This document shows, piece by piece, positions 1-64,000 of a DNA stretch of 64,000 nt. The position numbers were made by a program, and so were the translations under genes. The DNA comes from Arthrobacter sp. Edens01 (lineage in GTDB: Bacteria > Actinomycetota > Actinomycetes > Actinomycetales > Micrococcaceae). The stretch lies in assembly GCF_001307035.1 (NCBI RefSeq), contig NZ_LKIU01000006.1, positions 310,398 through 374,397 of the forward strand. The letters are read 5' to 3'. The notes below the pieces were generated by a model. That model was not told where the DNA came from, searched no databases, and worked only from the letters and a program-made list of their open reading frames with translations. Numbering within the stretch: the first letter of the stretch is position 1; every line of letters starts with the position of its first letter.

Positions 1-784
1 GACCGCGGACGCAGCAGTTTTTAACAGGGTTACCCACAGGGGTACAGGTTCTCCACACATAGTTATCCACAGGGGTGGATAACTATGTGTGTGATCTTGC
101 AGATAGAGACACCGTGCACCTCAGTGCCGTCCCTGCCTTATCCACAGCAGCAGGTGGAAAAGCTGGGGATAAAGCGTGCTCCGTGCACAGGGGTTTATAC
201 CCACCTTGTGCAGATAGTTATCCACAACGGTGGATAACTCTGTGGCTAGTGCGGGCCTTTTTGGCGCCAGCGCGGGGATGCGAGTTATCCACAGCTGTGG
301 AATTACATGTGTGTAACTCATACACAGCACTGGATAACTCTGTCGAAGAGTTACCCACCGGCTGTGCACAACTTCTCAGCAGGCCTGTGGATAACATCCG
401 CGGTCTGCCCTGTCCCTCTATCCGGCGACCGTGCAGAACACCCCCAGGATCCGAGTTACACCACTGTAAGTTATTAACAATGTGGGTATCTCTGTGGATA
501 ACTGGGGGCGACCCTGTGGATGGACTGGTTGCCGCACAGCTGTGACCCGACTGCGGCGCTGCAGCATTTTTCCTCAGCGGAAGGAGAGCGCGGTCCGGCG
601 GGGTTGTCCGCAGGAGCCGGCGTGTGTGTGGCCACGCACAGGAGAACGCCAAATAGGGCACGCCGCACGGCCGCCGGGAGCTGGACTAACTCCCGGCCGG
701 GACGCGGGGAAAGAGTGCGGGGTAAGGTGGGAGCCGGCGCAAGGGACCGGACAAGCCGGCTGCTGGAGCCCGCCCGGAAGGCGT
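1..784. promoter_or_regulatory. Intergenic region with dense DnaA-box cluster
   Basis: No convincing gene is visible here. Positions 30-523 carry six perfect TTATCCACA boxes: forward at 63-71, 138-146, 218-226 and 285-293, reverse at 386-394 and 493-501. One-mismatch boxes lie at 30-38, 49-57, 74-82, 164-172 and 229-237. Twice (62-83 and 217-238) a box faces its own inverse as a perfect repeat GTTATCCAC-N4-GTGGATAAC. Forward boxes recur every 67-80 bp and the last two point back at them. Positions 545-784 are GC-rich, with a small CCGGGAG/CTCCCGG hairpin at 674-696. The next gene to the left lies outside the window. A DnaA-titrating or regulatory role is inferred; the boxes are seen directly. 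Confidence 0.8.
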
Positions 785-1633
785 CTAAGGCTGGAAGCTG
801 GGCGCCCAGACGAAGCTGAGAACCGCGAGCACCACTGTAATGAGGGCAAGTCCGCCGAACTGGAAGAGGGAACGACGCGGGCCCTTCGGTGCGTAGGCCA
901 GGACGGCGCCGCAGGCTGCACCGGTTACCAGGCCGCCCAGGTGGGCCTGCCAGGAGATGCTGGGGTAGACAAAGCCAAGCACCAGGTTGATGCCGATTAG
1001 GATCAGCAGGGCTTTCACCTCACCGCCACGCTGCCGCTGGATGACGAAGAGGGCACCAAAGAGTCCGAAGATGGCTCCGGACGCACCAACTACTGCCTGC
1101 AGGCCCGGGGCAAGCATAAGCACGCCGATCGAACCGCCGAGTGCGGAGATCAGGTAAAGCAGGGTAAACCGCAGCCTGCCAAGCAGCGGTTCAAGCGACC
1201 TGCCCAGCAGCCACAGGGCATAGAGGTTAAAGGCGATGTGGAAGATGAAGCCGGGGGAGTGCAGGAAGGCGGCAGTGAGCATGCGCCACGGTTCGACTTG
1301 TGCGTAAACCGGGGCGAACCAGAACAGCTCCGTAAAGCCGGGAACAATCCATTGCAGGGCGTAGGCCACACCGCACAGGACCATGAGCGTAATGGTCACA
1401 ACGGGTTTTCCGGCACGAACCGCGCCCCCGTATTGGGTCCGGTACGCCGGGGACTGGCGGCGGCTTTCCTGAAAACAGTCAACACACTGGATGCCCACCG
1501 GTGCCGTGTGCTGGCACTCAGGACAGGCGGCACGGCCGCACCGCTGACACCTTATGTAGCTGACCCGGTCGGGGTGCCGGGGGCAGACAGGCACATCGTG
1601 GGCAGGTGTTCCGGCAGGTACTCCATAGGACAT
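785..1633 (-). CDS. Rhomboid family intramembrane serine protease
   Basis: A 282-residue membrane protein. The N-terminus (residues 17-53) is a cysteine/histidine-rich zinc-binding segment with CxxC pairs. About six hydrophobic helices follow. The rhomboid signature is complete: GASG with catalytic Ser185, the catalytic His231 in QAHLGG, and Asn136 in FHIAFN. Such enzymes cut substrates within the membrane; the substrate here is unknown. Many actinobacterial rhomboids near the origin share this zinc-ribbon front. It follows the cyclophilin gene on the same strand, with a hairpin between them, so they may be separate units. The ATG start at 1633 has a GGAG about 10 bases upstream. Confidence 0.93.
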   Translation of the reverse strand: MSYGVPAGTPAHDVPVCPRHPDRVSYIRCQRCGRAACPECQHTAPVGIQCVDCFQESRRQSPAYRTQYGGAVRAGKPVVTITLMVLCGVAYALQWIVPGFTELFWFAPVYAQVEPWRMLTAAFLHSPGFIFHIAFNLYALWLLGRSLEPLLGRLRFTLLYLISALGGSIGVLMLAPGLQAVVGASGAIFGLFGALFVIQRQRGGEVKALLILIGINLVLGFVYPSISWQAHLGGLVTGAACGAVLAYAPKGPRRSLFQFGGLALITVVLAVLSFVWAPSFQP

Positions 1634-1677
1634 GGTGTGTGTGCTCCAGGAAGTTCTAAAGAGGGATACCCCGGCCG

Positions 1678-1704
1678 GCGGTACCGGCCGGGGTTCCGGC
1701 GAAG
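1678..1704 (-). terminator. Hairpin terminator after cyclophilin gene
   Basis: Perfect 11-bp arms ACCCCGGCCGG/CCGGCCGGGGT around a 5-base loop, lying 4 bases past the cyclophilin stop on its strand. A short pyrimidine-rich tail with TTT follows on the minus strand. It probably separates this gene from the downstream rhomboid gene. Confidence 0.6.
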
Positions 1705-1707
1705 CGG

Positions 1708-2259
1708 CTAGAGCTGCTCGACGGTGATGCTGTTGATAACAACATCTTCGGTCGGCTTGTCCCGCATATCGGTGGGAACGGCGTTGAGCGCGTCCACGAT
1801 TGCCTTGGACTCGTCATCGGCAACTTCACCGAAGATGGTGTGCTTGCCCTGCAGCCAGGTGGTGGGAACAGAGGTGATGAAGAACTGCGAGCCGTTGGTG
1901 CCCCGGCCCATCTGGATGCCCGCGTTCGCCATTGCCAGCTTGTACGGAGTGGCAAAGTCCAGGTCCGGGCTGATCTCGTCGTCGAACTGGTAACCCGGTC
2001 CGCCCGTGCCGCGGCCCAGGGGATCGCCGCCCTGGATCATGAAGTCCTTGATGATGCGGTGGAAGATGGTTCCGTCATAGAGCGGACGGCTGGTCTTCTC
2101 GCCGGTTGCCGGATCAGTCCATTCGATCTCTCCGGTTGCCAGGCCGACGAAGTTACGGACCGTCTTCGGCGCGTGGTTGCCGAAGAGGTTGATCCGGATA
2201 TCGCCCTTGGTCGTGTGGACGGTTGCTTTTGCGGTAGGAATAGCAGTCATAACGCTCAT
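1708..2259 (-). CDS. ppiA: Peptidyl-prolyl cis-trans isomerase, cyclophilin type
   Basis: A 183-residue cyclophilin that catalyses proline isomerisation and assists protein folding. It shows the cyclophilin core: GDIRINLF, NFVGLATG, FHRIIKDFMIQGGDP (catalytic Arg, Phe and Gln), GTNGSQFFIT and KHTIFGEV. There is no signal peptide, so it is cytoplasmic, like the PpiA of other actinobacteria that sits in this origin-proximal position. The start is uncertain: ATG at 2259 or at 2250 (MTAIPTA), the latter having better ribosome-site spacing to GGAAG. It is divergent from the repeat-protein gene at 2403, with about 140 bp of shared promoter region. Confidence 0.95.
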   Translation of the reverse strand: MSVMTAIPTAKATVHTTKGDIRINLFGNHAPKTVRNFVGLATGEIEWTDPATGEKTSRPLYDGTIFHRIIKDFMIQGGDPLGRGTGGPGYQFDDEISPDLDFATPYKLAMANAGIQMGRGTNGSQFFITSVPTTWLQGKHTIFGEVADDESKAIVDALNAVPTDMRDKPTEDVVINSITVEQL

Positions 2260-2402
2260 TCTTCCACGGCGGCCTTACAGGCGGCTGGAAAACGCTCTGT
2301 TCAGCGCACAGTGAAAATCCAGTGGCTGGCAGGGCTCTGATAGCACAGAACCGGCATTGCACGTAGGCTAAGGCTGAACCGTCACTATCCTGGGAGGTAG
2401 TT

Positions 2403-3341
2403 TTGAACAAGAAGGACCGCATTGCCCGTGACTTCGAAGCGAATGTCACCGCAGGCGTGGAAACGGCGCGTGACTGGGCAACCCCCAAAGTAGAAGCAGC
2501 CGTCGGATGGGCAGTTCCCCGCATCGAAAAGGGAATCGAAACCGCCTCTCCGAAGATCCAGGACGGACTCAAGCGCGCAGCCGATGAGATCGCGCAGGGA
2601 GTCGCAGTCGTGACTCCGCGGCTCCAGGACGGCCTGCAGAAGGTCGGCCCCAGGATTAGCCAGGTTGTCGACGACGCTGCGCCGAAAATCCAGACCACCC
2701 TGGATAAGGCTTCGCCGGCCCTGACCCACGCCAAGGACAAGGTTGTGGACAGCTACATCCCCACTCTGTCCACCCGTATTGGCGACGCGGCAGATTCAGT
2801 TACGCGCAGTCTCGGAACCGCAGCTGTTCCGGTACAGACCGCCGTTGCAAAGGCCACTGGCAACAAGAAAGCCCTCAAGCAGGCTCAGAAGGCTGCTGCG
2901 AAGGCCGCCAAGGAAGCCCGGAAGCAGAACAAGAGCGGTGGCAAGGGCTGGCTCATCTTCGGCATCATCGCCTCCGCTGTGGTTGCCGGCGTAGCAGCCT
3001 GGCGTGCTTCGCGTCCGGTCGAGGACCCGTGGAAGACCCCGGCTCCGGCCCAGCCGTCTGTTCCGGTCCCGGCACCTGCCCCGGCCGCTGAAGCAAAGCC
3101 CGCCGCTCCCGCAGCCAAGGCGGCAGATACTCCTGCTGACAAGGCCAAGGACACTGCTGCTACGGCCGCTGAGAAGGCCAAGGACGCCGCCCAGACTGTG
3201 AAGGAAGCTGCTGCTTCCAACACGCAGAAGGCCGGCACCAAGGCCGCTGACGCAGCCAACAACGCCAAGGACGCCGCAGCTGCGAAGTCCGGCGGTGCAC
3301 ACGCAGACACCTCGGCCAAGGCCGACAAGCCGCAGAAGTAG
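2403..3341 (+). CDS. Membrane protein with 11-residue helical repeats and a LEA-like tail
   Basis: A 312-residue protein of unknown function. Residues 16-114 read as nine consecutive 11-residue units with the pattern x-P-(K/R)-(I/V/L)-x-x-(G/A)-(I/L/V)-x-x-(A/V), for example SPKIQDGLKRA, TPRLQDGLQKV and APKIQTTLDKA. A Lys/Ala-rich linker follows, then one transmembrane helix (about 183-200), a Pro/Ala stretch, and an Ala/Lys/Asp-rich tail (about 230-312) with units like EKAKDAAQTVKEAA that resemble group 3 LEA proteins. Eleven-residue amphipathic repeats are known in lipid-binding helices (apolipoproteins, synuclein), so membrane-surface binding is an inference. The TTG start at 2403 is fixed by a strong GGGAGG a few bases upstream. 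Confidence 0.8.
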   Translation: MNKKDRIARDFEANVTAGVETARDWATPKVEAAVGWAVPRIEKGIETASPKIQDGLKRAADEIAQGVAVVTPRLQDGLQKVGPRISQVVDDAAPKIQTTLDKASPALTHAKDKVVDSYIPTLSTRIGDAADSVTRSLGTAAVPVQTAVAKATGNKKALKQAQKAAAKAAKEARKQNKSGGKGWLIFGIIASAVVAGVAAWRASRPVEDPWKTPAPAQPSVPVPAPAPAAEAKPAAPAAKAADTPADKAKDTAATAAEKAKDAAQTVKEAAASNTQKAGTKAADAANNAKDAAAAKSGGAHADTSAKADKPQK

Positions 3342-3356
3342 GCTTTAGCTGCAGGA

Positions 3357-3389
3357 AAGGGACCGGATGCTTCAAGCATCCGGTCCCTT
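3357..3389. terminator. Shared bidirectional terminator
   Basis: A perfect palindrome with 16-bp arms around a single central base (effective loop a few bases), lying between the converging repeat-protein gene (+) and EamA transporter gene (-). The A-rich left edge and T-containing right edge suit termination in both directions. Confidence 0.8.
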
Positions 3390-3410
3390 CCGGTTTACGG
3401 CTTCGCAGGG

Positions 3411-4343
3411 TCAGCGCTCCACATCCCCGCCAAGCGCGGGCGGTGCAGGCGGCAGCGGTTCCCCGCATGGTGGGGGCGGAGTACTTTCACGCCGTTTAGC
3501 CTGGCCCAGCAGTACGACGGCGAGGCCGCCCAGGATCACAGCGAGCCCGGCGTAGGTTCCCCCAGGCAGTTCCTCGCCCAGGAAGATCGCGGCCAGGATC
3601 GCTGCCCCGGGTATTTCCAGCAGAATAATCATCGAGACAACCAGCGGGCTGATCACGGCCAGCAGGTGATTGAACACCGTATGTCCCAGCAACTGGGCCA
3701 TGAGGGTCACGCCCAGGATTCCCGCCCAGGCCGCCGGCGGAAAGCCGATGACGGGCTGCCGGAAGGCCAGGCACATAACCGCCAGTACCAGGGCGCAGAA
3801 CCCGTAGCAGAGCGTTGTATAGGTGCCCGTGGACATGGTGCGCCGGGCCTTGCCTCCGGCTATTGTGTACAGCCCGGCCAGGGCACCACCTGCCACAGCC
3901 AGCGCGTCTCCGAGCAGTGCCTGCGGCGAGAGCGCGATGTCGAACCCGGTGATGACGAGGACTCCCACGAAGGCAATGACAAGGCCGGCAAGCGTCTGTG
4001 CGGCAACCTTTCGTCCGCGGAAGACATCGAAGAGAGCAATCCACCCGGCCTGCAGGCAGACCAGAGCGGTTGCGACAGCCACGGAAGTCAGCTGCAGGGC
4101 AGTGATGAAGCAGGCGAAGTGCAGTGCCAGGGCGACCGATGCCAGGGCAGTCCAGCGCAGCTCAGTGCGGTTGAGGCTGAGGAACTGCTGCCGTCCGCGC
4201 ACTCCTGCAGGAACTCCCATGATGAGCGCTCCGAGTGCATTGCGCCAGAACGCGATGGCGAGGGCCGGTGCCGCAGTGGCGGCCATAATGGGTCCGGACG
4301 CGGAGACGCCCAGCACGCCGACTACGGCGAGGAGAAAGGTCAT
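3411..4343 (-). CDS. EamA (DMT) family transporter
   Basis: A 310-residue membrane protein with about ten hydrophobic helices in two repeated halves, the usual EamA/RhaT layout of drug/metabolite transporters. The first half carries the typical FWRNALGALIM segment; the second has LYTIAGGKARR and VFNHLLAVISPLVVSMIILLEIP, with the proline-bearing EIPGAAILAAIFLGE motif common at the end of these proteins. The substrate cannot be told from sequence. The C-terminal tail is proline-rich. The gene converges on the repeat-protein gene and lies upstream, on its own strand, of the rhomboid/cyclophilin group. No strong ribosome-binding site is seen before the ATG. Confidence 0.88.
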   Translation of the reverse strand: MTFLLAVVGVLGVSASGPIMAATAAPALAIAFWRNALGALIMGVPAGVRGRQQFLSLNRTELRWTALASVALALHFACFITALQLTSVAVATALVCLQAGWIALFDVFRGRKVAAQTLAGLVIAFVGVLVITGFDIALSPQALLGDALAVAGGALAGLYTIAGGKARRTMSTGTYTTLCYGFCALVLAVMCLAFRQPVIGFPPAAWAGILGVTLMAQLLGHTVFNHLLAVISPLVVSMIILLEIPGAAILAAIFLGEELPGGTYAGLAVILGGLAVVLLGQAKRRESTPPPPCGEPLPPAPPALGGDVER

Positions 4344-4467
4344 TAGAAGAGGTTATTCCCTGTGTGCGCCCACCGGCTGTGGCCGCGCCGTGTGCGCGGA
4401 GCCGGGGAGCGAGGGAAACCCGGAAATCCGGGCGGAATGTTCGGACTGTGCGTAAGCCGTTAAAGCG

Positions 4468-4499
4468 GAAAGTCCCGGCCGTTACCGGCCGGGACTTTC
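4468..4499. terminator. Terminator downstream of tRNA-Ala
   Basis: Thirteen-bp arms GAAAGTCCCGGCC/GGCCGGGACTTTC around GTTACC, seven bases past the 3' end of the tRNA-Ala gene on the minus strand. The AAAG/CTTT ends allow function in either direction. Confidence 0.75.
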
Positions 4500-4505
4500 T
4501 TTCGG

Positions 4506-4578
4506 TGGAGGCACGGGGACTCGAACCCCGAACCCCCTGCTTGCAAAGCAGGTGCGCTACCAATTGCGCCATGCCCCC
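4506..4578 (-). tRNA. tRNA-Ala (TGC)
   Basis: A 73-base cloverleaf on the minus strand. The acceptor arm GGGGGCA pairs with TGCCTCC (one G-U), the anticodon stem CCTGC/GCAGG holds the loop TTTGCAA with anticodon TGC, and the T arm contains GGTTCGAGTCC-type sequence. The discriminator base is A; CCA is not fully encoded. It pairs with the tRNA-Ile gene upstream, a common arrangement after gyrA in actinobacteria. Confidence 0.96.
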
Positions 4579-4643
4579 GAAATGGAACTGCTTCAGTATA
4601 TCCCACCCGGAAGGGTGTTCAAACCAAGCTGCTCCGGATGGAG

Positions 4644-4763
4644 CTACTCAACCTTGTCGGTCGAGGCCTTCCAGACAGATTTCTCCGCGGCAGTTTCCTG
4701 CCATTTCTTGAAGGCGAAGACTCCCGCTGCCGTCGCCGCTGCAATTGCAATCAGCTTCTTCAC
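4644..4763 (-). CDS. DLW-39 family small protein
   Basis: A 39-codon ORF lying between tRNA-Ile and tRNA-Ala on their strand. It reads VKKLIAIAAATAAGVFAFKK at the N-terminus, a short hydrophobic segment after two lysines, then a polar tail WQETAAEKSVWKASTDKVE. The exact length of 39 residues, the late Trp and the position next to tRNA-Ala after gyrA match the actinobacterial DLW-39 family. Its function is unknown; the hydrophobic segment suggests membrane association. The GTG start at 4763 has AAGGAGA 5-6 bases upstream, which supports real translation. Confidence 0.8.
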   Translation of the reverse strand: MKKLIAIAAATAAGVFAFKKWQETAAEKSVWKASTDKVE

Positions 4764-4807
4764 AGTGTCTCCTTGCCGTTGTGGTCAACCATTTTCATGG
4801 TTTTCCG

Positions 4808-4881
4808 TGGGCGTACCAGGACTTGAACCTGGGACCTCTTCGTTATCAGCGAAGCGCTCTAACCGCCTGAGCTATACGCCC
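4808..4881 (-). tRNA. tRNA-Ile (GAT)
   Basis: A 74-base cloverleaf on the minus strand. Acceptor GGGCGTA pairs with TACGCCC; anticodon stem CTTCG/CGAAG carries the loop CTGATAA with anticodon GAT; the T arm includes GGTTCAAGTCC. It is followed by DLW-39 and tRNA-Ala. Confidence 0.97.
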
Positions 4882-4949
4882 CGATACCTCACCGGGCCGA
4901 GATAAGACTCTACCGTACCCTCGGCCACTTCAACAAATCGGGTTCATTC

Positions 4950-4980
4950 TTCCGGCGCGGGCCGTTTGCCCGCGCCGGAA
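4950..4980 (-). terminator. Hairpin after the gyrBA-DUF3566 operon
   Basis: Perfect 13-bp arms TTCCGGCGCGGGC/GCCCGCGCCGGAA around a 5-base loop, 11 bases past the DUF3566 stop. It lacks a clear T-run on the minus strand, but strong GC hairpins of this kind often terminate in high-GC actinobacteria. Confidence 0.65.
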
Positions 4981-4991
4981 GAGAGCCGTTT

Positions 4992-5492
4992 TTAGTCGTC
5001 GGTGAGGGTCACGCCGATGCCGCCCACCAGAGTGGAGGCAATGTTGTAGAGCACGGCCGAAAGCATCGACAGTGCCGTCAGGAGCAGGACATTGACGACG
5101 GCGATGATGGTCGCGAAGGAGACCACCTGTCCCAGCGAGGCGAACTCACGCAGGTCGAATCCACCGGATTCGGAGCCTGCAATTTCGCCCAGGAGACGGT
5201 TCACCTGGTCGAAGATGCCGGTGAGGTCCAGGACCGTCCACAGGACAATCGCTGCCACAACCGTGACCACACCAAGGGCCACGGAGAGCAGGAAGGACAT
5301 CTTGAGAACCGACCACGGGTCGATCTTGCTTACCAGAAGGCGGGCCTTGCGGGCCTTGGCCTTGGGTGCCGGCTTGACCAGCGGCTGCCGGTTTCCTGGC
5401 GCGCTCTGACCCGTCCCAGGCCGCTGGGCGGGCCGGGCGGGGGTTTTTACCCGCGGGCCGCCGGACCTGGCATTAGAGTTGGTCGAGCTCAC
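4992..5492 (-). CDS. DUF3566 domain membrane protein
   Basis: A 166-residue protein encoded directly after gyrA, overlapping it by 4 bases (GTGA), so the two are very likely co-translated. The first 50 residues are Pro/Lys/Arg-rich and probably cytoplasmic. Two transmembrane helices follow (about residues 65-90 and 125-150), separated by a loop with [13 protein letters not shown]. This architecture and position define the DUF3566 family, found after gyrA across Actinobacteria. Function is unknown. Confidence 0.92.
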
Positions 5493-8122
5493 TCGCTACC
5501 TCCATCTTCAGCAGACTGCGCGTCGCGCCCAGCCGTTTCGTCTGTAGACAACGGTACTTCATCCACAGTTGCCTCCACAGACTCGCCTTCGGCAGCTGCG
5601 TCGTCCTCGTCCGCTTCCACGGCGAGGTCACGCTCGGAGTTCCGGGCCACAGCGATGATGCGGTCGTTCTTGTCCGGCTTGGCGAAGATGACGCCCATCG
5701 TGTCGCGGCCCTTGGCCGGGACACCGGAGACTGCTGAACGGACAACCTTGCCGCCCTGCATGACTACCAGGACTTCGTCCTCTTCCTGGACGATCATGGC
5801 GCCCACCAGGTGTCCCCGGTCTTCGTTGTACTTGCCAACCTTGATGCCCAGGCCGCCGCGGCCCTGGACCCGGTATTCGTCGACGGAGGTGCGCTTGGCA
5901 TAGCCGCCCTCTGTCACGATGAACACGTATGAGTCCTCGGTGACGACGTCAGCTGCCAGCAGTTCATCATCCTCGCGGAACTTCATGCCGGTAACGCCGG
6001 AGGTGGCACGGCCCATGGGGCGCAGCGCCTCATCGGTGGCAGTGAAGCGCAGGGACTGGCCCTTGCGGGAAACGAGCATCAGATCATCGGTTTCGCTGAC
6101 CAGCTGCGCCGAGACGACCTCGTCGCCTTCGCGCAGGTTGATTGCGATGACGCCTGCGGAACGGTTGGTGTCGTAGTCGGACAGCTGGGTCTTCTTGACC
6201 AGGCCGCGCTTAGTGGCGAGCACCAGGTAGGGAGCTGCTTCGTAGTCGGGCAGGTCCAGCACCTGGGCAATGTGTTCGCCGGGCTGGAAGGCCAGGAGGT
6301 TAGCAACATGCTGGCCCTTGGCATCGCGCCCGGCTTCAGCCAGTTCATAGGCCTTGGCACGGTAGACGCGGCCCAGGTTAGTGAAGAAGAGCAGCCAGTG
6401 ATGCGTGGTGGTGACAAAGAAGTGTTCCACAACGTCGTCACCGCGCAGCTGGGCTCCACGGATTCCCTTGCCGCCGCGGTGCTGGGCACGGTAGTTGTCG
6501 CTGCGGGTGCGCTTGACGTAGCCGCCGCGGGTGATGGTGACGACCATTTCCTCTTCGGGGATCAGGTCTTCCATGCTCATGTCGCCGTCGTAGCCCATCA
6601 GGACCTTGGTACGGCGATCGTCCCCGTGCTTGTCCACGATCTCTGCCAGCTCTTCGCTGACAATGCTGCGCTGGCGTTCCTCGGAAGCCAGGATCGCGTT
6701 GTACTCGGCGATTTCAACTTCCAGCTTGGCGTGCTGGTCCTGGATTTTCTGCCGTTCCAGTGCTGCCAGGCGGCGCAGCTGCATGTCCAGGATGGCCTGG
6801 GACTGCAGTTCATCGATGTCCAGCAGCTGCATCAGGCCGGTACGGGCCTCATCGACGGTGCTGGACCGGCGGATCAGCGCAATGACTTCGTCCAGGGCGT
6901 CCAGTGCCTTGAGCAGCCCGCGGAGGATATGCGCCACTTCCTCCGCCTTGCGCAGGCGGTAGCGGGTACGCCGGACAATAACCTCGAGCTGGTGGGTGAC
7001 CCAGTGGCGGATGAACGCATCCAGGCTCAGCGTGCGCGGCACCCCGTCAACGATGGCAAGCATGTTGGCGCCGAAGTTGTCCTGCAGCTGCGTGTGCTTG
7101 TACAGGTTGTTCAGCACAACCTTGGCAACGGCGTCGCGCTTGAGCACAATCACCAGGCGCTGGCCGGTTCGGCCGGAAGTTTCATCGCGCATGTCGGCGA
7201 TGCCGGTGATCTTGCCGTCCTTGACCAGTTCGGCAATCTTGATGGCCAGATTGTCCGGGTTGGCCATGTAGGGCAGCTCGGTGACGACCAGGCATGTACG
7301 CCCCTGGATTTCCTCCACGTTGACCACGGCCCGCATGGTGATGGAACCGCGGCCGGTGCGGTAGGCATCCTCGATGCCCTTGTGGCCCAGGATGGTGGCG
7401 CCGGTGGGGAAGTCAGGTCCCTTGACGCGCTTGATCAGTTCCTCCAGCAGCTCCTCATTGGAAGCTTCGGGGTGCTCGAGGTACCACTGCACACCGTCAG
7501 CCACCTCGCGCAGGTTGTGCGGGGGAATGTTGGTGGCCATGCCGACGGCGATGCCCGAGGAGCCGTTGACCAGCAAGTTCGGGAAGCGGGCCGGCAGGAT
7601 GGTGGGTTCCTGGTTGCGGCCGTCGTAGTTGTCCATGAAATCGACGGTTTCCTCGTCGATGTCACGGACCATTTCCATGGCCAGCGGGGCCATCTTGGTC
7701 TCTGTATAACGAGGTGCAGCAGCCCCGTCGTTACCGGGGGAACCGAAGTTGCCCTGTCCGAGCGCCAGCGGGGCGCGCATGACCCAGTCCTGGATCAGGC
7801 GGACCAGCGCATCATAGATCGCGGAATCGCCGTGCGGGTGGTACTGGCCCATGACTTCGCCGACTACGCGGGCGCACTTGTTGAACGAGCGGTCCGGCCG
7901 GTAGCCGCCGTCGTACATCGCATAGATAACGCGGCGGTGCACGGGCTTCAGGCCGTCGCGCACGTCCGGGAGGGCGCGCCCGACGATGACCGCCATGGCG
8001 TAGTCCAGGTACGAGCGCTGCATTTCAGTCTGCAGGTCGATCTGCTCCACGCGGTCGGAGAGGACGTTCCCGCTGAGGGGCTCGAGTTCGCCGCCGGGTA
8101 CTTCCGGGGTCTCATCACTCAT
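5489..8122 (-). CDS. gyrA: DNA gyrase subunit A
   Basis: An 877-residue subunit of the type II topoisomerase that introduces negative supercoils. The breakage-reunion domain starts near residue 36; the catalytic tyrosine is Tyr139 in AAAPRYTE. The quinolone-resistance region reads [10 protein letters not shown], with Ser100 and Asp104 at the two main resistance positions, the pattern of a susceptible enzyme. The GyrA box QHRGGKG, needed for DNA wrapping, is present at the start of the C-terminal beta-pinwheel. The last 50 residues are an acidic tail. gyrA lies 49 bases downstream of gyrB and overlaps DUF3566. Confidence 0.99.
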
Positions 8123-8171
8123 TGGTTGTGTTCCGTTCTAAGTTCTCGAAAAAGTCCGGGTAGCTGCGGCA

Positions 8172-10262
<2,091 letters not shown>

Positions 10263-10391
10263 TCAGAATTTGGCACCCCGTCCTGCAGGGGACAGAGCGC
10301 CTCTACTACCAATTCTACCGTGCTAAGGGTACCTTTGCTGGCCAAAACACCCCTCCAGAGGCCACTAAAGCCACTTTTGAGCCAGTTTTGA

Positions 10392-10469
10392 GTGCTCACA
10401 CGGCTCCGGATACGTCCTCCGGGGTTTGCAGCCCGCAAACCCGCACGGAGGGCGTGTGAAGCCGAGCAC
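10392..10469. promoter_or_regulatory. Nested inverted repeat between DUF721 and gyrB
   Basis: Four nested pairs of arms: GTGCTC/GAGCAC, GGCT/AGCC, CCTCCG/CGGAGG and GGGTTTGC/GCAAACCC with an apical loop AGCCC. The inner part (10416-10451) is a strong hairpin. It sits about 50 bases past the DUF721 stop and about 160 bases before gyrB. It could end the dnaN-recF transcript or be part of the gyrB leader; no T-run is present to decide. Confidence 0.6.
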
Positions 10470-10518
10470 AAAAAGAGCGAATTTTCAACAACTTTTTTCG
10501 CTCCTTTCACACGCGGTG

Positions 10519-11067
10519 CTATCCGTACGTGTCCCGGGGGCCCCGGCCCTTTACGCTCCTGAGTCCCTTGCGCCAGTTTGGTGCCGCCGGCCCAATAACT
10601 TCGATCCGCGTCACGACGCCGGAGCCGAGTTCGGCGTCGAACCGTTCAATCAGCGTCTGGCGCAGCAGCCGAAGCTGGGTGGCCCAGGCAGTGGAGTCGC
10701 AGCGGACCTGGACGGTGGTGTCGGAAAACGATTCGGGTTTGCAGTGGGCGCTGACCTCCGGGCCTACGAGTTCCTCCCACCGGGAGATCACGGACCCTAC
10801 GGCCACGGGTGAATTCCAGCCCCGCTCATTCACGAACCGGCTAAATACCTTGCCCAGCCCCTGGGGGTCCCTTCCGGTGTACTCCCCCGGAACGAACCGG
10901 GGAGTTCTGCGTGCACCCTGCTTCCGCTGGCTGGCCGGAACCCGCTGATTGCCGCGCGCCTGGGCAGCCTGGCGCATCCGGTTGAGCTGTTCTCGGGCCG
11001 CGTCCGGAAGGTCGCTGCCGTCGGCGGCCGGGTCATCCGGCCCCTGGTTCTCAGCTGGAGGCTGCAC
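10519..11067 (-). CDS. DUF721 domain protein
   Basis: A 182-residue protein that overlaps the end of recF by 17 bases. It belongs to the DUF721 (DciA-like) family found between recF and gyrB in actinobacteria. The conserved core covers the second half: VGSVISRWEELVGPEVSAHCKPESF, then VQVRCDSTAWATQLRLLRQTLIERF. The N-terminal half is charged and probably disordered. DciA proteins help load the replicative helicase in some bacteria; whether this copy does is inference. The GTG start at 11067 is chosen because AGGAGG lies 5 bases upstream; an ATG at 11088 lacks such a site. Confidence 0.88.
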   Translation of the reverse strand: MQPPAENQGPDDPAADGSDLPDAAREQLNRMRQAAQARGNQRVPASQRKQGARRTPRFVPGEYTGRDPQGLGKVFSRFVNERGWNSPVAVGSVISRWEELVGPEVSAHCKPESFSDTTVQVRCDSTAWATQLRLLRQTLIERFDAELGSGVVTRIEVIGPAAPNWRKGLRSVKGRGPRDTYG

Positions 11068-12235
11068 GGATTCCTCCTGGCACAACATGGATCTGTTCTC
11101 CCGCAAGGGCTTCGGGTATGTCCTCCCCGACGGCGGCGGTAACGAGGACCTGCTCGGCGCCGGCAACAATCGAGGCCAGCCGGCCCCGGCGTCCGGCATC
11201 CAGCTCCGCAAAAACATCATCGAGGATCAGGATGGGACCTGAACCGGGTGTTGGGTCGTCGTCGCGAAGCAGGTAGTAGGACCCAAGCCGCATTGCCAGG
11301 GCAAGTGACCAGGTCTCTCCGTGCGAGGCGTACCCCTTTGCCGGAGCCTGGCCAAGAATCAGCTCAACGTCGTCCCGGTGCGGGCCAACCAGGGAAATCC
11401 CTCGGTCAATCTCCCGCTTGCGGTTTGCTGCGAATGCCTGCAGGAACCGGGCACGCAGTTCCTCCTGCGTCAGTCCCAGCAGCTCGGCCGAATCAGCGCC
11501 TCCCGGGGCGGCGCCGTCGTCATCCACCTCGCCGACAAGCGTTGAGCGGTACGTGCTGCAGGCCTTCTTGGATCCGTCTGTCAGGTCCTCGTAGGCGCCC
11601 TGAAGGTGGGGGGTAAGCCGGTCCAGCGCCTGCAGGCGGGCAGCAAGAAGCTGGGCGCCTGCTTCAGCCATGTGGTGGTCCCAGACCTCCAGTGTGGCCT
11701 CGTGGGCGGAGGTAAACCGCCCGCTCACGCGGGCGGACTTCAGCAGGGCATTGCGCTGCTTGAGCACACGCTCATAATCCGCCCGGGTCGCTGCGTGCCG
11801 CGGGACCAGGGAAACAATGAGGTCGTCCAGGAAACGGCGGCGTGCAGAGGGATCGCCCTTGACCAGGGCCAGGTCTTCCGGAGCGAAGAGCACCGTGCGG
11901 CAGATGCCGAGGATGTCGCGCGCACGCACCGGGTTGGCCCGGTTGATCCGTGCACGGTTGGCCCGTCCCGGATTGATTTCAACTTCCAGGGCGGTGGCCT
12001 GTGATCCACGGACGATGCGGGCGCGCACCAGGGCCTGCCCGGCGTCGAATCCGACCAGCGGGGCATCGGAACTGACCCGGTGGGAAGAAAGCGAAGCAAG
12101 GTAGCCGATTGACTCGACGATGTTGGTCTTGCCCGTGCCGTTGGGGCCGACAAAAACGCTGACGCCGGGAGTGAGGCTGAGGTCCAGCTGCGCGTAGCTT
12201 CGAAATCCGGTTAGTGAAAGGTAATCAACGTACAC
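11051..12235 (-). CDS. recF: DNA replication/repair protein RecF
   Basis: A 394-residue SMC-like ATPase that acts with RecO/RecR in loading RecA at gaps. It has the Walker A motif GPNGTGKTN near residue 30, the RecF signature FRSY near the N-terminus, a coiled middle region, LVGPHRDDVEL in the second half, and the ABC-type signature/Walker B region LALAMRLGSYYLL...ILILDDVFAELD. The start is GTG at 12235. It is in the conserved dnaN-gnd-recF-DUF721 order. Confidence 0.97.
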   Translation of the reverse strand: MYVDYLSLTGFRSYAQLDLSLTPGVSVFVGPNGTGKTNIVESIGYLASLSSHRVSSDAPLVGFDAGQALVRARIVRGSQATALEVEINPGRANRARINRANPVRARDILGICRTVLFAPEDLALVKGDPSARRRFLDDLIVSLVPRHAATRADYERVLKQRNALLKSARVSGRFTSAHEATLEVWDHHMAEAGAQLLAARLQALDRLTPHLQGAYEDLTDGSKKACSTYRSTLVGEVDDDGAAPGGADSAELLGLTQEELRARFLQAFAANRKREIDRGISLVGPHRDDVELILGQAPAKGYASHGETWSLALAMRLGSYYLLRDDDPTPGSGPILILDDVFAELDAGRRGRLASIVAGAEQVLVTAAVGEDIPEALAGEQIHVVPGGIRAASS

Positions 12236-12310
12236 GCTGCTCCACCTGCTGTTACCTTCCTGTTCCTGCGTCTGTGCTGTAGTGCCGGGTCCTCTCCAGA
12301 CTACCGCCGG

Positions 12311-13273
12311 TTATTCCGGAGCTCCGGCTTCACCGATTGCCTCTTCAGCCGGCGTCCGCGCCCGGGTTCCGGCTGATCCGTTTCCGTCGCCGGCAGCCTC
12401 CTTCACGGCGTGGCCGCCGAACTGGTTCCGCAGGGCAGCGACCAGTTTCATGGCAGCGGAATCATCCTGCCGGGAGGCGAAACGGGCGAAGATGGCTGCG
12501 GAGATCACCGGGACCGGGACTTCGGCTGCGAGGGCTTCTTCCACAGTCCAGCGGCCCTCGCCGGAATCCTCCACGAAGCCTGCGACACGGCTTAGCCCGG
12601 GGTCTTCCTGTACAGCTTTGACAGCGAGTTCCAGGAGCCATGAACGGATCACCGTTCCGTTTTGCCAGGCCCCGAAGATGCCAGGCACATCCGTAATGAT
12701 GTCCTGGGCTTCAAGGAGCTCGTATCCTTCGGCATATGCCTGCATCAGTCCGTATTCGATGCCGTTGTGGACCATCTTGGCGTAGTGGCCGGCGCCGGTG
12801 GCCCCGGCATGGACAAAGCTGTCCGCCCGCGCACCTTCCGGGCGAAGGGCATCAAAAACCGGCATTGCCTCCGCGACGTCCGCTGGATCGCCTCCGACCA
12901 TAAGCCCATAGCCGTTTTCCCTGCCCCAGACACCGCCGGAGACTCCGCAGTCCAGGTATCTAATTCCCTTGGCGGCCAGCCGCGCGGCGTGTTTCCCGTC
13001 TTCCGTGAACCGTGAATTGCCCCCGTCGATGACCAGGTCTCCCTCGGTCAGGACTTCGGACAGGTCCGTAATCACCGCGGATGTCACGGCACCGCTGGGC
13101 ACCATGACCCAGACGATGCGGGGAACGGGGAGCATGGATGCCAGCTCTGCAAGCGACCCGGCATCGGAACGAACCGGGTCCCGGTCAAAACCGGATACCT
13201 GGATTCCTTTGGACCGCAGCCGCTCACGCATGCTGAAGCCCATTTTCCCGAGTCCAATCAGGCCAATGTGCAT
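12311..13273 (-). CDS. gnd: 6-phosphogluconate dehydrogenase, decarboxylating (short form)
   Basis: A 320-residue enzyme converting 6-phosphogluconate to ribulose 5-phosphate with CO2 release. The N-terminal Rossmann fold is GLIGLGKMG; the NAD-binding domain includes IDGGNSRFTEDG and DCGVSGGVWGRENGYGLMVGG; the substrate site GHYAKMVHNGIEYGLMQAYAEG is complete. The length of about 300 residues, rather than about 470, places it in the shorter GntZ/YqeC-type group. The last 25 residues are an Ala/Gly-rich extension. In actinobacteria this gene sits between dnaN and recF. GGAAGGAA precedes the ATG. Confidence 0.96.
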   Translation of the reverse strand: MHIGLIGLGKMGFSMRERLRSKGIQVSGFDRDPVRSDAGSLAELASMLPVPRIVWVMVPSGAVTSAVITDLSEVLTEGDLVIDGGNSRFTEDGKHAARLAAKGIRYLDCGVSGGVWGRENGYGLMVGGDPADVAEAMPVFDALRPEGARADSFVHAGATGAGHYAKMVHNGIEYGLMQAYAEGYELLEAQDIITDVPGIFGAWQNGTVIRSWLLELAVKAVQEDPGLSRVAGFVEDSGEGRWTVEEALAAEVPVPVISAAIFARFASRQDDSAAMKLVAALRNQFGGHAVKEAAGDGNGSAGTRARTPAEEAIGEAGAPE

Positions 13274-13339
13274 TTCGGTTCCTTCCTTCTCAGGTCCACG
13301 TCAGTGGACGGAAAGGCTCTCGAAACGCTGGCGAAAGCC

Positions 13340-14464
13340 TTACTGGTTCGGCAGCCGGACCGGCATCAGCAGGTACCGGTAGTCTTCCTGGTCATCTCCG
13401 GTGAGTTCTTCCTGGGCGGAAATGACAGCAGGCTTCGGCGGCGTTGTGAAGGAGAAACGCACGTACTTGCTCGGGAAAGCACCCAGGCCTTCACTGAGGT
13501 AGTGCGGGTTGAAGGCAACGGTAATTTCGTCACCGATCAGGGAAGCTTCCAGGGCTTCGGATGCCTGGGCATCTTCACCGGTGCCGGCGTCAAGGGTGAC
13601 CTGGCCGTCTGTGAAGGCAAGGCGTACCGGAGTGTTGCGTTCTGCCACCAGGGAGACGCGGCGGACCGCTTCAACCAGGGCGTGGGTCTCCACGGTGGCG
13701 TGGATCGGAGTGTTCTCCGGGAAAAGCGACCGAATCTTGGGGTAGTCGCCGTCAACGAGCAGCGAAGTGGTGCGCCGTCCGCCGCTTTCAAAACCGATCA
13801 ATTCGCTGTCTCCGGAAAGGGCGATGTTTAGGTCGCCGCCTCCGCCAAGGGTCTTGGCAACTTCATTCAGTGTTTTGGCCTTGACCAGGGCGGAAGTTGA
13901 GATTCCCGGTGTAGCCGGCTTCCACTGGAGTTCCCGCAGCGCGAGCCGGTAGCGGTCGGTGGCAAGGAAAGTGATGAGATCGTCTTCGATCTCCATCCGG
14001 ACACCGGTCAGGATGGGCAGTGTGTCATCACGGCTTGCAGCGATGATCACCTGGGAGACAGCCTGCGCGAACGCGTCGCCGTCCACGACACCGCTGACGT
14101 CGGGAAGGGCGGGCAGCTCCGGGTATTCGGAGACCGGCATGGTGGCCAGGTTGAAGCGGCTGTTCCGGCAGGTGAGCGTGACCTTGGAGCCGTCAGTCTC
14201 GACGTCGACCGGCGCTGAGGGAAGGCTGCGGCAAATCTCCGCCAGCAGGCGTCCGGAAACCAGAATGGTTCCTTCTTCGGAGATGTCTGCAGGAATCTGG
14301 AGCCGTGCCGAGATCTCGTAATCGAAGCTTGCGATGCTCAGGGAACCGGATTCGGCCTTAATCAGGAGACCCGAAAGTACCGGAACCGGCGGGCGGGGGG
14401 AGAGGGACCGTGCCGTCCACGTAACCGCCTCAGCCAGGACATCCCGCTCAACTCTGAACTTCAC
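13340..14464 (-). CDS. dnaN: DNA polymerase III beta subunit (sliding clamp)
   Basis: A 374-residue clamp that encircles DNA and tethers the replicative polymerase. Three clamp folds are recognisable; landmarks are MKFRVERDVLAEAV at the start, VSQVIIAASRDDTLPILTGVRM in the middle, TDRYRLALREL, and the C-terminal YLLMPVRLPNQ. The start is GTG at 14464. It lies directly beside oriC and is divergent in function but same-strand with dnaA, which reads toward it. Confidence 0.99.
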   Translation of the reverse strand: MKFRVERDVLAEAVTWTARSLSPRPPVPVLSGLLIKAESGSLSIASFDYEISARLQIPADISEEGTILVSGRLLAEICRSLPSAPVDVETDGSKVTLTCRNSRFNLATMPVSEYPELPALPDVSGVVDGDAFAQAVSQVIIAASRDDTLPILTGVRMEIEDDLITFLATDRYRLALRELQWKPATPGISTSALVKAKTLNEVAKTLGGGGDLNIALSGDSELIGFESGGRRTTSLLVDGDYPKIRSLFPENTPIHATVETHALVEAVRRVSLVAERNTPVRLAFTDGQVTLDAGTGEDAQASEALEASLIGDEITVAFNPHYLSEGLGAFPSKYVRFSFTTPPKPAVISAQEELTGDDQEDYRYLLMPVRLPNQ

Positions 14465-14744
14465 TGCAGGGTGCCGCCTTTCACAACGTACTTATCAGTA
14501 CTACTGAACTTTCATGAACACGCAAGGGAGCAATCGTGCTCCCTCAAAAGACAAGGCCGCCCGGCTGTCCGCCAGGGAATCACAACAATACCCTGTGCAA
14601 GCTTACCGCCAGGCGGGTTTACCCTGCACCGGCGCAGCAGGGTCGTTTGAAGGGTTGTGCAATCGCCCAAAGGCCTGCGAATCACCACTTCCCTCCCGGA
14701 TCTGGCGTTCCCGGAGAACGTCGGATGTTTGGCCCGGAAGGTCA

Positions 14745-15000
14745 GATGTTATTTGGTGGAACCCAAATTCTTAAGATTCGTAGTGTTAATAACTCCTGTG
14801 GATACTGTGGACAACTCGCTCCACTCGCCCGAATCGGCGCTTTAAGGCTGTTGATAACTTGTGGATGGCCAGCCTACGCGCTGAGGCCGGGTGTTGGAAA
14901 CTATTTTTCGGTTCCGCGTATCCACAGGGAAGTGCACGCTGTGCCGGGTTGTCCACCGAGTTATCCACACCCTTGTCCACATCTGTTAATTTCGAGCCCC
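14745..15000. other. Chromosomal replication origin, oriC
   Basis: The dnaN-dnaA intergenic region (14465-15038). An AT-rich stretch at about 14750-14795 is the likely unwinding element. DnaA boxes: reverse TGTGGATAC 14797-14805 directly abutting TGTGGACAA 14806-14814, TGTTGATAA 14849-14857, then forward GTATCCACA 14918-14926, TTGTCCACC 14949-14957, TTATCCACA 14961-14969 and TTGTCCACA 14973-14981. The mix of TTATCCACA and TTGTCCACA and the dnaA-dnaN location are usual for actinobacteria. Positions 14465-14745 show no gene. A small GCCCC/GGGGC hairpin at 14994-15010 may end dnaA transcripts. Confidence 0.92.
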
Positions 15001-15038
15001 TTCGGGGCCCTTACATCCCTGTACTGGCGCGGATTTTC

Positions 15039-16457
15039 CTAGGCTTCGCGCTGCTGCTGCTTGATCCGGTTTGTGAGCTCAGTGACCTGGTTGTAGATCG
15101 CCCGCCGTTCCGCCATGAGTTCGCGGATCTTCCGGTCGGCATGGATGACGGTCGTGTGGTCGCGCCCCCCAAGCTCCTGGCCGATCTTGGGAAGGGACAT
15201 GTCGGTAAGTTCCCGGCACAGGTACATTGCGATCTGCCGGGCAGTGACCAGGGTCCGGGTCCGGGACTTGCTGCAGAGTTCCTCAAGGCTGATCTGGAAG
15301 TACGCTGCGGTCTGGCCCAGGATTGACGCCGCAGTAATCTCCTGCGCGCCGTCGTCAGTGATGAGGTCTTTGAGCACAATCTCGGCGAGCCCCACGTCCA
15401 CCTGCTGGCGGTTCAGGCTGGCGAAGGCCGTGACACGGATAAGTGCGCCCTCAAGTTCGCGGATATTCGTGGAGATTTTGGAAGCAATGTACTCCAGGAC
15501 ATCATCCGGAGCGCTGAGCGAGTCCCCGATGGCCTTCTTGCGGAGAATGGCGATGCGGGTTTCCAGTTCAGGGGGCTGAACATCGGTCAGGAGGCCCCAC
15601 TCGAACCTGGAGCGCATCCGTTCCTCAAATCCGGAGAGCTGCTTGGGCGGCAGGTCGGAAGTAATCACAACCTGCTTGTTGTGGTTGTGGAGTGCGTTGA
15701 ACGTATGGAAGAACTCTTCCTGGGTTGCATCCTTGTTGGCGAGGAACTGGATGTCGTCAATGAGGAGGATGTCCACGTTGCGGTACAGCTGTTTGAAGCT
15801 GGCACCCTCGTCGTACCGGATCGAGTTGATGAAATCGTTGGTGAACTCTTCGGAATTCACGTACCGGACACGGATGCCGGTGTAGAGGTGCCTGGCGTAG
15901 TGCCCGATGGCATGGAGCAGGTGAGTCTTGCCGAGTCCGGAGTCCCCGTAGATGAAGAGCGGGTTGTAAGCCTTGGCGGGAGCTTCGGCCACGGCCACAG
16001 CTGCTGCATGGGCGAACCGGTTGGAAGAACCGATCACGAATGTCTCGAATACGTACTTGGGATTCAGCCGGCCAAACTCCTGCGAGGTGCTTGGCGGAGT
16101 AGGCGACGGTGCGCTCTCACCCGTGGGAACGGGGGACGGAGTGCTTTCTTCGGGCTCGGGCTCCGGCTCGGCCTGCACAGCAGGTGTGAGGTCAGCGTCA
16201 ATGACGAAGGCACACTGGATGTCAGCCTGGAAAACAGTCTTTAGGACTTCATCGAGGATGTTCTTGAGCTGGGTCTGCAGGACTTCGCGCGTCAGTTCGT
16301 TGGGCACTGCGACCAGAAGGGTGGTTCCAATCAGTCCCTGGGCCTGGGCCAGGACAACAAATCCGCGCTGGCGGGGCGAGACCCTGTCATCGGACTCCAG
16401 TGTGCGGATGACCTTCCGCCAGGAGCTGCCGACATCGTTGATTTCGTCCGTACCCAC
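15039..16457 (-). CDS. dnaA: Chromosomal replication initiator protein DnaA
   Basis: A 472-residue AAA+ initiator. Domain I covers about residues 1-90; domain II is a Pro/Glu/Ser-rich linker (about 110-145); domain III has Walker [16 protein letters not shown] and Walker [13 protein letters not shown]; domain IV ends with the DNA-binding signature [18 protein letters not shown] at 16457 has GAGAGG five bases upstream. It binds the boxes in oriC and presumably the three other clusters in this window. Confidence 0.99.
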
Positions 16458-16921
16458 AAAAACCTCTCGTGACGCCCGCGGAGGGCGGTCTAAGAAACCG
16501 GAAGCCAGGCCTGGATTCCGAAGGGCTCATCCACAGAGTTATGCACAGCCGTGGATAAAACGCCCCGGGGCAAGCCTAGATCAAGATTTACACAGTCGGT
16601 AGCTGGATTCCTGCGGCCAGGCGCCACTTGGGACATCACTCACAATGCCATGTACTAAAGCACACCGAACCACTTGTCCACAGGTGTTGATAGTCCGGTC
16701 CCCACAGGGGTGCGGACCCCCGGTTTGACTGGAATCGGGGTCTCACCTAACGTTGAGTAGTCCTTTGTGTCTGCTATCTGCACTCATTCATGCCCATCAG
16801 GGTTCTGGGAATCAGGGTCCAGGTCCGGGTTGAGCGTAGTCAGACACATGAAAACTTAGCGCCGCTTGTGCTTCCCCCTTGATGCAGCAGGCGCAGCGCA
16901 TATTGTCTTGGAGTAACCACC
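16458..16921. promoter_or_regulatory. dnaA-rpmH divergent intergenic region with DnaA boxes
   Basis: No gene is seen in this 464-base gap. It holds one TTGTCCACA box (16674-16682) and three one-mismatch boxes: TCATCCACA 16527-16535, TTATGCACA 16539-16547 and reverse CGTGGATAA 16550-16558. These lie upstream of dnaA on the minus strand and would suit autoregulation of dnaA; that is inference. The rpmH promoter is listed separately. Confidence 0.75.
16725..16753 (+). promoter_or_regulatory. Predicted promoter of rpmH-rnpA operon
   Basis: TTGACT (16725-16730), a 17-base spacer, and TAACGT (16748-16753): close to the housekeeping sigma consensus. It lies about 170 bases before rpmH, leaving a leader of about 160 bases. 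Confidence 0.6.
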
Positions 16922-17059
16922 GTGAGCAAGCGGACTTTTCAGCCGAATAACCGCCGTCGTGCCAAGAAGCACGGCTTCCGCCTTCGCATGCGTACCCGTG
17001 CCGGCCGTGCCATCCTTTCTGCACGCCGTTCCAAGGGCCGCACCGAACTGTCGGCATAA
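16922..17059 (+). CDS. rpmH: 50S ribosomal protein L34
   Basis: A 45-residue, very basic ribosomal protein: [20 protein letters not shown] followed by [11 protein letters not shown] and ending [10 protein letters not shown]. This is the full L34 sequence pattern. The start is GTG at 16922. It opens the rpmH-rnpA-yidD-yidC-khpB-rsmG block that faces away from oriC. Confidence 0.98.
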
Positions 17060-17120
17060 AACAGCCTTAGGTTTGCCGATGCTGCATCAGCAGCTCAGTC
17101 CCACCACCTTGGCGTCCTGA

Positions 17121-17480
17121 ATGCTGGGCGCAAGGAACCGGGTACGGTCATCGGCGGATTTTTCCCATACCGTACGTTCCGGTGCCCGAAGTGGGCGCCG
17201 GAACGTAGTCTTATATGCAGTGCCAAACCCGGCCGCGCCCACGCGCGTCGGGTTCATTGTGTCGAAGGCGGTTGGGAACGCCGTGACACGCAACCTCGTT
17301 AAGAGAAGACTGAGAGAAGCAGCAGCGCAAAGCCTGGCAGAAAACCCCACCGGGTTGGACATAGTCGTCAGAGCGCTGCCGCCGGCAGCATCAGCGTCGT
17401 GGGCGCAGCTTAGCGCTGACTACGCCGGTGCCCTCTCAACATGCTTGAACAAGCTTTCCCGGCAAGATCCAAAACCATGA
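17121..17480 (+). CDS. rnpA: Ribonuclease P protein component
   Basis: A 119-residue basic protein that assists the RNase P RNA in cutting the 5' leader of tRNA precursors. The family signature [18 protein letters not shown] is present in the middle, and RVGFIVSK precedes it. The C-terminus overlaps the start region of yidD. The ATG at 17121 has only a weak ribosome-binding site. Confidence 0.96.
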
Positions 17481-17494
17481 GGGAGGGGCAGACA

Positions 17495-17893
17495 ATGGGC
17501 CGCACCGGACGTAATCCGGCGAAGGCCTCTGTTGGTGCTGCCATTTTCCGGGCGATCCGTCCGGTCCTGACGTTTTTCTGGAACCTTCCCCGGAACTTTC
17601 TCATCGGTTTCCTCATCGCCTACCGCAAGGTAGTTTCCCCGCTTTACGGGCCAGTGTGCCGATTCTTTCCATCCTGTTCGGCTTATGCCCTTGAGGCGAT
17701 AACCGTTCACGGAGCGGTCAAAGGAACCTGGCTGGCTGCCCGGAGGCTGGTTCGCTGCCATCCGTGGAATGACGGCGGAGTGGATCATGTGCCTGCTGGC
17801 CGCCGGACCTGGCCCCAGGACTCAGTCCCCAAGATTATTGTGCTGAATCATCCCGTGATTCCGGCAGACGAAGACAGCCGCTCGGCGGCTTGA
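17495..17893 (+). CDS. yidD: Membrane protein insertion efficiency factor YidD
   Basis: A 132-residue protein that helps YidC insert inner-membrane proteins. The diagnostic part is [27 protein letters not shown] with its cysteines, then [26 protein letters not shown]. An amphipathic N-terminal segment precedes it, and a roughly 30-residue tail follows. ATG at 17495 is chosen because GGGAGGGG lies 7-8 bases before it; an ATG at 17477 overlapping the rnpA stop lacks one. Confidence 0.94.
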
Positions 17894-17902
17894 GGAGTGT
17901 AA

Positions 17903-18865
17903 ATGGGTTTCTTCGACACGATACTGTTCCCCTTCAAGTGGGTGGTGTCATGGATCATGTGGATCTTCCACGAGGGATTCGTCTTCCTCGGAATGGATGC
18001 CGCATCCGGTTGGACCTGGACACTGTCCATCATCGGCCTCGTGATCGTGATCCGGGCTGCGCTGATTCCCGTCTTCGTCAAGCAGATCAAGGCCCAGCGC
18101 GGTATGCAGTCGCTGCAGCCGGACCTGCGCAAGCTCCAGCAGAAATACAAGGGCAAAACCGACCAGCTCTCCCGTCAGGCAATGACGCAGGAGCAGATGG
18201 CGCTTTACAAGAAGCACGGCACGAACCCCTTCGCGGCCTGCCTGCCGATGCTGATCCAGATGCCGTTCTTCTTCGCACTGTTCCAGGTCCTCAACGGCGT
18301 TTCCAACGCCAGCGCCGGCGGTGAGGGCATTGGCGCCCTGACACCCGCGGCGATCACCCAGTTCGACGAAGCCACCATCCTTGGAGCTCCGCTTTCCTCT
18401 TCGCTGCTTCACGGTTTCGGCACCGAGGGCCACACCTCCGTCGTCGTCCTTTCGATCATCATGATCATCGCAATGACGGCTTCGCAGTTCATTACGCAGA
18501 AGCAGATCATGTCCAAGAACATGTCTGAAGAAGCGCTGCAGAGCCCGTTCATGCGCCAGCAGAAGATGATGCTCTACGTACTGCCGCTCGTGTTCGGCGT
18601 CGGCGGCATCAACTTCCCGATCGGTGTCCTCATCTACTGGACCACCACCAACCTGTGGACCATGGCGCAGCAGTTCTTCGTCATCCGCCGCATGCCCACC
18701 CCCGGATCCCCGGCTGCAAAGGCCCTGGCTGAGCGCCGTGCGCGCAAGGGCCTGCCCATGGTGCCGCTGCTGGGCGAAAAGAAGGCCGAGCCGGCTGAAG
18801 AAGTACCCGTCCCCGTCAAAGGCCAGCGCCAGCAGCCCCAGCGCAAGAACAGGAAGAAAAGATGA
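17903..18865 (+). CDS. yidC: Membrane protein insertase YidC
   Basis: A 320-residue Oxa1-type insertase. The short actinobacterial form lacks the large periplasmic domain of E. coli YidC. Five transmembrane segments are visible; the hydrophilic groove arginine lies in VIVIRAALIPVFVKQIKAQR, and NPFAACLPMLIQMPFFFALF is the typical second helix. The basic C-terminal tail (QRQQPQRKNRKKR) probably contacts ribosomes. It overlaps khpB by 4 bases (ATGA). Confidence 0.97.
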   Translation: MGFFDTILFPFKWVVSWIMWIFHEGFVFLGMDAASGWTWTLSIIGLVIVIRAALIPVFVKQIKAQRGMQSLQPDLRKLQQKYKGKTDQLSRQAMTQEQMALYKKHGTNPFAACLPMLIQMPFFFALFQVLNGVSNASAGGEGIGALTPAAITQFDEATILGAPLSSSLLHGFGTEGHTSVVVLSIIMIIAMTASQFITQKQIMSKNMSEEALQSPFMRQQKMMLYVLPLVFGVGGINFPIGVLIYWTTTNLWTMAQQFFVIRRMPTPGSPAAKALAERRARKGLPMVPLLGEKKAEPAEEVPVPVKGQRQQPQRKNRKKR

Positions 18866-19401
18866 GCACTGAGCACGTCGATGAAACCGTTGAAGAACTG
18901 CCTGAGCCGGGAGAAAGCGGCACCGCCAGCCGCCTCGAGGAAGAGGGCGACGTAGCAGCCGACTACCTCGAGGAACTGCTCGACATTGCCGATATCGATG
19001 GTGATATCGACATCGAGGTTCGCAGCGGGCGCACTTACATTTCAGTTGTTTCCGAAGAGGGAGACGACTCCGGCCTGCAGTCCCTGGTGGGCGAGGACGG
19101 AGAGGTCCTCGAAGCGCTTCAGGAGCTGACCCGGCTTTCAGTGCTGACGGCCACGGATAGCCGCTCGCGGCTGGTCCTGGACATCTCCGGCTACCGGCAG
19201 GAACGCAGCGAGGAGCTCCACCGGATTGCCGAAGACGCGGTATCCCGTGCCAAGACATCGGGCAAGGACATTGCCCTGGCTCCGATGAGTGCCTACGAGC
19301 GCAAGATCGTGCACGACGCCGTCGCGGACCTCGGTCTGGTCAGCGAGTCCGAGGGTGAAGGGGCAGGCCGCCACATCGTGGTGTCCCTCCCCGACGCTTA
19401 A
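18862..19401 (+). CDS. khpB: Jag/KhpB family RNA-binding protein (R3H domain)
   Basis: A 179-residue protein with an acidic N-terminus, a KH-like domain (about 30-110, with VGEDGEVLEALQELTRLSVL) and an R3H domain (about 115-179, with ALAPMSAYERKIVHDAVADL). It is expected to bind RNA and is linked to cell-elongation control in other Gram-positives. It overlaps yidC (ATGA), with AGGAAG just upstream. The C-terminal half matches the actinobacterial Jag family next to rsmG. Confidence 0.94.
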   Translation: MSTEHVDETVEELPEPGESGTASRLEEEGDVAADYLEELLDIADIDGDIDIEVRSGRTYISVVSEEGDDSGLQSLVGEDGEVLEALQELTRLSVLTATDSRSRLVLDISGYRQERSEELHRIAEDAVSRAKTSGKDIALAPMSAYERKIVHDAVADLGLVSESEGEGAGRHIVVSLPDA

Positions 19402-19456
19402 CCGCCCGCCGGCACCGATCGCACGCCAAGAGTTCTACGACAAGGATCAGTTTTCC

Positions 19457-20086
19457 GTGGTTGAAATTACGCCTGCCGAGCATACGGCGGCGGTCAAGGT
19501 ATTCGGGGAGCGGCTGCCGCTGGCAGAGCGCTACGTTGAACACCTGGCCACCTCCGGGATGGAACGGGGCCTGCTGGGCCCGCGCGAGGTTCCCCGGCTT
19601 TGGAGCAGGCATGTGCTCAACTGTGCGGTGGTTGCAGACCTCATTCCTGCCTCAAGCAGGGTAGCGGATGTCGGGTCCGGGGCAGGGCTGCCCGGGCTGT
19701 GCCTGGCGATCGCGCGCCCGGACCTGTCAATGACCCTCATCGAGCCCCTGGAACGGCGTGTTACCTGGCTGAACGAAGTCATTGATGACCTTGGTCTGGA
19801 TAACGTCGAAGTGATTCGCGGCCGCGCTGAACAGGTAATCGGCAAAGTGGACGTTGACGTCGTAACTGCCCGGGCTGTCTCGGCACTGTCCGGGCTTGCC
19901 GGCCTTACCATTCCGCTTCTCGCCGGCTCAGGAGAGGTCCTGGCCATCAAGGGACGCAGCGCTGCTGAGGAAATCGAGAAGGCAGCCAAGCAGATCCGGC
20001 GTCTTGGCGGCAAAGAGACCACCGTAGTCACCGCCGGGGAAGATGTCCTCGAGGAACACACCACAGTCGTACGTATTGTGGTCTAG
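19457..20086 (+). CDS. rsmG: 16S rRNA (guanine-N7) methyltransferase RsmG
   Basis: A 209-residue S-adenosylmethionine-dependent enzyme that methylates 16S rRNA at G527 (E. coli numbering). It has the SAM-binding motif VADVGSGAGLPGLCLAI, then LIEPLERRVTWLNEV and VTARAVSALSGL, the last being typical of GidB/RsmG. An ORF is open further upstream, but the GTG at 19457 best fits the family N-terminus (VVEITPAEH). Loss of this gene gives low-level streptomycin resistance in other bacteria; nothing here suggests damage. Confidence 0.94.
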   Translation: MVEITPAEHTAAVKVFGERLPLAERYVEHLATSGMERGLLGPREVPRLWSRHVLNCAVVADLIPASSRVADVGSGAGLPGLCLAIARPDLSMTLIEPLERRVTWLNEVIDDLGLDNVEVIRGRAEQVIGKVDVDVVTARAVSALSGLAGLTIPLLAGSGEVLAIKGRSAAEEIEKAAKQIRRLGGKETTVVTAGEDVLEEHTTVVRIVV

Positions 20087-20200
20087 GTCTGCACAGCGGT
20101 TATCCGTTGTGCACACACCCGAACCGATCCCGGCATATTGCGGGGCAGCCGATAGGCTAGAGGCAGTAATGCCTTATGTTGTGAAAGTGAGCATGTCCCG

Positions 20201-21340
20201 GTGAGTGTGCGCGATTCTGCCGCAAAACGAATTCCCCCCTTTGCCGCGCTCGGCTCTGCCTTCTCGTCGCCTTTCTCGAGGTCTCAACCTCAGGAGGTTG
20301 TTGAAGCAGCGGGCCACTTGCCTGTTTCACGTGAAACAGGAGATGCTGTTGCAACACAGTCTGCCGGCGCATTCGATGTGCCTGATTCCGAGACCAGCGA
20401 AGGTGGTGTAGCCGGCCAGGCGGTCCTCCCGTCCGAGTCGGTAGACGTTATGGACCTGATGGACGAGAGCACACCCCTGGCCCGCGAACTGGCCAGCGAG
20501 ACCCGCCGCCGCGAGAAACTCCGCGGCCGCGTCCTGCCACGCCCCGCTGAAACCCGGATCATGACGGTGAGCAACCAGAAGGGCGGAGTCGGGAAGACCA
20601 CAACGACCGTCAACCTGGCGGCGGCCCTGGCGACAGCCGGCCTGAATGTCATGGTGATCGACATTGATCCACAGGGCAACGCATCGACGGCACTGGGAAT
20701 TGACCACCGGGCGGACGTCGAGAGCATTTACGATGTGCTCATCGAGGATCTGCCGCTGGGAAAAGTTGTGGCCCAGTGTCCCGATATCAAGAACCTGATC
20801 TGCGCTCCCGCCACCATCCATCTTGCCGGCGCCGAAATTGAGCTCGTTTCCCTCGTCGCACGTGAACAGCGGCTCCGCCGGGCAATAGATGTCTATGCCG
20901 CAGAGCGCAAGGAGGCGGGAGAGGAGCGGCTCGACTACATCTTCATCGACTGCCCGCCGAGCTTGGGCCTGCTCACCGTCAACGCTTTCGTTGCCGCCCG
21001 GGAAGTCCTCATTCCCATCCAGTGCGAGTACTACGCCCTCGAGGGCCTCAGCCAGCTGCTCAAGAACATCGAGATGATCCAGAAGCACCTGAATGCTGAC
21101 CTGGTTGTCTCAACGATTCTGCTGACCATGTACGACGGCAGGACCAATCTTGCTGCTCAGGTGGCCGCTGAAGTCCGGGAGCACTTCCCACAGCAGGTTC
21201 TCTCGGCCGTGGTTCCGCGTTCTGTCCGCATTTCCGAGGCGCCGAGTTACCAGCAGACGGTCATGACCTACGATCCTTCGTCCACGGGTGCGTTGTCTTA
21301 CCTGGAAGCAGCGGCTGAGATCGCACAGCGGTCTGTCTAG
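20201..21340 (+). CDS. parA: Chromosome partitioning ATPase ParA
   Basis: A 379-residue Walker-type ATPase that moves ParB-parS complexes. The deviant Walker A KGGVGKTTTT is at residues 127-136, Walker A' IDIDPQGNASTALGI follows, and Walker B is IFIDCPPSLGLLT. The N-terminal extension of about 115 residues is long, as in related actinobacteria, and includes an in-frame parS site encoding VSRET at 42-46. The GTG at 20201 lacks a clear ribosome-binding site, so the true start could be downstream, for example the ATG at 20450. Confidence 0.95.
   Translation: MSVRDSAAKRIPPFAALGSAFSSPFSRSQPQEVVEAAGHLPVSRETGDAVATQSAGAFDVPDSETSEGGVAGQAVLPSESVDVMDLMDESTPLARELASETRRREKLRGRVLPRPAETRIMTVSNQKGGVGKTTTTVNLAAALATAGLNVMVIDIDPQGNASTALGIDHRADVESIYDVLIEDLPLGKVVAQCPDIKNLICAPATIHLAGAEIELVSLVAREQRLRRAIDVYAAERKEAGEERLDYIFIDCPPSLGLLTVNAFVAAREVLIPIQCEYYALEGLSQLLKNIEMIQKHLNADLVVSTILLTMYDGRTNLAAQVAAEVREHFPQQVLSAVVPRSVRISEAPSYQQTVMTYDPSSTGALSYLEAAAEIAQRSV
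20324..20337. other. parS: parS site 1 (inside parA)
   Basis: Perfect 14-bp palindrome GTTTCACGTGAAAC inside the parA coding region, read as Val-Ser-Arg-Glu-Thr. It matches the universal ParB-binding consensus. Confidence 0.97.
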
Positions 21341-21441
21341 ACACTCCCTCTGGGATCCCGGCCGTTCATGAAGCCGAACCGTAGAATACTCTCACAATCA
21401 ATCCATGCCGCTTGCTGTGTGCATAAGGGAAGGACTTATCC

Positions 21442-22812
21442 ATGACCGAAAAGCGTCGTGGTTTGGGCCGTGGGCTGGGCGCGCTGATCCCCAGTACTGC
21501 TGAGTCCGTTGAAGCTAGCGAGACGGGGCAGGCTACGCGTCCTGGCCGTCCTGTAGATCTTTTCTTTACCTCGGTTGGGGATGAGGCCGGACCGGGGCGT
21601 ACGGCAGGACCGCGCCGAGGCGCCGGTATCAACAAGGATGCGTTGCGTGCCCCGGCTAAGAAGAAGCCGGCAACCCGTACAGCATCCACTCGTGCAGCAA
21701 AGTCCTCTACCAGCACGCCTGCAGAACCCTCCGCGTCGGCAGCTTCCAAGGCGGCAGCCACGGAGCCTTCAGAGGCCCTGAAACAGGATGCGGCGCCGTC
21801 CAAGGCCCGGACCAGGAAGCCGGCAGCCAAATCCTCGCAGAAGCCCTCCAGGCCCGCGCTGGAGGCACCGGAGACGGCCGTCGAGGACGAGAGGATCCAG
21901 CCTTCCGCTGCGGATGAAGTTCAGACTGAGCTCCCCGTCGACGACGCCGGGTCGGAGGACGTTTCACGTGAAACGCTGATGGAAGTTCCAGGAGCCCGGT
22001 TCGCGGAGCTCCCTATCGACTCGATCCACCCCAACCGCAAACAGCCACGCAGCGTCTTCGATGAAGACGATATGTCGGAACTTGTGCACTCCATCAGGGA
22101 GATCGGTGTTCTCCAGCCGATCGTGGTTCGTCCTTCTGCTGAAGGGGACGACGAGCACCCCTACGAACTGGTTATGGGCGAACGCCGTTGGCGCGCCAGC
22201 CGCGAGGCAGGACTGACGGCCGTTCCGGCAATCGTCCGGTCGACGCAGGACGTAGACCTGCTTCGGGACGCACTCCTGGAGAACCTCCACCGTAGTCAGT
22301 TGAATCCGCTTGAAGAGGCGGCCGCTTACCAGCAGCTTCTAGACGACTTCGAGTGCTCGCATGAGGAACTCGCCGAACGCATTGGTCGTTCCCGTCCTCA
22401 GATTTCCAACACACTGCGGTTGATGAAGCTGCCGCCGCTGGTCCAGCGTCGACTGGCAGCGGGAGTTCTCTCCGCGGGTCACGCGCGGGCACTTCTCGGC
22501 CTGAACGATCCCGCCGAGATGGAAAAGCTCGCCCAGAAGATCGTTGCCGAGGGTATGTCCGTCCGCGCGACTGAGGAAGTCGTTGCGCTATCGGATGGTA
22601 TTCGACGTCCGGCCAAGGAGTCGAAGCCGAAGGTCGGTGCTCGGCATGAGCGCCTGGATTATCTGGCGAACTCTCTCTCGGACCGGCTGGATACGAATGT
22701 GAAGATCACCCTTGGTGCTCGCAAAGGCAAGGTCAGCATTGAATTTGCCAGCGTCGATGATCTCAATCGCATAATGTCTGTCCTGAACCCCTCGGATGGT
22801 CAGGCGCAGTAG
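21442..22812 (+). CDS. parB: Chromosome partitioning protein ParB
   Basis: A 456-residue CTP-dependent DNA clamp. Residues 4-15 ([12 protein letters not shown]) form the ParA-contact motif. About 20-180 is a low-complexity Ala/Lys/Ser linker, unusually long. The N-domain starts near 187 ([17 protein letters not shown]) and has the nucleotide motif GERRWRAS. The helix-turn-helix is [18 protein letters not shown]. The C-terminus ends in the dimerisation segment. A parS site encodes VSRET at 174-178. AAGGA precedes the ATG. It ends in a terminator that contains another parS. Confidence 0.97.
21961..21974. other. parS: parS site 2 (inside parB)
   Basis: Perfect GTTTCACGTGAAAC inside parB, in the same reading phase as the site in parA, giving VSRET. 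Confidence 0.97.
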
Positions 22813-22824
22813 ATTGAACCAAGG

Positions 22825-22870
22825 GTTGGGCGGCTGTTTCACGTGAAACGGCCGCCCAACTTCTTTTAAC
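22825..22870 (+). terminator. parB terminator enclosing a parS site
   Basis: Arms GTTGGGCGGC (22825-22834) and GCCGCCCAAC (22851-22860) flank T, parS and G, so the RNA can form an almost uninterrupted 18-bp stem. TTCTTTTAA follows. It lies 12 bases past the parB stop. Confidence 0.85.
22836..22849. other. parS: parS site 3 (in parB terminator)
   Basis: Perfect GTTTCACGTGAAAC forming the top of the terminator stem. Confidence 0.98.
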
Positions 22871-22964
22871 GTCGCTAGCGTGGGTGAGGCACGACTGGTG
22901 ACTCCCGAGACTGAATCACTGCTGCTACTCGAATGTTTACCGTCAACGGGGATAGAAGTCTCAT

Positions 22965-22978
22965 GTTTCACGTGAAAC
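22965..22978. other. parS: parS site 4
   Basis: Perfect GTTTCACGTGAAAC, 129 bp from site 3, the closest pair in the array. Confidence 0.98.
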
Positions 22979-23299
22979 ACGATAGAGCCTATCTACGAGG
23001 GGGGTGAGCAAGACAGTCGTGTTGAGTCCCTTCATACGCTTCGGACGGCCCTCGCTTTATCTCCCGCTCACCAATCTTGGCTGGATAAAGCGGCTCGGTT
23101 TTGGATGGATCGCTTTCTCGGAGCGCATTCAAGCGGCTTACGGTCCATCACATGGCCGCTCATTCGATCACAAGACGGTCGCGGTCCTGTGCTCAACACC
23201 CTGGAGCAGCCACCAGATACCTCTTGGGCGATACATGGTGGCCGGACAGAGAGGAGTTGTCTCTCGATGTGACTTGTTTGGCCGCCAGATGGCCTTGAG

Positions 23300-23313
23300 G
23301 TTTCACGTGAAAC
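23300..23313. other. parS: parS site 5
   Basis: Perfect GTTTCACGTGAAAC in non-coding DNA. Confidence 0.98.
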
Positions 23314-23738
23314 AGCGTCTGTTCAGCAGAGAATGACACGTCCCGCGCTTCCGGCTGTCTGTTACGGTCCTCAGCTCCACTACACACCGACCGGCAATCG
23401 AGGGTAGGCCGCTGCAAACTCCCGGCTCTGCGGGTCAGCAAACTTTGCTAAGTCGTCTCTAACAAACGCACCATTGGCGCTTCCGCCACGCTGAGAACTC
23501 GCCTGGTCCGTGTCCCTCTGGGAGGACAGAAGGAGCCGAATGCGCCGAGGACTCGTGTAACAAACGTTCGGGGTTGTGTGGTAATGCCGCCAGGAGTCTC
23601 GATCGGGATGGTCCACGCGGCCATAAGACGCAGCTAAGCGACTGCCGGGCGGCTCGACTTCACTTGGTAGAACTACGTGTCGCAATACTGGGTTTGTCCT
23701 CTATTGGTCGGGGCGTTTCCGCCGGCCTGTGGACACAC

Positions 23739-23752
23739 GTTTCACGTGAAAC
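23739..23752. other. parS: parS site 6
   Basis: Perfect GTTTCACGTGAAAC in non-coding DNA. Confidence 0.98.
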
Positions 23753-24226
23753 GTTGGTGGGCCTGTGCTGATCGGACGAGGGTACGGCCCTTTCAAGTCT
23801 CCTGTTCTCTGGTAGTCGGCGTCTCGGATGGAACCGAAACCCGTGAGTGCCCACACGGGCAGGGTGCTGGACAGCCGGGAAGTACGCTCTGCGCTGAGGC
23901 TCGTATCGGATTGCCTGTACGCTGAGATCCGATAGTCCCCATTGTGCCTGCTACGGATAGAAGTTGGAGCTCCATGTGACTCGCATGGTGACTGCCTTTG
24001 CCTGTGAGTCCGGGTATTGCGGCGTCTGGGCGAGCTGGCTGGGCAGAGGTGATAGCTGTCGAAGATCAACAAGACCTGGGCGTGAGAATGTCCTTCCGAC
24101 TTTCTTATTCGTCGCCCACGTAGGCTGCACTCCTCCGGAAGGTGCTAAAGCCTGGTGCTCTCGCGGAACACTTTCGTCGGCATATCCTTTGGTCCGAGGC
24201 ACGGTCTGTGACGGAAGGCCGTCCCT

Positions 24227-24240
24227 GTTTCACGTGAAAC
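24227..24240. other. parS: parS site 7
   Basis: Perfect GTTTCACGTGAAAC in non-coding DNA. Confidence 0.98.
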
Positions 24241-24526
24241 ACGATCCACTGTGGTCTCCTCTAGGGCTGCTATCACTCCTTCCAGCCAGTTCGACGCTCT
24301 GTGCACCGTTCAGTAATCCACTTGAACGAGATCCTCAAGGTCGGGGTGGGGTGGACGCCTAGCCTTCAAGCCGGTTGCTTATGTGGTCCAAAGGCCTTTA
24401 TGTCTGCATCTATGGAGGGCACGAGCCGCCTGATATCGAGCTATGCACACGAAGTGGTCGGCGGGAACGGCGTTGTTGCTCCAACTACGAGGGATACGCG
24501 GGACCGCCCCTGCTCTAAAGGAGCGT

Positions 24527-24540
24527 GTTTCACGTGAAAC
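24527..24540. other. parS: parS site 8
   Basis: Perfect GTTTCACGTGAAAC in non-coding DNA. Confidence 0.98.
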
Positions 24541-25695
24541 GGGACGGCCGCGATCGGGATCGGGATGAGGGCGGAGCTCACGTCTCGCGTTCTGCGCAGC
24601 ATAACCGCAAGGTGACGAACTCGCTGAAGGGTAACTTAGAGACGACGGGTGCCCGGACGCCAGGAACATGTACGTGTCCCCACACTTGTCGGAACTAGTA
24701 TTCTCCACGCCTCAGCCACAGAAGCCCGATGACAGTCCGACCGGACCGGGAAGTCTGGTCTGGAATCGAAGACCCTGTACGCCATGGGCAGTGGCTCTGA
24801 ACGCCTCTAGCCCTAACCGCACCGCTGGGATGACGACTCCCAGGAGGCGGAAGCGTCGACCGGAGGGCAGCTGTCTTATCGTCCACCCTGCTCCGACGAC
24901 CTAGCTTGCCCTGACAAACCACGACGTACTCAAGGGCGGAAACCCGCGCTGTCGAATGGGCGGCGACGAAACACTTTGTGTTCCCGATTAGAAACGGGAC
25001 AACACAACTCGACTGCTTCGTACACGCCAGGAACGTCGCATACGGGAATTCAGTGTCATGCCGGCGTACCCGTAGAAACCGCTCCTTCCCGGTTTCGTGG
25101 AACTATCCCCGCGTGGGACCAACGACGACGAAATCAGCTCGCCGCGGTTTTGGCCAGGACCTGCACGACGTTGTTGACTGTGCGGGTTCAGAGCGAATCT
25201 CCGCGGATGGTGTTGCCTATTGCCTGCTACCGCAGCAGGTTGGATCCGTACCTGCGCTACCAGACCTTCGGTATGTTGCAGACCGCGGCATAGAGCAACC
25301 TCGTGTCTGCTTGGACCCTCCGCATGCGGCCGTGCTTTGTCTCGAAGGCGGATGAGAGATTCACGTCTGGGCGTCTCTATGGGATCAGAAGGTCATCGGC
25401 GTCCGCAATGTATTTTCTTTTTGGGGGGTGTATTCGCTCGCGGTTCAAGGAAGCGGGATCATTCATAAAGCGATCTACTTGTGGGCGCCGAGTATCCTGC
25501 TCCCTTCCGAGAGTCTGCAGCGCGTGAGCCGAGCCCGACTCTCCCGAGACTCCGACGAAGCGTGAGCAAGTTCGCTGTTATTGCGTTGTCACGGACTGCC
25601 ATCTGATGGTCGCGACGCCGCGTGCTGTTGCCGGTATAGTCCGGCCGAAACAAACGGAGATTGCCCAGGGACTCTCCTTGCGGAGTTCGCACGCT

Positions 25696-25709
25696 GTTTC
25701 ACGTGAAAC
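25696..25709. other. parS: parS site 9
   Basis: Perfect GTTTCACGTGAAAC, the most distal site, about 1.17 kb from site 8 and 250 bp before the GNAT gene. Confidence 0.98.
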
Positions 25710-25958
25710 CGCGCAAGCCGGCGGCGTGGAGGCGACAGGCCATGAGCGTGGTCCTGCTCTGGCAAACAGACGGACCGCCGAAGTGCTGAAGCCAAAAACA
25801 CTGATCGAACGAACCCACATGGTGGCTCTGCCACCTGTGGACCGCAGCGAAAGCTTCGACTAAGGTCCAGCCAGTGTCAGAATCCAGCTCTCCGAAGGCA
25901 GACTGACGTATCGCCGGAAGCCTCATTTTCGTACGGAACGCCGACAGGAAGGCAGTTC

Positions 25959-26537
25959 ATGTCCCGCAAAGAAGCCAGCGCTGCGGCCTTCGTTCTCCGC
26001 CGTCCCGAACCCGACGATGCCGATGAGCTGGCCGCCCTGCACGTGCAAACGTGGCAGGAAACCTACGACCATCTTCTTCCCGCCGGTTTCTTCACATCCG
26101 AATTCCTGGACGGCAGGTTGAGGTTATGGCAACACCTGACGTCGGCGACGGGCGGCGCCCGCTTAGTCCGACTCGCCGAGGTCGCCGAAGGAAATACCGG
26201 CGCGGTGGGGGAGGAATACCTCCACAAGATTGTCGGCTTCGCAGTAGCCGGGCCGGACACCGAGTCAGGTGACGGCAAAGACAATCGTCAACTGTTTAGC
26301 CTCTATGTGCTGCGCCGGCTTCACGGCACCGGAGTAGGGCAGACACTGCTCGATGAAGTGCTGGGCAAGGAGCCCGCCGTGCTTTGGGTGGCAAAGGACA
26401 ACCCGCGGGCGGTGGCTTTCTACCGGCGGAACGGGTTTGAGTTCGACGGAACGGTAAGGTCAGACCCGGCGGCACCGGGACTGGTAGAGTGCCGGATGCT
26501 GCGCCCGTCAATGCTGCGCCCGTCAATGGTTCGCTGA
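25959..26537 (+). CDS. GNAT family N-acetyltransferase
   Basis: A 192-residue acyl-CoA-dependent acetyltransferase of unknown substrate. The fold is clear: LRRPEPDDADELAALHVQTWQETY at the start, a central strand ending in LFSLYVL, the acetyl-CoA loop RRLHGTGVGQTLLDEVL, and the late NPRAVAFYRRNGFEFDG motif. The WQETYDHLLP segment is typical of a subgroup that often acts on small amines. The end shows a 15-base tandem duplication encoding MLRPS twice (26497-26526). AGGAAGG lies 7 bases before the ATG. It converges on the regulator gene at 26569. Confidence 0.9.
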   Translation: MSRKEASAAAFVLRRPEPDDADELAALHVQTWQETYDHLLPAGFFTSEFLDGRLRLWQHLTSATGGARLVRLAEVAEGNTGAVGEEYLHKIVGFAVAGPDTESGDGKDNRQLFSLYVLRRLHGTGVGQTLLDEVLGKEPAVLWVAKDNPRAVAFYRRNGFEFDGTVRSDPAAPGLVECRMLRPSMLRPSMVR

Positions 26538-26568
26538 GGCGGTGACGCAGGAGCCCATTCGGTTTGGC

Positions 26569-26868
26569 TCAGGACTCTTCCTGGAAGGTTCCGGACACGA
26601 TTGTTTCGAGGGCGCGAATGTGGCCGCGGTATGCCCGTGATCCGGCCTTGGTCAGGCTCAACCACGTCTTCCTGGAATCCAGTTCCCCACGTTCCTGCCG
26701 CACATAACCGGCTTCGACCAGTGCGGCTACCTGCTTGCTGAAGGCTGAAGGGGACAACCCCAGGTGAGCTCGCAGTACGGATGACTCCACCGCCGTACCT
26801 GCGTCGAGCATCGCGCACAGCTGCAACCGGTAGAGCGGGTGTATGACCGGATCAAGCACAGGGTTCAT
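26569..26868 (-). CDS. Winged-helix transcriptional regulator (MarR/ArsR-like, PF13601 type)
   Basis: A 99-residue single-domain regulator. It starts NPVLDPVIHPLYRLQLCAML, with helix-turn-helix VLRAHLGLSPSAFSKQVAALVEAGYV and wing RQERGELDSRKTWLSLTKAG, the pattern of the small winged-helix group PF13601. Its ATG overlaps the stop of the membrane-protein gene upstream (ATGA), so the two are co-translated. A pair of inverted operator-like sites lies at the start of that operon (27283-27327), which suggests autorepression; the ligand is unknown. Confidence 0.85.
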   Translation of the reverse strand: MNPVLDPVIHPLYRLQLCAMLDAGTAVESSVLRAHLGLSPSAFSKQVAALVEAGYVRQERGELDSRKTWLSLTKAGSRAYRGHIRALETIVSGTFQEES

Positions 26869-27290
26869 CGGCGGGTCGCCCGATAGTGGAAAACGGAACC
26901 CGTTCCGAAACTCAGCACAGTGCCTGCAGCACAGACCCAGACAAGCCCCCACATTCCCGCCCAGGACGCCGCGAGGGAGGCAACCACGAACAACGTGGAG
27001 AGCACCACAGCCACGATAAATACCCGGCAGCGCGGGACAGCGAACGGCAGGCCCATCCTGGACCCCGCCCAGTAATTGAAGGCGCAGGCGGCAACGACCA
27101 GAACAGCCAGGAGTCCACTGCCGGGCCTGCCCAGGAGCGGGAGCAATGCAGAGACGCCCAGGAATAGGCCGTTGGAGACGTACAGCCACCACGGCCAGGG
27201 CTGGCTGCGGATTGAGTCCTGTGCACTCTGCGCCGCCGCCAGCGCGGCGGATGCCTGGCTACGGTTCGGGATCGGCGCATTAGTTTCCAT
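26865..27290 (-). CDS. Membrane protein paired with the winged-helix regulator
   Basis: A 141-residue protein with four predicted transmembrane helices after a polar N-terminus (METNAPIPNRSQASAALAAA). Segments are WWLYVSNGLFLGVSALLPLLG, GLLAVLVVAACAFNYWAG, FIVAVVLSTLFVVASLAASW and MWGLVWVCAAGTVLSFGTGS. No family is recognised; small membrane partners of PF13601 regulators are common in actinobacteria. ATG at 27290 is used; a second ATG at 27302 is possible. Neither has a ribosome-binding site, so the transcript may be leaderless. The start codon lies inside an operator-like repeat. Confidence 0.75.
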   Translation of the reverse strand: METNAPIPNRSQASAALAAAQSAQDSIRSQPWPWWLYVSNGLFLGVSALLPLLGRPGSGLLAVLVVAACAFNYWAGSRMGLPFAVPRCRVFIVAVVLSTLFVVASLAASWAGMWGLVWVCAAGTVLSFGTGSVFHYRATRR

Positions 27291-27327
27291 GGCGGAAACC
27301 ATACGGCAAAGTTTCCGCCATGGAAAC
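27283..27327. promoter_or_regulatory. Double operator-like inverted repeat
   Basis: GTTTCC-ATGGC-GGAAAC at 27283-27299 and GTTTCC-GCCAT-GGAAAC at 27311-27327. Each is a GTTTCC-N5-GGAAAC palindrome, and the two are exact inverses of one another with centres 28 bp apart. They cover the start codon of the membrane-protein gene. Binding by the winged-helix regulator encoded in the same operon is inferred. Confidence 0.75.
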
Positions 27328-27416
27328 CATTGGACGCATGAAACGTCGGCAGTGATGCGTTGGAGACGCCAGCGGGACCAGACCAGTGGGCCGAAGGCCG
27401 TCCGCGGGCCCGGGTG

Positions 27417-28598
27417 CTAGAGCCCGGAAACCCGGCGGCGGTCTTCTACGGGGTTGAAACGGCTCACGTCGTCCAAGGCCAGCGTCCCGGTGGGCTGGTC
27501 TTCCTCTTCGAGGAGATATAGCCGCTGAATGGCAATGACGATCGAATCCGCGAGTGTTTGGCGGAACACCGGATCAGCCAGCCGGTGGGCGTCATGGAAA
27601 TTGCTCAGATAACCCAGATCAATTCCCACGGAGGGGATACCGGGCAGCTTCAGGGTGTCCCAGGTGCGGGCGTGAACCCCCAGGTTGGCCATATCCGTAC
27701 GGGCTGCGAGTTCCTTCATCATGAGGATCGCTGCTCGCTGCCCGATGGGGGAGCGGGGTTCTCCCGTAACCGGAAGGCCCCAGTAGTATGCCGCCATGCC
27801 CGACGCGGCGGGCTGGTCCAGCCAGTCGCAATGGATGTTTACGTTCAGGCTGGGAGAGCGGCCGGAGACAGAGGCGGCAGCGGCGTCGTACTCCACAACC
27901 TCAGCTCCGAATTCACCGAGGATCCGTTCCACGCGGGCCCGGACGTCGGAAGCCACCAGCAGCTCGGTCAACGGCTGGCCGGTGAGGCGTTCGGTGACGT
28001 GGGCCGAGGAAATCTCCGACCGGCCCGTGTTAAGTGTGATGGTGCGGCCGCGCAGGGCGGCCGTGGAACGGTCAAGGCGCTCGTAGTCACGAAGCGCGAA
28101 GGCCTGGCTGGGGGAGATGGCCCGGTTGACCCGCGACATGGCCGTCATGGTGTCCCCGTCGCACACGCCGGTGCCCGGAATGCCGAGGTTCTCCTGCAGC
28201 TCTGCCACGGCATACCGTGTCCGGATGCCAAACTCGCCGTCGATATGGCCGTAGTAAAAGCCCAGGTGGGAGAGGTGCCGCTGGAGTTCGGCGACGTCGT
28301 CTCCGCGTACTGCCGGCTGGTCTTCCACGAACTCAAGAACGCGGTCACCGAACCGGAACTGCGCCTCTGCCAGAGCACGCTGGGTATCGGGACCCGCCAC
28401 CCCGTCGACAATCAGGCCCCGGCTTTGCTGGAAGGCACGGACTGCCGCATCCACATGGTCGTCAAAGAACGCGGCGTTATTTACTGAATCGGGAGCGAGG
28501 TAGGACATGGAAATGCCGGCCCGCAGCAGCGCTTCACGAAGCGCCACCACGCGCCGGCTGGAGTCCAGCCTCCGCAGACTCTCGTCCGTCGGATGCAT
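27417..28598 (-). CDS. cwlM: CwlM-like N-acetylmuramoyl-L-alanine amidase homologue (probable pseudo-enzyme)
   Basis: A 393-residue protein with two peptidoglycan-binding repeats (about 15-75 and 85-155; DGVAGPDTQRAL and DGEFGIRTRYAV) and an Amidase_3-type domain (about 185-365). Two of the usual active-site positions are changed: the first zinc histidine of DPGHGG reads NTGRSE, and the catalytic glutamate before GFISN reads GIDLGYLSN. NIHCDW keeps the other histidine. In mycobacteria CwlM, in the same place next to trx, regulates MurA rather than cutting the wall. A regulatory role here is inferred from that and from the lost residues. No signal peptide is present, which fits a cytoplasmic protein. 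Confidence 0.85.
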   Translation of the reverse strand: MHPTDESLRRLDSSRRVVALREALLRAGISMSYLAPDSVNNAAFFDDHVDAAVRAFQQSRGLIVDGVAGPDTQRALAEAQFRFGDRVLEFVEDQPAVRGDDVAELQRHLSHLGFYYGHIDGEFGIRTRYAVAELQENLGIPGTGVCDGDTMTAMSRVNRAISPSQAFALRDYERLDRSTAALRGRTITLNTGRSEISSAHVTERLTGQPLTELLVASDVRARVERILGEFGAEVVEYDAAAASVSGRSPSLNVNIHCDWLDQPAASGMAAYYWGLPVTGEPRSPIGQRAAILMMKELAARTDMANLGVHARTWDTLKLPGIPSVGIDLGYLSNFHDAHRLADPVFRQTLADSIVIAIQRLYLLEEEDQPTGTLALDDVSRFNPVEDRRRVSGL

Positions 28599-28607
28599 AG
28601 TGGGGAC

Positions 28608-28934
28608 CTACTTCAGGTAGGCCGCGAATTCCTGCTCAAGGACCTGCTTCGGCTTCGCGCCGATAGACGTGGCCGCAACCTCACCGCCCTTGAAGACGTA
28701 AACAGCGGGGATGGAGGTGATGCCGTACTTGGCCGCGATAGCGGGGTTGTCGTCAACATTGACCTTCACGACGTCGACCTTGTCCGAGTACTCGGCGGCG
28801 ATGTCGTCCAGGATGGGGGAAAGCATGCGGCACGGACCGCACCATTCGGCCCAGAAATCCACGATTACCGGCTTGTCGGCAGCCAGCACATCGGTGCTGA
28901 ACGAGGAATCCGTTACGTCTTTGGCGTTGCTCAT
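28608..28934 (-). CDS. trxA: Thioredoxin
   Basis: A 108-residue thioredoxin with the active site WCGPC at residues 31-35 (FWAEWCGPCRMLSP), the cis-proline in SIPAVYVFKGG and a full fold. It passes electrons from thioredoxin reductase, encoded just upstream, to target disulfides. ATG at 28934 is fixed by AAGGAG about 8 bases upstream; a longer frame upstream runs into trxB and is not needed. It lies 22 bases after trxB and 9 before cwlM, an operon. Confidence 0.97.
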   Translation of the reverse strand: MSNAKDVTDSSFSTDVLAADKPVIVDFWAEWCGPCRMLSPILDDIAAEYSDKVDVVKVNVDDNPAIAAKYGITSIPAVYVFKGGEVAATSIGAKPKQVLEQEFAAYLK

Positions 28935-28956
28935 AGTTCTTGCTCCTTGTGGATCT

Positions 28957-29991
28957 CTAGACGGAAGCGTTTTCGGAAACGGTTTCCGACGCCGGGGTGG
29001 GAACGGTGGCAGCGGTCGCGGCGGAGGCGACGTCTGCCAGGTAGTGCTCGACGTCGAGCGCAGCCACGCAGCCGGAACCGGCGGCGGTGATGGCCTGGCG
29101 GTAGGTCGGGTCGATGACGTCTCCTGCGGCGAAGACACCCGGCAGGGAGGTCTTCGAGGTGCGCCCCTGGACGGCGATGGTGCCGGCCTCGGTCAGCTCC
29201 AGCTGTTCGCGGACCAGGTCCACGCGGGGATCGTTGCCGATCGCTACGAAGATGCCGGTAACGGCCAGCTCGGACTCGGCCCCGTCAACCGTGTTGCGCA
29301 GGCGCACGCCGGTGACCTTGTCTTCGCCGTGGATTCCAATAACCTCGGAGTCCCAGACGAAGCGGATCTTTTCGTTTGCCAGGGCACGATCCTGCATGAT
29401 CTTGGAGGCGCGAAGGGTGTTACGGCGGTGCACGATTGTTACCGAGGCAGCGAACTTGGTCAGGAACAGTGCTTCTTCCAGCGCCGAATCGCCGCCGCCG
29501 ATGACTGCAATGTCCTGGCCCTTGAAGAAGAAGCCGTCGCAGGTTGCGCACCAGCTCACGCCGCGGCCGGACAGCCGCTTTTCGTCTTCAAGTCCCAACT
29601 CGCGGTACGCAGAACCGGTGGAGATGATCACGGAGCGGGCCAGGAAGGTCTCCCCGGTGCCGATGGTGACCTTCTTGATATCTCCGGTCAGGTCCACCGA
29701 GGTGACGTCCTCGAAGAGGATTTCGGTGCCGAAGCGGTCTGCCTGCTTCTCGAGGCCTGCCATCAGGTCCGGGCCCATGATGCCTTCGGGGAAGCCCGGG
29801 AAGTTCTCCACGTCAGTGGTGTTCATCAGCTCGCCACCGGCGGTAACCGAGCTGGCGATCAGCAGCGGCTTGAGGTTCGCACGGGCCGTGTAGATGGCCG
29901 CGGTGTATCCGGAAGGACCGGATCCAACGATGATGACGTCACGGATTTCCGGGACGGATCCAGCGGCGTCGGGGCGAATTTCTGTGCTCAC
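28957..29991 (-). CDS. trxB: Thioredoxin-disulfide reductase
   Basis: A 344-residue flavoenzyme that reduces thioredoxin with NADPH. FAD motif IVGSGPSGYTAAIY, redox pair CATCD (WCATCDGFFF), NADPH motif VIGGGDSALEEA and the closing GVFAAGDVIDPTYRQAITAAGSGC are all present. The last 30 residues are an Ala/Thr/Glu tail. The GTG start at 29991 (VSTEIRP) is preferred, with AAAGAGG about 10 bases upstream. Confidence 0.97.
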   Translation of the reverse strand: MSTEIRPDAAGSVPEIRDVIIVGSGPSGYTAAIYTARANLKPLLIASSVTAGGELMNTTDVENFPGFPEGIMGPDLMAGLEKQADRFGTEILFEDVTSVDLTGDIKKVTIGTGETFLARSVIISTGSAYRELGLEDEKRLSGRGVSWCATCDGFFFKGQDIAVIGGGDSALEEALFLTKFAASVTIVHRRNTLRASKIMQDRALANEKIRFVWDSEVIGIHGEDKVTGVRLRNTVDGAESELAVTGIFVAIGNDPRVDLVREQLELTEAGTIAVQGRTSKTSLPGVFAAGDVIDPTYRQAITAAGSGCVAALDVEHYLADVASAATAATVPTPASETVSENASV

Positions 29992-30168
29992 GTGCTGTGA
30001 ACCTCTTTCCTTGGAGTTCCGGGGAGAACGGGTACTGACCGGTTGGCGGAGCACTTCGAACCGCTAACCACACCTCACAACACTGACACGGAACAGCTTA
30101 TTCCGAATGCCTGCTGCGTCACATGATCAGCTGCCGGGCCGGTTCCCGGTGGCCGAAATGGGCGTGAA

Positions 30169-31668
30169 TCAGGAGACTTCGATCTCAGCGATGCGAAGCC
30201 CCCACGGGTACTCAGCCTGTACTCCGCTGAGGCGGGGGAGCTGGGTGAAGTTGATGATCACATAGCTGGCGGACGCCGGCTCGCCGTCCGGACCCTTGGG
30301 TACCGTGATGGACGTGGTGGGCCCCGTGAAACCGCTCTGGGCCACGGTGGTGGCGCCGTCAAGAGACGGTGAATCGTTGAGCATCACGGAGAAGTTGCCG
30401 CCGCTGCCGTTGAGCTGGGTGATGTCCACCTTGCTGATGGCGGACTCTTCTTCCAGTTCCACCACGAGTGCCAGGCTCGGTGCCAGGCCGCCGAACGTAT
30501 CCGAGGCATATACATAGCTGGACCAGTAGCTGGCATCGTTGCCGTCGATGATCTGCGGCAATGCGGCGTCGTTTACGGAATCGAGTTCCTGGTTGCCGGG
30601 AACGAGCCTGCTGATCCCGGCTGTCAGCGGATCCGGAAGTGCTGCGCCGGTCTCCTCTGCGGCGCCCGCGGACGTCTCAGGTGCCTCAGCGACGGGTGTG
30701 GTTGCTTCCTCGGCCGGGAACATATCCCGCACGCCGCCCAGACCCGTGAAGGCCAGGACCACGGCTACCAGCAGAACAACGCTGAGGATTCCGCCTACCA
30801 GTATGCGGCCGAACTTGCGGTTATCTCCCCGGTCCGGCTGGTCTTCCTCGTAGCCGTCGTACTCCTCTTCATTTTCGTACTCTGCGCCCAGGGCAGTGCG
30901 GGGGAAATTCGACGCCTTGCGATCATTTTGACCGGCAGTTGCGTAACCTTCTGCCGGGAAGTCGTCTTCTTCCTCCCAGCGCGTGACCTTGGGTGACTGG
31001 GCCGGGGTATCGCGGGTCGGCGCGGAATACTGGGCCGACCGGGGGCTCTGGCTGGGAGGGGGAGGCACAGCGGCGGCACCGGTCGCAGCTTCCGCGGGTG
31101 CTTCCTGCGGTCCGCCGAATTCAAGCTCACGTTCACCGGCGGCAGTTGCACCGGCAGCACCGGCGGCACCGGCGGCAGCACCGCGCCCGAAGCGCGGCAG
31201 GTGCGGCTTGGGAAGGTTGGAGAGCAGGGGCTTGCGTTCGCGCGGTTCGTACTCTTCCACGTAACGGTCTTCCTGGACCGTCTCAGGCTCGCGGGAACGG
31301 GGTTCTCCGAAAATCTCCGAGCCCAGCGTGTCCGTGAAGAACGGTTCCACGTAGGGGGCGTCCCGCTCGATCACCAGGTCGAGCAGGTCCGCGGCGTTGC
31401 CATTGGAAGTGACGAGGTAGGTACGGCCGTCGCTGACGCCCAGATCAAGGATCTGCACGGTCGAATGGCGTTCGCCAATGGCAATTTCGCGCGCGCTGGC
31501 GCTTACCTGGCTGGCGTTCTGCGGTGCGGCGACAAGGATGCTCACGGCACGGTTGAGTACCTGGTCCACGCCGTCGAGGACGAGGTCATTCTCTGCTGAA
31601 GCCAGGACCTGGGCGGTGACCTTGTAGCGGCCGCCCAGCACTGAACCAGCATTTACCGGCTGTGGCAC
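30169..31668 (-). CDS. Membrane protein with N-terminal pseudokinase-like lobe and discoidin-like ectodomain
   Basis: A 499-residue protein directly downstream of murJ. Residues 8-100 (LGGRYKVTAQVL...NRAVSILVAA...GRTYLVTSNG) resemble the N-lobe of a Ser/Thr kinase but lack a glycine loop, an ATP-binding lysine and a C-lobe. A long acidic, Ala/Pro-rich linker follows (about 120-285), then one transmembrane helix (289-309) and an outside domain (about 345-499) with IIDGNDASYWSSY and LVVELEEESAISKVDI, typical of F5/8 (discoidin) folds. In mycobacteria MviN carries comparable parts in a single chain; here they are separate. A regulatory role in lipid II flipping is inferred. GTG start with GGGAGGA upstream. 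Confidence 0.75.
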   Translation of the reverse strand: MPQPVNAGSVLGGRYKVTAQVLASAENDLVLDGVDQVLNRAVSILVAAPQNASQVSASAREIAIGERHSTVQILDLGVSDGRTYLVTSNGNAADLLDLVIERDAPYVEPFFTDTLGSEIFGEPRSREPETVQEDRYVEEYEPRERKPLLSNLPKPHLPRFGRGAAAGAAGAAGATAAGERELEFGGPQEAPAEAATGAAAVPPPPSQSPRSAQYSAPTRDTPAQSPKVTRWEEEDDFPAEGYATAGQNDRKASNFPRTALGAEYENEEEYDGYEEDQPDRGDNRKFGRILVGGILSVVLLVAVVLAFTGLGGVRDMFPAEEATTPVAEAPETSAGAAEETGAALPDPLTAGISRLVPGNQELDSVNDAALPQIIDGNDASYWSSYVYASDTFGGLAPSLALVVELEEESAISKVDITQLNGSGGNFSVMLNDSPSLDGATTVAQSGFTGPTTSITVPKGPDGEPASASYVIINFTQLPRLSGVQAEYPWGLRIAEIEVS

Positions 31669-31834
31669 GTGTTCCTCCCGTGGAAACGGCTATGACTGCA
31701 AACGAAATGTTGCTACCGGCGCCGGTAGGGCGGCCGGTGCGGTTAAACAGTACCCGCAGGCCGAGACCCACCCAGTACTGCCCACTTTGTACCCATGCTA
31801 CCCGCGGCGGGCGGCAAAACCTGAGTTGGTCGTG

Positions 31835-33502
31835 TTAGGCCCGGCGCGCAAGCTTCGCCAGGACGGGTTCAAGCAGCTCGTCGAGTTCGCGCACTTTGAG
31901 CAGTCGCAGCATTACAAAATAGACCCCGGCCATCAGGGCAGCGCAGACAACCAGCACTACCGTGGCGCTGATGAGGGAACTCCAGGCAAAGCCGTCCGGG
32001 CTGTAGCCGCCCAGCACAGCCAGCGCGGCCACACCGGCGGCGGCCGCGGCAAGTGCCGCCACAGTGAGCCGGACGTGGACATCAAACACCCTGGCCGCTC
32101 CGTAGTGGCCAAGTTTACGGGTGAGGAAAATATGGCTGAGCACTACGGCGGCGATGTTCCCAATCGAGTAGGCCACAGCCAGGCCATACACGATGTGGTT
32201 CGCCGGCAGCGACGATGCGACCAGTGCAAGGCTGATTCCCAGGGCAGCGAGGATGAGCTGCATGACCATGGGGGTCTTTGCATCTTCGCTGGCATAGAAC
32301 GCACGGTTCATCAGGAACGTGGCGCTGAGGAACGGTGAACTGACCGCGAGCAGGATCAGTACCTGCCCCTGGATTGCTGCCGTGGCGTTGGACCCGCCCC
32401 CGAACCACATGCCAATCGGGCCGGCCAGGACAACCATCACGGCAGCTGAGAACACAGTGGCCACACCAATGACACGCAGCCCGCGCGAAATGGTGGCCCG
32501 AACGGCGTCGAGGTTCCTCTCCACGTACGCATGGGACATGCGGTTAAAGAGGACGGTGGCGAGTGAAAGCGTGATTACCGAATGCGGAATGATGTACAGC
32601 ATTGCGGCGGTTTCCAGGTTGACCTGGCCGGCGATGAGCTGGGGCGGATCCATTGCCAGGTAGGCCGGGCGGGCTTTGGTGGCAATGGACGCGACGTTTG
32701 TGTAGACGAGGTAGGCGCCGTTGCCCACCAGCATGGTGATGATGGTCCACTTGGCCACCCGGGCAGTCTCTCCGAGGCCCACTCCGCGGAACCCAAACGT
32801 GGGCCGCAGCCCCAGTCCGAGTTTCTTCAGCGGGAACAGCAGGACCAGAGCCTGCAGCGCCACGCCCAGGGTGGTGCTGCCCGCGAGGATGACGGTCGCC
32901 GAGTTCGTCCAGTTGTCAGGTGAAAACCTCTCGGTGCTCTCCCTGCCGATCAGGTTGATGAACAGGATGAGCCCGCTGATGGCGACGACGTTGTTGACCA
33001 CAGGCGCCCACATATAGGCACCAAACCGCCCGTTGGCGTTCAGGACCTGGCCAATCACCGCATACGCGCCGTAGAAGAAAATCTGCGGAAAAAGCCAGTA
33101 GGCAAAAACTGTGGTGAGCGCCAGCTGCTGCTCGTCCAGCTCGACGACGACGGACAGGATCAGCGGTGCCGCCACAGTGACTACCAGGGCTATGACAGCC
33201 AGGAAGACGAGGCTCAGAGTCATGATTCGGGACACGTATTCCGCGCCGCGGTCTTCACGCTTGCTGGCCTTGATGATCTGCGGGACCAGTACCGCGTTAA
33301 AGACGCCGCCTGCCACCAGGAGGTAAATGAAGTTGGGCAGGACGTTCGCGATGCCGAAAAGGTCAGTGACTCCGAACGAGCCGCCGATCGCAACGGCCAG
33401 GAGGGAGGTGCGGACCAGCCCGAGCACACGGGAAACCATGGTTCCCGCTGCCATGACGGCGCTTGAGCGGGCAGTACTGGGAGCAGGATTCTGGACGGCC
33501 AT
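31835..33502 (-). CDS. murJ: Murein biosynthesis integral membrane protein MurJ (lipid II flippase)
   Basis: A 555-residue polytopic protein with about 14-15 transmembrane helices. It begins MAVQNPAPSTARSSAVMAAGTMVSRVLGLVRTSLLA, with the MurJ-type TMVSRVLGLVR and NVLPNFIYLLVAGGVFNAVLVPQI segments carrying the arginines and glycine/proline positions of the cavity. It flips lipid II across the membrane for peptidoglycan synthesis. The mycobacterial C-terminal pseudokinase is absent; see the separate gene downstream. AAGGA precedes the ATG. Confidence 0.96.
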   Translation of the reverse strand: MAVQNPAPSTARSSAVMAAGTMVSRVLGLVRTSLLAVAIGGSFGVTDLFGIANVLPNFIYLLVAGGVFNAVLVPQIIKASKREDRGAEYVSRIMTLSLVFLAVIALVVTVAAPLILSVVVELDEQQLALTTVFAYWLFPQIFFYGAYAVIGQVLNANGRFGAYMWAPVVNNVVAISGLILFINLIGRESTERFSPDNWTNSATVILAGSTTLGVALQALVLLFPLKKLGLGLRPTFGFRGVGLGETARVAKWTIITMLVGNGAYLVYTNVASIATKARPAYLAMDPPQLIAGQVNLETAAMLYIIPHSVITLSLATVLFNRMSHAYVERNLDAVRATISRGLRVIGVATVFSAAVMVVLAGPIGMWFGGGSNATAAIQGQVLILLAVSSPFLSATFLMNRAFYASEDAKTPMVMQLILAALGISLALVASSLPANHIVYGLAVAYSIGNIAAVVLSHIFLTRKLGHYGAARVFDVHVRLTVAALAAAAAGVAALAVLGGYSPDGFAWSSLISATVVLVVCAALMAGVYFVMLRLLKVRELDELLEPVLAKLARRA

Positions 33503-33568
33503 TATGTCCTTATGCTCTCACCTAAGGACCCATTTCCTTGAAACCGCAGCACCGGGCGCCGCGGGGGC

Positions 33569-34099
33569 TCAGCGGTATTTCGGGAGGACTTCGCGGGCCA
33601 GGTCCGCTATGCGGCGTTCGTTCGGGAATGACAGGCGCCTGCCCAGGACCGCCAGCGGAACCCAGGCAACGTCCACGGCTTCGTGGTCCGGATCGTTTTC
33701 GATCGTGAGCTCCCCGCCCACTGCCTCCAGCAGGTAGTGGTGCACTGTCTTGTGTACCCGGTGTCCGCTGACCGTAAACCAGTAGTCAATACTTCCCAGC
33801 GGAGCCAGGATTCTGCCGTCGATTCCGGTTTCCTCGGCGATCTCGCGGACAGCTGCCTGCTCATTGTCCTCTGCGTGCTCCGGGTGGCCCTTCGGGAGGC
33901 ACCATTCCAGGCGGCCGCCCCGGTTGAAGCGGGCGATGATGGCCACGGGCAGTTCCGGATCAGTGCAGTTGACCACAATTCCGCCGGCGGAGACCTCTTC
34001 CACCGTGGGCAGGGCGGCGTGCGCCGAATGCGCGGCCGAGCTGCCCATTGACGCTGTCAATGGGGTCCGCTTGGGCGCACTCGGGACGGGATGGGCCAT
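33569..34099 (-). CDS. NUDIX hydrolase
   Basis: A 176-residue pyrophosphohydrolase. The Nudix box fits G-x5-E-x7-REU-x-EE-x-GU exactly: GHPEHAEDNEQAAVREIAEETGI. It follows a 35-residue polar N-terminus. Upstream is WCLPKGHPE, and VHKTVHHYLLE follows, typical of the actinobacterial NUDIX located between murJ and the CCA-adding enzyme. The substrate is not known. It is divergent from the tRNA nucleotidyltransferase across about 140 bp. Confidence 0.95.
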   Translation of the reverse strand: MAHPVPSAPKRTPLTASMGSSAAHSAHAALPTVEEVSAGGIVVNCTDPELPVAIIARFNRGGRLEWCLPKGHPEHAEDNEQAAVREIAEETGIDGRILAPLGSIDYWFTVSGHRVHKTVHHYLLEAVGGELTIENDPDHEAVDVAWVPLAVLGRRLSFPNERRIADLAREVLPKYR

Positions 34100-34242
34100 A
34101 CCCCCACTGTAACTATCTTTGCCAGCCGATGATGACCGGCGGGAGCTGTAGCCCGCAGTGCCGCGGCAACCCCGGCGTGTCCGTGCGCCGGAGGGGACGT
34201 ATTGTCCGCGGGGGCTGGTTTATCTGGCACGCTTAAAGCACT

Positions 34243-35694
34243 ATGGCGCACCTTTCCGACAGTTCATTCCCCACCACCAAGCTTCCTGACGTGATCCCGC
34301 AGCTGGGAGAGCTCTTCCAAGCTGCCGGTTTTGAACTCTCCCTGGTGGGCGGACCCGTGCGCGACCTGTTCCTTGGCCGGGTCTCTCCGGACCTGGACTT
34401 CACCACCAATGCCCGTCCGGACGACATCATCTCCGTGGTTCGCCGCTGGTGCGACACATACTGGGAGATAGGCAGGGAGTTCGGCACGATCGGAATGCGC
34501 AAGGACGGATTCCAGATCGAGATCACGACCTACCGTGCTGACGCGTACGACCCGGACTCCCGGAAGCCGGCCGTCGCCTTTGGCGAACGGCTGGAGGATG
34601 ACCTCTACCGGCGTGACTTCACCATGAACGCCATGGCCCTGCGCCTGCCGCAAATGGAGCTCGTTGACCCATTCGGCGGCCTGCGGGACCTGAACGCGGG
34701 AATGGTGCGCACCCCCGGGGCATCGGCGTCGTCCTTCTCGGATGACCCGCTGCGGATGATGCGGGCTGCGCGGTTCGCTTCCCAGCTGGGTGTCACGGTG
34801 GCCCCCGAAGTCTTCGCAGCCATGAAGGACATGGCGGGGCGGATTGAGATTATCTCCGCAGAGCGCGTCCGGGATGAACTGGTAAAGCTCATCAACGGCA
34901 AGTCTCCGGCAGACGGCGTTGACCTGCTCGTGGAAAGCGGCCTGGCGGACTACGTTCTGCCTGAGGTTGCTGCCCTGCGCCTGGAAATCGACGAACACCA
35001 CCGGCACAAGGACGTCTACCAGCACTCGCTGACCGTGCTCAGGCAGGCCTGCGGCCTGGAGACCGGCCCGGACGGACCTGTGCCTTCCCCTGACTTTGTG
35101 CTCCGCTTCGCGGCACTGATGCACGACGTCGGAAAGCCCGCCACGCGGCGCTTCGAAGGGACCGGGGCGGTCAGCTTCCTGCACCATGACGTGGTTGGGG
35201 CCAAGCTCACCGCCAAGCGCATGAAGGCGCTGCGTTTCGACAATGACACGATCAAGGCTGTGTCCAGGCTGGTGGAGCTGCACATGCGGTTCTACGGTTA
35301 CGGCGATGCCGGGTGGAGTGATTCCGCCGTCCGCCGCTACGTTACGGACGCCGGACCGCTGCTTCAGCGCCTTCACCGCCTGACCCGGTCGGACGTTACA
35401 ACCCGCAACCGGCGCAAGGCTGAGCGGCTGGCCTTCGCCTACGATGACCTCGAAGCGCGGATTGAGAAACTGGCAGAGCAGGAAGAGCTGGCCTCGATCC
35501 GCCCGGACCTCGACGGCAGCCAGATAATGGCTTTGCTGGGGATCCGTCCCGGTCCGGTGGTGGGACGTGCCTACCGTTTCCTGCTCGAAGAACGAATGGA
35601 GAACGGACCCGGGACTCCCGGTGAGGCCGAGGCGAAACTGCGCGAATGGTGGCAGCAGCAGCCTGAAAGCCGTGAAGCCGAAGAGCTTCCCTAA
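34243..35694 (+). CDS. CCA tRNA nucleotidyltransferase
   Basis: A 483-residue enzyme that adds or repairs the 3' CCA of tRNAs; needed here because at least tRNA-Ala does not encode a full CCA. The head domain shows LVGGPVRDLFLGR and PDLDFTTNA with catalytic aspartates, then EDDLYRRDFTMNAMAL and the template region DPLRMMRAARFASQLG. An HD domain (AALMHDVGKP, HH) lies in the second half. No ribosome-binding site precedes the ATG, so the transcript may be leaderless. Confidence 0.96.
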   Translation: MAHLSDSSFPTTKLPDVIPQLGELFQAAGFELSLVGGPVRDLFLGRVSPDLDFTTNARPDDIISVVRRWCDTYWEIGREFGTIGMRKDGFQIEITTYRADAYDPDSRKPAVAFGERLEDDLYRRDFTMNAMALRLPQMELVDPFGGLRDLNAGMVRTPGASASSFSDDPLRMMRAARFASQLGVTVAPEVFAAMKDMAGRIEIISAERVRDELVKLINGKSPADGVDLLVESGLADYVLPEVAALRLEIDEHHRHKDVYQHSLTVLRQACGLETGPDGPVPSPDFVLRFAALMHDVGKPATRRFEGTGAVSFLHHDVVGAKLTAKRMKALRFDNDTIKAVSRLVELHMRFYGYGDAGWSDSAVRRYVTDAGPLLQRLHRLTRSDVTTRNRRKAERLAFAYDDLEARIEKLAEQEELASIRPDLDGSQIMALLGIRPGPVVGRAYRFLLEERMENGPGTPGEAEAKLREWWQQQPESREAEELP

Positions 35695-35721
35695 GTCCGC
35701 TCCGCTAAAGAAGGGATGTTC

Positions 35722-36375
35722 ATGAGCACGGAGAATCTGGGCCCGGCAGTACCTGACCTGACGCCGGCCGGAACGCGGCTGCCCACGTTTTGGCTGGTCC
35801 GCCACGGTGAGACCGAGTGGTCCAGGGAGGGCAACTACACCGGCCTCACCGACATTCCGCTGACCATGGAGGGCGAAGCCCAGGCCACCGCGGCACGGGA
35901 AAAGATCGGCGACGTCCGGTTCGACCGCGTATTCAGTTCACCCCTCATCCGTGCCAGGCGCACTGCGGAGCTGCTGGGACACCCCAGCCCTGAAGTCCTC
36001 CCGCACGCCCATGAATGGGACTACGGCAAGAACGAGGGCCGGCGCAGCACCGAAGTCCGGGAAGAGAACCCCGGGTACATCATCTGGAACGACGGCGTTC
36101 CGGGCGGCGAAACCCTTGCACAAGTAGCTGCCCGCGCAGACCGCATTATTTCCACCGTGCAGGCAGGCTGCGGAACTGCCATGGACCGTGATCCCGATGC
36201 GGTGCCGCTGGAGCGTGCGCTCCTGGTCGCGCACGGACACTTCCTGCGGATACTCGCGGCCCGTTGGCTTGGGCTGGCCCCCGACGCCGGACGCCACCTG
36301 GTGCTTGGGACAGCAGCTGTGTGCGTCCTGGGCTGGGACAAGCACACGCCGGCCATACTGAAATGGAATATGTAG
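35722..36375 (+). CDS. Histidine phosphatase family protein
   Basis: A 217-residue member of the phosphoglycerate-mutase-like superfamily. The catalytic RHGE motif is in FWLVRHGETEWS; GNYTGLTDIPLTMEGEAQA and VFSSPLIRARRTAELLG follow; the second histidine is in LLVAHGHFLRIL. The YGKNEGRRSTEVREENPGY and GGETLAQVAARAD segments suggest a small-molecule phosphatase rather than a mutase. ATG at 35722 has GAAGGG 6-7 bases upstream; the ATG at 35716 is too close to it. It follows the CCA enzyme by 27 bases and is probably co-transcribed. Confidence 0.9.
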   Translation: MSTENLGPAVPDLTPAGTRLPTFWLVRHGETEWSREGNYTGLTDIPLTMEGEAQATAAREKIGDVRFDRVFSSPLIRARRTAELLGHPSPEVLPHAHEWDYGKNEGRRSTEVREENPGYIIWNDGVPGGETLAQVAARADRIISTVQAGCGTAMDRDPDAVPLERALLVAHGHFLRILAARWLGLAPDAGRHLVLGTAAVCVLGWDKHTPAILKWNM

Positions 36376-36937
36376 CAGGTTTTTTAAACTAATTCCGGAA
36401 AAGGCTTGGCAGCAGCTGGCAGTTCGGGTTATATTTTTTTAGCGCGCAAAGTTGCGGCGCTCACAGCCCCTGCGGACTTGGATGACTCCAACCCCGGGGA
36501 TTAGAGCTAAACGAACCAGGAGGTGGAATGTGGTGTTTGATAACACGGATATGATCCGGTGGACAGCGGTCCCCGCAGCCATCTCCCTTCGACGGTTCCC
36601 GGGTGGAACAGGCCTTCAGGCCTAGGATTCTTTGCTTCCGTCCACCACGGAGCATCTAGGGGACGCAGCCGGCTCAGGTTCCCGGATTCATTCGCGAACC
36701 CTGGGCCAGTGCACGCCTCGAAGCTGCCGTGGCCCGCTGCGGACCACACCGGCATCTAACTGATTCCCTTTGGCGCCTAAACCGCGATGCCTGCCCATTA
36801 ATTCCACGGGCATAATTCAGCATTCGTGGACGGTCTGGTCACCGGTTTCTATTTATTGCCATTAGGCACCCCATTTATCAGCACAGTTCCCGCCTTTTCC
36901 CTGTGCTTTTTCAGACATCCATTCCAGGAGTTTTGTC
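36376..36937. promoter_or_regulatory. Intergenic region with a strong promoter-like signal
   Basis: This 562-base gap starts with TTGGCA (36406-36411), a 17-base spacer and TTATAT (36429-36434), the best promoter match in the window, followed by a T-run. It probably drives the short ORF at 36530 and perhaps the small gene at 36938. AGGCCTTCAGGCCT (36610-36623) can form a small hairpin. Nothing else was recognised. Confidence 0.55.
36530..36625 (+). CDS. Possible 31-codon small protein
   Basis: A short ORF behind AGGAGG (36519-36524), the strongest ribosome-binding site in the area. From GTG GTG at 36530/36533 it reads VFDNTDMIRWTAVPAAISLR and ends RFPGGTGLQA. An ATG at 36528 in another phase would give only 8 residues. 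It lies about 95 bases after a good promoter. No family is recognised; it could also be a leader peptide or a remnant. Confidence 0.35.
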   Translation: MVFDNTDMIRWTAVPAAISLRRFPGGTGLQA

Positions 36938-37216
36938 ATGCCTTCTTTCAAGCTGCCCTCCGTGGGCGCGTACGCACCACCTTCTTCCTCAGCCGAGAGG
37001 GAACCGCCGTCATCTCCGGACAGGGAGTCCACGGCGTCTTCCACCAACTCACGCGGAGGCGTATCCGTTCGGACCCTGGCCTCCGGAGCATTCCAGCTGC
37101 TGCGCCGGGCCCTGGCTGCCAGGGTGGCCTCCAGCGGTGCCCTGGTTGACGAGCAGGAGCAGCGCCAGCTGAGCCTGCTGAGCCATTACTCCTTTCCCCC
37201 GGGCAAAGGGCAGTGA
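36938..37216 (+). CDS. Small hypothetical protein
   Basis: A 92-residue protein with AGGAG 8 bases before its ATG. The N-terminal half is Ser/Pro-rich (SSSAEREPPSSPDRESTASS); the second half looks helical (VRTLASGAFQLLRRALAARV, then EQEQRQLSLLSHYSFPPGKG). No family or membrane helix is recognised. A strong hairpin just after the stop supports it being a real transcription unit, ending before mshA. Confidence 0.6.
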   Translation: MPSFKLPSVGAYAPPSSSAEREPPSSPDRESTASSTNSRGGVSVRTLASGAFQLLRRALAARVASSGALVDEQEQRQLSLLSHYSFPPGKGQ

Positions 37217-37232
37217 GAGACTGCACACCCTT

Positions 37233-37268
37233 CCCCGGTCTGCCGCGGATTTCCGCAGCAGACCGGGG
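37233..37268 (+). terminator. Terminator before mshA
   Basis: Arms CCCCGGTCTGC/GCAGACCGGGG (11 bp) with an inner GCGGA/TCCGC stem and a 2-base loop, giving a long hairpin. No T-run follows. Confidence 0.65.
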
Positions 37269-37346
37269 ATAAGGAAACAAAGCGGGCCCCGTTCGCGTTG
37301 TATGGTCGATAGGTAGGGAACACAGGCCAGCGACGAAGGGAGTGCT

Positions 37347-38594
37347 GTGCCCCAGGTCAACCGGGTGGCCATGCTCTCGCTGCATACCTCGCCGCTCGAA
37401 CAGCCTGGTTCCGGCGACGCGGGCGGCATGAACGTGTACGTCCGATCCGTAGCCGTCCAAATGGCAAAAATGGGCGTTGAAGTGGACATCTTCACGCGTG
37501 CCTGCGCACCGGACCAGCCCCGCGCCGTCGAACTGGCTCCAGGCGTCACCGTCCACCATGTAGTCGCCGGTCCTCGTCGAAAGGTGGCCAAGGAACTGCT
37601 TCCCCGACTGGCCGGCGATCTGGCCGAGGGAGTGGCACGCTCAGCCCTGCACGGCGGGATCCGGTATGACGTGATCCATTCGCACTACTGGGTTTCCGGC
37701 GTTGCCGGCACCAGCCTGGCGCGCCACTGGGACGTTCCGCTGGTTCACACCATGCACACCATGGCGCGGGTCAAGAACCTTCAGCTTCAGCCCGGCCAGG
37801 CTCCCGAACCCCAGGTCCGGATCCAGGGCGAACAGGACGTTGTGCACGCGGCGGCCCGCCTCATCGCAAACACCACCACCGAGGCCGATGAGCTCGTGGC
37901 TTGGTACGGGGCCGATCCCCAGTCGATTGACGTAGTCGCCCCCGGTGTGGACCTTGACGTCTTCTCGCCCGCAGGCCGCACTGAGGCCAGGGCACGGCAC
38001 GGCGTCCGCCGCGGGGAGTTCCACGTGGTTTTTGCCGGGCGGATCCAGCGGATGAAAGGTCCCCAGGTGCTTGTCGAAGCCGCTGCGCGCCTTCGTGCCT
38101 CCCGTCCCGACATCCCCTTGCGGGTGAGTATTCTTGGTGCGCCCAGCGGCTCCGAGATCCTGGATCTGGATGCCTCGGTCCGCGAGCTGGGACTGCGCGG
38201 CACCGTCCAGCTGCACCCGCCGGTGGAAGCTAACGGACTTGCCGGCTGGTTCCGGTCAGCGGACGTAGTGGCAGTTCCTTCCTTCAGTGAGTCCTTCGGA
38301 CTTGTAGCCCTGGAAGCACAGGCATGCGGAACCCCTGTCCTGGCAGCCGACGTCGGCGGGCTGCCCAAGGCAGTCAGCTCCGGGCGCACCGGTGTGCTCG
38401 TCCAGGGGCACGATCCGTCCCTGTGGGCCGCTGAACTCGAAACACTCTTCGATCACCGCGCCTGGCGCAGCGACCTGGGTCGAAACGCCGCAGCGCAGGC
38501 CCGTTCCTTCGGCTGGGAGCGCACCGCCACCCTCACCACGCAGACCTACCGCCACGCAGCGGAGCAGCCGGCGGTCCACCCCGTCGGCAACTAA
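37347..38594 (+). CDS. mshA: D-inositol-3-phosphate glycosyltransferase (mycothiol synthesis)
   Basis: A 415-residue GT4-family enzyme that joins N-acetylglucosamine to 1D-myo-inositol 3-phosphate, the first step of mycothiol synthesis. The MshA hallmark LHTSPLEQPGSGDAGGMNVYV is at the N-terminus. YDVIHSHYW, ANTTTEADELV, VVAPGVDLDVFSP and FAGRIQRMKGP follow, and the EX7E motif is SESFGLVALEA. GTG at 37347 has AAGGGAG 5-6 bases upstream. The inositol-3-phosphate synthase that supplies its acceptor lies less than 2 kb away. Confidence 0.94.
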   Translation: MPQVNRVAMLSLHTSPLEQPGSGDAGGMNVYVRSVAVQMAKMGVEVDIFTRACAPDQPRAVELAPGVTVHHVVAGPRRKVAKELLPRLAGDLAEGVARSALHGGIRYDVIHSHYWVSGVAGTSLARHWDVPLVHTMHTMARVKNLQLQPGQAPEPQVRIQGEQDVVHAAARLIANTTTEADELVAWYGADPQSIDVVAPGVDLDVFSPAGRTEARARHGVRRGEFHVVFAGRIQRMKGPQVLVEAAARLRASRPDIPLRVSILGAPSGSEILDLDASVRELGLRGTVQLHPPVEANGLAGWFRSADVVAVPSFSESFGLVALEAQACGTPVLAADVGGLPKAVSSGRTGVLVQGHDPSLWAAELETLFDHRAWRSDLGRNAAAQARSFGWERTATLTTQTYRHAAEQPAVHPVGN

Positions 38595-38660
38595 AAACTC
38601 GCTGCCGTAAGGCGGGTGTGCCGGATTGACGGGGGCCGGGGGTGGTGCCAGCGTGGAGTT

Positions 38661-40328
38661 ATGGCCAATGACCTCGACATTTCCCGGGCTGCGACGCTGC
38701 AGCCCATCACCGACATTGCGCATTCTGCAGGCATCCCTGAAGACGCGCTGGAACTCTACGGCCGCTACAAGGCGAAGGTAAACCCGGCTCTGGTGCCTAA
38801 GAGTTCGAAGCCGGGCAAGGTGGTGCTGGTGACCGCCATGAGCCCGACGCCTGCCGGCGAAGGCAAGTCAACGGTGACCGTTGGGCTGGGGGACGCGCTG
38901 GCGCGTGCCGGGCAGAAGACGGTCATTGCCCTGCGTGAGCCATCCTTGGGTCCCGTGCTTGGCATGAAGGGGGGCGCCACCGGCGGCGGCTACTCGCAGG
39001 TGATCCCGATGGAAGAAATCAACCTCCACTTCACCGGGGATTTCCATGCCATCACGTCCGCCAACAATGCCCTGGCCGCGCTGACGGACAACCACATTTT
39101 CCAGGGAAACGCACTGGGTATCGACCCCCGCCGCATCACCTTCCGGCGGGTCATGGACATGAACGACCGCTCGCTGCGGCACATTGTGGTGGGCCTTGGC
39201 GGGCCGGGCCAGGGAACTGTCCGCGAAGATGGCTTCGACATCACCGTGGCTTCGGAAATCATGGCAATCTTCTGCCTGGCCACGGACATAGAGGACCTCA
39301 CCACCAGGCTGGCGCAGATCACCGTCGGTTACACGTGGGAGCGGCAGCCGGTGACCGTAGCGGATCTGGGTGTCCAGGGGGCGCTGGCACTGCTGCTGAA
39401 GGATGCCCTCAAGCCGAACCTGGTGCAGACCATCGCGGGAACCCCGGCGCTGGTCCACGGCGGCCCCTTCGCAAACATCGCCCACGGCTGCAACTCGGTG
39501 ATAGCGACCACGCTGGGCCGGAACCTGGCCGACGTCGTTGTTACCGAGGCCGGATTCGGTGCCGACCTTGGGGCGGAGAAGTACCTGGACATTAAGTCGC
39601 GGGTGGCAGATGTTGCCCCGGACGCCGTCGTGGTGGTCGCAACCGTCCGTGCGCTGAAAATGCACGGCGGGGTGCCCCGGGAGCGGCTGGATGAACCAAA
39701 CCTGACCGGACTGGAAGCCGGCACGGCGAACCTTCGGCGGCACGTGCGGAACCTCGGTAAATTCGGTTTCTCACCGGTCGTCGCGATCAACCGCTTCACC
39801 ACGGACACGGAAGAGGAAATCGACTGGCTGCTGCAGTGGTGCGCCCGCGAAGGAGTGGACGCCGCTGTAGCGGACGTCTGGGCGCACGGCGGGGGAGGCC
39901 CCGGGGGCGATGACCTGGCAGCCAAGGTGCTCTCAGCGCTGAAGAAGCCTGTGGACGTCCGGCCGCTGTACCCGCTGCAAATGAGTGTGGAGGACAAGAT
40001 CCGCACGGTGGTCCGGGAGATCTACGGAGCCGACGACGTCGAGTTCTCCGTGCCAGCGCTGCGCAGGCTGGAGGAAATCAAGGCAAACGGGTGGGAGAAC
40101 TTCCCGGTCTGCATGGCCAAGACCCAGTACTCGTTTTCCGACGACGCCGCGAAGCTGGGGGCGCCGGAAGGGTTCACCGTCCATGTGAGGGACCTGGTGC
40201 CGAAGACCGGCGCCGGCTTCATCGTGGCGCTGACCGGTGCGGTGATGACGATGCCGGGGCTGCCGAAGGAACCCGCTGCGCTCCGCATGGGAGTCGCGCC
40301 GGACGGCACGCCGTCGGGCCTCTTCTAG
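38661..40328 (+). CDS. fhs: Formate--tetrahydrofolate ligase
   Basis: A 555-residue enzyme that makes 10-formyl-THF from formate, THF and ATP for one-carbon metabolism. The P-loop [23 protein letters not shown]-like [33 protein letters not shown] and the C-terminal [12 protein letters not shown] are diagnostic. ATG at 38661 (MANDLDISR) is chosen as the family start, though GGAG is close to it. It follows mshA by 66 bases and ends at the large palindrome facing ino1. Confidence 0.97.
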
Positions 40329-40342
40329 CCTGCCTGCCCCAA

Positions 40343-40398
40343 CGAGATAGCAGAAAGTGCACGTCCCAGCGCTGGGACGTGCACTTTCTGCTATCTCG
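40343..40398. terminator. 56-bp perfect palindrome between fhs and ino1
   Basis: Two perfect 28-bp arms (40343-40370 and 40371-40398, centre CAGC/GCTG), with CCCCAA and TTGGGG a few bases outside. It sits between converging genes, so it can terminate both, but its length and perfection are unusual. A REP-like mobile palindrome is the alternative. Confidence 0.8.
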
Positions 40399-40420
40399 AT
40401 TCTTGGGGGAAGGGAAGGGC

Positions 40421-41506
40421 TTAGCGCTCGACTTCTCCGCGGATGAACTGCTCCACCTTTTCGTGGGCGATGTCATCGTTGTACTGCTCCGGCGGGGACT
40501 TCATGAAGTAGCTGGAGGCCGAGAGGATAGGGCCGCCGACGCCGCGGTCCAGGGCGATCTTCGCTGCACGGACGGCATCGATGATCACACCCGCGGAGTT
40601 GGGGGAGTCCCAGACTTCGAGCTTGTACTCGAGGGACACCGGAGCATCACCGAAGTTGCGGCCCTCCAGGCGGACGAAGGCCCACTTGCGGTCATCCAGC
40701 CAGGCGACGTAGTCGGACGGGCCAATGTGGACGTCGTTGGCAGCCAGCTCGGCGGTAACGTTCGACGTCACAGCCTGGGTCTTGGAGATCTTCTTCGACT
40801 CCAGCCGCTCACGCTCCAGCATGTTCTTGAAGTCCATGTTGCCGCCGACGTTCAGCTGGTAGGTGCGGTCCAGTGTGACGCCGCGGTCTTCGAACAGCTT
40901 CGCCATCACGCGGTGGGTAATGGTGGCACCGATCTGGCTCTTGATGTCGTCACCAACAATCGGCACACCGGCCGCGGTGAACTTGTCCGCCCACTCCTTG
41001 GTACCGGCAATGAAGACGGGCAGCGCGTTGACGAAAGCCACGCCCGCGTCGATGGCGCACTGGGCGTAGAACTTTGCGGCCTGTTCGGAGCCAACGGGCA
41101 GGTAGCAGACCATGACGTCGATCTTTGCAGCCTTGAGCTCGGCAACCACGTCCACCGGAGCCTCATCGGACTCGCTGATCGTCTCGCGGTAGTACTTGCC
41201 GAGTCCGTCCAGGGTGTGGCCGCGCAGCACCTTGATACCGGTCGCGGGGACGTCGGCAATCTTGATGGTGTTGTTCTCGCTGGCACCAATGGCGTCGGCA
41301 AGGTCGAGGCCAACTTTCTTGGCGTCGACATCGAATGCGGCCGCGAACTGCACGTCATTGACGTGGTAGTCGCCGAACTGGACGTGCATCAGGCCTGGGA
41401 CGGTTGCTGTCGGGTCTGCGTCGCGGTAGTAGTGGACGCCCTGCACCAGCGATGCAGCGCAGTTACCAACACCAACGATTGCTACCCGGATCGGGTTATT
41501 TGCCAC
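40421..41506 (-). CDS. ino1: Inositol-3-phosphate synthase
   Basis: A 361-residue NAD-dependent enzyme converting glucose 6-phosphate to 1L-myo-inositol 1-phosphate (equal to 1D-inositol 3-phosphate), the precursor of mycothiol and phosphatidylinositol. [16 protein letters not shown] is the NAD fold; [36 protein letters not shown] and the [21 protein letters not shown] segment are typical of the actinobacterial form. GTG at 41506 with AAAGGAG five bases upstream. Confidence 0.96.
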
Positions 41507-41770
41507 GGTTCTCCTTTGAAGACATTCCTGTGCCGCCGCCCGCCGCTGACGCGTCAGTGTGCCGCCGCAGGCGGCGCAGGCAACTGACCTAGTCTACTTT
41601 GTCCGGCCGTCAATGCTCAGGCACCGTCCGCAGATGCGCGGCGCAGTGCAGACACCGGCCAGACTGGCCCTGCGGCAGCGGGTTTTCCCGGCAGGTAGAT
41701 GGCAGGGCGGGCCACGGTGCCTACGCTGGAAAGACAGTGCCGGAGCCCGACCCTCCGCTAGGAGTGCGCC

Positions 41771-43075
41771 ATGAAATCCCTGCCAGCAACCTTCCGCGGC
41801 CGAGCTGCCGCCGCCCTGGCAGCAGCCGGGCTTCTTGTGGGCGGAGGACTCACGGCCTGCACCCAGGACAGCGGTACGGAAAGCTCATCCCCGAGCCCGA
41901 CGGCGGAATCCGGCTCTGCATCACAGCTCGCCGACGAGTGTGAGCTGCCGGAGCCCTCTGCCACACCCAGTCCGGAGAGCGGTGATTTCTCCGCCGCGGA
42001 CCCGGACAAGTCCGCCCTCGAGGTGGGCAGCGGGCAGCAGCGCGCAGTGGGTGCGTCCACCATCAGCAAGTCGGGGGACAGCTCCAGCACCGATTCATCC
42101 AGCTTTTCCGGGCTCAATGCCGCCGTGCTCATCTCCGGGGGCGGATCCCTGTCCATGAACGGGACCACCGTCGAAACCGCCGGCAGCGGCGCCAACGGGG
42201 TGTTTGCGACCGGCACGGGTTCCTCGGCGTCCCTGCAGGACGTGAGCGTGAAGACCCAGGGCAGTTTCTCCCACGCCCTGGATGTTACCGACGGCGGGAG
42301 CCTCACGGCCGTGAGCCCGCAGCTGTCCACCGCCAGTGACCACTCCAGCGTGATCGCCACTGACCGCGGCGGGGGAGACATCCAGGTCAGCGGAGGGAAC
42401 GCCACGGCAAGCGGTGATCTGTCCGCCGTCATCTACTCCACGGGGATCATCTCCGTGTGCGGCCTGACCGGATCTTCGGCGCTGGCGGAGGCTGCCGTTG
42501 TGGAGGGCGCCAACTCGGTGCGCACCACCAGTTCAGATCTGACCGGCGGCACCCACGGTGCCTATCTGTACTCCAGTACGCCGGGCAGCACCGGAGGCGG
42601 AACTTTCACCATGTCCGGCGGAACACTGACCGCCAAGGACGGCAACGCCGTTTTCGTAGACGGAGTGAGTGCCACCATTAACCTCAGCAATGCACCCAAA
42701 CTGGACCCCGGATCCGGTGCGTTGATCAGCGTGTCCAGCAACGGCAGTGCTTCGGCCTCGCTGCAGGAAACGGTGCTGGAAGGACAGTTGACCGCCGACG
42801 CCGGGAGCACGTTGTCCGTGTCACTGACAGCCAACAGCCGGGTCACCGGGACGCTGAGCAACGTGGGCCTGGAACTGGACAACACCAGCATGGTGGAACT
42901 CGCCGCGGATTCCTCCGCCACTTCGGTGCAGGGCGCGCTGGTTACGGGCAACGAGATCACCAACATCACGGGCAACGGCCACACCCTCACCTACGATCCC
43001 GGGGCAGATGGAAACGGCTACCTCAACGGACAGGACTACCAGCTGGCCGGCGGCGGCACCCTGCAGGCATCCTGA
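41771..43075 (+). CDS. Lipoprotein with beta-helix-like repeats
   Basis: A 434-residue secreted lipoprotein. The signal peptide carries Arg residues and ends in a lipobox-like LTAC (lipidated Cys near residue 30). A Ser/Pro/Glu linker (to about 75) follows. The rest is a run of Gly/Ser/Thr/Asn-rich strands of about 18-22 residues, such as AAVLISGGGSLSMNGTTVET, GVFATGTGSSASLQDVSVKT and LSAVIYSTG, ending with GNGHTLTYDPGADGNGYLNG, a pattern seen in right-handed beta-helix proteins. No catalytic motif is seen; adhesion or carbohydrate binding is possible. AGGAG precedes the ATG by 6 bases. Confidence 0.75.
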   Translation: MKSLPATFRGRAAAALAAAGLLVGGGLTACTQDSGTESSSPSPTAESGSASQLADECELPEPSATPSPESGDFSAADPDKSALEVGSGQQRAVGASTISKSGDSSSTDSSSFSGLNAAVLISGGGSLSMNGTTVETAGSGANGVFATGTGSSASLQDVSVKTQGSFSHALDVTDGGSLTAVSPQLSTASDHSSVIATDRGGGDIQVSGGNATASGDLSAVIYSTGIISVCGLTGSSALAEAAVVEGANSVRTTSSDLTGGTHGAYLYSSTPGSTGGGTFTMSGGTLTAKDGNAVFVDGVSATINLSNAPKLDPGSGALISVSSNGSASASLQETVLEGQLTADAGSTLSVSLTANSRVTGTLSNVGLELDNTSMVELAADSSATSVQGALVTGNEITNITGNGHTLTYDPGADGNGYLNGQDYQLAGGGTLQAS

Positions 43076-43133
43076 GCACAGTTTCAGCCAGTCGGACGTG
43101 GCCGCGCGGGGGCCCACCGGCATACTGGTAGGC

Positions 43134-44579
43134 ATGGATTCCACGCCCCGCCGCCGGCCGATGCGGATTGTTGTGCCAAGCCGAAACGACCGGCTGCTGA
43201 GCCGCTTCACGGAGGGACTCGGCGGTCCCATGGGGAAGTTCACGGCCCCGGGAATGGTGTCCCCGGGTTTCTTCACGGTGGAACGCGTTCTGATCCTGAT
43301 GACCACGGGCGCGGCCCTGCTGGCGCTGCTGGCGAAGACCCCCTGCCGGGCAAACGGCTGGTCCAACCAGTTCTACCAGGCGTGCTATTCGGACTGGCCG
43401 GCCCTGTTCGGTGCCCGGGGGCTGGGAGAGGGGATCTATCCCTTCATCAGCGCCGGATCTGAATTCGAGTACCCGGTGCTGCTGGGACTGCTCGCCGGGT
43501 TTGTGGCCTGGCTGGTCCCCGCGGAGGCGGAATCCCGCTGGCTGCTCTACTTCGACCTCAATGCAGTGTTTGCCACCGCGGCCTGGATCGTCACGGTGAT
43601 CGCCACCATGCGGATGGCCAACCGCCGCCCCTGGGATGCGGCCATGGTGGCCGTTGCACCGGCAATGATCCTGTCCATGTTCATCAACTGGGACATCTGG
43701 GCCGTGATGCTCGCTGCCCTGGGCATGCTGGCCTTCGCCCGCAGCAAACCGGCACTGGCCGGGGTGCTGATAGGCCTGGGAACGGCGCTGAAACTCTATC
43801 CAGTGCTGATCCTCGGTGCCGTGCTCGTCCTGGCGATCCGAACCTTCAAGTGGCGTCCCGCCGTCGTCACGTTCGCAGCCACTGCCCTGACCTGGCTGGC
43901 GGTGAATGTTCCCTTTGCCCTCCGCGACTTCGAGGGCTGGAAGTACTTTTACGAGTTTTCCCGGGACCGCGGTGCGGGGAATTCAAGCGTCTGGCAAGCC
44001 TGGAACATTACCTTCCCGGAATTTGAGGCAGATGCCGCATTCATCGGCTTTTGGGCTTACTTCCTCTTCGCCCTGGCCTGCGCCGGGATTGCCCTGCTGG
44101 CCCTCGCGGCGCCCCGCCGTCCGCGAATGGCCCAGCTGGTCTTCCTGATCGTGGCCGCGTTCATCCTCACCAATAAGGTCTACTCACCGCAGTTCGTGCT
44201 TTGGCTCGTGCCGCTGCTGGCACTGGCCCGGCCGCGCTGGCGGGACTTTTTGATCTGGCAGTTCTTCGAGGTAATGCACTGGTGGGCAATCTGGCTCTAC
44301 CTCGCCGCAATCCTTGGCGGCGGACCCCCGGAGAACAACCTTGATTCAGGCTGGTTCGTGTTGTCAGTAGCGGGGCACATGGGCGCAACCATGTACCTGA
44401 TGTTCAGGGTGGCCCTGGATATCTGGGACCCCCGCACCGATCCGGTCCGCCGCATGGGCATCGACGATCCGCAGGGCGGACCGTTCAACCAGGCGCCAGA
44501 CCGCTGGCGGCTCAGGCTCGGCCGCCGCCCTCGGGTACCCTTGGAAACGGACGCAGCCCCGGCGAAAGAAGCACAGTGA
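43134..44579 (+). CDS. Glycosyltransferase 87 (DUF2029) family membrane protein
   Basis: A 481-residue polytopic protein with ten or more transmembrane helices. GT87 enzymes transfer sugars from polyprenyl phosphate donors. It has an Asp-containing outer loop, the segment FISAGSEFEYPVLLGLL and the GTALKLYPVLIL motif typical of the family. The basic N-terminus is cytoplasmic. A homologue sits near rpsF in other actinobacteria. It overlaps femX by 4 bases (GTGA). The ATG at 43134 gives the family start (MDSTPRRRP). Confidence 0.88.
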   Translation: MDSTPRRRPMRIVVPSRNDRLLSRFTEGLGGPMGKFTAPGMVSPGFFTVERVLILMTTGAALLALLAKTPCRANGWSNQFYQACYSDWPALFGARGLGEGIYPFISAGSEFEYPVLLGLLAGFVAWLVPAEAESRWLLYFDLNAVFATAAWIVTVIATMRMANRRPWDAAMVAVAPAMILSMFINWDIWAVMLAALGMLAFARSKPALAGVLIGLGTALKLYPVLILGAVLVLAIRTFKWRPAVVTFAATALTWLAVNVPFALRDFEGWKYFYEFSRDRGAGNSSVWQAWNITFPEFEADAAFIGFWAYFLFALACAGIALLALAAPRRPRMAQLVFLIVAAFILTNKVYSPQFVLWLVPLLALARPRWRDFLIWQFFEVMHWWAIWLYLAAILGGGPPENNLDSGWFVLSVAGHMGATMYLMFRVALDIWDPRTDPVRRMGIDDPQGGPFNQAPDRWRLRLGRRPRVPLETDAAPAKEAQ

Positions 44580-45649
44580 CCCCCGCTCCCTACCGTTTTC
44601 AGCAGCTGTCGCGCGAGGACTTTGAGTCCCTCGCCGCCGGGCACCCCGGCGTCGTCATTCCGCTGGAACAAACGCCCTACTGGGCGGATTTCGAGACCAG
44701 ACTGGGCCGCGATCCCTACGGAATCTGGGCCTATTACGACGGCGGCAAGCTGGTTGCGACCGCCAGTTACCTGCGTTCACGGCGGCGCCTGCGCCCGTCC
44801 CTCGTAGTGGTAAACGGACCCACCTGGTTTACCGAACGGACGCCCGAGGCGGAAGCCCGGCTGGTCGCCACCGTGCAGGAGCAGTTCAGGGCCGACCCCG
44901 CCGTGGATCCGCTGTACGTCCGGATGCAGGTGGAGCATGTCCAGCCGCCGGTCGCCGGGCCGCTGGAACACGGCTGGTACGAGCGCGAAATCGTAGTGGA
45001 CCTGACGCCGGATACGGACAAGATTTTCGCGGCGTTCCGGCCTAATGCCCGGAACCTTATCCGCAAGGCGGAGAAGCTGGGCGTGGAAGTGCGCGCTGTG
45101 GAGCGGGAGCAGTGGGCGGACGTTTTCCGCACCGAGCTCTTCCCGATCATGCAGGAGACTGCAGCCCGCGACGGGTTCTCCAGCTTCGATTCCGCGTTCT
45201 ATGAAACCCTGCTCACCGAACTCGGAGACCATCTGCGCCTCATGGTGGCCTATGTGGACGGCAAGCCGGTCTCCTGGCTGATCACCACGGAATACCGCGG
45301 CTACGCGGTGTACTACTTCGCTGCCAGCTCACGCGATGCCCGGAAGACCAACGCGCCTTACCTGCTTCTCTGGGAAGCGTTCAAGATCCTCAAGGACGCG
45401 GGGAACACAGCCTGCGGCCTGACCGGCATTGAGAGCGAGAACTATCCCTCGCTGGCGAACGTCACCACGTTCAAACGCAATTTCTCGAAGACCGTGGTCA
45501 CGGTTCCCACGACCTACGACATTCCGCTGCATCCGCTCCGCTACCGCGCACTCGCAACAGCCCTTCGGGTACGCCGGGACGCCCCCGGTCTCCTCCGCCG
45601 CGCCGCAGCGCGGATTCGGCGTCCGGATGCCAAGGCCGGCCGTGACTGA
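44576..45649 (+). CDS. FemX/FemAB-type lipid II amino-acid transferase
   Basis: A 357-residue peptidyltransferase that adds a residue to the peptidoglycan cross-bridge from aminoacyl-tRNA. PYWADFETRLGRDPYGIWAYYDG, FRPNARNLIRKAEKLGVEV and YLLLWEAFKILKDAGNTACGLTGIES are typical of FemABX. The position with the GT87 gene and translational coupling support an envelope role. In Arthrobacter the wall bridge often starts with alanine or serine; the donor here is not predictable. The GTG start overlaps the GT87 stop. Confidence 0.9.
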   Translation: MTPAPYRFQQLSREDFESLAAGHPGVVIPLEQTPYWADFETRLGRDPYGIWAYYDGGKLVATASYLRSRRRLRPSLVVVNGPTWFTERTPEAEARLVATVQEQFRADPAVDPLYVRMQVEHVQPPVAGPLEHGWYEREIVVDLTPDTDKIFAAFRPNARNLIRKAEKLGVEVRAVEREQWADVFRTELFPIMQETAARDGFSSFDSAFYETLLTELGDHLRLMVAYVDGKPVSWLITTEYRGYAVYYFAASSRDARKTNAPYLLLWEAFKILKDAGNTACGLTGIESENYPSLANVTTFKRNFSKTVVTVPTTYDIPLHPLRYRALATALRVRRDAPGLLRRAAARIRRPDAKAGRD

Positions 45650-47096
45650 CGTAACTGTGGTGGGTTCCGGGCCGAACGGCCTGGCTGCCGCCGTCACCAT
45701 GGCCCGCGCCGGGTTGTCCGTGCGCGTCCTGGAAGCTGCACCCACCGCGGGCGGGGGATCCCGCACCAGCGAACTGATGCGTCCCGGTTACCGGCATGAC
45801 GTTTGCTCCGCAGTCCATCCAATGGGACTGGCATCGCCCTTCTTCCGGGATTTCGGCCTGGCTGACCGGATCCGGATGGAGGTCCCCGAAGCGTCGTACG
45901 CGCAGCCGCTGGACGGCGGGCAGGCTGCGGTTGCCTACCGGAGCCTGGAACGAACCATCCAGGACCTTGGCCCCGACGGCAACGCCTATAAAAGGCTCAT
46001 GGGCCCGCTGGTCCGGCACAGCGAAGCGATCACCCGGACGCTGATGGACCCGCTGCTGAAGGTTCCGCGGGAACCTCGCTCAGCGCTGCGTTTTGGACTG
46101 GCAGCACTGGACCAGGGAACCGCGGCCTGGAACCGCAGGTTCAGCGGGGAGGCCGCCCCTGCCCTGCTGACCGGGGTGATGGCCCACCCGGTGGGGCAGC
46201 TGCCCTCGCTGCCTTCAGCCGGCGGGGGACTGCTGCTTGCCCTGCTGGCCCACACCGTTGGCTGGCCGGTTCCGGTTGGCGGCTCGCAGGCGATTGCGGA
46301 TGCGATGGTTGAGGACCTCCTCGCCCACGGCGGAGAGCTCGAGTCCGGGGTGCGAGTGGATTCCCTGGCCGAGGTCTCCGGCTCACGCGCGGTGATTCTC
46401 GATACCGCCCCTGCCGGTCTGCTGCGCATGGCCGGGGGGCGGCTGCCGGCACGCTATGAAAAGACGCTGCGCCAGTTCCGGTACGGCAACGCGGCCTGCA
46501 AGGTGGACTTCATCCTGTCCGGGCCGGTTCCGTGGAAGAACCCCGCGGTCGCCGCTGCAGGAACAGTGCACCTGGGCGGAACACGGACCGAAACTGCTGC
46601 GGCCGAGGCGGAGGTGGCAGCCGGCCGGCATCCCGGGGAGCCCTACGTGCTTCTTTCCCAGCCCAGCAGCTTTGATTCAACCCGCGCACCGGCGGGGCAT
46701 CACATCCTCTGGACGTACTGCCATGTTCCGGCGGGCTCCAACCGGGACATGGCCGGCGAAATTACAGCCCAGATTGAGCGCTTCGCTCCCGGGTTCCGGG
46801 ACGTGGTCCTTGAGACCCGGACTACGACGGCGCAGGGCCTCGCCGCGTACAACGAAAACTATGTGGGCGGGGATTTTGGTGCCGGGGCCGTCACACTGGG
46901 GCAAATGCTTCGCCGGCCGGTCCTCTCGCCCAGCCCCTGGCAAACCCCCCTGCCCGGCGTCTACCTGTGCTCAGCCTCCACCCCGCCCGGCCCCGGCGTC
47001 CACGGGATGGGCGGGTACCACGCTGCGCGCCTGGCGCTGAAGGATGTCTTTGGCCTCCCGGTCCCCGCGCTGGGACCCGCTGCGGGATCCTCCTGA
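45642..47096 (+). CDS. FAD-dependent phytoene dehydrogenase-like oxidoreductase
   Basis: A 484-residue flavoprotein. FAD motif VVGSGPNGLAAAVTMARAG at the start, then VLEAAPTAGGGSRT; LVPVGGSQAIADAMVEDLL-like VPVGGSQAIADAMVEDLLAHGGELESGVRV in the middle; and PLPGVYLCSASTPPGPGVHGMGGYHAARLAL at the end, the typical closing FAD motif. It resembles carotenoid-type desaturases/oxidoreductases; the substrate is unknown. The GTG at 45642 (MTDVTVVGSG) has a weak AAGG; ATG at 45627 is possible. It overlaps femX. Confidence 0.85.
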   Translation: MTDVTVVGSGPNGLAAAVTMARAGLSVRVLEAAPTAGGGSRTSELMRPGYRHDVCSAVHPMGLASPFFRDFGLADRIRMEVPEASYAQPLDGGQAAVAYRSLERTIQDLGPDGNAYKRLMGPLVRHSEAITRTLMDPLLKVPREPRSALRFGLAALDQGTAAWNRRFSGEAAPALLTGVMAHPVGQLPSLPSAGGGLLLALLAHTVGWPVPVGGSQAIADAMVEDLLAHGGELESGVRVDSLAEVSGSRAVILDTAPAGLLRMAGGRLPARYEKTLRQFRYGNAACKVDFILSGPVPWKNPAVAAAGTVHLGGTRTETAAAEAEVAAGRHPGEPYVLLSQPSSFDSTRAPAGHHILWTYCHVPAGSNRDMAGEITAQIERFAPGFRDVVLETRTTTAQGLAAYNENYVGGDFGAGAVTLGQMLRRPVLSPSPWQTPLPGVYLCSASTPPGPGVHGMGGYHAARLALKDVFGLPVPALGPAAGSS

Positions 47097-47262
47097 GCGG
47101 GAAGCCCGCCGGCGGTTTGCTGCGAGGTTACGGGTTGGTTCCGGGTCCGCGCCGCACGGCGTCACCAACGGCCCGGAGGGGGAGAGAACTGTATCTTGGG
47201 ACTCGGCATCCAAAGACAGTGGCATGGAAACGTCCCGCCACAGCACGACCGGGGGATCTTTC

Positions 47263-48372
47263 ATGACGGTTACAGTCCAACCACGTCCGGGACGTCCAGG
47301 CTCTGCCACGCCGCCTGCCGGCGCGGCGCCCGGGCCTGTCCGCCCAGGCGCAGGGCGCGGCCGCGGCCGCCGTCGTCGGAGCGTTGGATCACCGCGCGGC
47401 CGCAGGGCAGCGTTTCTGGCGGCGGCCGGGGCAGCGGTGCTCGCGGCGGCAGCCGTACTGGGCTACCGGTTTGTCAGCGAGGACGTCCTGGGCCCCAAGG
47501 CAAAAGTCGAAGACTATTTGGCTGCTTTGGCATCGGGGGACCACTCCGCCGCCCACTCCCTGCTGCCGGCTGTTGAGGCGCTCGTGCCGCAGGAAGAAGC
47601 GGTGTACCGCGAAGCCGGCCACAGGATCACCGGGTTCTCGATCCTGGGACAGGAAATCCGCGACGGCCGCGCCGTCGTGCAGGCGGCTGTGGTGCAGAAC
47701 GGCGAGACCAAACCCGTTGAGTTCCGGCTCAGGGATACCGGGATCCGAGCGTGGATCTTCACCGTCTGGCAGCTTGAACCGACCGCCGCGCGGACGGTGC
47801 AGGTGGACGTTCCCGCCGGGACGGAAACAATCCTGATCAACGGTGCAGAGCTTGCACTCCCGCCGGGCACCAGCCATGCCGAAGTGCTGCTGCTGCCGGG
47901 TTCCTACCTCATCCAGGGCCCGCCGCAGCGTTATCTCAGCTATGGACCGGGCCAGACGGTGACCGTGGAGCCGGGAATGGCGGGCGGCCCGGAAGGTGTG
48001 CGCCTCCGGCCCGCAGTTACGGGTGAGCTGGCGCCCGAAGTACAGCTGCAGGCAGAGGCTTATCTCTCGGATTGCCTTGCAGGGCACGAAGCAGCGCCCG
48101 CTGCCTGCCCCAATGCCGCCTATACCGCTTTCGGGCCGGAGCGGTACCGGAACCTGGAATGGAGCCTGGAGAAGGCGCCGCAGTACCGGATCGTTGGAAC
48201 GCCCGAAACCGGACTCGCGGTGTATGCGACCGGCGGCAAGGCCCGTGCGGTGTATCAGGAGGACGTCAGCGGAGCAGGGCGCTGGGAGAACCGCACTGAC
48301 CTGGTGAGCATCAGCTTCGGTTCGGAACTCGAACTGGCCGGGGACACCCCAGGGCTGAACTTCCGGCCCTGA
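47263..48372 (+). CDS. Single-pass membrane protein, TcaA-like
   Basis: A 369-residue protein. A Pro/Gly/Arg-rich cytoplasmic start is followed by one transmembrane helix (AAFLAAAGAAVLAAAAVLGY). The outside part begins VEDYLAALASGDHSAAHSLL, like the DUF4878/TcaA first domain. Then come VDVPAGTETILINGAEL and PGSYLIQGPPQRYLSYG, resembling the PEGA-like domain of TcaA. TcaA proteins act in wall stress in staphylococci; a related role is inference. The ATG at 47263 follows a GGGGGAT. It lies after the envelope cluster. Confidence 0.6.
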   Translation: MTVTVQPRPGRPGSATPPAGAAPGPVRPGAGRGRGRRRRSVGSPRGRRAAFLAAAGAAVLAAAAVLGYRFVSEDVLGPKAKVEDYLAALASGDHSAAHSLLPAVEALVPQEEAVYREAGHRITGFSILGQEIRDGRAVVQAAVVQNGETKPVEFRLRDTGIRAWIFTVWQLEPTAARTVQVDVPAGTETILINGAELALPPGTSHAEVLLLPGSYLIQGPPQRYLSYGPGQTVTVEPGMAGGPEGVRLRPAVTGELAPEVQLQAEAYLSDCLAGHEAAPAACPNAAYTAFGPERYRNLEWSLEKAPQYRIVGTPETGLAVYATGGKARAVYQEDVSGAGRWENRTDLVSISFGSELELAGDTPGLNFRP

Positions 48373-48422
48373 ACCCTTGCACTGAAGCGCACGCCATGGG
48401 GAACTTGAAGGAGGAGGTTCCC

Positions 48423-48698
48423 ATGACGGACACACCAGAACACCTGAACAACCACCACCGGGACACACTGAACCAGATCCTGCGCCACCCCGTCTCCCAC
48501 AACATCGAATGGAAGCGGGTCCGTTCACTGCTGGACACCGTCGCCGACACCACCCGTGAGCACAACGGTAAATACGAGGTGACCATCGCCGGCCAAACGG
48601 ACTACCTGACTCCGCCGCGCGGCAAGGACATCGACGAACAGACCGTCGTGGACCTGCGCGAACTGCTGGAGCGCGCCGGATTCTCCCTCGAGGAATAA
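48423..48698 (+). CDS. Small hypothetical protein, HicA-like
   Basis: A 91-residue protein with a very strong AAGGAGGAGG site before its ATG at 48423. It reads HRDTLNQILRHPVSHNIEWKRVRSLLD..., then HNGKYEVTIAGQTDYLTPPRGKDID and LRELLERAGF. The order of a short helix, a GKYEV-type strand and a C-terminal helix resembles the small dsRBD-like fold of HicA, but the toxin histidine context is not clear and no HicB partner is adjacent. Treat the family as a suggestion. Confidence 0.65.
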   Translation: MTDTPEHLNNHHRDTLNQILRHPVSHNIEWKRVRSLLDTVADTTREHNGKYEVTIAGQTDYLTPPRGKDIDEQTVVDLRELLERAGFSLEE

Positions 48699-48718
48699 CC
48701 GGCGCGCTCCGGCTGGTG

Positions 48719-49039
48719 TTACTTAACTTCCAGTTCGCCCATCCGTGACCATTCCTGGCCGTCGATGAGCGTATTGATGATGCGCGGGGTCTCGACCAGG
48801 GCGGGCTGCATGTCCTTCATGGCCTGCTGGAAGTGGTCGCTGTTGACGTGGGCAGCCGCGGCGTCGTCCTTGAACGCTTCCACGAGCACAAACTCGTTCG
48901 GATCTTCCAGGCTCCGGGACCAGTCGAACCAGAGGTTGCCGTCTTCCGCGCGGGTGGCAGCGGTGAAGGCCGCGGTGAGCTCGGGCCACCGATCGGTCCA
49001 CTCAGGCTTGACCTTGAACTTAACGACGATGAAGATCAT
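48719..49039 (-). CDS. Putative quinol monooxygenase (ABM domain)
   Basis: A 106-residue single-domain protein. MIFIVVKFKVKPEWTDRWPELTAAF, then NLWFDWSRSLEDPNEFVLVEAFKDDAAAAHVNSDHFQQ, fits the antibiotic biosynthesis monooxygenase (YgiN/ABM) fold. Such small dimers act on quinols or flavins; the substrate is unknown. It converges with the HicA-like gene and is divergent from the ABC-F gene. Confidence 0.9.
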   Translation of the reverse strand: MIFIVVKFKVKPEWTDRWPELTAAFTAATRAEDGNLWFDWSRSLEDPNEFVLVEAFKDDAAAAHVNSDHFQQAMKDMQPALVETPRIINTLIDGQEWSRMGELEVK

Positions 49040-49157
49040 CTTTTTCTCCTGGTTTTCTGCGGTATTTCTGCGGTAATTGCCAACACAAAAGCCTATGCCC
49101 GCGGCGGACCGCCGTCACGCCGGCGGAAGTCCATCCCCGCGATGGGAGGATGGAAGC

Positions 49158-50840
49158 GTGGCTCATTTAGACGTATCCGGCATCGACTACTTCCTCTCCG
49201 ACGGCAGGCAGCTGCTCAGCGGCGTCAGCTTCAAGGTGGGCGAGGGCCACAAAACGGCCCTGATCGGACCGAACGGCACGGGTAAGACCACTTTGCTGCG
49301 CATCATCGCCGAGGATATTAAGCCGGACGAGGGCACCGTTTCCCGGTCGGGGAACATGGGGATCATGCGCCAGTTCGTCGGCCAGGTCCGGGACGGGAGC
49401 ACCGTGCGGGACCTGCTGGTCTCTGCCGCTCCGCCGGCCATCGCGGCCGCTGCCAGGGCCGTGGATGAGGCCGAAGAGGCCATGATGGAGAACGACGACG
49501 AGCCCACCCAGATGCGTTATGCCCAGGCCATTGCGGACTGGGGCGACGTAGGCGGCTACGAGCAGGAGACGGTCTGGGACGAAGTGACCACCGCCGCCCT
49601 GGGCATGCCCTTTGACGCTGCCCAGTACCGCCAGGCCAGCACGCTCTCCGGCGGTGAGCAGAAACGCCTGGTCCTGGAAGCGCTGTTCTCCGGACCTGAC
49701 GAGCTGCTGCTGCTCGATGAGCCGGACAACTACCTGGACGTGCCAGGCAAGCGCTGGCTCGAGGCCAAGCTCGCCGAATCCAGAAAGTCCGTCCTGTTCG
49801 TTTCCCACGACCGGGAGCTGCTCGCCAACGCTGCGACCCGCATCGTCACCCTTGAACCGGGGATCAACGGGGCGTCTGCCTGGATCCACGGCGGCGGATT
49901 CGGCAGCTACATCAAGGCCCGGGAAGACCGCAATGCACGCTTTGAAGAACTGCGCCGCCGCTGGGACGAGGAGCACGTAAAGCTCAAGGAACTCGTCAAC
50001 ATGTACAAGAACAAGGCGGCGTTCCGGTCCGACATGGCCAACCGGTACCACGCAGCCCAGACCCGGCTCGCCAAGTTCCTGGAAGCCGGACCGCCCGAAG
50101 CGCTGCCGATCGAGCAGAACGTCAAGATGCGGCTGCGCGGCGGCCGCACCGCCAAGCGCGCCGTCGTGGCCCAGAAGCTGGAGCTGACCGGCCTGATGAA
50201 GCCGTTCAGCACCGAAATCTGGTTTGGCGACCGGGTTGGCGTTCTGGGATCCAACGGCTCCGGCAAGTCACACTTCCTGCGCCTCCTGGCCCTCGGCGGC
50301 AGCGATCCGGACAAGGAACACGAGCCGGTTTCCGAGGTGGAGATCGCACCGGTGCCCCATGAGGGTTCGGTCAAGCTCGGTGCCCGGATCCGTCCCGGCT
50401 TTTTCGCGCAGACCATGCTTCGCCCTGACCTGCTGGGCAAGACGCTGCTGGACATCCTGCACCGCGGCGACGAGCACCGCTCCGGCCTGGGCCGGGAGGC
50501 GGCTGCGGGGGCACTGGACCGCTACGGCCTGGCCTCCTCGGGGGAACAGAAGTACGACTCGCTCTCCGGCGGACAGCAGGCCCGCCTGCAGATCCTGCTG
50601 CTGGAACTCTCGGGTGCCACCCTGCTGCTGCTCGACGAACCGACGGACAACCTTGACCTGCACTCTGCCGAGGCGCTGGAGAAGGCCATCGAGGCATTCG
50701 AGGGAACCGTGCTGGCCGTGACGCACGACCGCTGGTTCGCCCGCAGCTTTGACCGGTTCCTGGTGTTCGGCTCCGACGGGCGCGTCTATGAGTCCGAAGA
50801 ACCCGTCTGGGACGAAAAGCGGGTCGAACGGGCACGCTAG
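49158..50840 (+). CDS. ABC-F family ATP-binding protein
   Basis: A 560-residue cytosolic protein with two ATPase domains and no membrane segment. Domain 1: GPNGTGKTT, LSGGEQKRLVLEA, LLLLDEPDNYLD. Domain 2: GSNGSGKSH, LSGGQQARLQILL, LLLLDEPTDNLD. Note GKSH rather than GKST in the second Walker A and DEPDNYLD in the first. A linker rich in basic residues joins them (REDRNARFEELRRRW). ABC-F proteins bind ribosomes; some protect against antibiotics, others tune translation. The GTG at 49158 has GGAGG upstream. Confidence 0.93.
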   Translation: MAHLDVSGIDYFLSDGRQLLSGVSFKVGEGHKTALIGPNGTGKTTLLRIIAEDIKPDEGTVSRSGNMGIMRQFVGQVRDGSTVRDLLVSAAPPAIAAAARAVDEAEEAMMENDDEPTQMRYAQAIADWGDVGGYEQETVWDEVTTAALGMPFDAAQYRQASTLSGGEQKRLVLEALFSGPDELLLLDEPDNYLDVPGKRWLEAKLAESRKSVLFVSHDRELLANAATRIVTLEPGINGASAWIHGGGFGSYIKAREDRNARFEELRRRWDEEHVKLKELVNMYKNKAAFRSDMANRYHAAQTRLAKFLEAGPPEALPIEQNVKMRLRGGRTAKRAVVAQKLELTGLMKPFSTEIWFGDRVGVLGSNGSGKSHFLRLLALGGSDPDKEHEPVSEVEIAPVPHEGSVKLGARIRPGFFAQTMLRPDLLGKTLLDILHRGDEHRSGLGREAAAGALDRYGLASSGEQKYDSLSGGQQARLQILLLELSGATLLLLDEPTDNLDLHSAEALEKAIEAFEGTVLAVTHDRWFARSFDRFLVFGSDGRVYESEEPVWDEKRVERAR

Positions 50841-50895
50841 GCGCCACGCCGGACGGCATTTCCCTCCGGCGGCCCCGGGGCTCCAGAATGAGGGA

Positions 50896-52104
50896 GTGAA
50901 CACGAAAACCCTGGACCGGGCCCTGCTGGCTGTCTTCGCCGTCTTCGCCCTGAACGGCCTGATCTTTGCCAGCTGGGCAGCGCGGATCCCGGCAGCAGCG
51001 CAGGCCCTGGACATCGGCTCCGCCGGTGTAGGGCTGCTGCTCCTCTTCTCAGCCGTTGGATCAGTTGCGGCCCTTCCGCTGGCAGGTGCCCTGGCACAGC
51101 GGGTGGGGACAGCAAATGCCGTCCGCACCGGGGGACTGCTGGCATCCGCCGCTGCCCTTGTGATCGCTGCCGGGCTGGCCTGGGCATCGATTCCCCTCAC
51201 AGCCGGCGGCCTGCTGCTCTTTGGCGCCGGAATCGGGTTGTGGGACGTTGCCATGAACCTGGAAGGGACAGAGGTTGAACGCGGGCTGAGGCGGACGCTG
51301 ATGCCCAAGTTCCACGGAGCCTTCAGCGGCGGAGCCTTCATCGGAGCCATGATTGGCGCCGGGCTTTCCGCACTGGGAGTCAGCCTCCCAGTCCACCTGC
51401 TCGGAATCGTGGTGCTGGCTGTAGTGCTCGTAATCCTGGTGCCGAAGGCCTTCCTGCCGGATTCCCCGGAGATGCTGCACGCCCACGACGACGACGGCGG
51501 CCCGAAGCCCTCCAGCTTCGGAGCCTGGAAAGAAGGACGCACGCTGCTGATCGGCGTCGTTGTCCTTGGTGCCGCCCTCACTGAAGGTGCCGCCAACGAC
51601 TGGGTGGCGAAGGCGACGGTGGATGGGCTGGACGCCTCTGAAACCGCCGGTGCGGTGATGTTCGGGACCTTCGTGGCAGCCATGACCGCTACGCGCTGGT
51701 TCGGCGCCAGGCTGATCGACCGGATGGGCCGGGTGCGGGCGCTTCGGCTGTGCATGGGAGCTTCACTGGCGGGTCTGATTCTCTTTGTGTTTGCACCCAG
51801 CCTCTGGCTCGCCGGGATCGGCGTCATCCTGTGGGGGATTGGCGCCGCACTGGGCTTCCCCATGGGCATGTCCGCCGCCGGTGACGATCCGGCCCATGCT
51901 GCGGGCCGGGTTTCGGTTGTTTCTACCCTTGGCTACACGGCGTTCTTCGTCGGCCCTCCGCTGCTTGGTTTCCTTGGCGAGCAGTGGGGCCTGCGCAACG
52001 CGCTGCTGGTTGTGGGCGCGGCAATGCTCATGTCCATCCTTTTTGCGCCGGTCGCCGCCGAGCGGAAGCCGGAGGACCTGGGTACAGGGAATCCTGCCGC
52101 CTAA
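50896..52104 (+). CDS. MFS transporter
   Basis: A 402-residue protein with 12 predicted transmembrane helices. It begins LLAVFAVFALNGLIFASWAARIPAAAQAL, with the SWAARIP segment and LRRTLMPKFHGAFSGGAFIGAM typical of the YbjJ-like MFS subgroup. A second half starts after a long acidic loop with HAHDDDGG. The substrate is unknown. The GTG at 50896 (VNTKTLDRA) is chosen with AGGGAG just upstream. Confidence 0.88.
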   Translation: MNTKTLDRALLAVFAVFALNGLIFASWAARIPAAAQALDIGSAGVGLLLLFSAVGSVAALPLAGALAQRVGTANAVRTGGLLASAAALVIAAGLAWASIPLTAGGLLLFGAGIGLWDVAMNLEGTEVERGLRRTLMPKFHGAFSGGAFIGAMIGAGLSALGVSLPVHLLGIVVLAVVLVILVPKAFLPDSPEMLHAHDDDGGPKPSSFGAWKEGRTLLIGVVVLGAALTEGAANDWVAKATVDGLDASETAGAVMFGTFVAAMTATRWFGARLIDRMGRVRALRLCMGASLAGLILFVFAPSLWLAGIGVILWGIGAALGFPMGMSAAGDDPAHAAGRVSVVSTLGYTAFFVGPPLLGFLGEQWGLRNALLVVGAAMLMSILFAPVAAERKPEDLGTGNPAA

Positions 52105-52204
52105 CGGGCAATTCCAGCCAAGTTCCTCCTCCCCGCACAGTTGCGGACTGAAGCTGTCCGGAAAAGGCCTATCCAGCGCGTCCGCTCAGTCCTAACCTGA
52201 GCGC

Positions 52205-53248
52205 ATGTCCTTTCCCCCCAACAATTCTTCCCCGCTTAATCCTGTGTCCGAAGGCCGCAGGGATCCCCTGATCCAGGCCCGCGGCCTGACCAAGGTTTAC
52301 AAGTCAAAGTCCGGTCCGGTGTATGCCCTGAACGGACTGGACATCGCAGTTCCCCAAGGCACCGTCAAAGCCCTGCTGGGTCCTAACGGAGCTGGCAAGA
52401 CCACCGCGGTCAAGGTCCTGACCACCCTGATCAAACCCGATGCCGGCACAGCCGTGATCGACCGGTTCGATGTCCTGCAGCGTCCCAAGGACGTGCGCCG
52501 GATCATTGGCGTTTCCGGACAGTACTCGGCCGTGGATGAGAACCTGACCGGTATTGAGAATCTGCGCATGGTGGGCAGGCTCTACCACCTGCCGGCCCCG
52601 GCAGCCCGCCGCCGGGCGGCTGAGCTGATTGAACAGTTCGACCTGGCCGATGCCGGCAACCGCCCCGTCAAGGGGTACTCCGGCGGTATGCGGCGCCGGC
52701 TGGACCTCGCCGGTGCCCTGGTCAACGAACCCCGGGTGCTGTTCCTGGACGAACCGACCACAGGGCTGGACCCCCGCAGCCGGCTGGCGCTCTGGGATGT
52801 CATCAAATCCCTGGTTGCCGCCGGAACCACCCTGCTGCTGACCACCCAGTACCTGGAAGAAGCCGACCAGCTGGCAGACAGCGTCGCGGTGATCGACGGC
52901 GGCAAAGTCATCGCCGAGGGAACATCCGACCAGCTCAAGGCCATGATCGGCGGACACCGTGTGGCAGTGGCACTGGTTGAAGGATTCGACGCCGGTGTGG
53001 CCCGTGACGTGCTTGCCCGGTACGGCAGCGGAGAAGTCCAGACCGCCAGTGACGGACGCAGCCTGGAGGTGGCAGTGACTGAAGGTCCCTCGGCACTGCA
53101 GCACGTTCTGGCAGACCTGGCCGCTGCAGGCATCGAACTGCACGACGCCGGGATCCGCCGCCCCACCCTCGACGACGTGTTCCTCAAGCTCACCGGACAC
53201 ATGGCCGAAGCGGGCCAGGAAAAAGCAGACGCAGGGAGCGCACAGTGA
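52205..53248 (+). CDS. ABC transporter ATP-binding protein, DrrA-like
   Basis: A 347-residue ATPase. Walker A LGPNGAGKTT, signature YSGGMRRRLDLA, Walker B VLFLDEPTTGLDP, H-loop TTQYLEEA. The C-terminal domain (about 230-340) is that of daunorubicin resistance DrrA-type exporters. It overlaps the permease gene by 4 bases, so the pair forms one exporter. The exported compound is not known. Confidence 0.93.
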   Translation: MSFPPNNSSPLNPVSEGRRDPLIQARGLTKVYKSKSGPVYALNGLDIAVPQGTVKALLGPNGAGKTTAVKVLTTLIKPDAGTAVIDRFDVLQRPKDVRRIIGVSGQYSAVDENLTGIENLRMVGRLYHLPAPAARRRAAELIEQFDLADAGNRPVKGYSGGMRRRLDLAGALVNEPRVLFLDEPTTGLDPRSRLALWDVIKSLVAAGTTLLLTTQYLEEADQLADSVAVIDGGKVIAEGTSDQLKAMIGGHRVAVALVEGFDAGVARDVLARYGSGEVQTASDGRSLEVAVTEGPSALQHVLADLAAAGIELHDAGIRRPTLDDVFLKLTGHMAEAGQEKADAGSAQ

Positions 53249-54087
53249 CCGCCGCAGCCGGGGCCCTGGATCTGGCCCCCACCGAGGGATCCGCCATTGG
53301 ACGCTGGGCTTCGGACGGCTGGACAGTCACCAAGCGGAACCTGATAAAGATCCGCCGCTCACCGGACATGCTCGCCTTCGCAGTGCTACAGCCCATCATG
53401 TTCGTCCTGCTGTTCAGCCAGGTCTACGGCGGATCCATCCAGGTTCAGGGAACGGATTACACCCAGTACCTGATGGCCGGGATTTTCGCCCAGACCGTGG
53501 TCTTCGGGTCCACCTTTTCCGGGTCCGCGATGGCCCAGGACCTCAAGGAAGGCATCATCGACAGGTTCCGCACCCTTCCCATGAGCCCGTCCGCCGTCCT
53601 GGTCGGACGCACCAATTCCGACCTGGTGCTCAACACGATTTCGGTGACGATCATGATGGCCACGGGCCTGCTGGTGGGCTGGCGGGTCAACACGTCGTTT
53701 GCGAGCTTCCTCGCCGGCGTCGGACTGCTGCTGCTTTTCTCCTATGCCTTCAGCTGGGTCATGGCGCTGCTGGGCATGTCCGTCCGTTCACCGGAAGCGA
53801 TCAACAACGCCTCGTTCATCATCCTGTTCCCCATCACGTTCATTTCCAACGCGTTCGTGCAGAGTTCCACCCTGCCCGAGCCGCTGCGGATCTTTGCTGA
53901 ATGGAACCCTGTTTCGGCCCTGGTGCAGGCTGTGCGGCAGCTGTTCGGCAACCTGGGTTCGGCTCCGGTCCCAGACACGTGGCCCATGCAGCACGCAATT
54001 GCGACCGTGCTGATCGGATCTGCGGCCCTGCTTCTTGTTTTTGTTCCCCTTGCCGTGCGGAAATTTGAGGCAGTGAGCTCACGGTAG
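53245..54087 (+). CDS. ABC transporter permease, DrrB-like
   Basis: A 280-residue protein with six transmembrane helices. VTKRNLIKIRRSPDMLAFAVLQPIMFVLLFSQVYGG is the ABC-2 type N-terminus; DLKEGIIDRFRTLPMSPSAVLVGR, SPEAINNASFIILFPITFISNAFV and LRIFAEWNPVSALVQAVRQLFGN are DrrB-type. It is coupled to the ATPase gene (GTGA) and followed by the first of two related exporter pairs. Confidence 0.92.
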   Translation: MTAAAGALDLAPTEGSAIGRWASDGWTVTKRNLIKIRRSPDMLAFAVLQPIMFVLLFSQVYGGSIQVQGTDYTQYLMAGIFAQTVVFGSTFSGSAMAQDLKEGIIDRFRTLPMSPSAVLVGRTNSDLVLNTISVTIMMATGLLVGWRVNTSFASFLAGVGLLLLFSYAFSWVMALLGMSVRSPEAINNASFIILFPITFISNAFVQSSTLPEPLRIFAEWNPVSALVQAVRQLFGNLGSAPVPDTWPMQHAIATVLIGSAALLLVFVPLAVRKFEAVSSR

Positions 54088-54116
54088 GACCCCGCCCGCG
54101 AACGTAAGGAAACCCA

Positions 54117-55064
54117 ATGATCGAGGCGCGCGAACTCGCCAAGCGGTACGGCGGCAAGACTGCCGTGGACGGGGTGAGCTTTTCGGTCCAGCCGGGAAGG
54201 GTGACCGGGTTCCTCGGGCCCAACGGTGCCGGAAAATCGACCACCATGCGGCTTATTGTCGGTCTGGACCATCCGACTTCAGGAACAGTGACGGTCAACG
54301 GGAAACCGTACGCCAGGCACCGGATGCCGCTGCACGAGGTCGGTGCGCTGCTGGAGGCAAAGGCCGTGCACCCGAGACGGTCGGCATACAACCATCTGCG
54401 CGCCCTGGCCGCGACCGAAGGCATTTCCACCAAACGCGTCAACGAGGTCATCGAGCTGACCGGCCTGGGTCCGGTGGCCAGGAAGCGGGTGGGCGGTTTC
54501 TCACTCGGTATGGGACAGCGCCTCGGCATTGCCGCGGCCCTGCTGGGGGACCCGCAGACCCTGATCCTGGATGAGCCGGTCAACGGCCTGGACCCGGAAG
54601 GCGTGAAGTGGGTGCGCTACCTGGTCAAGGGCCTCGCCGCCGAAGGCCGTACGGTGTTCATCTCCTCCCACCTGATGAGCGAGATGGCCGTCACGGCTGA
54701 TCACCTGATCGTGATCGGCCGCGGCCGTATCCTGGCCGACGCGCCCATCGAGACAGTCCTCACCGGCGGCCAGGCCGAACGCGTCCTGGTGCGAACGGAC
54801 GACGCCGACGGCCTGGCAGCCGCTGTAGCCGCTGCGGGGGTGGAGATACGCCGGGAGGCGGCGGACGAGCTGACGGTCCTCGGGCTGTCCGCCCGGAGCA
54901 TCGCTGAGGCGGCCTTCGCCCGGGGGATCCTTATCACCGGCCTGATCCCGCAGCAGGAAACCCTTGAAGATGCCTACATGGAACTAACCGGCGGCGAGGT
55001 CGAATACCAGTCGCAGCAGATCGGCGCGCAGGCGTTCCCGGCCAACGAAGGACAAAGCGAATGA
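54117..55064 (+). CDS. ABC transporter ATP-binding protein, copy 1 of duplicated pair
   Basis: A 315-residue ATPase: LGPNGAGKSTT, FSLGMGQRLGIA, LILDEPVNGLDPEG, SSHLMSEM. It is highly similar along its length to the ATPase at 56075, including GTVTVNGKPYA and AVHPRRSAYNHLRALA, so the two arose by tandem duplication. It overlaps its permease by 4 bases. AAGGA precedes the ATG. Function likely export of a peptide-like or lipid-like compound; not known. Confidence 0.93.
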   Translation: MIEARELAKRYGGKTAVDGVSFSVQPGRVTGFLGPNGAGKSTTMRLIVGLDHPTSGTVTVNGKPYARHRMPLHEVGALLEAKAVHPRRSAYNHLRALAATEGISTKRVNEVIELTGLGPVARKRVGGFSLGMGQRLGIAAALLGDPQTLILDEPVNGLDPEGVKWVRYLVKGLAAEGRTVFISSHLMSEMAVTADHLIVIGRGRILADAPIETVLTGGQAERVLVRTDDADGLAAAVAAAGVEIRREAADELTVLGLSARSIAEAAFARGILITGLIPQQETLEDAYMELTGGEVEYQSQQIGAQAFPANEGQSE

Positions 55065-55915
55065 GCACAGCTGCAGCCCCTGGGTCCCGGTCACAGCGAT
55101 CCTGGGCCGGCCGTCCGGTCACCTTTGGCCGTGTGCTGCGCTCTGAGTGGATCAAGACGGCGACCGTGCCTTCGACCGTCATCCTCCTGGCGGTGAGTTT
55201 CGCAGTGATGGTCGGCCTGGGTGCACTGGTCGCCTGGGGGATAGTCCAGCTGGCCAGCGATCCGGAGTCAGGCCCGCCCGAGGGAATCGGCCAGTCTCTG
55301 CAGACCGCTGCGTATGACGTTCCATCCGCGGGCCTTCCATTCGGTCAGCTGCTGATCGCTGCACTGGCGGTGGTGCTGATTGGGTCCGAATACACCACCG
55401 GAATGATCCGGTCCACCATGGTGGCGGTGCCCACCCGTATTCCCGCACTGCTGGCCAAGACGCTGGTGATAGCCGTCATCTCCTTCCTGGTCGGTGTGCT
55501 GGCGGCCTTCACCACCTATCTGCTGGCGCAGCCAATCCTTGGGGGCTCCGATTTGGACTTCGGTCTGGAAGCAGACGGGGTGCTGCCCTCCATCATCAAC
55601 ACAGGGACGGTCCTGGCCCTGATTGCCATCATGGGAGTGGGTATTGGCGCACTCCTGCGCAACACGGCCGGGGGAGTGGTGACCCTGGTGGGCGCGCTGT
55701 TTGTCCTGCCCATCATCGCCGGCCTGCTCACCGGCCTGGCGGACTGGGTGGAAGACGCCGCCCGTTTCCTGCCAAGCAGCGCCGCGGGCCAGCTGGTAGC
55801 CACGCAGGTCCAGCCCGGTCAGTTCAATCAGGTGGAGGGCGGACTGATCCTCGCGGGATGGGCAGTGGTGCTCCTGGCCGCGGCCATCCTCGTCCTCAGG
55901 AAGCGCGATGTTTAG
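55061..55915 (+). CDS. ABC transporter permease, copy 1 of duplicated pair
   Basis: A 284-residue ABC-2 permease with six helices. LRSEWIKTATVPSTVILLAVSF, EYTTGMIRSTMVAVPTRIPALLAKTLV and LPSSAAGQLVATQVQPGQFNQ match the permease at 57028 closely. It ends LVLRKRDV. It is coupled to the preceding ATPase (ATGA). Confidence 0.9.
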   Translation: MSTAAAPGSRSQRSWAGRPVTFGRVLRSEWIKTATVPSTVILLAVSFAVMVGLGALVAWGIVQLASDPESGPPEGIGQSLQTAAYDVPSAGLPFGQLLIAALAVVLIGSEYTTGMIRSTMVAVPTRIPALLAKTLVIAVISFLVGVLAAFTTYLLAQPILGGSDLDFGLEADGVLPSIINTGTVLALIAIMGVGIGALLRNTAGGVVTLVGALFVLPIIAGLLTGLADWVEDAARFLPSSAAGQLVATQVQPGQFNQVEGGLILAGWAVVLLAAAILVLRKRDV

Positions 55916-55934
55916 GGCCTCATCCCCTTTGGCG

Positions 55935-55950
55935 TCAGGGAAATCCCTGA
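55935..55950. promoter_or_regulatory. Inverted repeat before duplicated ABC pair 2
   Basis: TCAGGGA-AA-TCCCTGA, perfect 7-bp arms, about 120 bases before the second ATPase. Related CATCCCTAAGGG and CATCCCTAGG follow at 55953 and about 55986. It looks like a response-regulator or repressor site; the protein is unknown. Confidence 0.5.
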
Positions 55951-56074
55951 GTCATCCCTAAGGGGGACTCCTGAATTAGCCTGAATCATCCCTAGGAACG
56001 GTCCGCTGCAGCACATGGTGCGCATAGTGTGGAGTCACCCCCACGAATTTGTACGCTCCTAGATGAGGATCACC

Positions 56075-57031
56075 ATGATCGAGGCACACGGCCTCTCCAA
56101 GCGCTACGGCAGCAAGACCGCGGTCGACAACGTTTCCTTTACTGTCGAACCCGGGAAAGTGACCGGGTTCCTGGGTCCGAACGGCGCCGGCAAGTCCACC
56201 ACCATGCGGATGATTGTGGGACTTGACCGTCCCACTGCCGGAACCGTCACCATCAACGGCAAGCCCTATGCCAAGCACAAGGCTCCGCTCCACGAGGCAG
56301 GTGCGCTGCTGGACGCAAAGGCAGTGCACACCCGCCGGTCGGCCTACAACCACCTGCGGGCCATGGCCGCTACGCACGGCATCTCCAACAAGCGCGTCAA
56401 CGAAGTCATTGAGCTAACCGGTCTGGAACCGGTTGCCAGGAAGCGCGTCGGCGGGTTCTCGCTGGGTATGGGCCAGCGCCTGGGCATCGCCGTTGCGCTG
56501 CTGGGAGATCCCAATACGCTGATCCTGGACGAGCCGGTCAACGGCCTGGATCCCGAGGGCGTGCTCTGGGTCAGGAATCTTGCCCGGGGGCTCGCTTCCG
56601 AGGGCCGGACGGTTTTCCTTTCCTCACACCTGATGAGTGAAATGGCTGTTACAGCGGATCACCTGATCGTGATTGGCCGCGGCCGCATCATCGCCAACGC
56701 GCCGATTCAGGACATCATCGACGGCGGCGGACGGCAGCGCACCCGGGTGCGCACCGACCACGCTGCGGACCTCCTGCCCGTCCTGGAAGGGCGGGGGGCT
56801 GAAATCACCCGCGTTGAAGACGGACTGTTTGAAGTCAGCGGCGCCGATTCACGGTCCATTGCCGAAATCGCGCTGGACCGCAGGATCCTGCTCACCGAAC
56901 TGACGCCCATCCAGGTTTCCCTTGAGGACGCCTACATGGAACTCACCAGGGACGACGTCGAATACAAGTCACACGGATTTAGCCAGGAACCGGCTTCCGC
57001 CGAGCCTGTTGTGGAAGGAACCCGAGCATGA
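56075..57031 (+). CDS. ABC transporter ATP-binding protein, copy 2 of duplicated pair
   Basis: A 318-residue ATPase, the paralogue of the gene at 54117: MIEAHGLSKRYGSKTAVDNVSF, LGPNGAGKSTT, FSLGMGQRLGIA, LILDEPVNGLDPEG. The C-terminal region (about 215-300) is the most divergent part. ATG at 56075 is chosen with GAGG upstream and by match to copy 1; ATG at 56063 is less likely. It is preceded by its own promoter region. Confidence 0.93.
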   Translation: MIEAHGLSKRYGSKTAVDNVSFTVEPGKVTGFLGPNGAGKSTTMRMIVGLDRPTAGTVTINGKPYAKHKAPLHEAGALLDAKAVHTRRSAYNHLRAMAATHGISNKRVNEVIELTGLEPVARKRVGGFSLGMGQRLGIAVALLGDPNTLILDEPVNGLDPEGVLWVRNLARGLASEGRTVFLSSHLMSEMAVTADHLIVIGRGRIIANAPIQDIIDGGGRQRTRVRTDHAADLLPVLEGRGAEITRVEDGLFEVSGADSRSIAEIALDRRILLTELTPIQVSLEDAYMELTRDDVEYKSHGFSQEPASAEPVVEGTRA

Positions 57032-57903
57032 GCACCACATCCGCACCCGCGACCTCCCGCCGGGCGGTCCGCACTGACGGCAGCGGCGTCAACTTTGCCA
57101 GGGTCATGCGCTCGGAATGGATCAAGGTAACCACCCTGCCCTCCACCGTCATCCTGCTCTCCGTCACCCTCGTGGTCATGGTCGGCCTGGCCGCGCTGGT
57201 GGCTTGGAGCTGGGCCACAACCGCCCAGATGCTCGCGGATGATCCCAGCATGGGACCGGCCATGGGTGTTGGGAACGGCATGGACCTGCAGGCCATGGTC
57301 TATGACACCCCTGCATCGGGTGCGCTCTTCGGCCAGCTGCTGATCGCTGCCCTCGCCGTGGTCCTCGTGGCCTCCGAGTACAGTACCGGAATGATCCGCT
57401 CCACCATGGTGGCTGTTCCCACCCGCACGCCGGCGCTGCTCGCCAAGGCGATCATCACCGCACTCGTTGCCTTCGTCATCGGAGTCGCCGGAGCCTTTGC
57501 CAGTTTCCTGATCAGCCAGCCGCTGCTGGCACCGGAAAACCTGGACTTCGGCCTGGACGCTCCGTGGGTGCTGCCCAGCATCATCAACACCGGAACACTC
57601 CTGGCCGGCATCGCGATCATGGGTGTAGCCACCGGGTCGCTGCTTCGCAGCACAGCCGGCGGGGTCGTCACCATTATTGGCGTGCTGTTCGTGCTGCCGG
57701 TGATCATCCAGCTGATCTCCGGCCTGGCGGACTGGATTCCGGACGCCGCGCGGTTCCTGCCGAGCAGCGCCGGTTCCCAGCTGGTGGCAACGAATATTGC
57801 TGACGGCGCGCTGAACCAGCTCGAAGGCGGACTGGTCCTGGGCGGCTGGGCCGTCCTGCTCCTGATCGTGGCGCTGATCGTCACCAAGCGCCGCGACGTG
57901 TAG
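57028..57903 (+). CDS. ABC transporter permease, copy 2 of duplicated pair
   Basis: A 291-residue ABC-2 permease with six helices, paralogous to the gene at 55061: MRSEWIKVTTLPSTVILLSV, YSTGMIRSTMVAVPTRTPALLAKAI, LPSSAGSQLVATNIADGALNQ, and the closing TKRRDV. It overlaps the ATPase gene by 4 bases. A second hairpin and a strong terminator follow. Confidence 0.9.
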   Translation: MSTTSAPATSRRAVRTDGSGVNFARVMRSEWIKVTTLPSTVILLSVTLVVMVGLAALVAWSWATTAQMLADDPSMGPAMGVGNGMDLQAMVYDTPASGALFGQLLIAALAVVLVASEYSTGMIRSTMVAVPTRTPALLAKAIITALVAFVIGVAGAFASFLISQPLLAPENLDFGLDAPWVLPSIINTGTLLAGIAIMGVATGSLLRSTAGGVVTIIGVLFVLPVIIQLISGLADWIPDAARFLPSSAGSQLVATNIADGALNQLEGGLVLGGWAVLLLIVALIVTKRRDV

Positions 57904-57914
57904 CACCCCCACAC

Positions 57915-57962
57915 TTCGGTGAAGGCAGAAGCGGAAGAACGGCCGCGGACGCCTTCACCGAA
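57915..57962. repeat. Inverted repeat before the ABC-pair terminator
   Basis: Arms TTCGGTGAAGGC and GCCTTCACCGAA (12 bp each, perfect) with a 24-base loop, directly before the intrinsic terminator. It may protect the 3' end or be a relict terminator. Confidence 0.7.
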
Positions 57963-57973
57963 CACCTCCCGCA

Positions 57974-58011
57974 GGATCCCCCGGGCAGCACTGCCCGGGG
58001 GATCCTTTTTT
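57974..58011 (+). terminator. Intrinsic terminator after ABC exporter pair 2
   Basis: Fifteen-bp perfect arms GGATCCCCCGGGCAG/CTGCCCGGGGGATCC, 2-base loop, then six Ts. The clearest intrinsic terminator in the window. Confidence 0.92.
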
Positions 58012-58061
58012 GTGCGAAGCAGCGGTTACGCGCCCGCCGCCGGCTCTGGTTGAATCAGAGC

Positions 58062-59336
58062 ATGTCTGACGCACTGGCTCACGTAAAAGACCTCGGCGAT
58101 TATGTTGCCGCTTCACCCTCCAGCTTCCACGCGGCGCGCACCGCTGCAGACCGGCTTGCAGCTGCCGGATTCACGGAGCTGTCCGAGGACCAGGACTGGC
58201 CCACAGCCCCCGGCCGGTACGTCGTGGTCCGTGACGGCGCGTTCATCGCCTGGATCGTTCCCGAAGGAGCCGCTGCCGGCACGGGGTTCAACATCTTCGG
58301 CACCCACACTGACTCGCCAACCTTCAAGCTCAAGCCTTCGCCGACTACCGGAAAGTTCGGCTGGCTGCAGGCCGGCGTGGAGGTTTACGGCGGACCGCTG
58401 CTGAACTCCTGGCTGGACCGTGAACTGGAGCTCGCCGGACGGCTGGTGACGCTCGACGGCGTCGAGCACCTGGTTGCCACCGGTCCGCTGCTGCGTTTCC
58501 CGCAGCTGGCCATTCACCTGGACCGCGCCGTGAACGAAGGCCTGAAGCTGGACAAGCAGCAGCACATGAACCCGGTGTGGGGTCTCGGTGACCCGTCTGC
58601 CGCTGACCTGCTGGGCCTGCTCGCCGCCAGCGCAGGCGTGGACCGCGGTGAAATCGGGGGGTACGACGTCGTTGCCGCCGACACCCAGCCCGCACGGGTG
58701 TTCGGCGCCGACAGTGAGTTCCTGGCCTCGGGGCGGCTGGACAACCTGTCATCCGTCCACGCCGGACTGCGCGCCCTGGAAGCTGCTGCGGAAACCAAGA
58801 CCGCCGGATCCATTGCCGTCCTGGCCGCTTTCGACCATGAGGAAGTCGGCAGCGGATCGCGCTCCGGCGCGGCCGGCCCGTTCCTTGAAGACGTGCTGGC
58901 CCGGGTCAGCACGGGACTCGGAGCGGACGCAATGCAGGCACAGCGGGCCTTTGCTGCTTCCTTCTGCATTTCTGCCGATGCCGGGCACGCGGTGCATCCC
59001 AACTATGCCGAACGGCACGACCCCGCCAACCGGCCTGTCCTGAACGGTGGGCCGCTGCTCAAGATCAACGCCAACCAGCGCTACACCACCGACGCTCCCG
59101 GGGCGGCGTACTGGGCAGGACTTTGCCGGGAGGCCGAGGTTCCCTACCAGGAATTCGTGTCCAACAACGCAATTCCCTGCGGTTCAACCATTGGCCCGCT
59201 CACGGCAACCCGGTTGGGAATCCGCACCATCGACGTCGGCATTCCGCTGCTTTCGATGCACTCCGCCCGCGAGATGGCCGGCGTCAACGACCCGTTCCAC
59301 CTTTCCCGCGCCGCAGAGGCCTTCTTTGTCCGCTGA
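58062..59336 (+). CDS. M18 family aminopeptidase
   Basis: A 424-residue zinc aminopeptidase that removes acidic or neutral N-terminal residues from peptides. Metal ligands and catalytic residues are in FGTHTDSPTFKLKP, FDHEEVGSGSRSGA and the late SMHSAREM. PNYAERHDPANRPVLNGG and GSTIGPLTATRLGI are M18 signatures. The ATG at 58062 (MSDALAHV) is used; a TTG 12 bases upstream is possible. It lies alone between a terminator and the rpsF leader. Confidence 0.93.
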   Translation: MSDALAHVKDLGDYVAASPSSFHAARTAADRLAAAGFTELSEDQDWPTAPGRYVVVRDGAFIAWIVPEGAAAGTGFNIFGTHTDSPTFKLKPSPTTGKFGWLQAGVEVYGGPLLNSWLDRELELAGRLVTLDGVEHLVATGPLLRFPQLAIHLDRAVNEGLKLDKQQHMNPVWGLGDPSAADLLGLLAASAGVDRGEIGGYDVVAADTQPARVFGADSEFLASGRLDNLSSVHAGLRALEAAAETKTAGSIAVLAAFDHEEVGSGSRSGAAGPFLEDVLARVSTGLGADAMQAQRAFAASFCISADAGHAVHPNYAERHDPANRPVLNGGPLLKINANQRYTTDAPGAAYWAGLCREAEVPYQEFVSNNAIPCGSTIGPLTATRLGIRTIDVGIPLLSMHSAREMAGVNDPFHLSRAAEAFFVR

Positions 59337-59533
59337 CACAAGGGGCGCTGTCCACAGTGGCCGGGCGGTACGGAAAAATCGGATAGGATAGTGGAGTCTG
59401 TGCTGTCAGCTCCGGCTGGCAGGCTTTCGGCGTGAGGGGACTCCCCTCGCTGCGCCGGAGCAAAGACAACGCTAAAGAACCTCCTGTTACGGAAAGACCG
59501 TGACCGTATAGCCCAAAGGAGGTGGGTTCACAA

Positions 59534-59839
59534 ATGCGTGCTTATGAACTGATGGTAATCATCGACCCCGAGGTCGAAGAGCGTACCGTGGAGCCTTCGC
59601 TCGACAAGTTCCTCAACGTTGTCCGCAACGAGGGTGGAACCATCGACAAGGTGGACATCTGGGGTCGTCGCCGCCTGGCCTACGACATCAAGAAGAAGTC
59701 CGAAGGCATCTACGCGGTGGTTAACTTCACCGCCAGCCCTGCAGCTGCTGCTGAGCTTGACCGCCAGCTTGGTCTCAACGAGACCATCCTGCGCACCAAG
59801 ATCATCCGCCCCGAAGACCAGAAGGTTGTTGCCGAGTAA
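59534..59839 (+). CDS. rpsF: 30S ribosomal protein S6
   Basis: A 101-residue S6: [34 protein letters not shown] and [13 protein letters not shown] are typical. It opens the rpsF-ssb-rpsR-rplI operon. AAAGGAGGT precedes the ATG by about 10 bases. The 197-base gap upstream contains a TAGGAT promoter-like -10 and a G+C hairpin, which could take part in feedback by S6/S18, but this is not proven by sequence. Confidence 0.98.
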
Positions 59840-59906
59840 TTTCGGTCCACCTTTTATTCGTCAACGAAAGGCCCGGGGAAACGGGCCGAGACACCAGGAG
59901 GCATAA

Positions 59907-60458
59907 ATGGCAGGCGAGACAACGATCACCGTGGTCGGCAACCTGACGAATGATCCGGAACTCCGGTTCACCCCGTCCGGTTCAGCAGTGGCGAACTTCA
60001 CCATTGCCTCGACGCCGCGCACCTTCGACCGGCAGTCCAACGAATGGAAGGACGGCGAAACGCTGTTCCTCCGTGCGTCGGTTTGGCGTGAAGCTGCGGA
60101 AAACGTCGCCGAGTCCCTGACCAAGGGAACCCGAGTCGTCTGCCAGGGCCGCCTGAAGTCACGTTCGTACGAGACCAAAGAGGGCGAAAAGCGTACCGTC
60201 ATGGAGCTTGAGGTCGACGAAATCGGCCCCTCGCTTCGTTACGCGTCCGCGAAGGTCACCCGCACCCAGCGCTCCGGCGGTGGCGGCGGTGGCTTCGGCG
60301 GGAACGCCGGCGGCGGCTTCGGCGGCAACTCCAACTCCGGTTGGGGCGGCCAGCAGCAGCAGCAGTCCGCACCTGCGGACGATCCCTGGGGTGCCCCTGC
60401 AGGCGGCAACTCAGGCGGCTGGGGAGCCGGCCCGGATTCCAACGATCCGCCCTTCTAA
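59907..60458 (+). CDS. ssb: Single-stranded DNA-binding protein
   Basis: A 183-residue SSB. The OB fold spans about 1-115 ([59 protein letters not shown]). A Gly/Asn/Gln-rich linker follows, and the acidic tip DSNDPPF binds partner proteins. AGGAGG lies 6 bases before the ATG. Confidence 0.98.
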
Positions 60459-60561
60459 GCAATACCCCTGTGCCGCAAGGCACAACCTCTGACGGCAACC
60501 GCCGTCGAGCCCATCCCGTGGAATTGATCCACGGGCTCCACTAGACATAAGGAGCTCCACG

Positions 60562-60801
60562 ATGGCTAAGGCTGAACTTCGCAAGCCCAAACCAAAGTCC
60601 AATCCCTTGAAGGCCGCTGACATCACTGTCATCGACTACAAGGACGTAGCATTGCTGCGCAAGTTCATTTCCGACCGCGGAAAGATCCGCGCTCGTCGCG
60701 TAACTGGCGTAACCGTGCAGGAACAGCGCAAGATCGCACAGGCAATCAAGAACGCCCGTGAAGTTGCACTCCTGCCTTACTCCGGCGCTGGCCGCGGCTA
60801 A
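60562..60801 (+). CDS. rpsR: 30S ribosomal protein S18
   Basis: A 79-residue basic protein with [27 protein letters not shown] and [18 protein letters not shown], the S18 core. It has no CxxC metal motif at the N-terminus (C-minus type). AAGGAG precedes the ATG. Confidence 0.98.
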
Positions 60802-60819
60802 AGGAAAGGAACCTAACTC

Positions 60820-61269
60820 ATGGCAAAGCTCATTCTGACCCACGAAGTCACCGGTCTCGGTGCTGCAGGCGACGTTGTTGAGGTGAAGGACGGTTACGCA
60901 CGTAACTACCTGGTACCCCGCGGCTTCGCTCTCACCTGGACCAAGGGTGGCGAGAAGCAGGTTGAGTCCATCAAGGCTGCCCGCGCTGCGCGCGAGCACG
61001 CTTCGCTGGAAGATGCCCAGAAGCAGGCTGCTGCACTCTCCGCCAAGCCGGTCAAGCTGACCGTCAAGGCCGGCGAGTCCGGACGCCTCTTCGGCACGGT
61101 CAAGCCCGCTGACGTTGCCGCTGCTGTTGAAGCTGCCGGCCTCGGCAGCATCGACAAGCGCAAGGTTGAACTGCCGACTCACATCAAGTCGGTTGGTTCT
61201 TTCCAGGCCAACGTCCGCCTGCACGACGACGTCGCTGCCGTCATCGACCTCGAGGTCGTTGCCAGCTAG
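60820..61269 (+). CDS. rplI: 50S ribosomal protein L9
   Basis: A 149-residue L9. The N-terminal rRNA-binding lobe ([38 protein letters not shown]) is joined by a long helix (residues 43-75) to a C-terminal lobe ([19 protein letters not shown]). It is last in the operon, with AAAGGAA upstream and a terminator after the stop. Confidence 0.98.
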
Positions 61270-61861
61270 TACGCCGCGCACTGCGTGATACACAGCGCCC
61301 CCCGCCGTTTCCGGCGGGGGGCGCTGTTGCGTTCGGCACACGTTTAGACCTGGTGAAGGACATTTTTCGGGTCTCATAATCCCAAGCGGGCTTACCAACA
61401 CAAGTAGTCCCCAGTAGTTCACAGGTATGTGGATATCTGCTGTGGATAATGGTCTCCGTATGCCCATTCCCGTGATCTGTCAACCTGAAGGCTGTGGCTG
61501 AATGTTGGGGAAAATAGTTCACTGTGCACAGGTGTGGACGGGTGTTTTGCCTAGTCAGAGTCATATTATGGCAGAAACTAATTTGTTATCCACAGCCTTA
61601 TGCCCAGCCTGTGCACAAGACACGCCCACTTATGAACAGGCTATCCACAAGGCCTGTGGATAACTCGTTTGTTGAGGGGGCCTCACGGGGCTACGGTTGC
61701 GGTGGACTCCCTCATCGGCGCACCGGGAATGGTATCGGCGGGGGCACGGCGGGCAGAAGCCCCATTGTCAGTGCCGTCGGCTAGAACGTAGCCAGCCATA
61801 CACACCTCCGGATCTGCCTGACGGGACCGGAGATAGAACGTTTTTTGGAAAGGGTGGCCCC
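61270..61861. promoter_or_regulatory. DnaA-box cluster upstream of dnaB
   Basis: No gene is seen in this gap. DnaA boxes: TGTGGATAT 61428-61436 (1 mismatch), TGTGGATAA 61441-61449, TTATCCACA 61586-61594, CTATCCACA 61641-61649 (1 mismatch) and TGTGGATAA 61655-61663. The last two face each other as TATCCACA-N5-TGTGGATA. Several further two-mismatch boxes occur. The AT content rises at 61500-61610. It lies 200-430 bases before dnaB. Control of dnaB by DnaA, or DnaA sequestration, is inferred. Confidence 0.75.
61292..61327 (+). terminator. Terminator of rpsF-ssb-rpsR-rplI operon
   Basis: Sixteen-bp perfect arms ACAGCGCCCCCCGCCG/CGGCGGGGGGCGCTGT around TTTC, 22 bases past the rplI stop. Confidence 0.85.
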
Positions 61862-63241
61862 GTGTCGCTTGCACATGCGGATTCCGCTGAATCAACCCGC
61901 ACCTCTGATTTCGGCCGGACTCCGCCGCAGGATCTGGTCGCCGAGCAGTCGGTGCTGGGCGGCATGATGCTCTCCAAGGACGCGATCGCCGACTGCGTGG
62001 AAGTCCTCCGCGGCGTCGACTTCTACCGCCCGGCGCACGAAGCCATCTACGAAGCCATCATCGACCTCTACGGCCGCGGCGAGCCTGCCGACGCCGTGAC
62101 GGTCTCCGATGAGCTCACCAAGCGCGGAGAAATCAGCCGCATCGGCGGCCCCGCGTACCTGCACACGCTCATCCAGTCGGTGCCCACCGCAGCCAACGCC
62201 GGCTTCTACGCCGAGATCGTCCGGGAGCGCGCAGTCCTCCGCCGCCTGGTTGATGCTGGCACCAAGATCGTGCAGCTTGGCTACTCCAATGACGGAGAAG
62301 TGGACGACCTGGTCAATGCGGCCCAGGCTGAGGTCTACGCCGTGGCTGAGCGCCGAACTGCGGAAGACTACGTACCGCTGAAGGACATTATTGAGGGAAC
62401 GGTGGACGAAATTGAGTCCGCCGGCCACCGCGGTGAAGGCATGACCGGTGTGCCCACCGGTTTCTATGAACTGGACGAACTCACCCAGGGCCTGCACGGC
62501 GGCCAGATGATTGTCATTGCCGCCCGTCCCGCCGTCGGCAAGTCCACGTTCGCCTTGGACTTTGCGCGCTCCGCGGCCATCAAGCACAACATGACCACGG
62601 TCTTCTTCTCCCTGGAAATGGGCCGCAACGAAATCGCCATGCGCCTGCTCTCAGCCGAGGCCACAATTGGTCTGCAGGACCTGCGCAAGGGCACCATCAA
62701 GGATGAGCAGTGGGGCAAGATCGCCACCACAATGGGCCGCATGAACGATGCGCCGCTCTTCATCGACGACAGCCCGAACATGTCCCTGATGGAAATCCGC
62801 GCCAAGTGCCGTCGACTGAAGCAGCGGCATGACCTCAAGCTCGTGGTCCTGGACTACCTGCAGCTGATGTCCTCCGGCAAGCGCGTGGAGTCCCGCCAGC
62901 AGGAAGTCTCCGAGTTTTCCCGTGCGCTGAAACTGCTGGCCAAGGAGCTTGAAGTTCCGGTAATCGCCCTCTCGCAGCTGAACCGTGGTTCTGAGCAGCG
63001 CACCGACAAGAAGCCCATGGTCTCCGACCTCCGTGAATCCGGCTCCATCGAGCAGGACGCCGACATGGTGATCCTGCTGCACCGTGAGGATATTTACGAC
63101 AAGGAGTCCCCGCGCGCCGGTGAGGCCGACGTGATCGTGGCCAAGCACCGTAACGGCCCCACGAAGACCATCGTGGTCGGCTTCCAGGGCCACTACTCGC
63201 GCTTCTCCAACATGGCGGTCGAGGGCGGCTCCGGCTTCTAG
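61862..63241 (+). CDS. dnaB: Replicative DNA helicase DnaB
   Basis: A 459-residue hexameric helicase. The N-terminal domain (PPQDLVAEQSVLGGMMLSKDAI) is linked to a RecA-like domain with Walker A AARPAVGKSTFALDFAR, FFSLEMGRNEIAMRLLSAE, Walker B LVVLDYLQLM and the arginine-finger region near EQRTDKKPMVSDLRESGSIEQDADMV. No intein interrupts it, unlike several mycobacterial DnaB genes. The GTG start at 61862 (VSLAHADSAES) has GGAAAGG upstream; a longer upstream frame is not supported. Confidence 0.98.
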   Translation: MSLAHADSAESTRTSDFGRTPPQDLVAEQSVLGGMMLSKDAIADCVEVLRGVDFYRPAHEAIYEAIIDLYGRGEPADAVTVSDELTKRGEISRIGGPAYLHTLIQSVPTAANAGFYAEIVRERAVLRRLVDAGTKIVQLGYSNDGEVDDLVNAAQAEVYAVAERRTAEDYVPLKDIIEGTVDEIESAGHRGEGMTGVPTGFYELDELTQGLHGGQMIVIAARPAVGKSTFALDFARSAAIKHNMTTVFFSLEMGRNEIAMRLLSAEATIGLQDLRKGTIKDEQWGKIATTMGRMNDAPLFIDDSPNMSLMEIRAKCRRLKQRHDLKLVVLDYLQLMSSGKRVESRQQEVSEFSRALKLLAKELEVPVIALSQLNRGSEQRTDKKPMVSDLRESGSIEQDADMVILLHREDIYDKESPRAGEADVIVAKHRNGPTKTIVVGFQGHYSRFSNMAVEGGSGF

Positions 63242-63291
63242 CCTGCACCGCCCGCGTACGCCTTCCCGTTTCCACCACCCCAGGAGCTCCC

Positions 63292-63912
63292 GTGCCCAAG
63301 TCCAAGCCCCGCAAGAAGGCCGTTTCCAAGAAGAAGCAGGCCCGCCGCGCCGAGCATGAGGTCAACGCCATGCTGCGCGGGGAGACCGCATACTTCAGCG
63401 ACGAGGCAGAGGCACTGCTGGCCGGCCGCGGCTGGATCAGCGAAAGGGACCAGCCCGGGGGAGCCGACCAGGGCGATGCCTGGTACTGGATGCCGTCCCA
63501 GCTGCCGGCCTACCTGGAAGAGGGCGAACCGGTACCGACTTCCATCTACCCTTCGTCCGAGACCACGTTCGTCAGCCAGCTGGCAACACCGGACGGCTCC
63601 GTGCCGCCCGAGGCCCAGACTGAATATGCGTCCCTGGCGGAACTGGAGGCAGACCTTGACCGGCTGCAGGCGTACCGGGTTCCGGCTGACTCCTGGACGG
63701 CCCTGCCCGCCGGAGAGGACGAAACGCCGGCTGATCTCATCGACTCCATCAGCGAGGAGTGGGAACTGATCGCCGAGCTGATTCATTTCCCGTACAGCAC
63801 TGATCAGGGTCCGCGGTCCTTCGCCGCGGTTGAGCAGGCGGTGCAGGACGGCCGTCTGACCGAATACGCCTACCGCTCCGTCCTGGCCGGCCGCGGAACC
63901 CCCGGAGCGTAG
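63292..63912 (+). CDS. Hypothetical protein downstream of dnaB
   Basis: A 206-residue protein of unknown function. The first 20 residues are strongly basic (PKSKPRKKAVSKKKQARRAE); the rest is acidic, with WISERDQPGG, DAWYWMPSQLPAYLEEGEPVP, and EEWELIAELIHFPYSTDQGPRSF near the end. No known domain, signal or membrane segment was recognised. GTG at 63292 has AGGAG five bases upstream, 50 bases after dnaB, so co-transcription is likely. Positions 63913-64000 show no further gene. Confidence 0.75.
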   Translation: MPKSKPRKKAVSKKKQARRAEHEVNAMLRGETAYFSDEAEALLAGRGWISERDQPGGADQGDAWYWMPSQLPAYLEEGEPVPTSIYPSSETTFVSQLATPDGSVPPEAQTEYASLAELEADLDRLQAYRVPADSWTALPAGEDETPADLIDSISEEWELIAELIHFPYSTDQGPRSFAAVEQAVQDGRLTEYAYRSVLAGRGTPGA

Positions 63913-64000
63913 CGGGTCAGGAAGGCTCCGGCCGCGGGCGCGGATCTGACGGCCTGGCCCTAACATGGGCTTTTTCGCCCTGCGGCCCGAAAAGCGCCAG

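Follow-up and report, generated by a model that had tools for sequence, protein, structure and literature searches.

A gene-free parS array downstream of parB in Arthrobacter whose first site lies in a terminator-like hairpin

In Arthrobacter sp. Edens01, parB is followed by 3,146 bp of DNA that hold seven perfect parS sites and no convincing gene, and an array in this position is found in all 29 genomes of the genus that were searched. We consider it probable that this interval is the chromosome centromere, acting as an insulated platform for the loading of ParB clamps (and SMC), in which the spacing of the sites has been selected and genes have been kept out. The window under study comprises 64,000 nucleotides of contig NZ_LKIU01000006.1 (positions 310,398 to 374,397).

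RESULTS

parS sites and their neighborhood. A pattern scan with the parS consensus GTTTCACGTGAAAC yielded nine perfect copies in the window, spanning 5,386 bp from first to last base (Table 1). This bears out the initial annotation, which had placed seven perfect 14-bp palindromes in the interval and two more inside parA and parB, nine in 5.4 kb. With up to three mismatches the window contains 10 matches, as against 1.81 expected, a number reached in none of 100 shuffles. Genome-wide (3.64 Mb, 10 contigs), all nine perfect sites belong to the parA/parB/array region; elsewhere there are three one-mismatch and five two-mismatch places, for which a reversed-pattern control gives six. The adjoining parA and parB carry canonical domains, and the parB translation contains the GERRWR motif, which we take to have a role in CTP binding. 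The likely origin, in which DnaA-box-like 9-mers start at 14806, 14949, 14961, and 14973, is close by, such that several conserved palindromes lie near oriC next to parAB, as is typical of a ParABS centromere. SMC is also encoded in the genome (905 bits). The site inside parB has counterparts in the genus: 17 of the 29 genomes have a perfect parS that precedes the parB stop by 842 to 851 bp.

Table 1. Features of the parAB-parS region (window coordinates)
Feature	Coordinates	Strand	Basis and remarks
dnaA-dnaN intergenic region, likely oriC	14465..15038		DnaN, DnaA by NCBIfam; ~8 kb from array
parA	20201..21340	+	Pfam AAA_31 1.9e-55; matched in relatives; start uncertain, coding score favors 20318
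parS in N-terminal part of parA frame	20324..20337		perfect match; like-placed perfect site in 27/29 genus genomes
parB, 456 aa	21442..22812	+	Pfam ParB_N, HTH_ParB, ParB_C; NCBIfam TIGR00180 parB_part above cut-off
parS inside parB	21961..21974		perfect match; in-frame V-S-R-E-T
Gene-free parS array zone, 3146 bp	22813..25958		no coding signal; no Rfam match
Terminator-like hairpin, parS core	22825..22867	+	stem 22825-22860; tail TTCTTTT 22861-22867
parS 1 of array	22836..22849		perfect match; 24 bp past parB stop, within hairpin
parS 2 of array	22965..22978		perfect match
parS 3 of array	23300..23313		perfect match
parS 4 of array	23739..23752		perfect match
parS 5 of array	24227..24240		perfect match
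parS 6 of array	24527..24540		perfect match
parS 7 of array	25696..25709		perfect match
GNAT acetyltransferase, right border of array	25959..26537	+	Pfam Acetyltransf_1 2.9e-10; coding score low, 9 bits
HTH_34/MarR-type regulator	26569..27192	-	Pfam; convergent to parB
N-acetylmuramoyl-L-alanine amidase	27417..28598	-	first post-array gene >15 bits coding score; convergent to parB

Absence of genes from the interval. The zone extends from the parB stop to the GNAT acetyltransferase ORF. Two further claims of the initial annotation, that it has no convincing genes and a lower GC content than its surroundings, hold up. The GC content is 0.584, compared to 0.613 in parAB and 0.635 downstream, a small dip that is general in the genus (gap below the downstream DNA in 29/29 genomes and below parAB in 26/29). 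The longest ORF of the gap is random-like (132 aa versus 188 +/- 46 under a Markov model), and period-3 power is 0.85, as opposed to 18.5 in parAB. The family scans took in gap frames of at least 60 aa, of which there are 24, near the number expected by chance. When 25 such ORFs in or overlapping the gap were scanned with three downstream ORFs, Pfam returned 14 families at E <= 0.1; 13 of these traced to the GNAT and MarR-type ORFs scanned alone, leaving one at chance level (E 0.086), and 10 gap ORFs re-scanned alone against Pfam gave no match. For the same ORF set, NCBIfam returned 15 families of one member each (best 3e-7), and these fit the GNAT and MarR-type ORFs, the members being unnamed in the table. 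An Rfam search of the interval gave no match, and no sigma-70-like promoter was found in 21400-29200, where 1.7 are expected. Hidden genes in the gap of the window were considered and rejected, as Pfam, NCBIfam, and Rfam provided nothing convincing; no protein or known RNA gene was found between the sites.

Conservation within the genus. The initial annotation had pointed to the same interval in other Arthrobacter genomes as a check, and there the array is retained throughout: every perfect parS of each of the 29 genomes, 5 to 11 in total, lies within the parA-parB-array region. Their 95,322 gap bases contain 177 perfect and 22 one-mismatch sites versus 0.0 expected for either class. In the 28 other arrays, none of the 75 ORFs of at least 115 aa that precede or straddle the last parS has a Pfam match at E <= 0.001. 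The other distances from one called gene to the next in these regions (n = 154) have a median of 66 bp and a 95th percentile of 636, and only 1/154 is at least 1,746. In one genome (L019) the coding model calls a 191-codon minus-strand frame in the array zone, 160 to 735 bp after parB; in another (L129) none of 60 simulations produced an ORF as long as the longest one in the gap, which is located beyond the last parS. Neither proteins in the interval nor relatives in which it is coding and has few parS, the findings that the initial annotation had set against its own reading, appeared in the genus. Spacer identity is down to 0.44 at a divergence that leaves the 4-fold sites of parB 0.73 identical (shuffled control, 0.46), and spacer sequence is conserved only among near relatives. 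The spacers thus appear neutral-like, with a sequence that drifts freely while the parS sites stay.

The first gene scoring >15 bits beyond the array points convergently in 29/29 genus genomes. The immediate right neighbor in the window, the GNAT gene, is transcribed away from the array, and its promoter is therefore probably at the array edge; tblastn detected no counterpart of it in the other 28 genus regions.

Other genera. Other Arthrobacter sensu lato likewise carry the array, and several Micrococcaceae genera have one between parA and parB instead, while Glutamicibacter and Paeniglutamicibacter have few, scattered sites and lack the dense gene-free form. Hence, of the earlier claim that a dedicated noncoding zone is unusual, the zone itself stands, but the word "unusual" does not fit inside the family. 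On a quick tree of the loci, with several long branches, the label "none" for 13 rows came, for the loci checked, from use of the exact consensus, those loci having GTTYCACGTGRAAC variants of parS; counts of changes on the tree are therefore unusable for gain and loss. The very long gaps of other genera are upper bounds, because the coding model misses atypical genes (it gives the GNAT ORF of the window only 9 bits). rRNA operons hidden in such gaps were rejected for six loci, which had no Rfam match.

Spacing of the sites. In the Arthrobacter lineage the inter-parS spacing has a median of about 350 bp. Against a null of uniform placement, which ignores shared ancestry, the sites of all 29 genus arrays are more evenly spaced than expected (mean CV, 0.516 versus 0.790; 0/2,000 draws as low), as are those of all 21 other downstream arrays with at least four sites (0.430 versus 0.776; 0/2,000); in the two sets, short intervals and long ones alike are depleted. 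All 13 parA-parB arrays with at least four sites are weakly even (0.649 versus 0.796; 29/2,000 as low), four of them (L037, L038, L058, and L065) being uneven. The Glutamicibacter-type loci are clustered (1.013 versus 0.717; 1,999/2,000 draws no higher than observed). These figures cover all arrays and supersede hand-picked subsets (21 to 22 of 29 genus, 12 to 13 of 21 downstream, and 9 of 13 parA-parB arrays), the last of which had omitted exactly the four uneven ones; in the unselected test the evenness of the genus and downstream arrays stands and that of the parA-parB arrays weakens. As the sites of Glutamicibacter and Paeniglutamicibacter are few and clustered, even spacing is no rule of the wider family.

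A hairpin around the first parS. The hairpin that surrounds parS 1 has a predicted fold of -33 kcal/mol (z, -5.2; 0/200 shuffles). A pairing score of at least 6 is attained by 47/60 parS within 60 bp of a parB stop versus 19/344 other gap sites, and at 0.9% of random positions. Within the genus, a strong parS hairpin follows parB in 26/29 genomes; the exceptions are one with the stem kept and the parS decayed (L109), one with a weak hairpin (L127), and one with none (L130). Comparison of 55 loci indicates that the arms covary (score, 0.547 versus 0.160 shuffled; 0/500), with two of five covariation measures (both-side-changed pairs and pair types) not above shuffles. G-U pairs outnumber A-C pairs by 9 to 0 in the 40 rows with good stems (p = 0.004; small numbers) and by 31 to 20 in all 55 rows. 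At least four T in the 10 nt after the stem are seen in 31/40 good stems, compared to 13/40 with at least four A before the stem and a gap background of 16%. A generic terminator scan of the window did not list the hairpin. Like intrinsic (Rho-independent) terminators, it combines a stable GC-rich stem shortly past the parB stop with a T-rich tail and tolerance of G-U, the bias toward which, in small numbers, points to selection on the transcribed strand. It differs from them in that the loop-proximal stem and the loop are the parS itself, one element with both signals. Judged by these features, the first parS looks like it is nested in a putative parB terminator. This nesting, the non-random spacing, and the lack of constraint on the spacer sequence all go beyond the initial annotation.

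Inverted repeats centered on parS also occur beside thioredoxin, dnaA, and dnaN genes, between jag and gidB, and in actinobacterial genomes of 7 to 10 Mb. They were encountered in order- and phylum-wide searches with a hairpin model that also scores plain parS, 30 and 28 loci being viewed among the matches listed, and their closeness to gene ends is given without a computed null.

DISCUSSION

A review counts the reasons for parS clustering, and the determinants of how many sites there are, as an open question (PMC7333895). In the explanation that we favor for Arthrobacter, ParB-CTP dimers would load at parS and slide into the adjoining spacer, thereby freeing the site for the next dimer; the packed array would recruit SMC and be pulled by ParA. 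Selection in this lineage would hold the number and the even spacing of the sites rather than the letters of the spacers, with even spacing giving each site free DNA to load into. Genes would be excluded, and the zone kept transcriptionally silent, to prevent RNA polymerase from stripping clamps off the DNA: parB would be closed by the terminator that enfolds parS 1, and beyond the array the nearest gene with a good coding score is oriented toward it. Gene-freeness need not be required, however, since Corynebacterium glutamicum reportedly grows and segregates almost normally with a single parS (PMC7083940, excerpt) and ParB can pass roadblocks in vitro (PMC9242446, excerpt).

The array could also be a passive cluster, in which local duplication or point mutation creates additional parS that are tolerated only near ori. 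The spacers would then be filler whose deletion would cost a site, and neither spacing nor gene-freeness would be selected. Self-reinforcing clustering near a native site has been proposed (PMC7333895, excerpt), and the unconstrained spacer sequence and the uneven spacing of the Glutamicibacter-type loci and four parA-parB arrays agree with it. Yet, the depletion of both short and long intervals in the 29 genus and 21 other downstream arrays, together with the lack of Pfam-matching ORFs in 28 relatives whose other inter-gene distances are short, makes this account unlikely. Still less probable is a mutational origin of the evenness, whereby slippage or the instability of inverted repeats removes close pairs of palindromes and leaves well-separated sites. 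Genus intervals of less than a quarter of the mean are indeed rare (4.7% versus 18.4% expected), but long intervals are depleted too (4.7% versus 12.9%), which the loss of close pairs does not predict, and close pairs persist in the Glutamicibacter-type loci (short intervals, 43.8% versus 17.2% expected).

That the interval conceals small genes, a noncoding RNA, or decayed genes is the most improbable of these alternatives. It could draw on the ORFs of at least 60 aa in the gap, though their number is near chance, and on the ORFs further right in other genomes, as a scan of 118 ORFs gave matches to eight Pfam families. As no ORF in or straddling the relatives' arrays has a match, those families all come from beyond the last parS. 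The random-like ORF statistics, the lack of period 3, the family and Rfam searches, and the loss of spacer similarity past near relatives all argue against concealed genes. We therefore retain the insulated loading platform as the preferred reading.

Excerpts of the literature on known systems provide partial parallels. Myxococcus xanthus has 22 parS within about 3 kb, at a distance of about 4 kb from parA on its upstream side (PMC3899335), a dense cluster near parAB of about the same length as the Arthrobacter array; however, it is far denser, lies upstream of parA, and has the consensus TGTTCCACGTGGAACG. C. glutamicum, likewise an actinobacterium with a multi-parS region, has 10 sites, 9 of them intergenic, that load ParB and SMC (PMC7083940), but these occupy 35 kb at a distance of 73 kb from oriC, in contrast to 5.4 kb beside parB with a gene-free core. 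In Caulobacter crescentus the five strongest parS lie within 5 kb (PMC5815017), and the total span and the distance from ori (about 8 kb) are similar to those of the Arthrobacter array, but the sites are within essential or costly genes, whereas seven of nine are in gene-free DNA here. For Mycobacterium bovis BCG, one parS is described as overlapping the promoter upstream of gidB, not a terminator (PMC2346475, excerpt). Dense parS clusters are thus already known, as in Myxococcus; what is new is the position of the first parS within a terminator-like hairpin behind parB. A search of open-licence PubMed Central articles, a scope outside of which the 2007 survey by Livny and co-workers falls, found no description of such an array or of parS in terminators. 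That survey may list Arthrobacter sites.

A bolder version of the preferred reading, which we put forward only tentatively, is that a single 14-bp palindrome has two roles, loading ParB and forming the core of the parB terminator, in a centromere that in the Arthrobacter lineage is defined by geometry, with lengths rather than letters selected, and that the nesting of parS in terminators is a wider actinobacterial habit. The parS-centered repeats at other loci suggest such a habit. If this version is true, the edges of a transcription unit and of a centromere would be a single object, and ParB loaded at parS 1 may tune the 3' end of its own gene.

More generally, nature has provided in these loci a set of arrays whose sequence, spacing, and position change independently of one another, from the even arrays of Arthrobacter to the clustered sites of its Glutamicibacter-type relatives, so that it becomes possible to test directly how spacer length, transcription, and the number of sites affect the loading of ParB. 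The placement of a parS in a covarying, terminator-like stem ties the boundaries of the centromere to those of transcription.

The parS array and its neighborhood

Perfect matches to the 14-bp palindrome of parS, the predicted docking site of ParB, number nine in the 3.64-Mb genome, and all nine are in the window. Two of these are inside the parA and parB reading frames and seven are in the DNA 3' of parB, and our perfect-match count thus confirms the tally of the initial annotation. The origin region is otherwise canonical, with minus-strand dnaN and dnaA genes, DnaA-box-like 9-mers between them, and then yidC, jag, gidB, parA, and parB in that order; in a quick ParA/ParB tree the window's neighbors are Arthrobacter koreensis, A. 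citreus, and A. gandavensis. Two additional clusters of DnaA-box-like 9-mers (mostly TTATCCACA, at most one mismatch), both distant from the dnaA-dnaN region, are possible DnaA-titration or regulatory sites.

Features of the window discussed in the text
Feature	Position	Strand	Remarks
Perfect parS sites	20324-25709		n=9
parS-bearing gap (array)	22813-25958		Bounded by parB stop and GNAT gene
Hairpin at first site	22825-22860		Terminator-like stem
parS 1	22836-22849		Within hairpin
T-rich tail	22861-22867		TTCTTTT
GNAT (acetyltransferase) ORF	25959..26537	+	Right edge of array
MarR-type regulator ORF	26569..27192	-	
DnaA-box-like cluster	49-604		9 matches in 556 bp
DnaA-box-like cluster	61441-61663		4 matches in 223 bp

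Absence of genes and selection on the sites

The gap is non-coding by all tests applied, and the earlier claim that it holds no convincing genes is upheld by ORF statistics, codon periodicity, Pfam, and Rfam. Its longest ORF has 132 aa, against a mean of 188 +/- 46 from a second-order Markov model, which also predicts about 20 ORFs of at least 60 aa where 24 are observed. Period-3 power is 0.85 in the gap (parAB, 18.5; downstream genes, 25), and a model of coding sequence trained on these loci finds one weak 85-aa ORF (7 bits). A joint Pfam scan (E <= 0.1) of 28 ORFs, 25 in or overlapping the gap and three downstream, matched 14 families; in single scans GNAT accounts for 3 of these and the MarR-type ORF for 10, leaving one at E 0.086, and ten gap ORFs scanned singly gave no Pfam match. 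An Rfam search over the window returned nothing in the gap and two tRNAs elsewhere.

The apparent gaps of 28 relatives (loci of relatives bear L-numbers) contain 118 ORFs of at least 115 aa, with eight Pfam families at E <= 0.001. All the matching ORFs lie to the right of the last parS; two instances are L104, where an HTH_34 regulator is 3.7 kb beyond parB, and L127, where a deacetylase fragment is at 3.4 kb. None of the 75 ORFs before or straddling the last parS of their own array matches at this threshold; Pfam showed no convincing homologous protein in the window's gap and none among these 75. In most genus gaps the size of the longest ORF is within what random sequence gives; that of L129 exceeds all 60 simulations and that of L126 nearly all, and both start to the right of the last parS.

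The parS sites are under selection and the spacer sequence is not. The gaps, 95,322 bases in all, hold 177 perfect sites and 22 with one mismatch (Y/R variants making up 14 of these), against 0.0 expected from a Markov background. Spacer identity is 0.44 where 4-fold sites of parB are 0.73 identical (shuffled control, 0.46) and 0.56 where they are 0.80 identical; a few pairs, L115/L116 (4-fold, 0.58; spacers, 0.63) and L128/L131 (0.48; 0.56) among them, show the opposite, so the spacers drift at about the synonymous pace, sometimes faster and sometimes slower.

Conservation, location, and spacing of arrays

Comparison of the 29 genomes covered by a search of the genus, with the parB region fetched for each of the 28 other than the window's, bore out the array as a genus-wide feature: every genome has 5-11 perfect parS sites, and in all 29 those of the parB region make up the whole-genome total. 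By perfect matches, the parA-internal site is kept in 27 genomes and the parB-internal one in 17. Gap length has a median of 3218 bp (range, 1746-4532), values that are upper bounds because of the Pfam-matching ORFs beyond the last site; the safer measure, from parB stop to last parS of the gap, is 1646-3908 bp. Other distances between called genes in these regions have a median of 66 bp and a 95th percentile of 636, and 1 of 154 reaches 1746 bp. The 28 fetched regions yield no match to the window's GNAT, which makes the array's right border look variable. Both the GNAT and MarR-type genes (25959-27192) score poorly under the local coding model.

In a second collection of 73 named loci (L001-L073; many of the same species), 70 include parA, and in 66 of these the fetched flank has no parS lying >200 bp 5' of the ParA match; the others are from Flexivirga, Dermacoccus, and Janibacter (two loci). 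In Arthrobacter sensu lato the array is 3' of parB. In Zhihengliuella, Kocuria, Yaniella, Enteractinococcus, Citricoccus, Galactobacter, and Pseudoglutamicibacter loci most of it falls between parA and parB, in 1.2-4.6 kb with no gene called by the coding model; a Micrococcus locus has one gene called there. In L023, L027, L040, L057, L062, L064, L067, L068, and L073, the array splits parA from parB by ~1.7-2.6 kb. Glutamicibacter and Paeniglutamicibacter have few sites scattered across several kilobases, and loci of this type (L032, L042, L043, L044, L047, L048, L049, and L059) show them in tight pairs or triplets. The A. crystallopoietes-like loci L013, L019, L021, and L026 have larger arrays, with 10-13 sites over 4.3-5.4 kb, mostly GTTYCACGTGRAAC variants that an exact-consensus search misses; one 191-codon minus-strand frame within the L019 array is called coding.

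For every array with at least four sites, the CV of the intervals was compared with uniform placement in 2000 draws, the resulting p-values being optimistic because arrays share ancestry. Mean CV is 0.516 vs 0.790 for uniform placement in the genus (n=29) and 0.430 vs 0.776 in other downstream arrays (n=21), with 0/2000 draws as low in either set; each set is depleted of short intervals as well as of long ones. The parA-parB arrays (n=13) give 0.649 vs 0.796 (29/2000 as low), and Glutamicibacter-type loci (n=8) are clustered beyond chance (1.013 vs 0.717); the lowest CVs, 0.23-0.47, are those of Yaniella-type loci. Even spacing is thus a strong property of the Arthrobacter-type and dense parA-parB arrays, not of the whole family.

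A hairpin around the first site

The window's parS 1 starts 24 bp after the parB stop, between complementary arms, and folds as RNA at -33 kcal/mol (z = -5.2). Of 60 parS at most 60 bp from a parB stop, drawn from 58 loci, 47 reach a flank-pairing score of at least 6; other gap sites do so in 19 of 344 cases and random positions in 0.9%. Five first sites of the genus, 87-127 bp after parB, likewise reach it. In total, 26 of the 29 genus genomes have a parS hairpin after parB, and 90-nt folding gives z < -3 in 13/29 parB 3' windows vs 3/87 other parS windows. Of the other three genomes, L127 has a weak hairpin and L130 none; just after the parB stop of L109, the stem is intact around a parS core decayed by two mismatches, which would fit a separate role for the stem itself.

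In an ungapped alignment of 55 distinct loci, all ten arm pairs have changed on both sides, 86.5% of cells are paired vs 63.6% when shuffled, and the covariation score is 0.547 vs 0.160 shuffled (0/500) and 0.09-0.21 when slid; neither the pairs with both-side changes nor the number of pair types exceeds the shuffles. At least six of the ten pairs are Watson-Crick in 40 rows, and within these stems there are nine G-U and no mirror-image A-C pairs (p = 0.004; 31 vs 20 over all 55 rows). At least four T occur in the ten bases 3' of the stem in 31/40 (background positions, 16%), and at least four A before it in 13/40. By the G-U bias and T-rich tail, selection appears to target the strand transcribed with parB, in the manner of an intrinsic terminator; a point against this is that the parS 1 hairpin is not among the calls of a generic terminator scan.

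Beyond the genus, 93 of 149 genomes searched in the order match a model of the hairpin (E <= 0.001), as do 35 of 198 in the phylum (E <= 1e-4), both upper bounds because plain parS scores too. Descriptively, the loci inspected from these searches (30 and 28, respectively) have parS-centered stems 3' of parB or of a thioredoxin, dnaA, or dnaN homologue, or in the interval from jag to gidB, including stems in seven related 7-10 Mb genomes. Such parS sites with long complementary flanks, some from 7-10 Mb actinobacterial genomes, lie around the locus center in L135-L158 (order) and L162-L171 (phylum).

Functional considerations

Dense parS clusters are already known: M. xanthus has 22 sites in about 3 kb (PMC3899335), Caulobacter has five strong ones, inside genes, in 5 kb (PMC5815017), and C. 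glutamicum has ten in 35 kb (PMC7083940). Our searches of open-licence PubMed Central papers found no description of a gene-free, evenly spaced parS array conserved genus-wide or of a parS embedded in a parB terminator with covarying arms.

In other species, ParB is established as a CTP-dependent clamp, loading at parS and then sliding (PMC7053999, PMC8299390, PMC9242446). The first well-scoring gene beyond the array is convergent in all 29 genus genomes; an exception in the window's genome is the right-edge GNAT, of low coding score but Pfam supported, which points away from the array. An SMC gene is present in this genome. We infer that the terminator-like stem after parB, together with the convergent gene, would keep transcription out of the array, that the spacers may serve as a holding track without RNA polymerase, and that seven sites spread over gene-free DNA, with a few hundred base pairs of free neighboring sequence apiece, would sustain a high flux of ParB loading.
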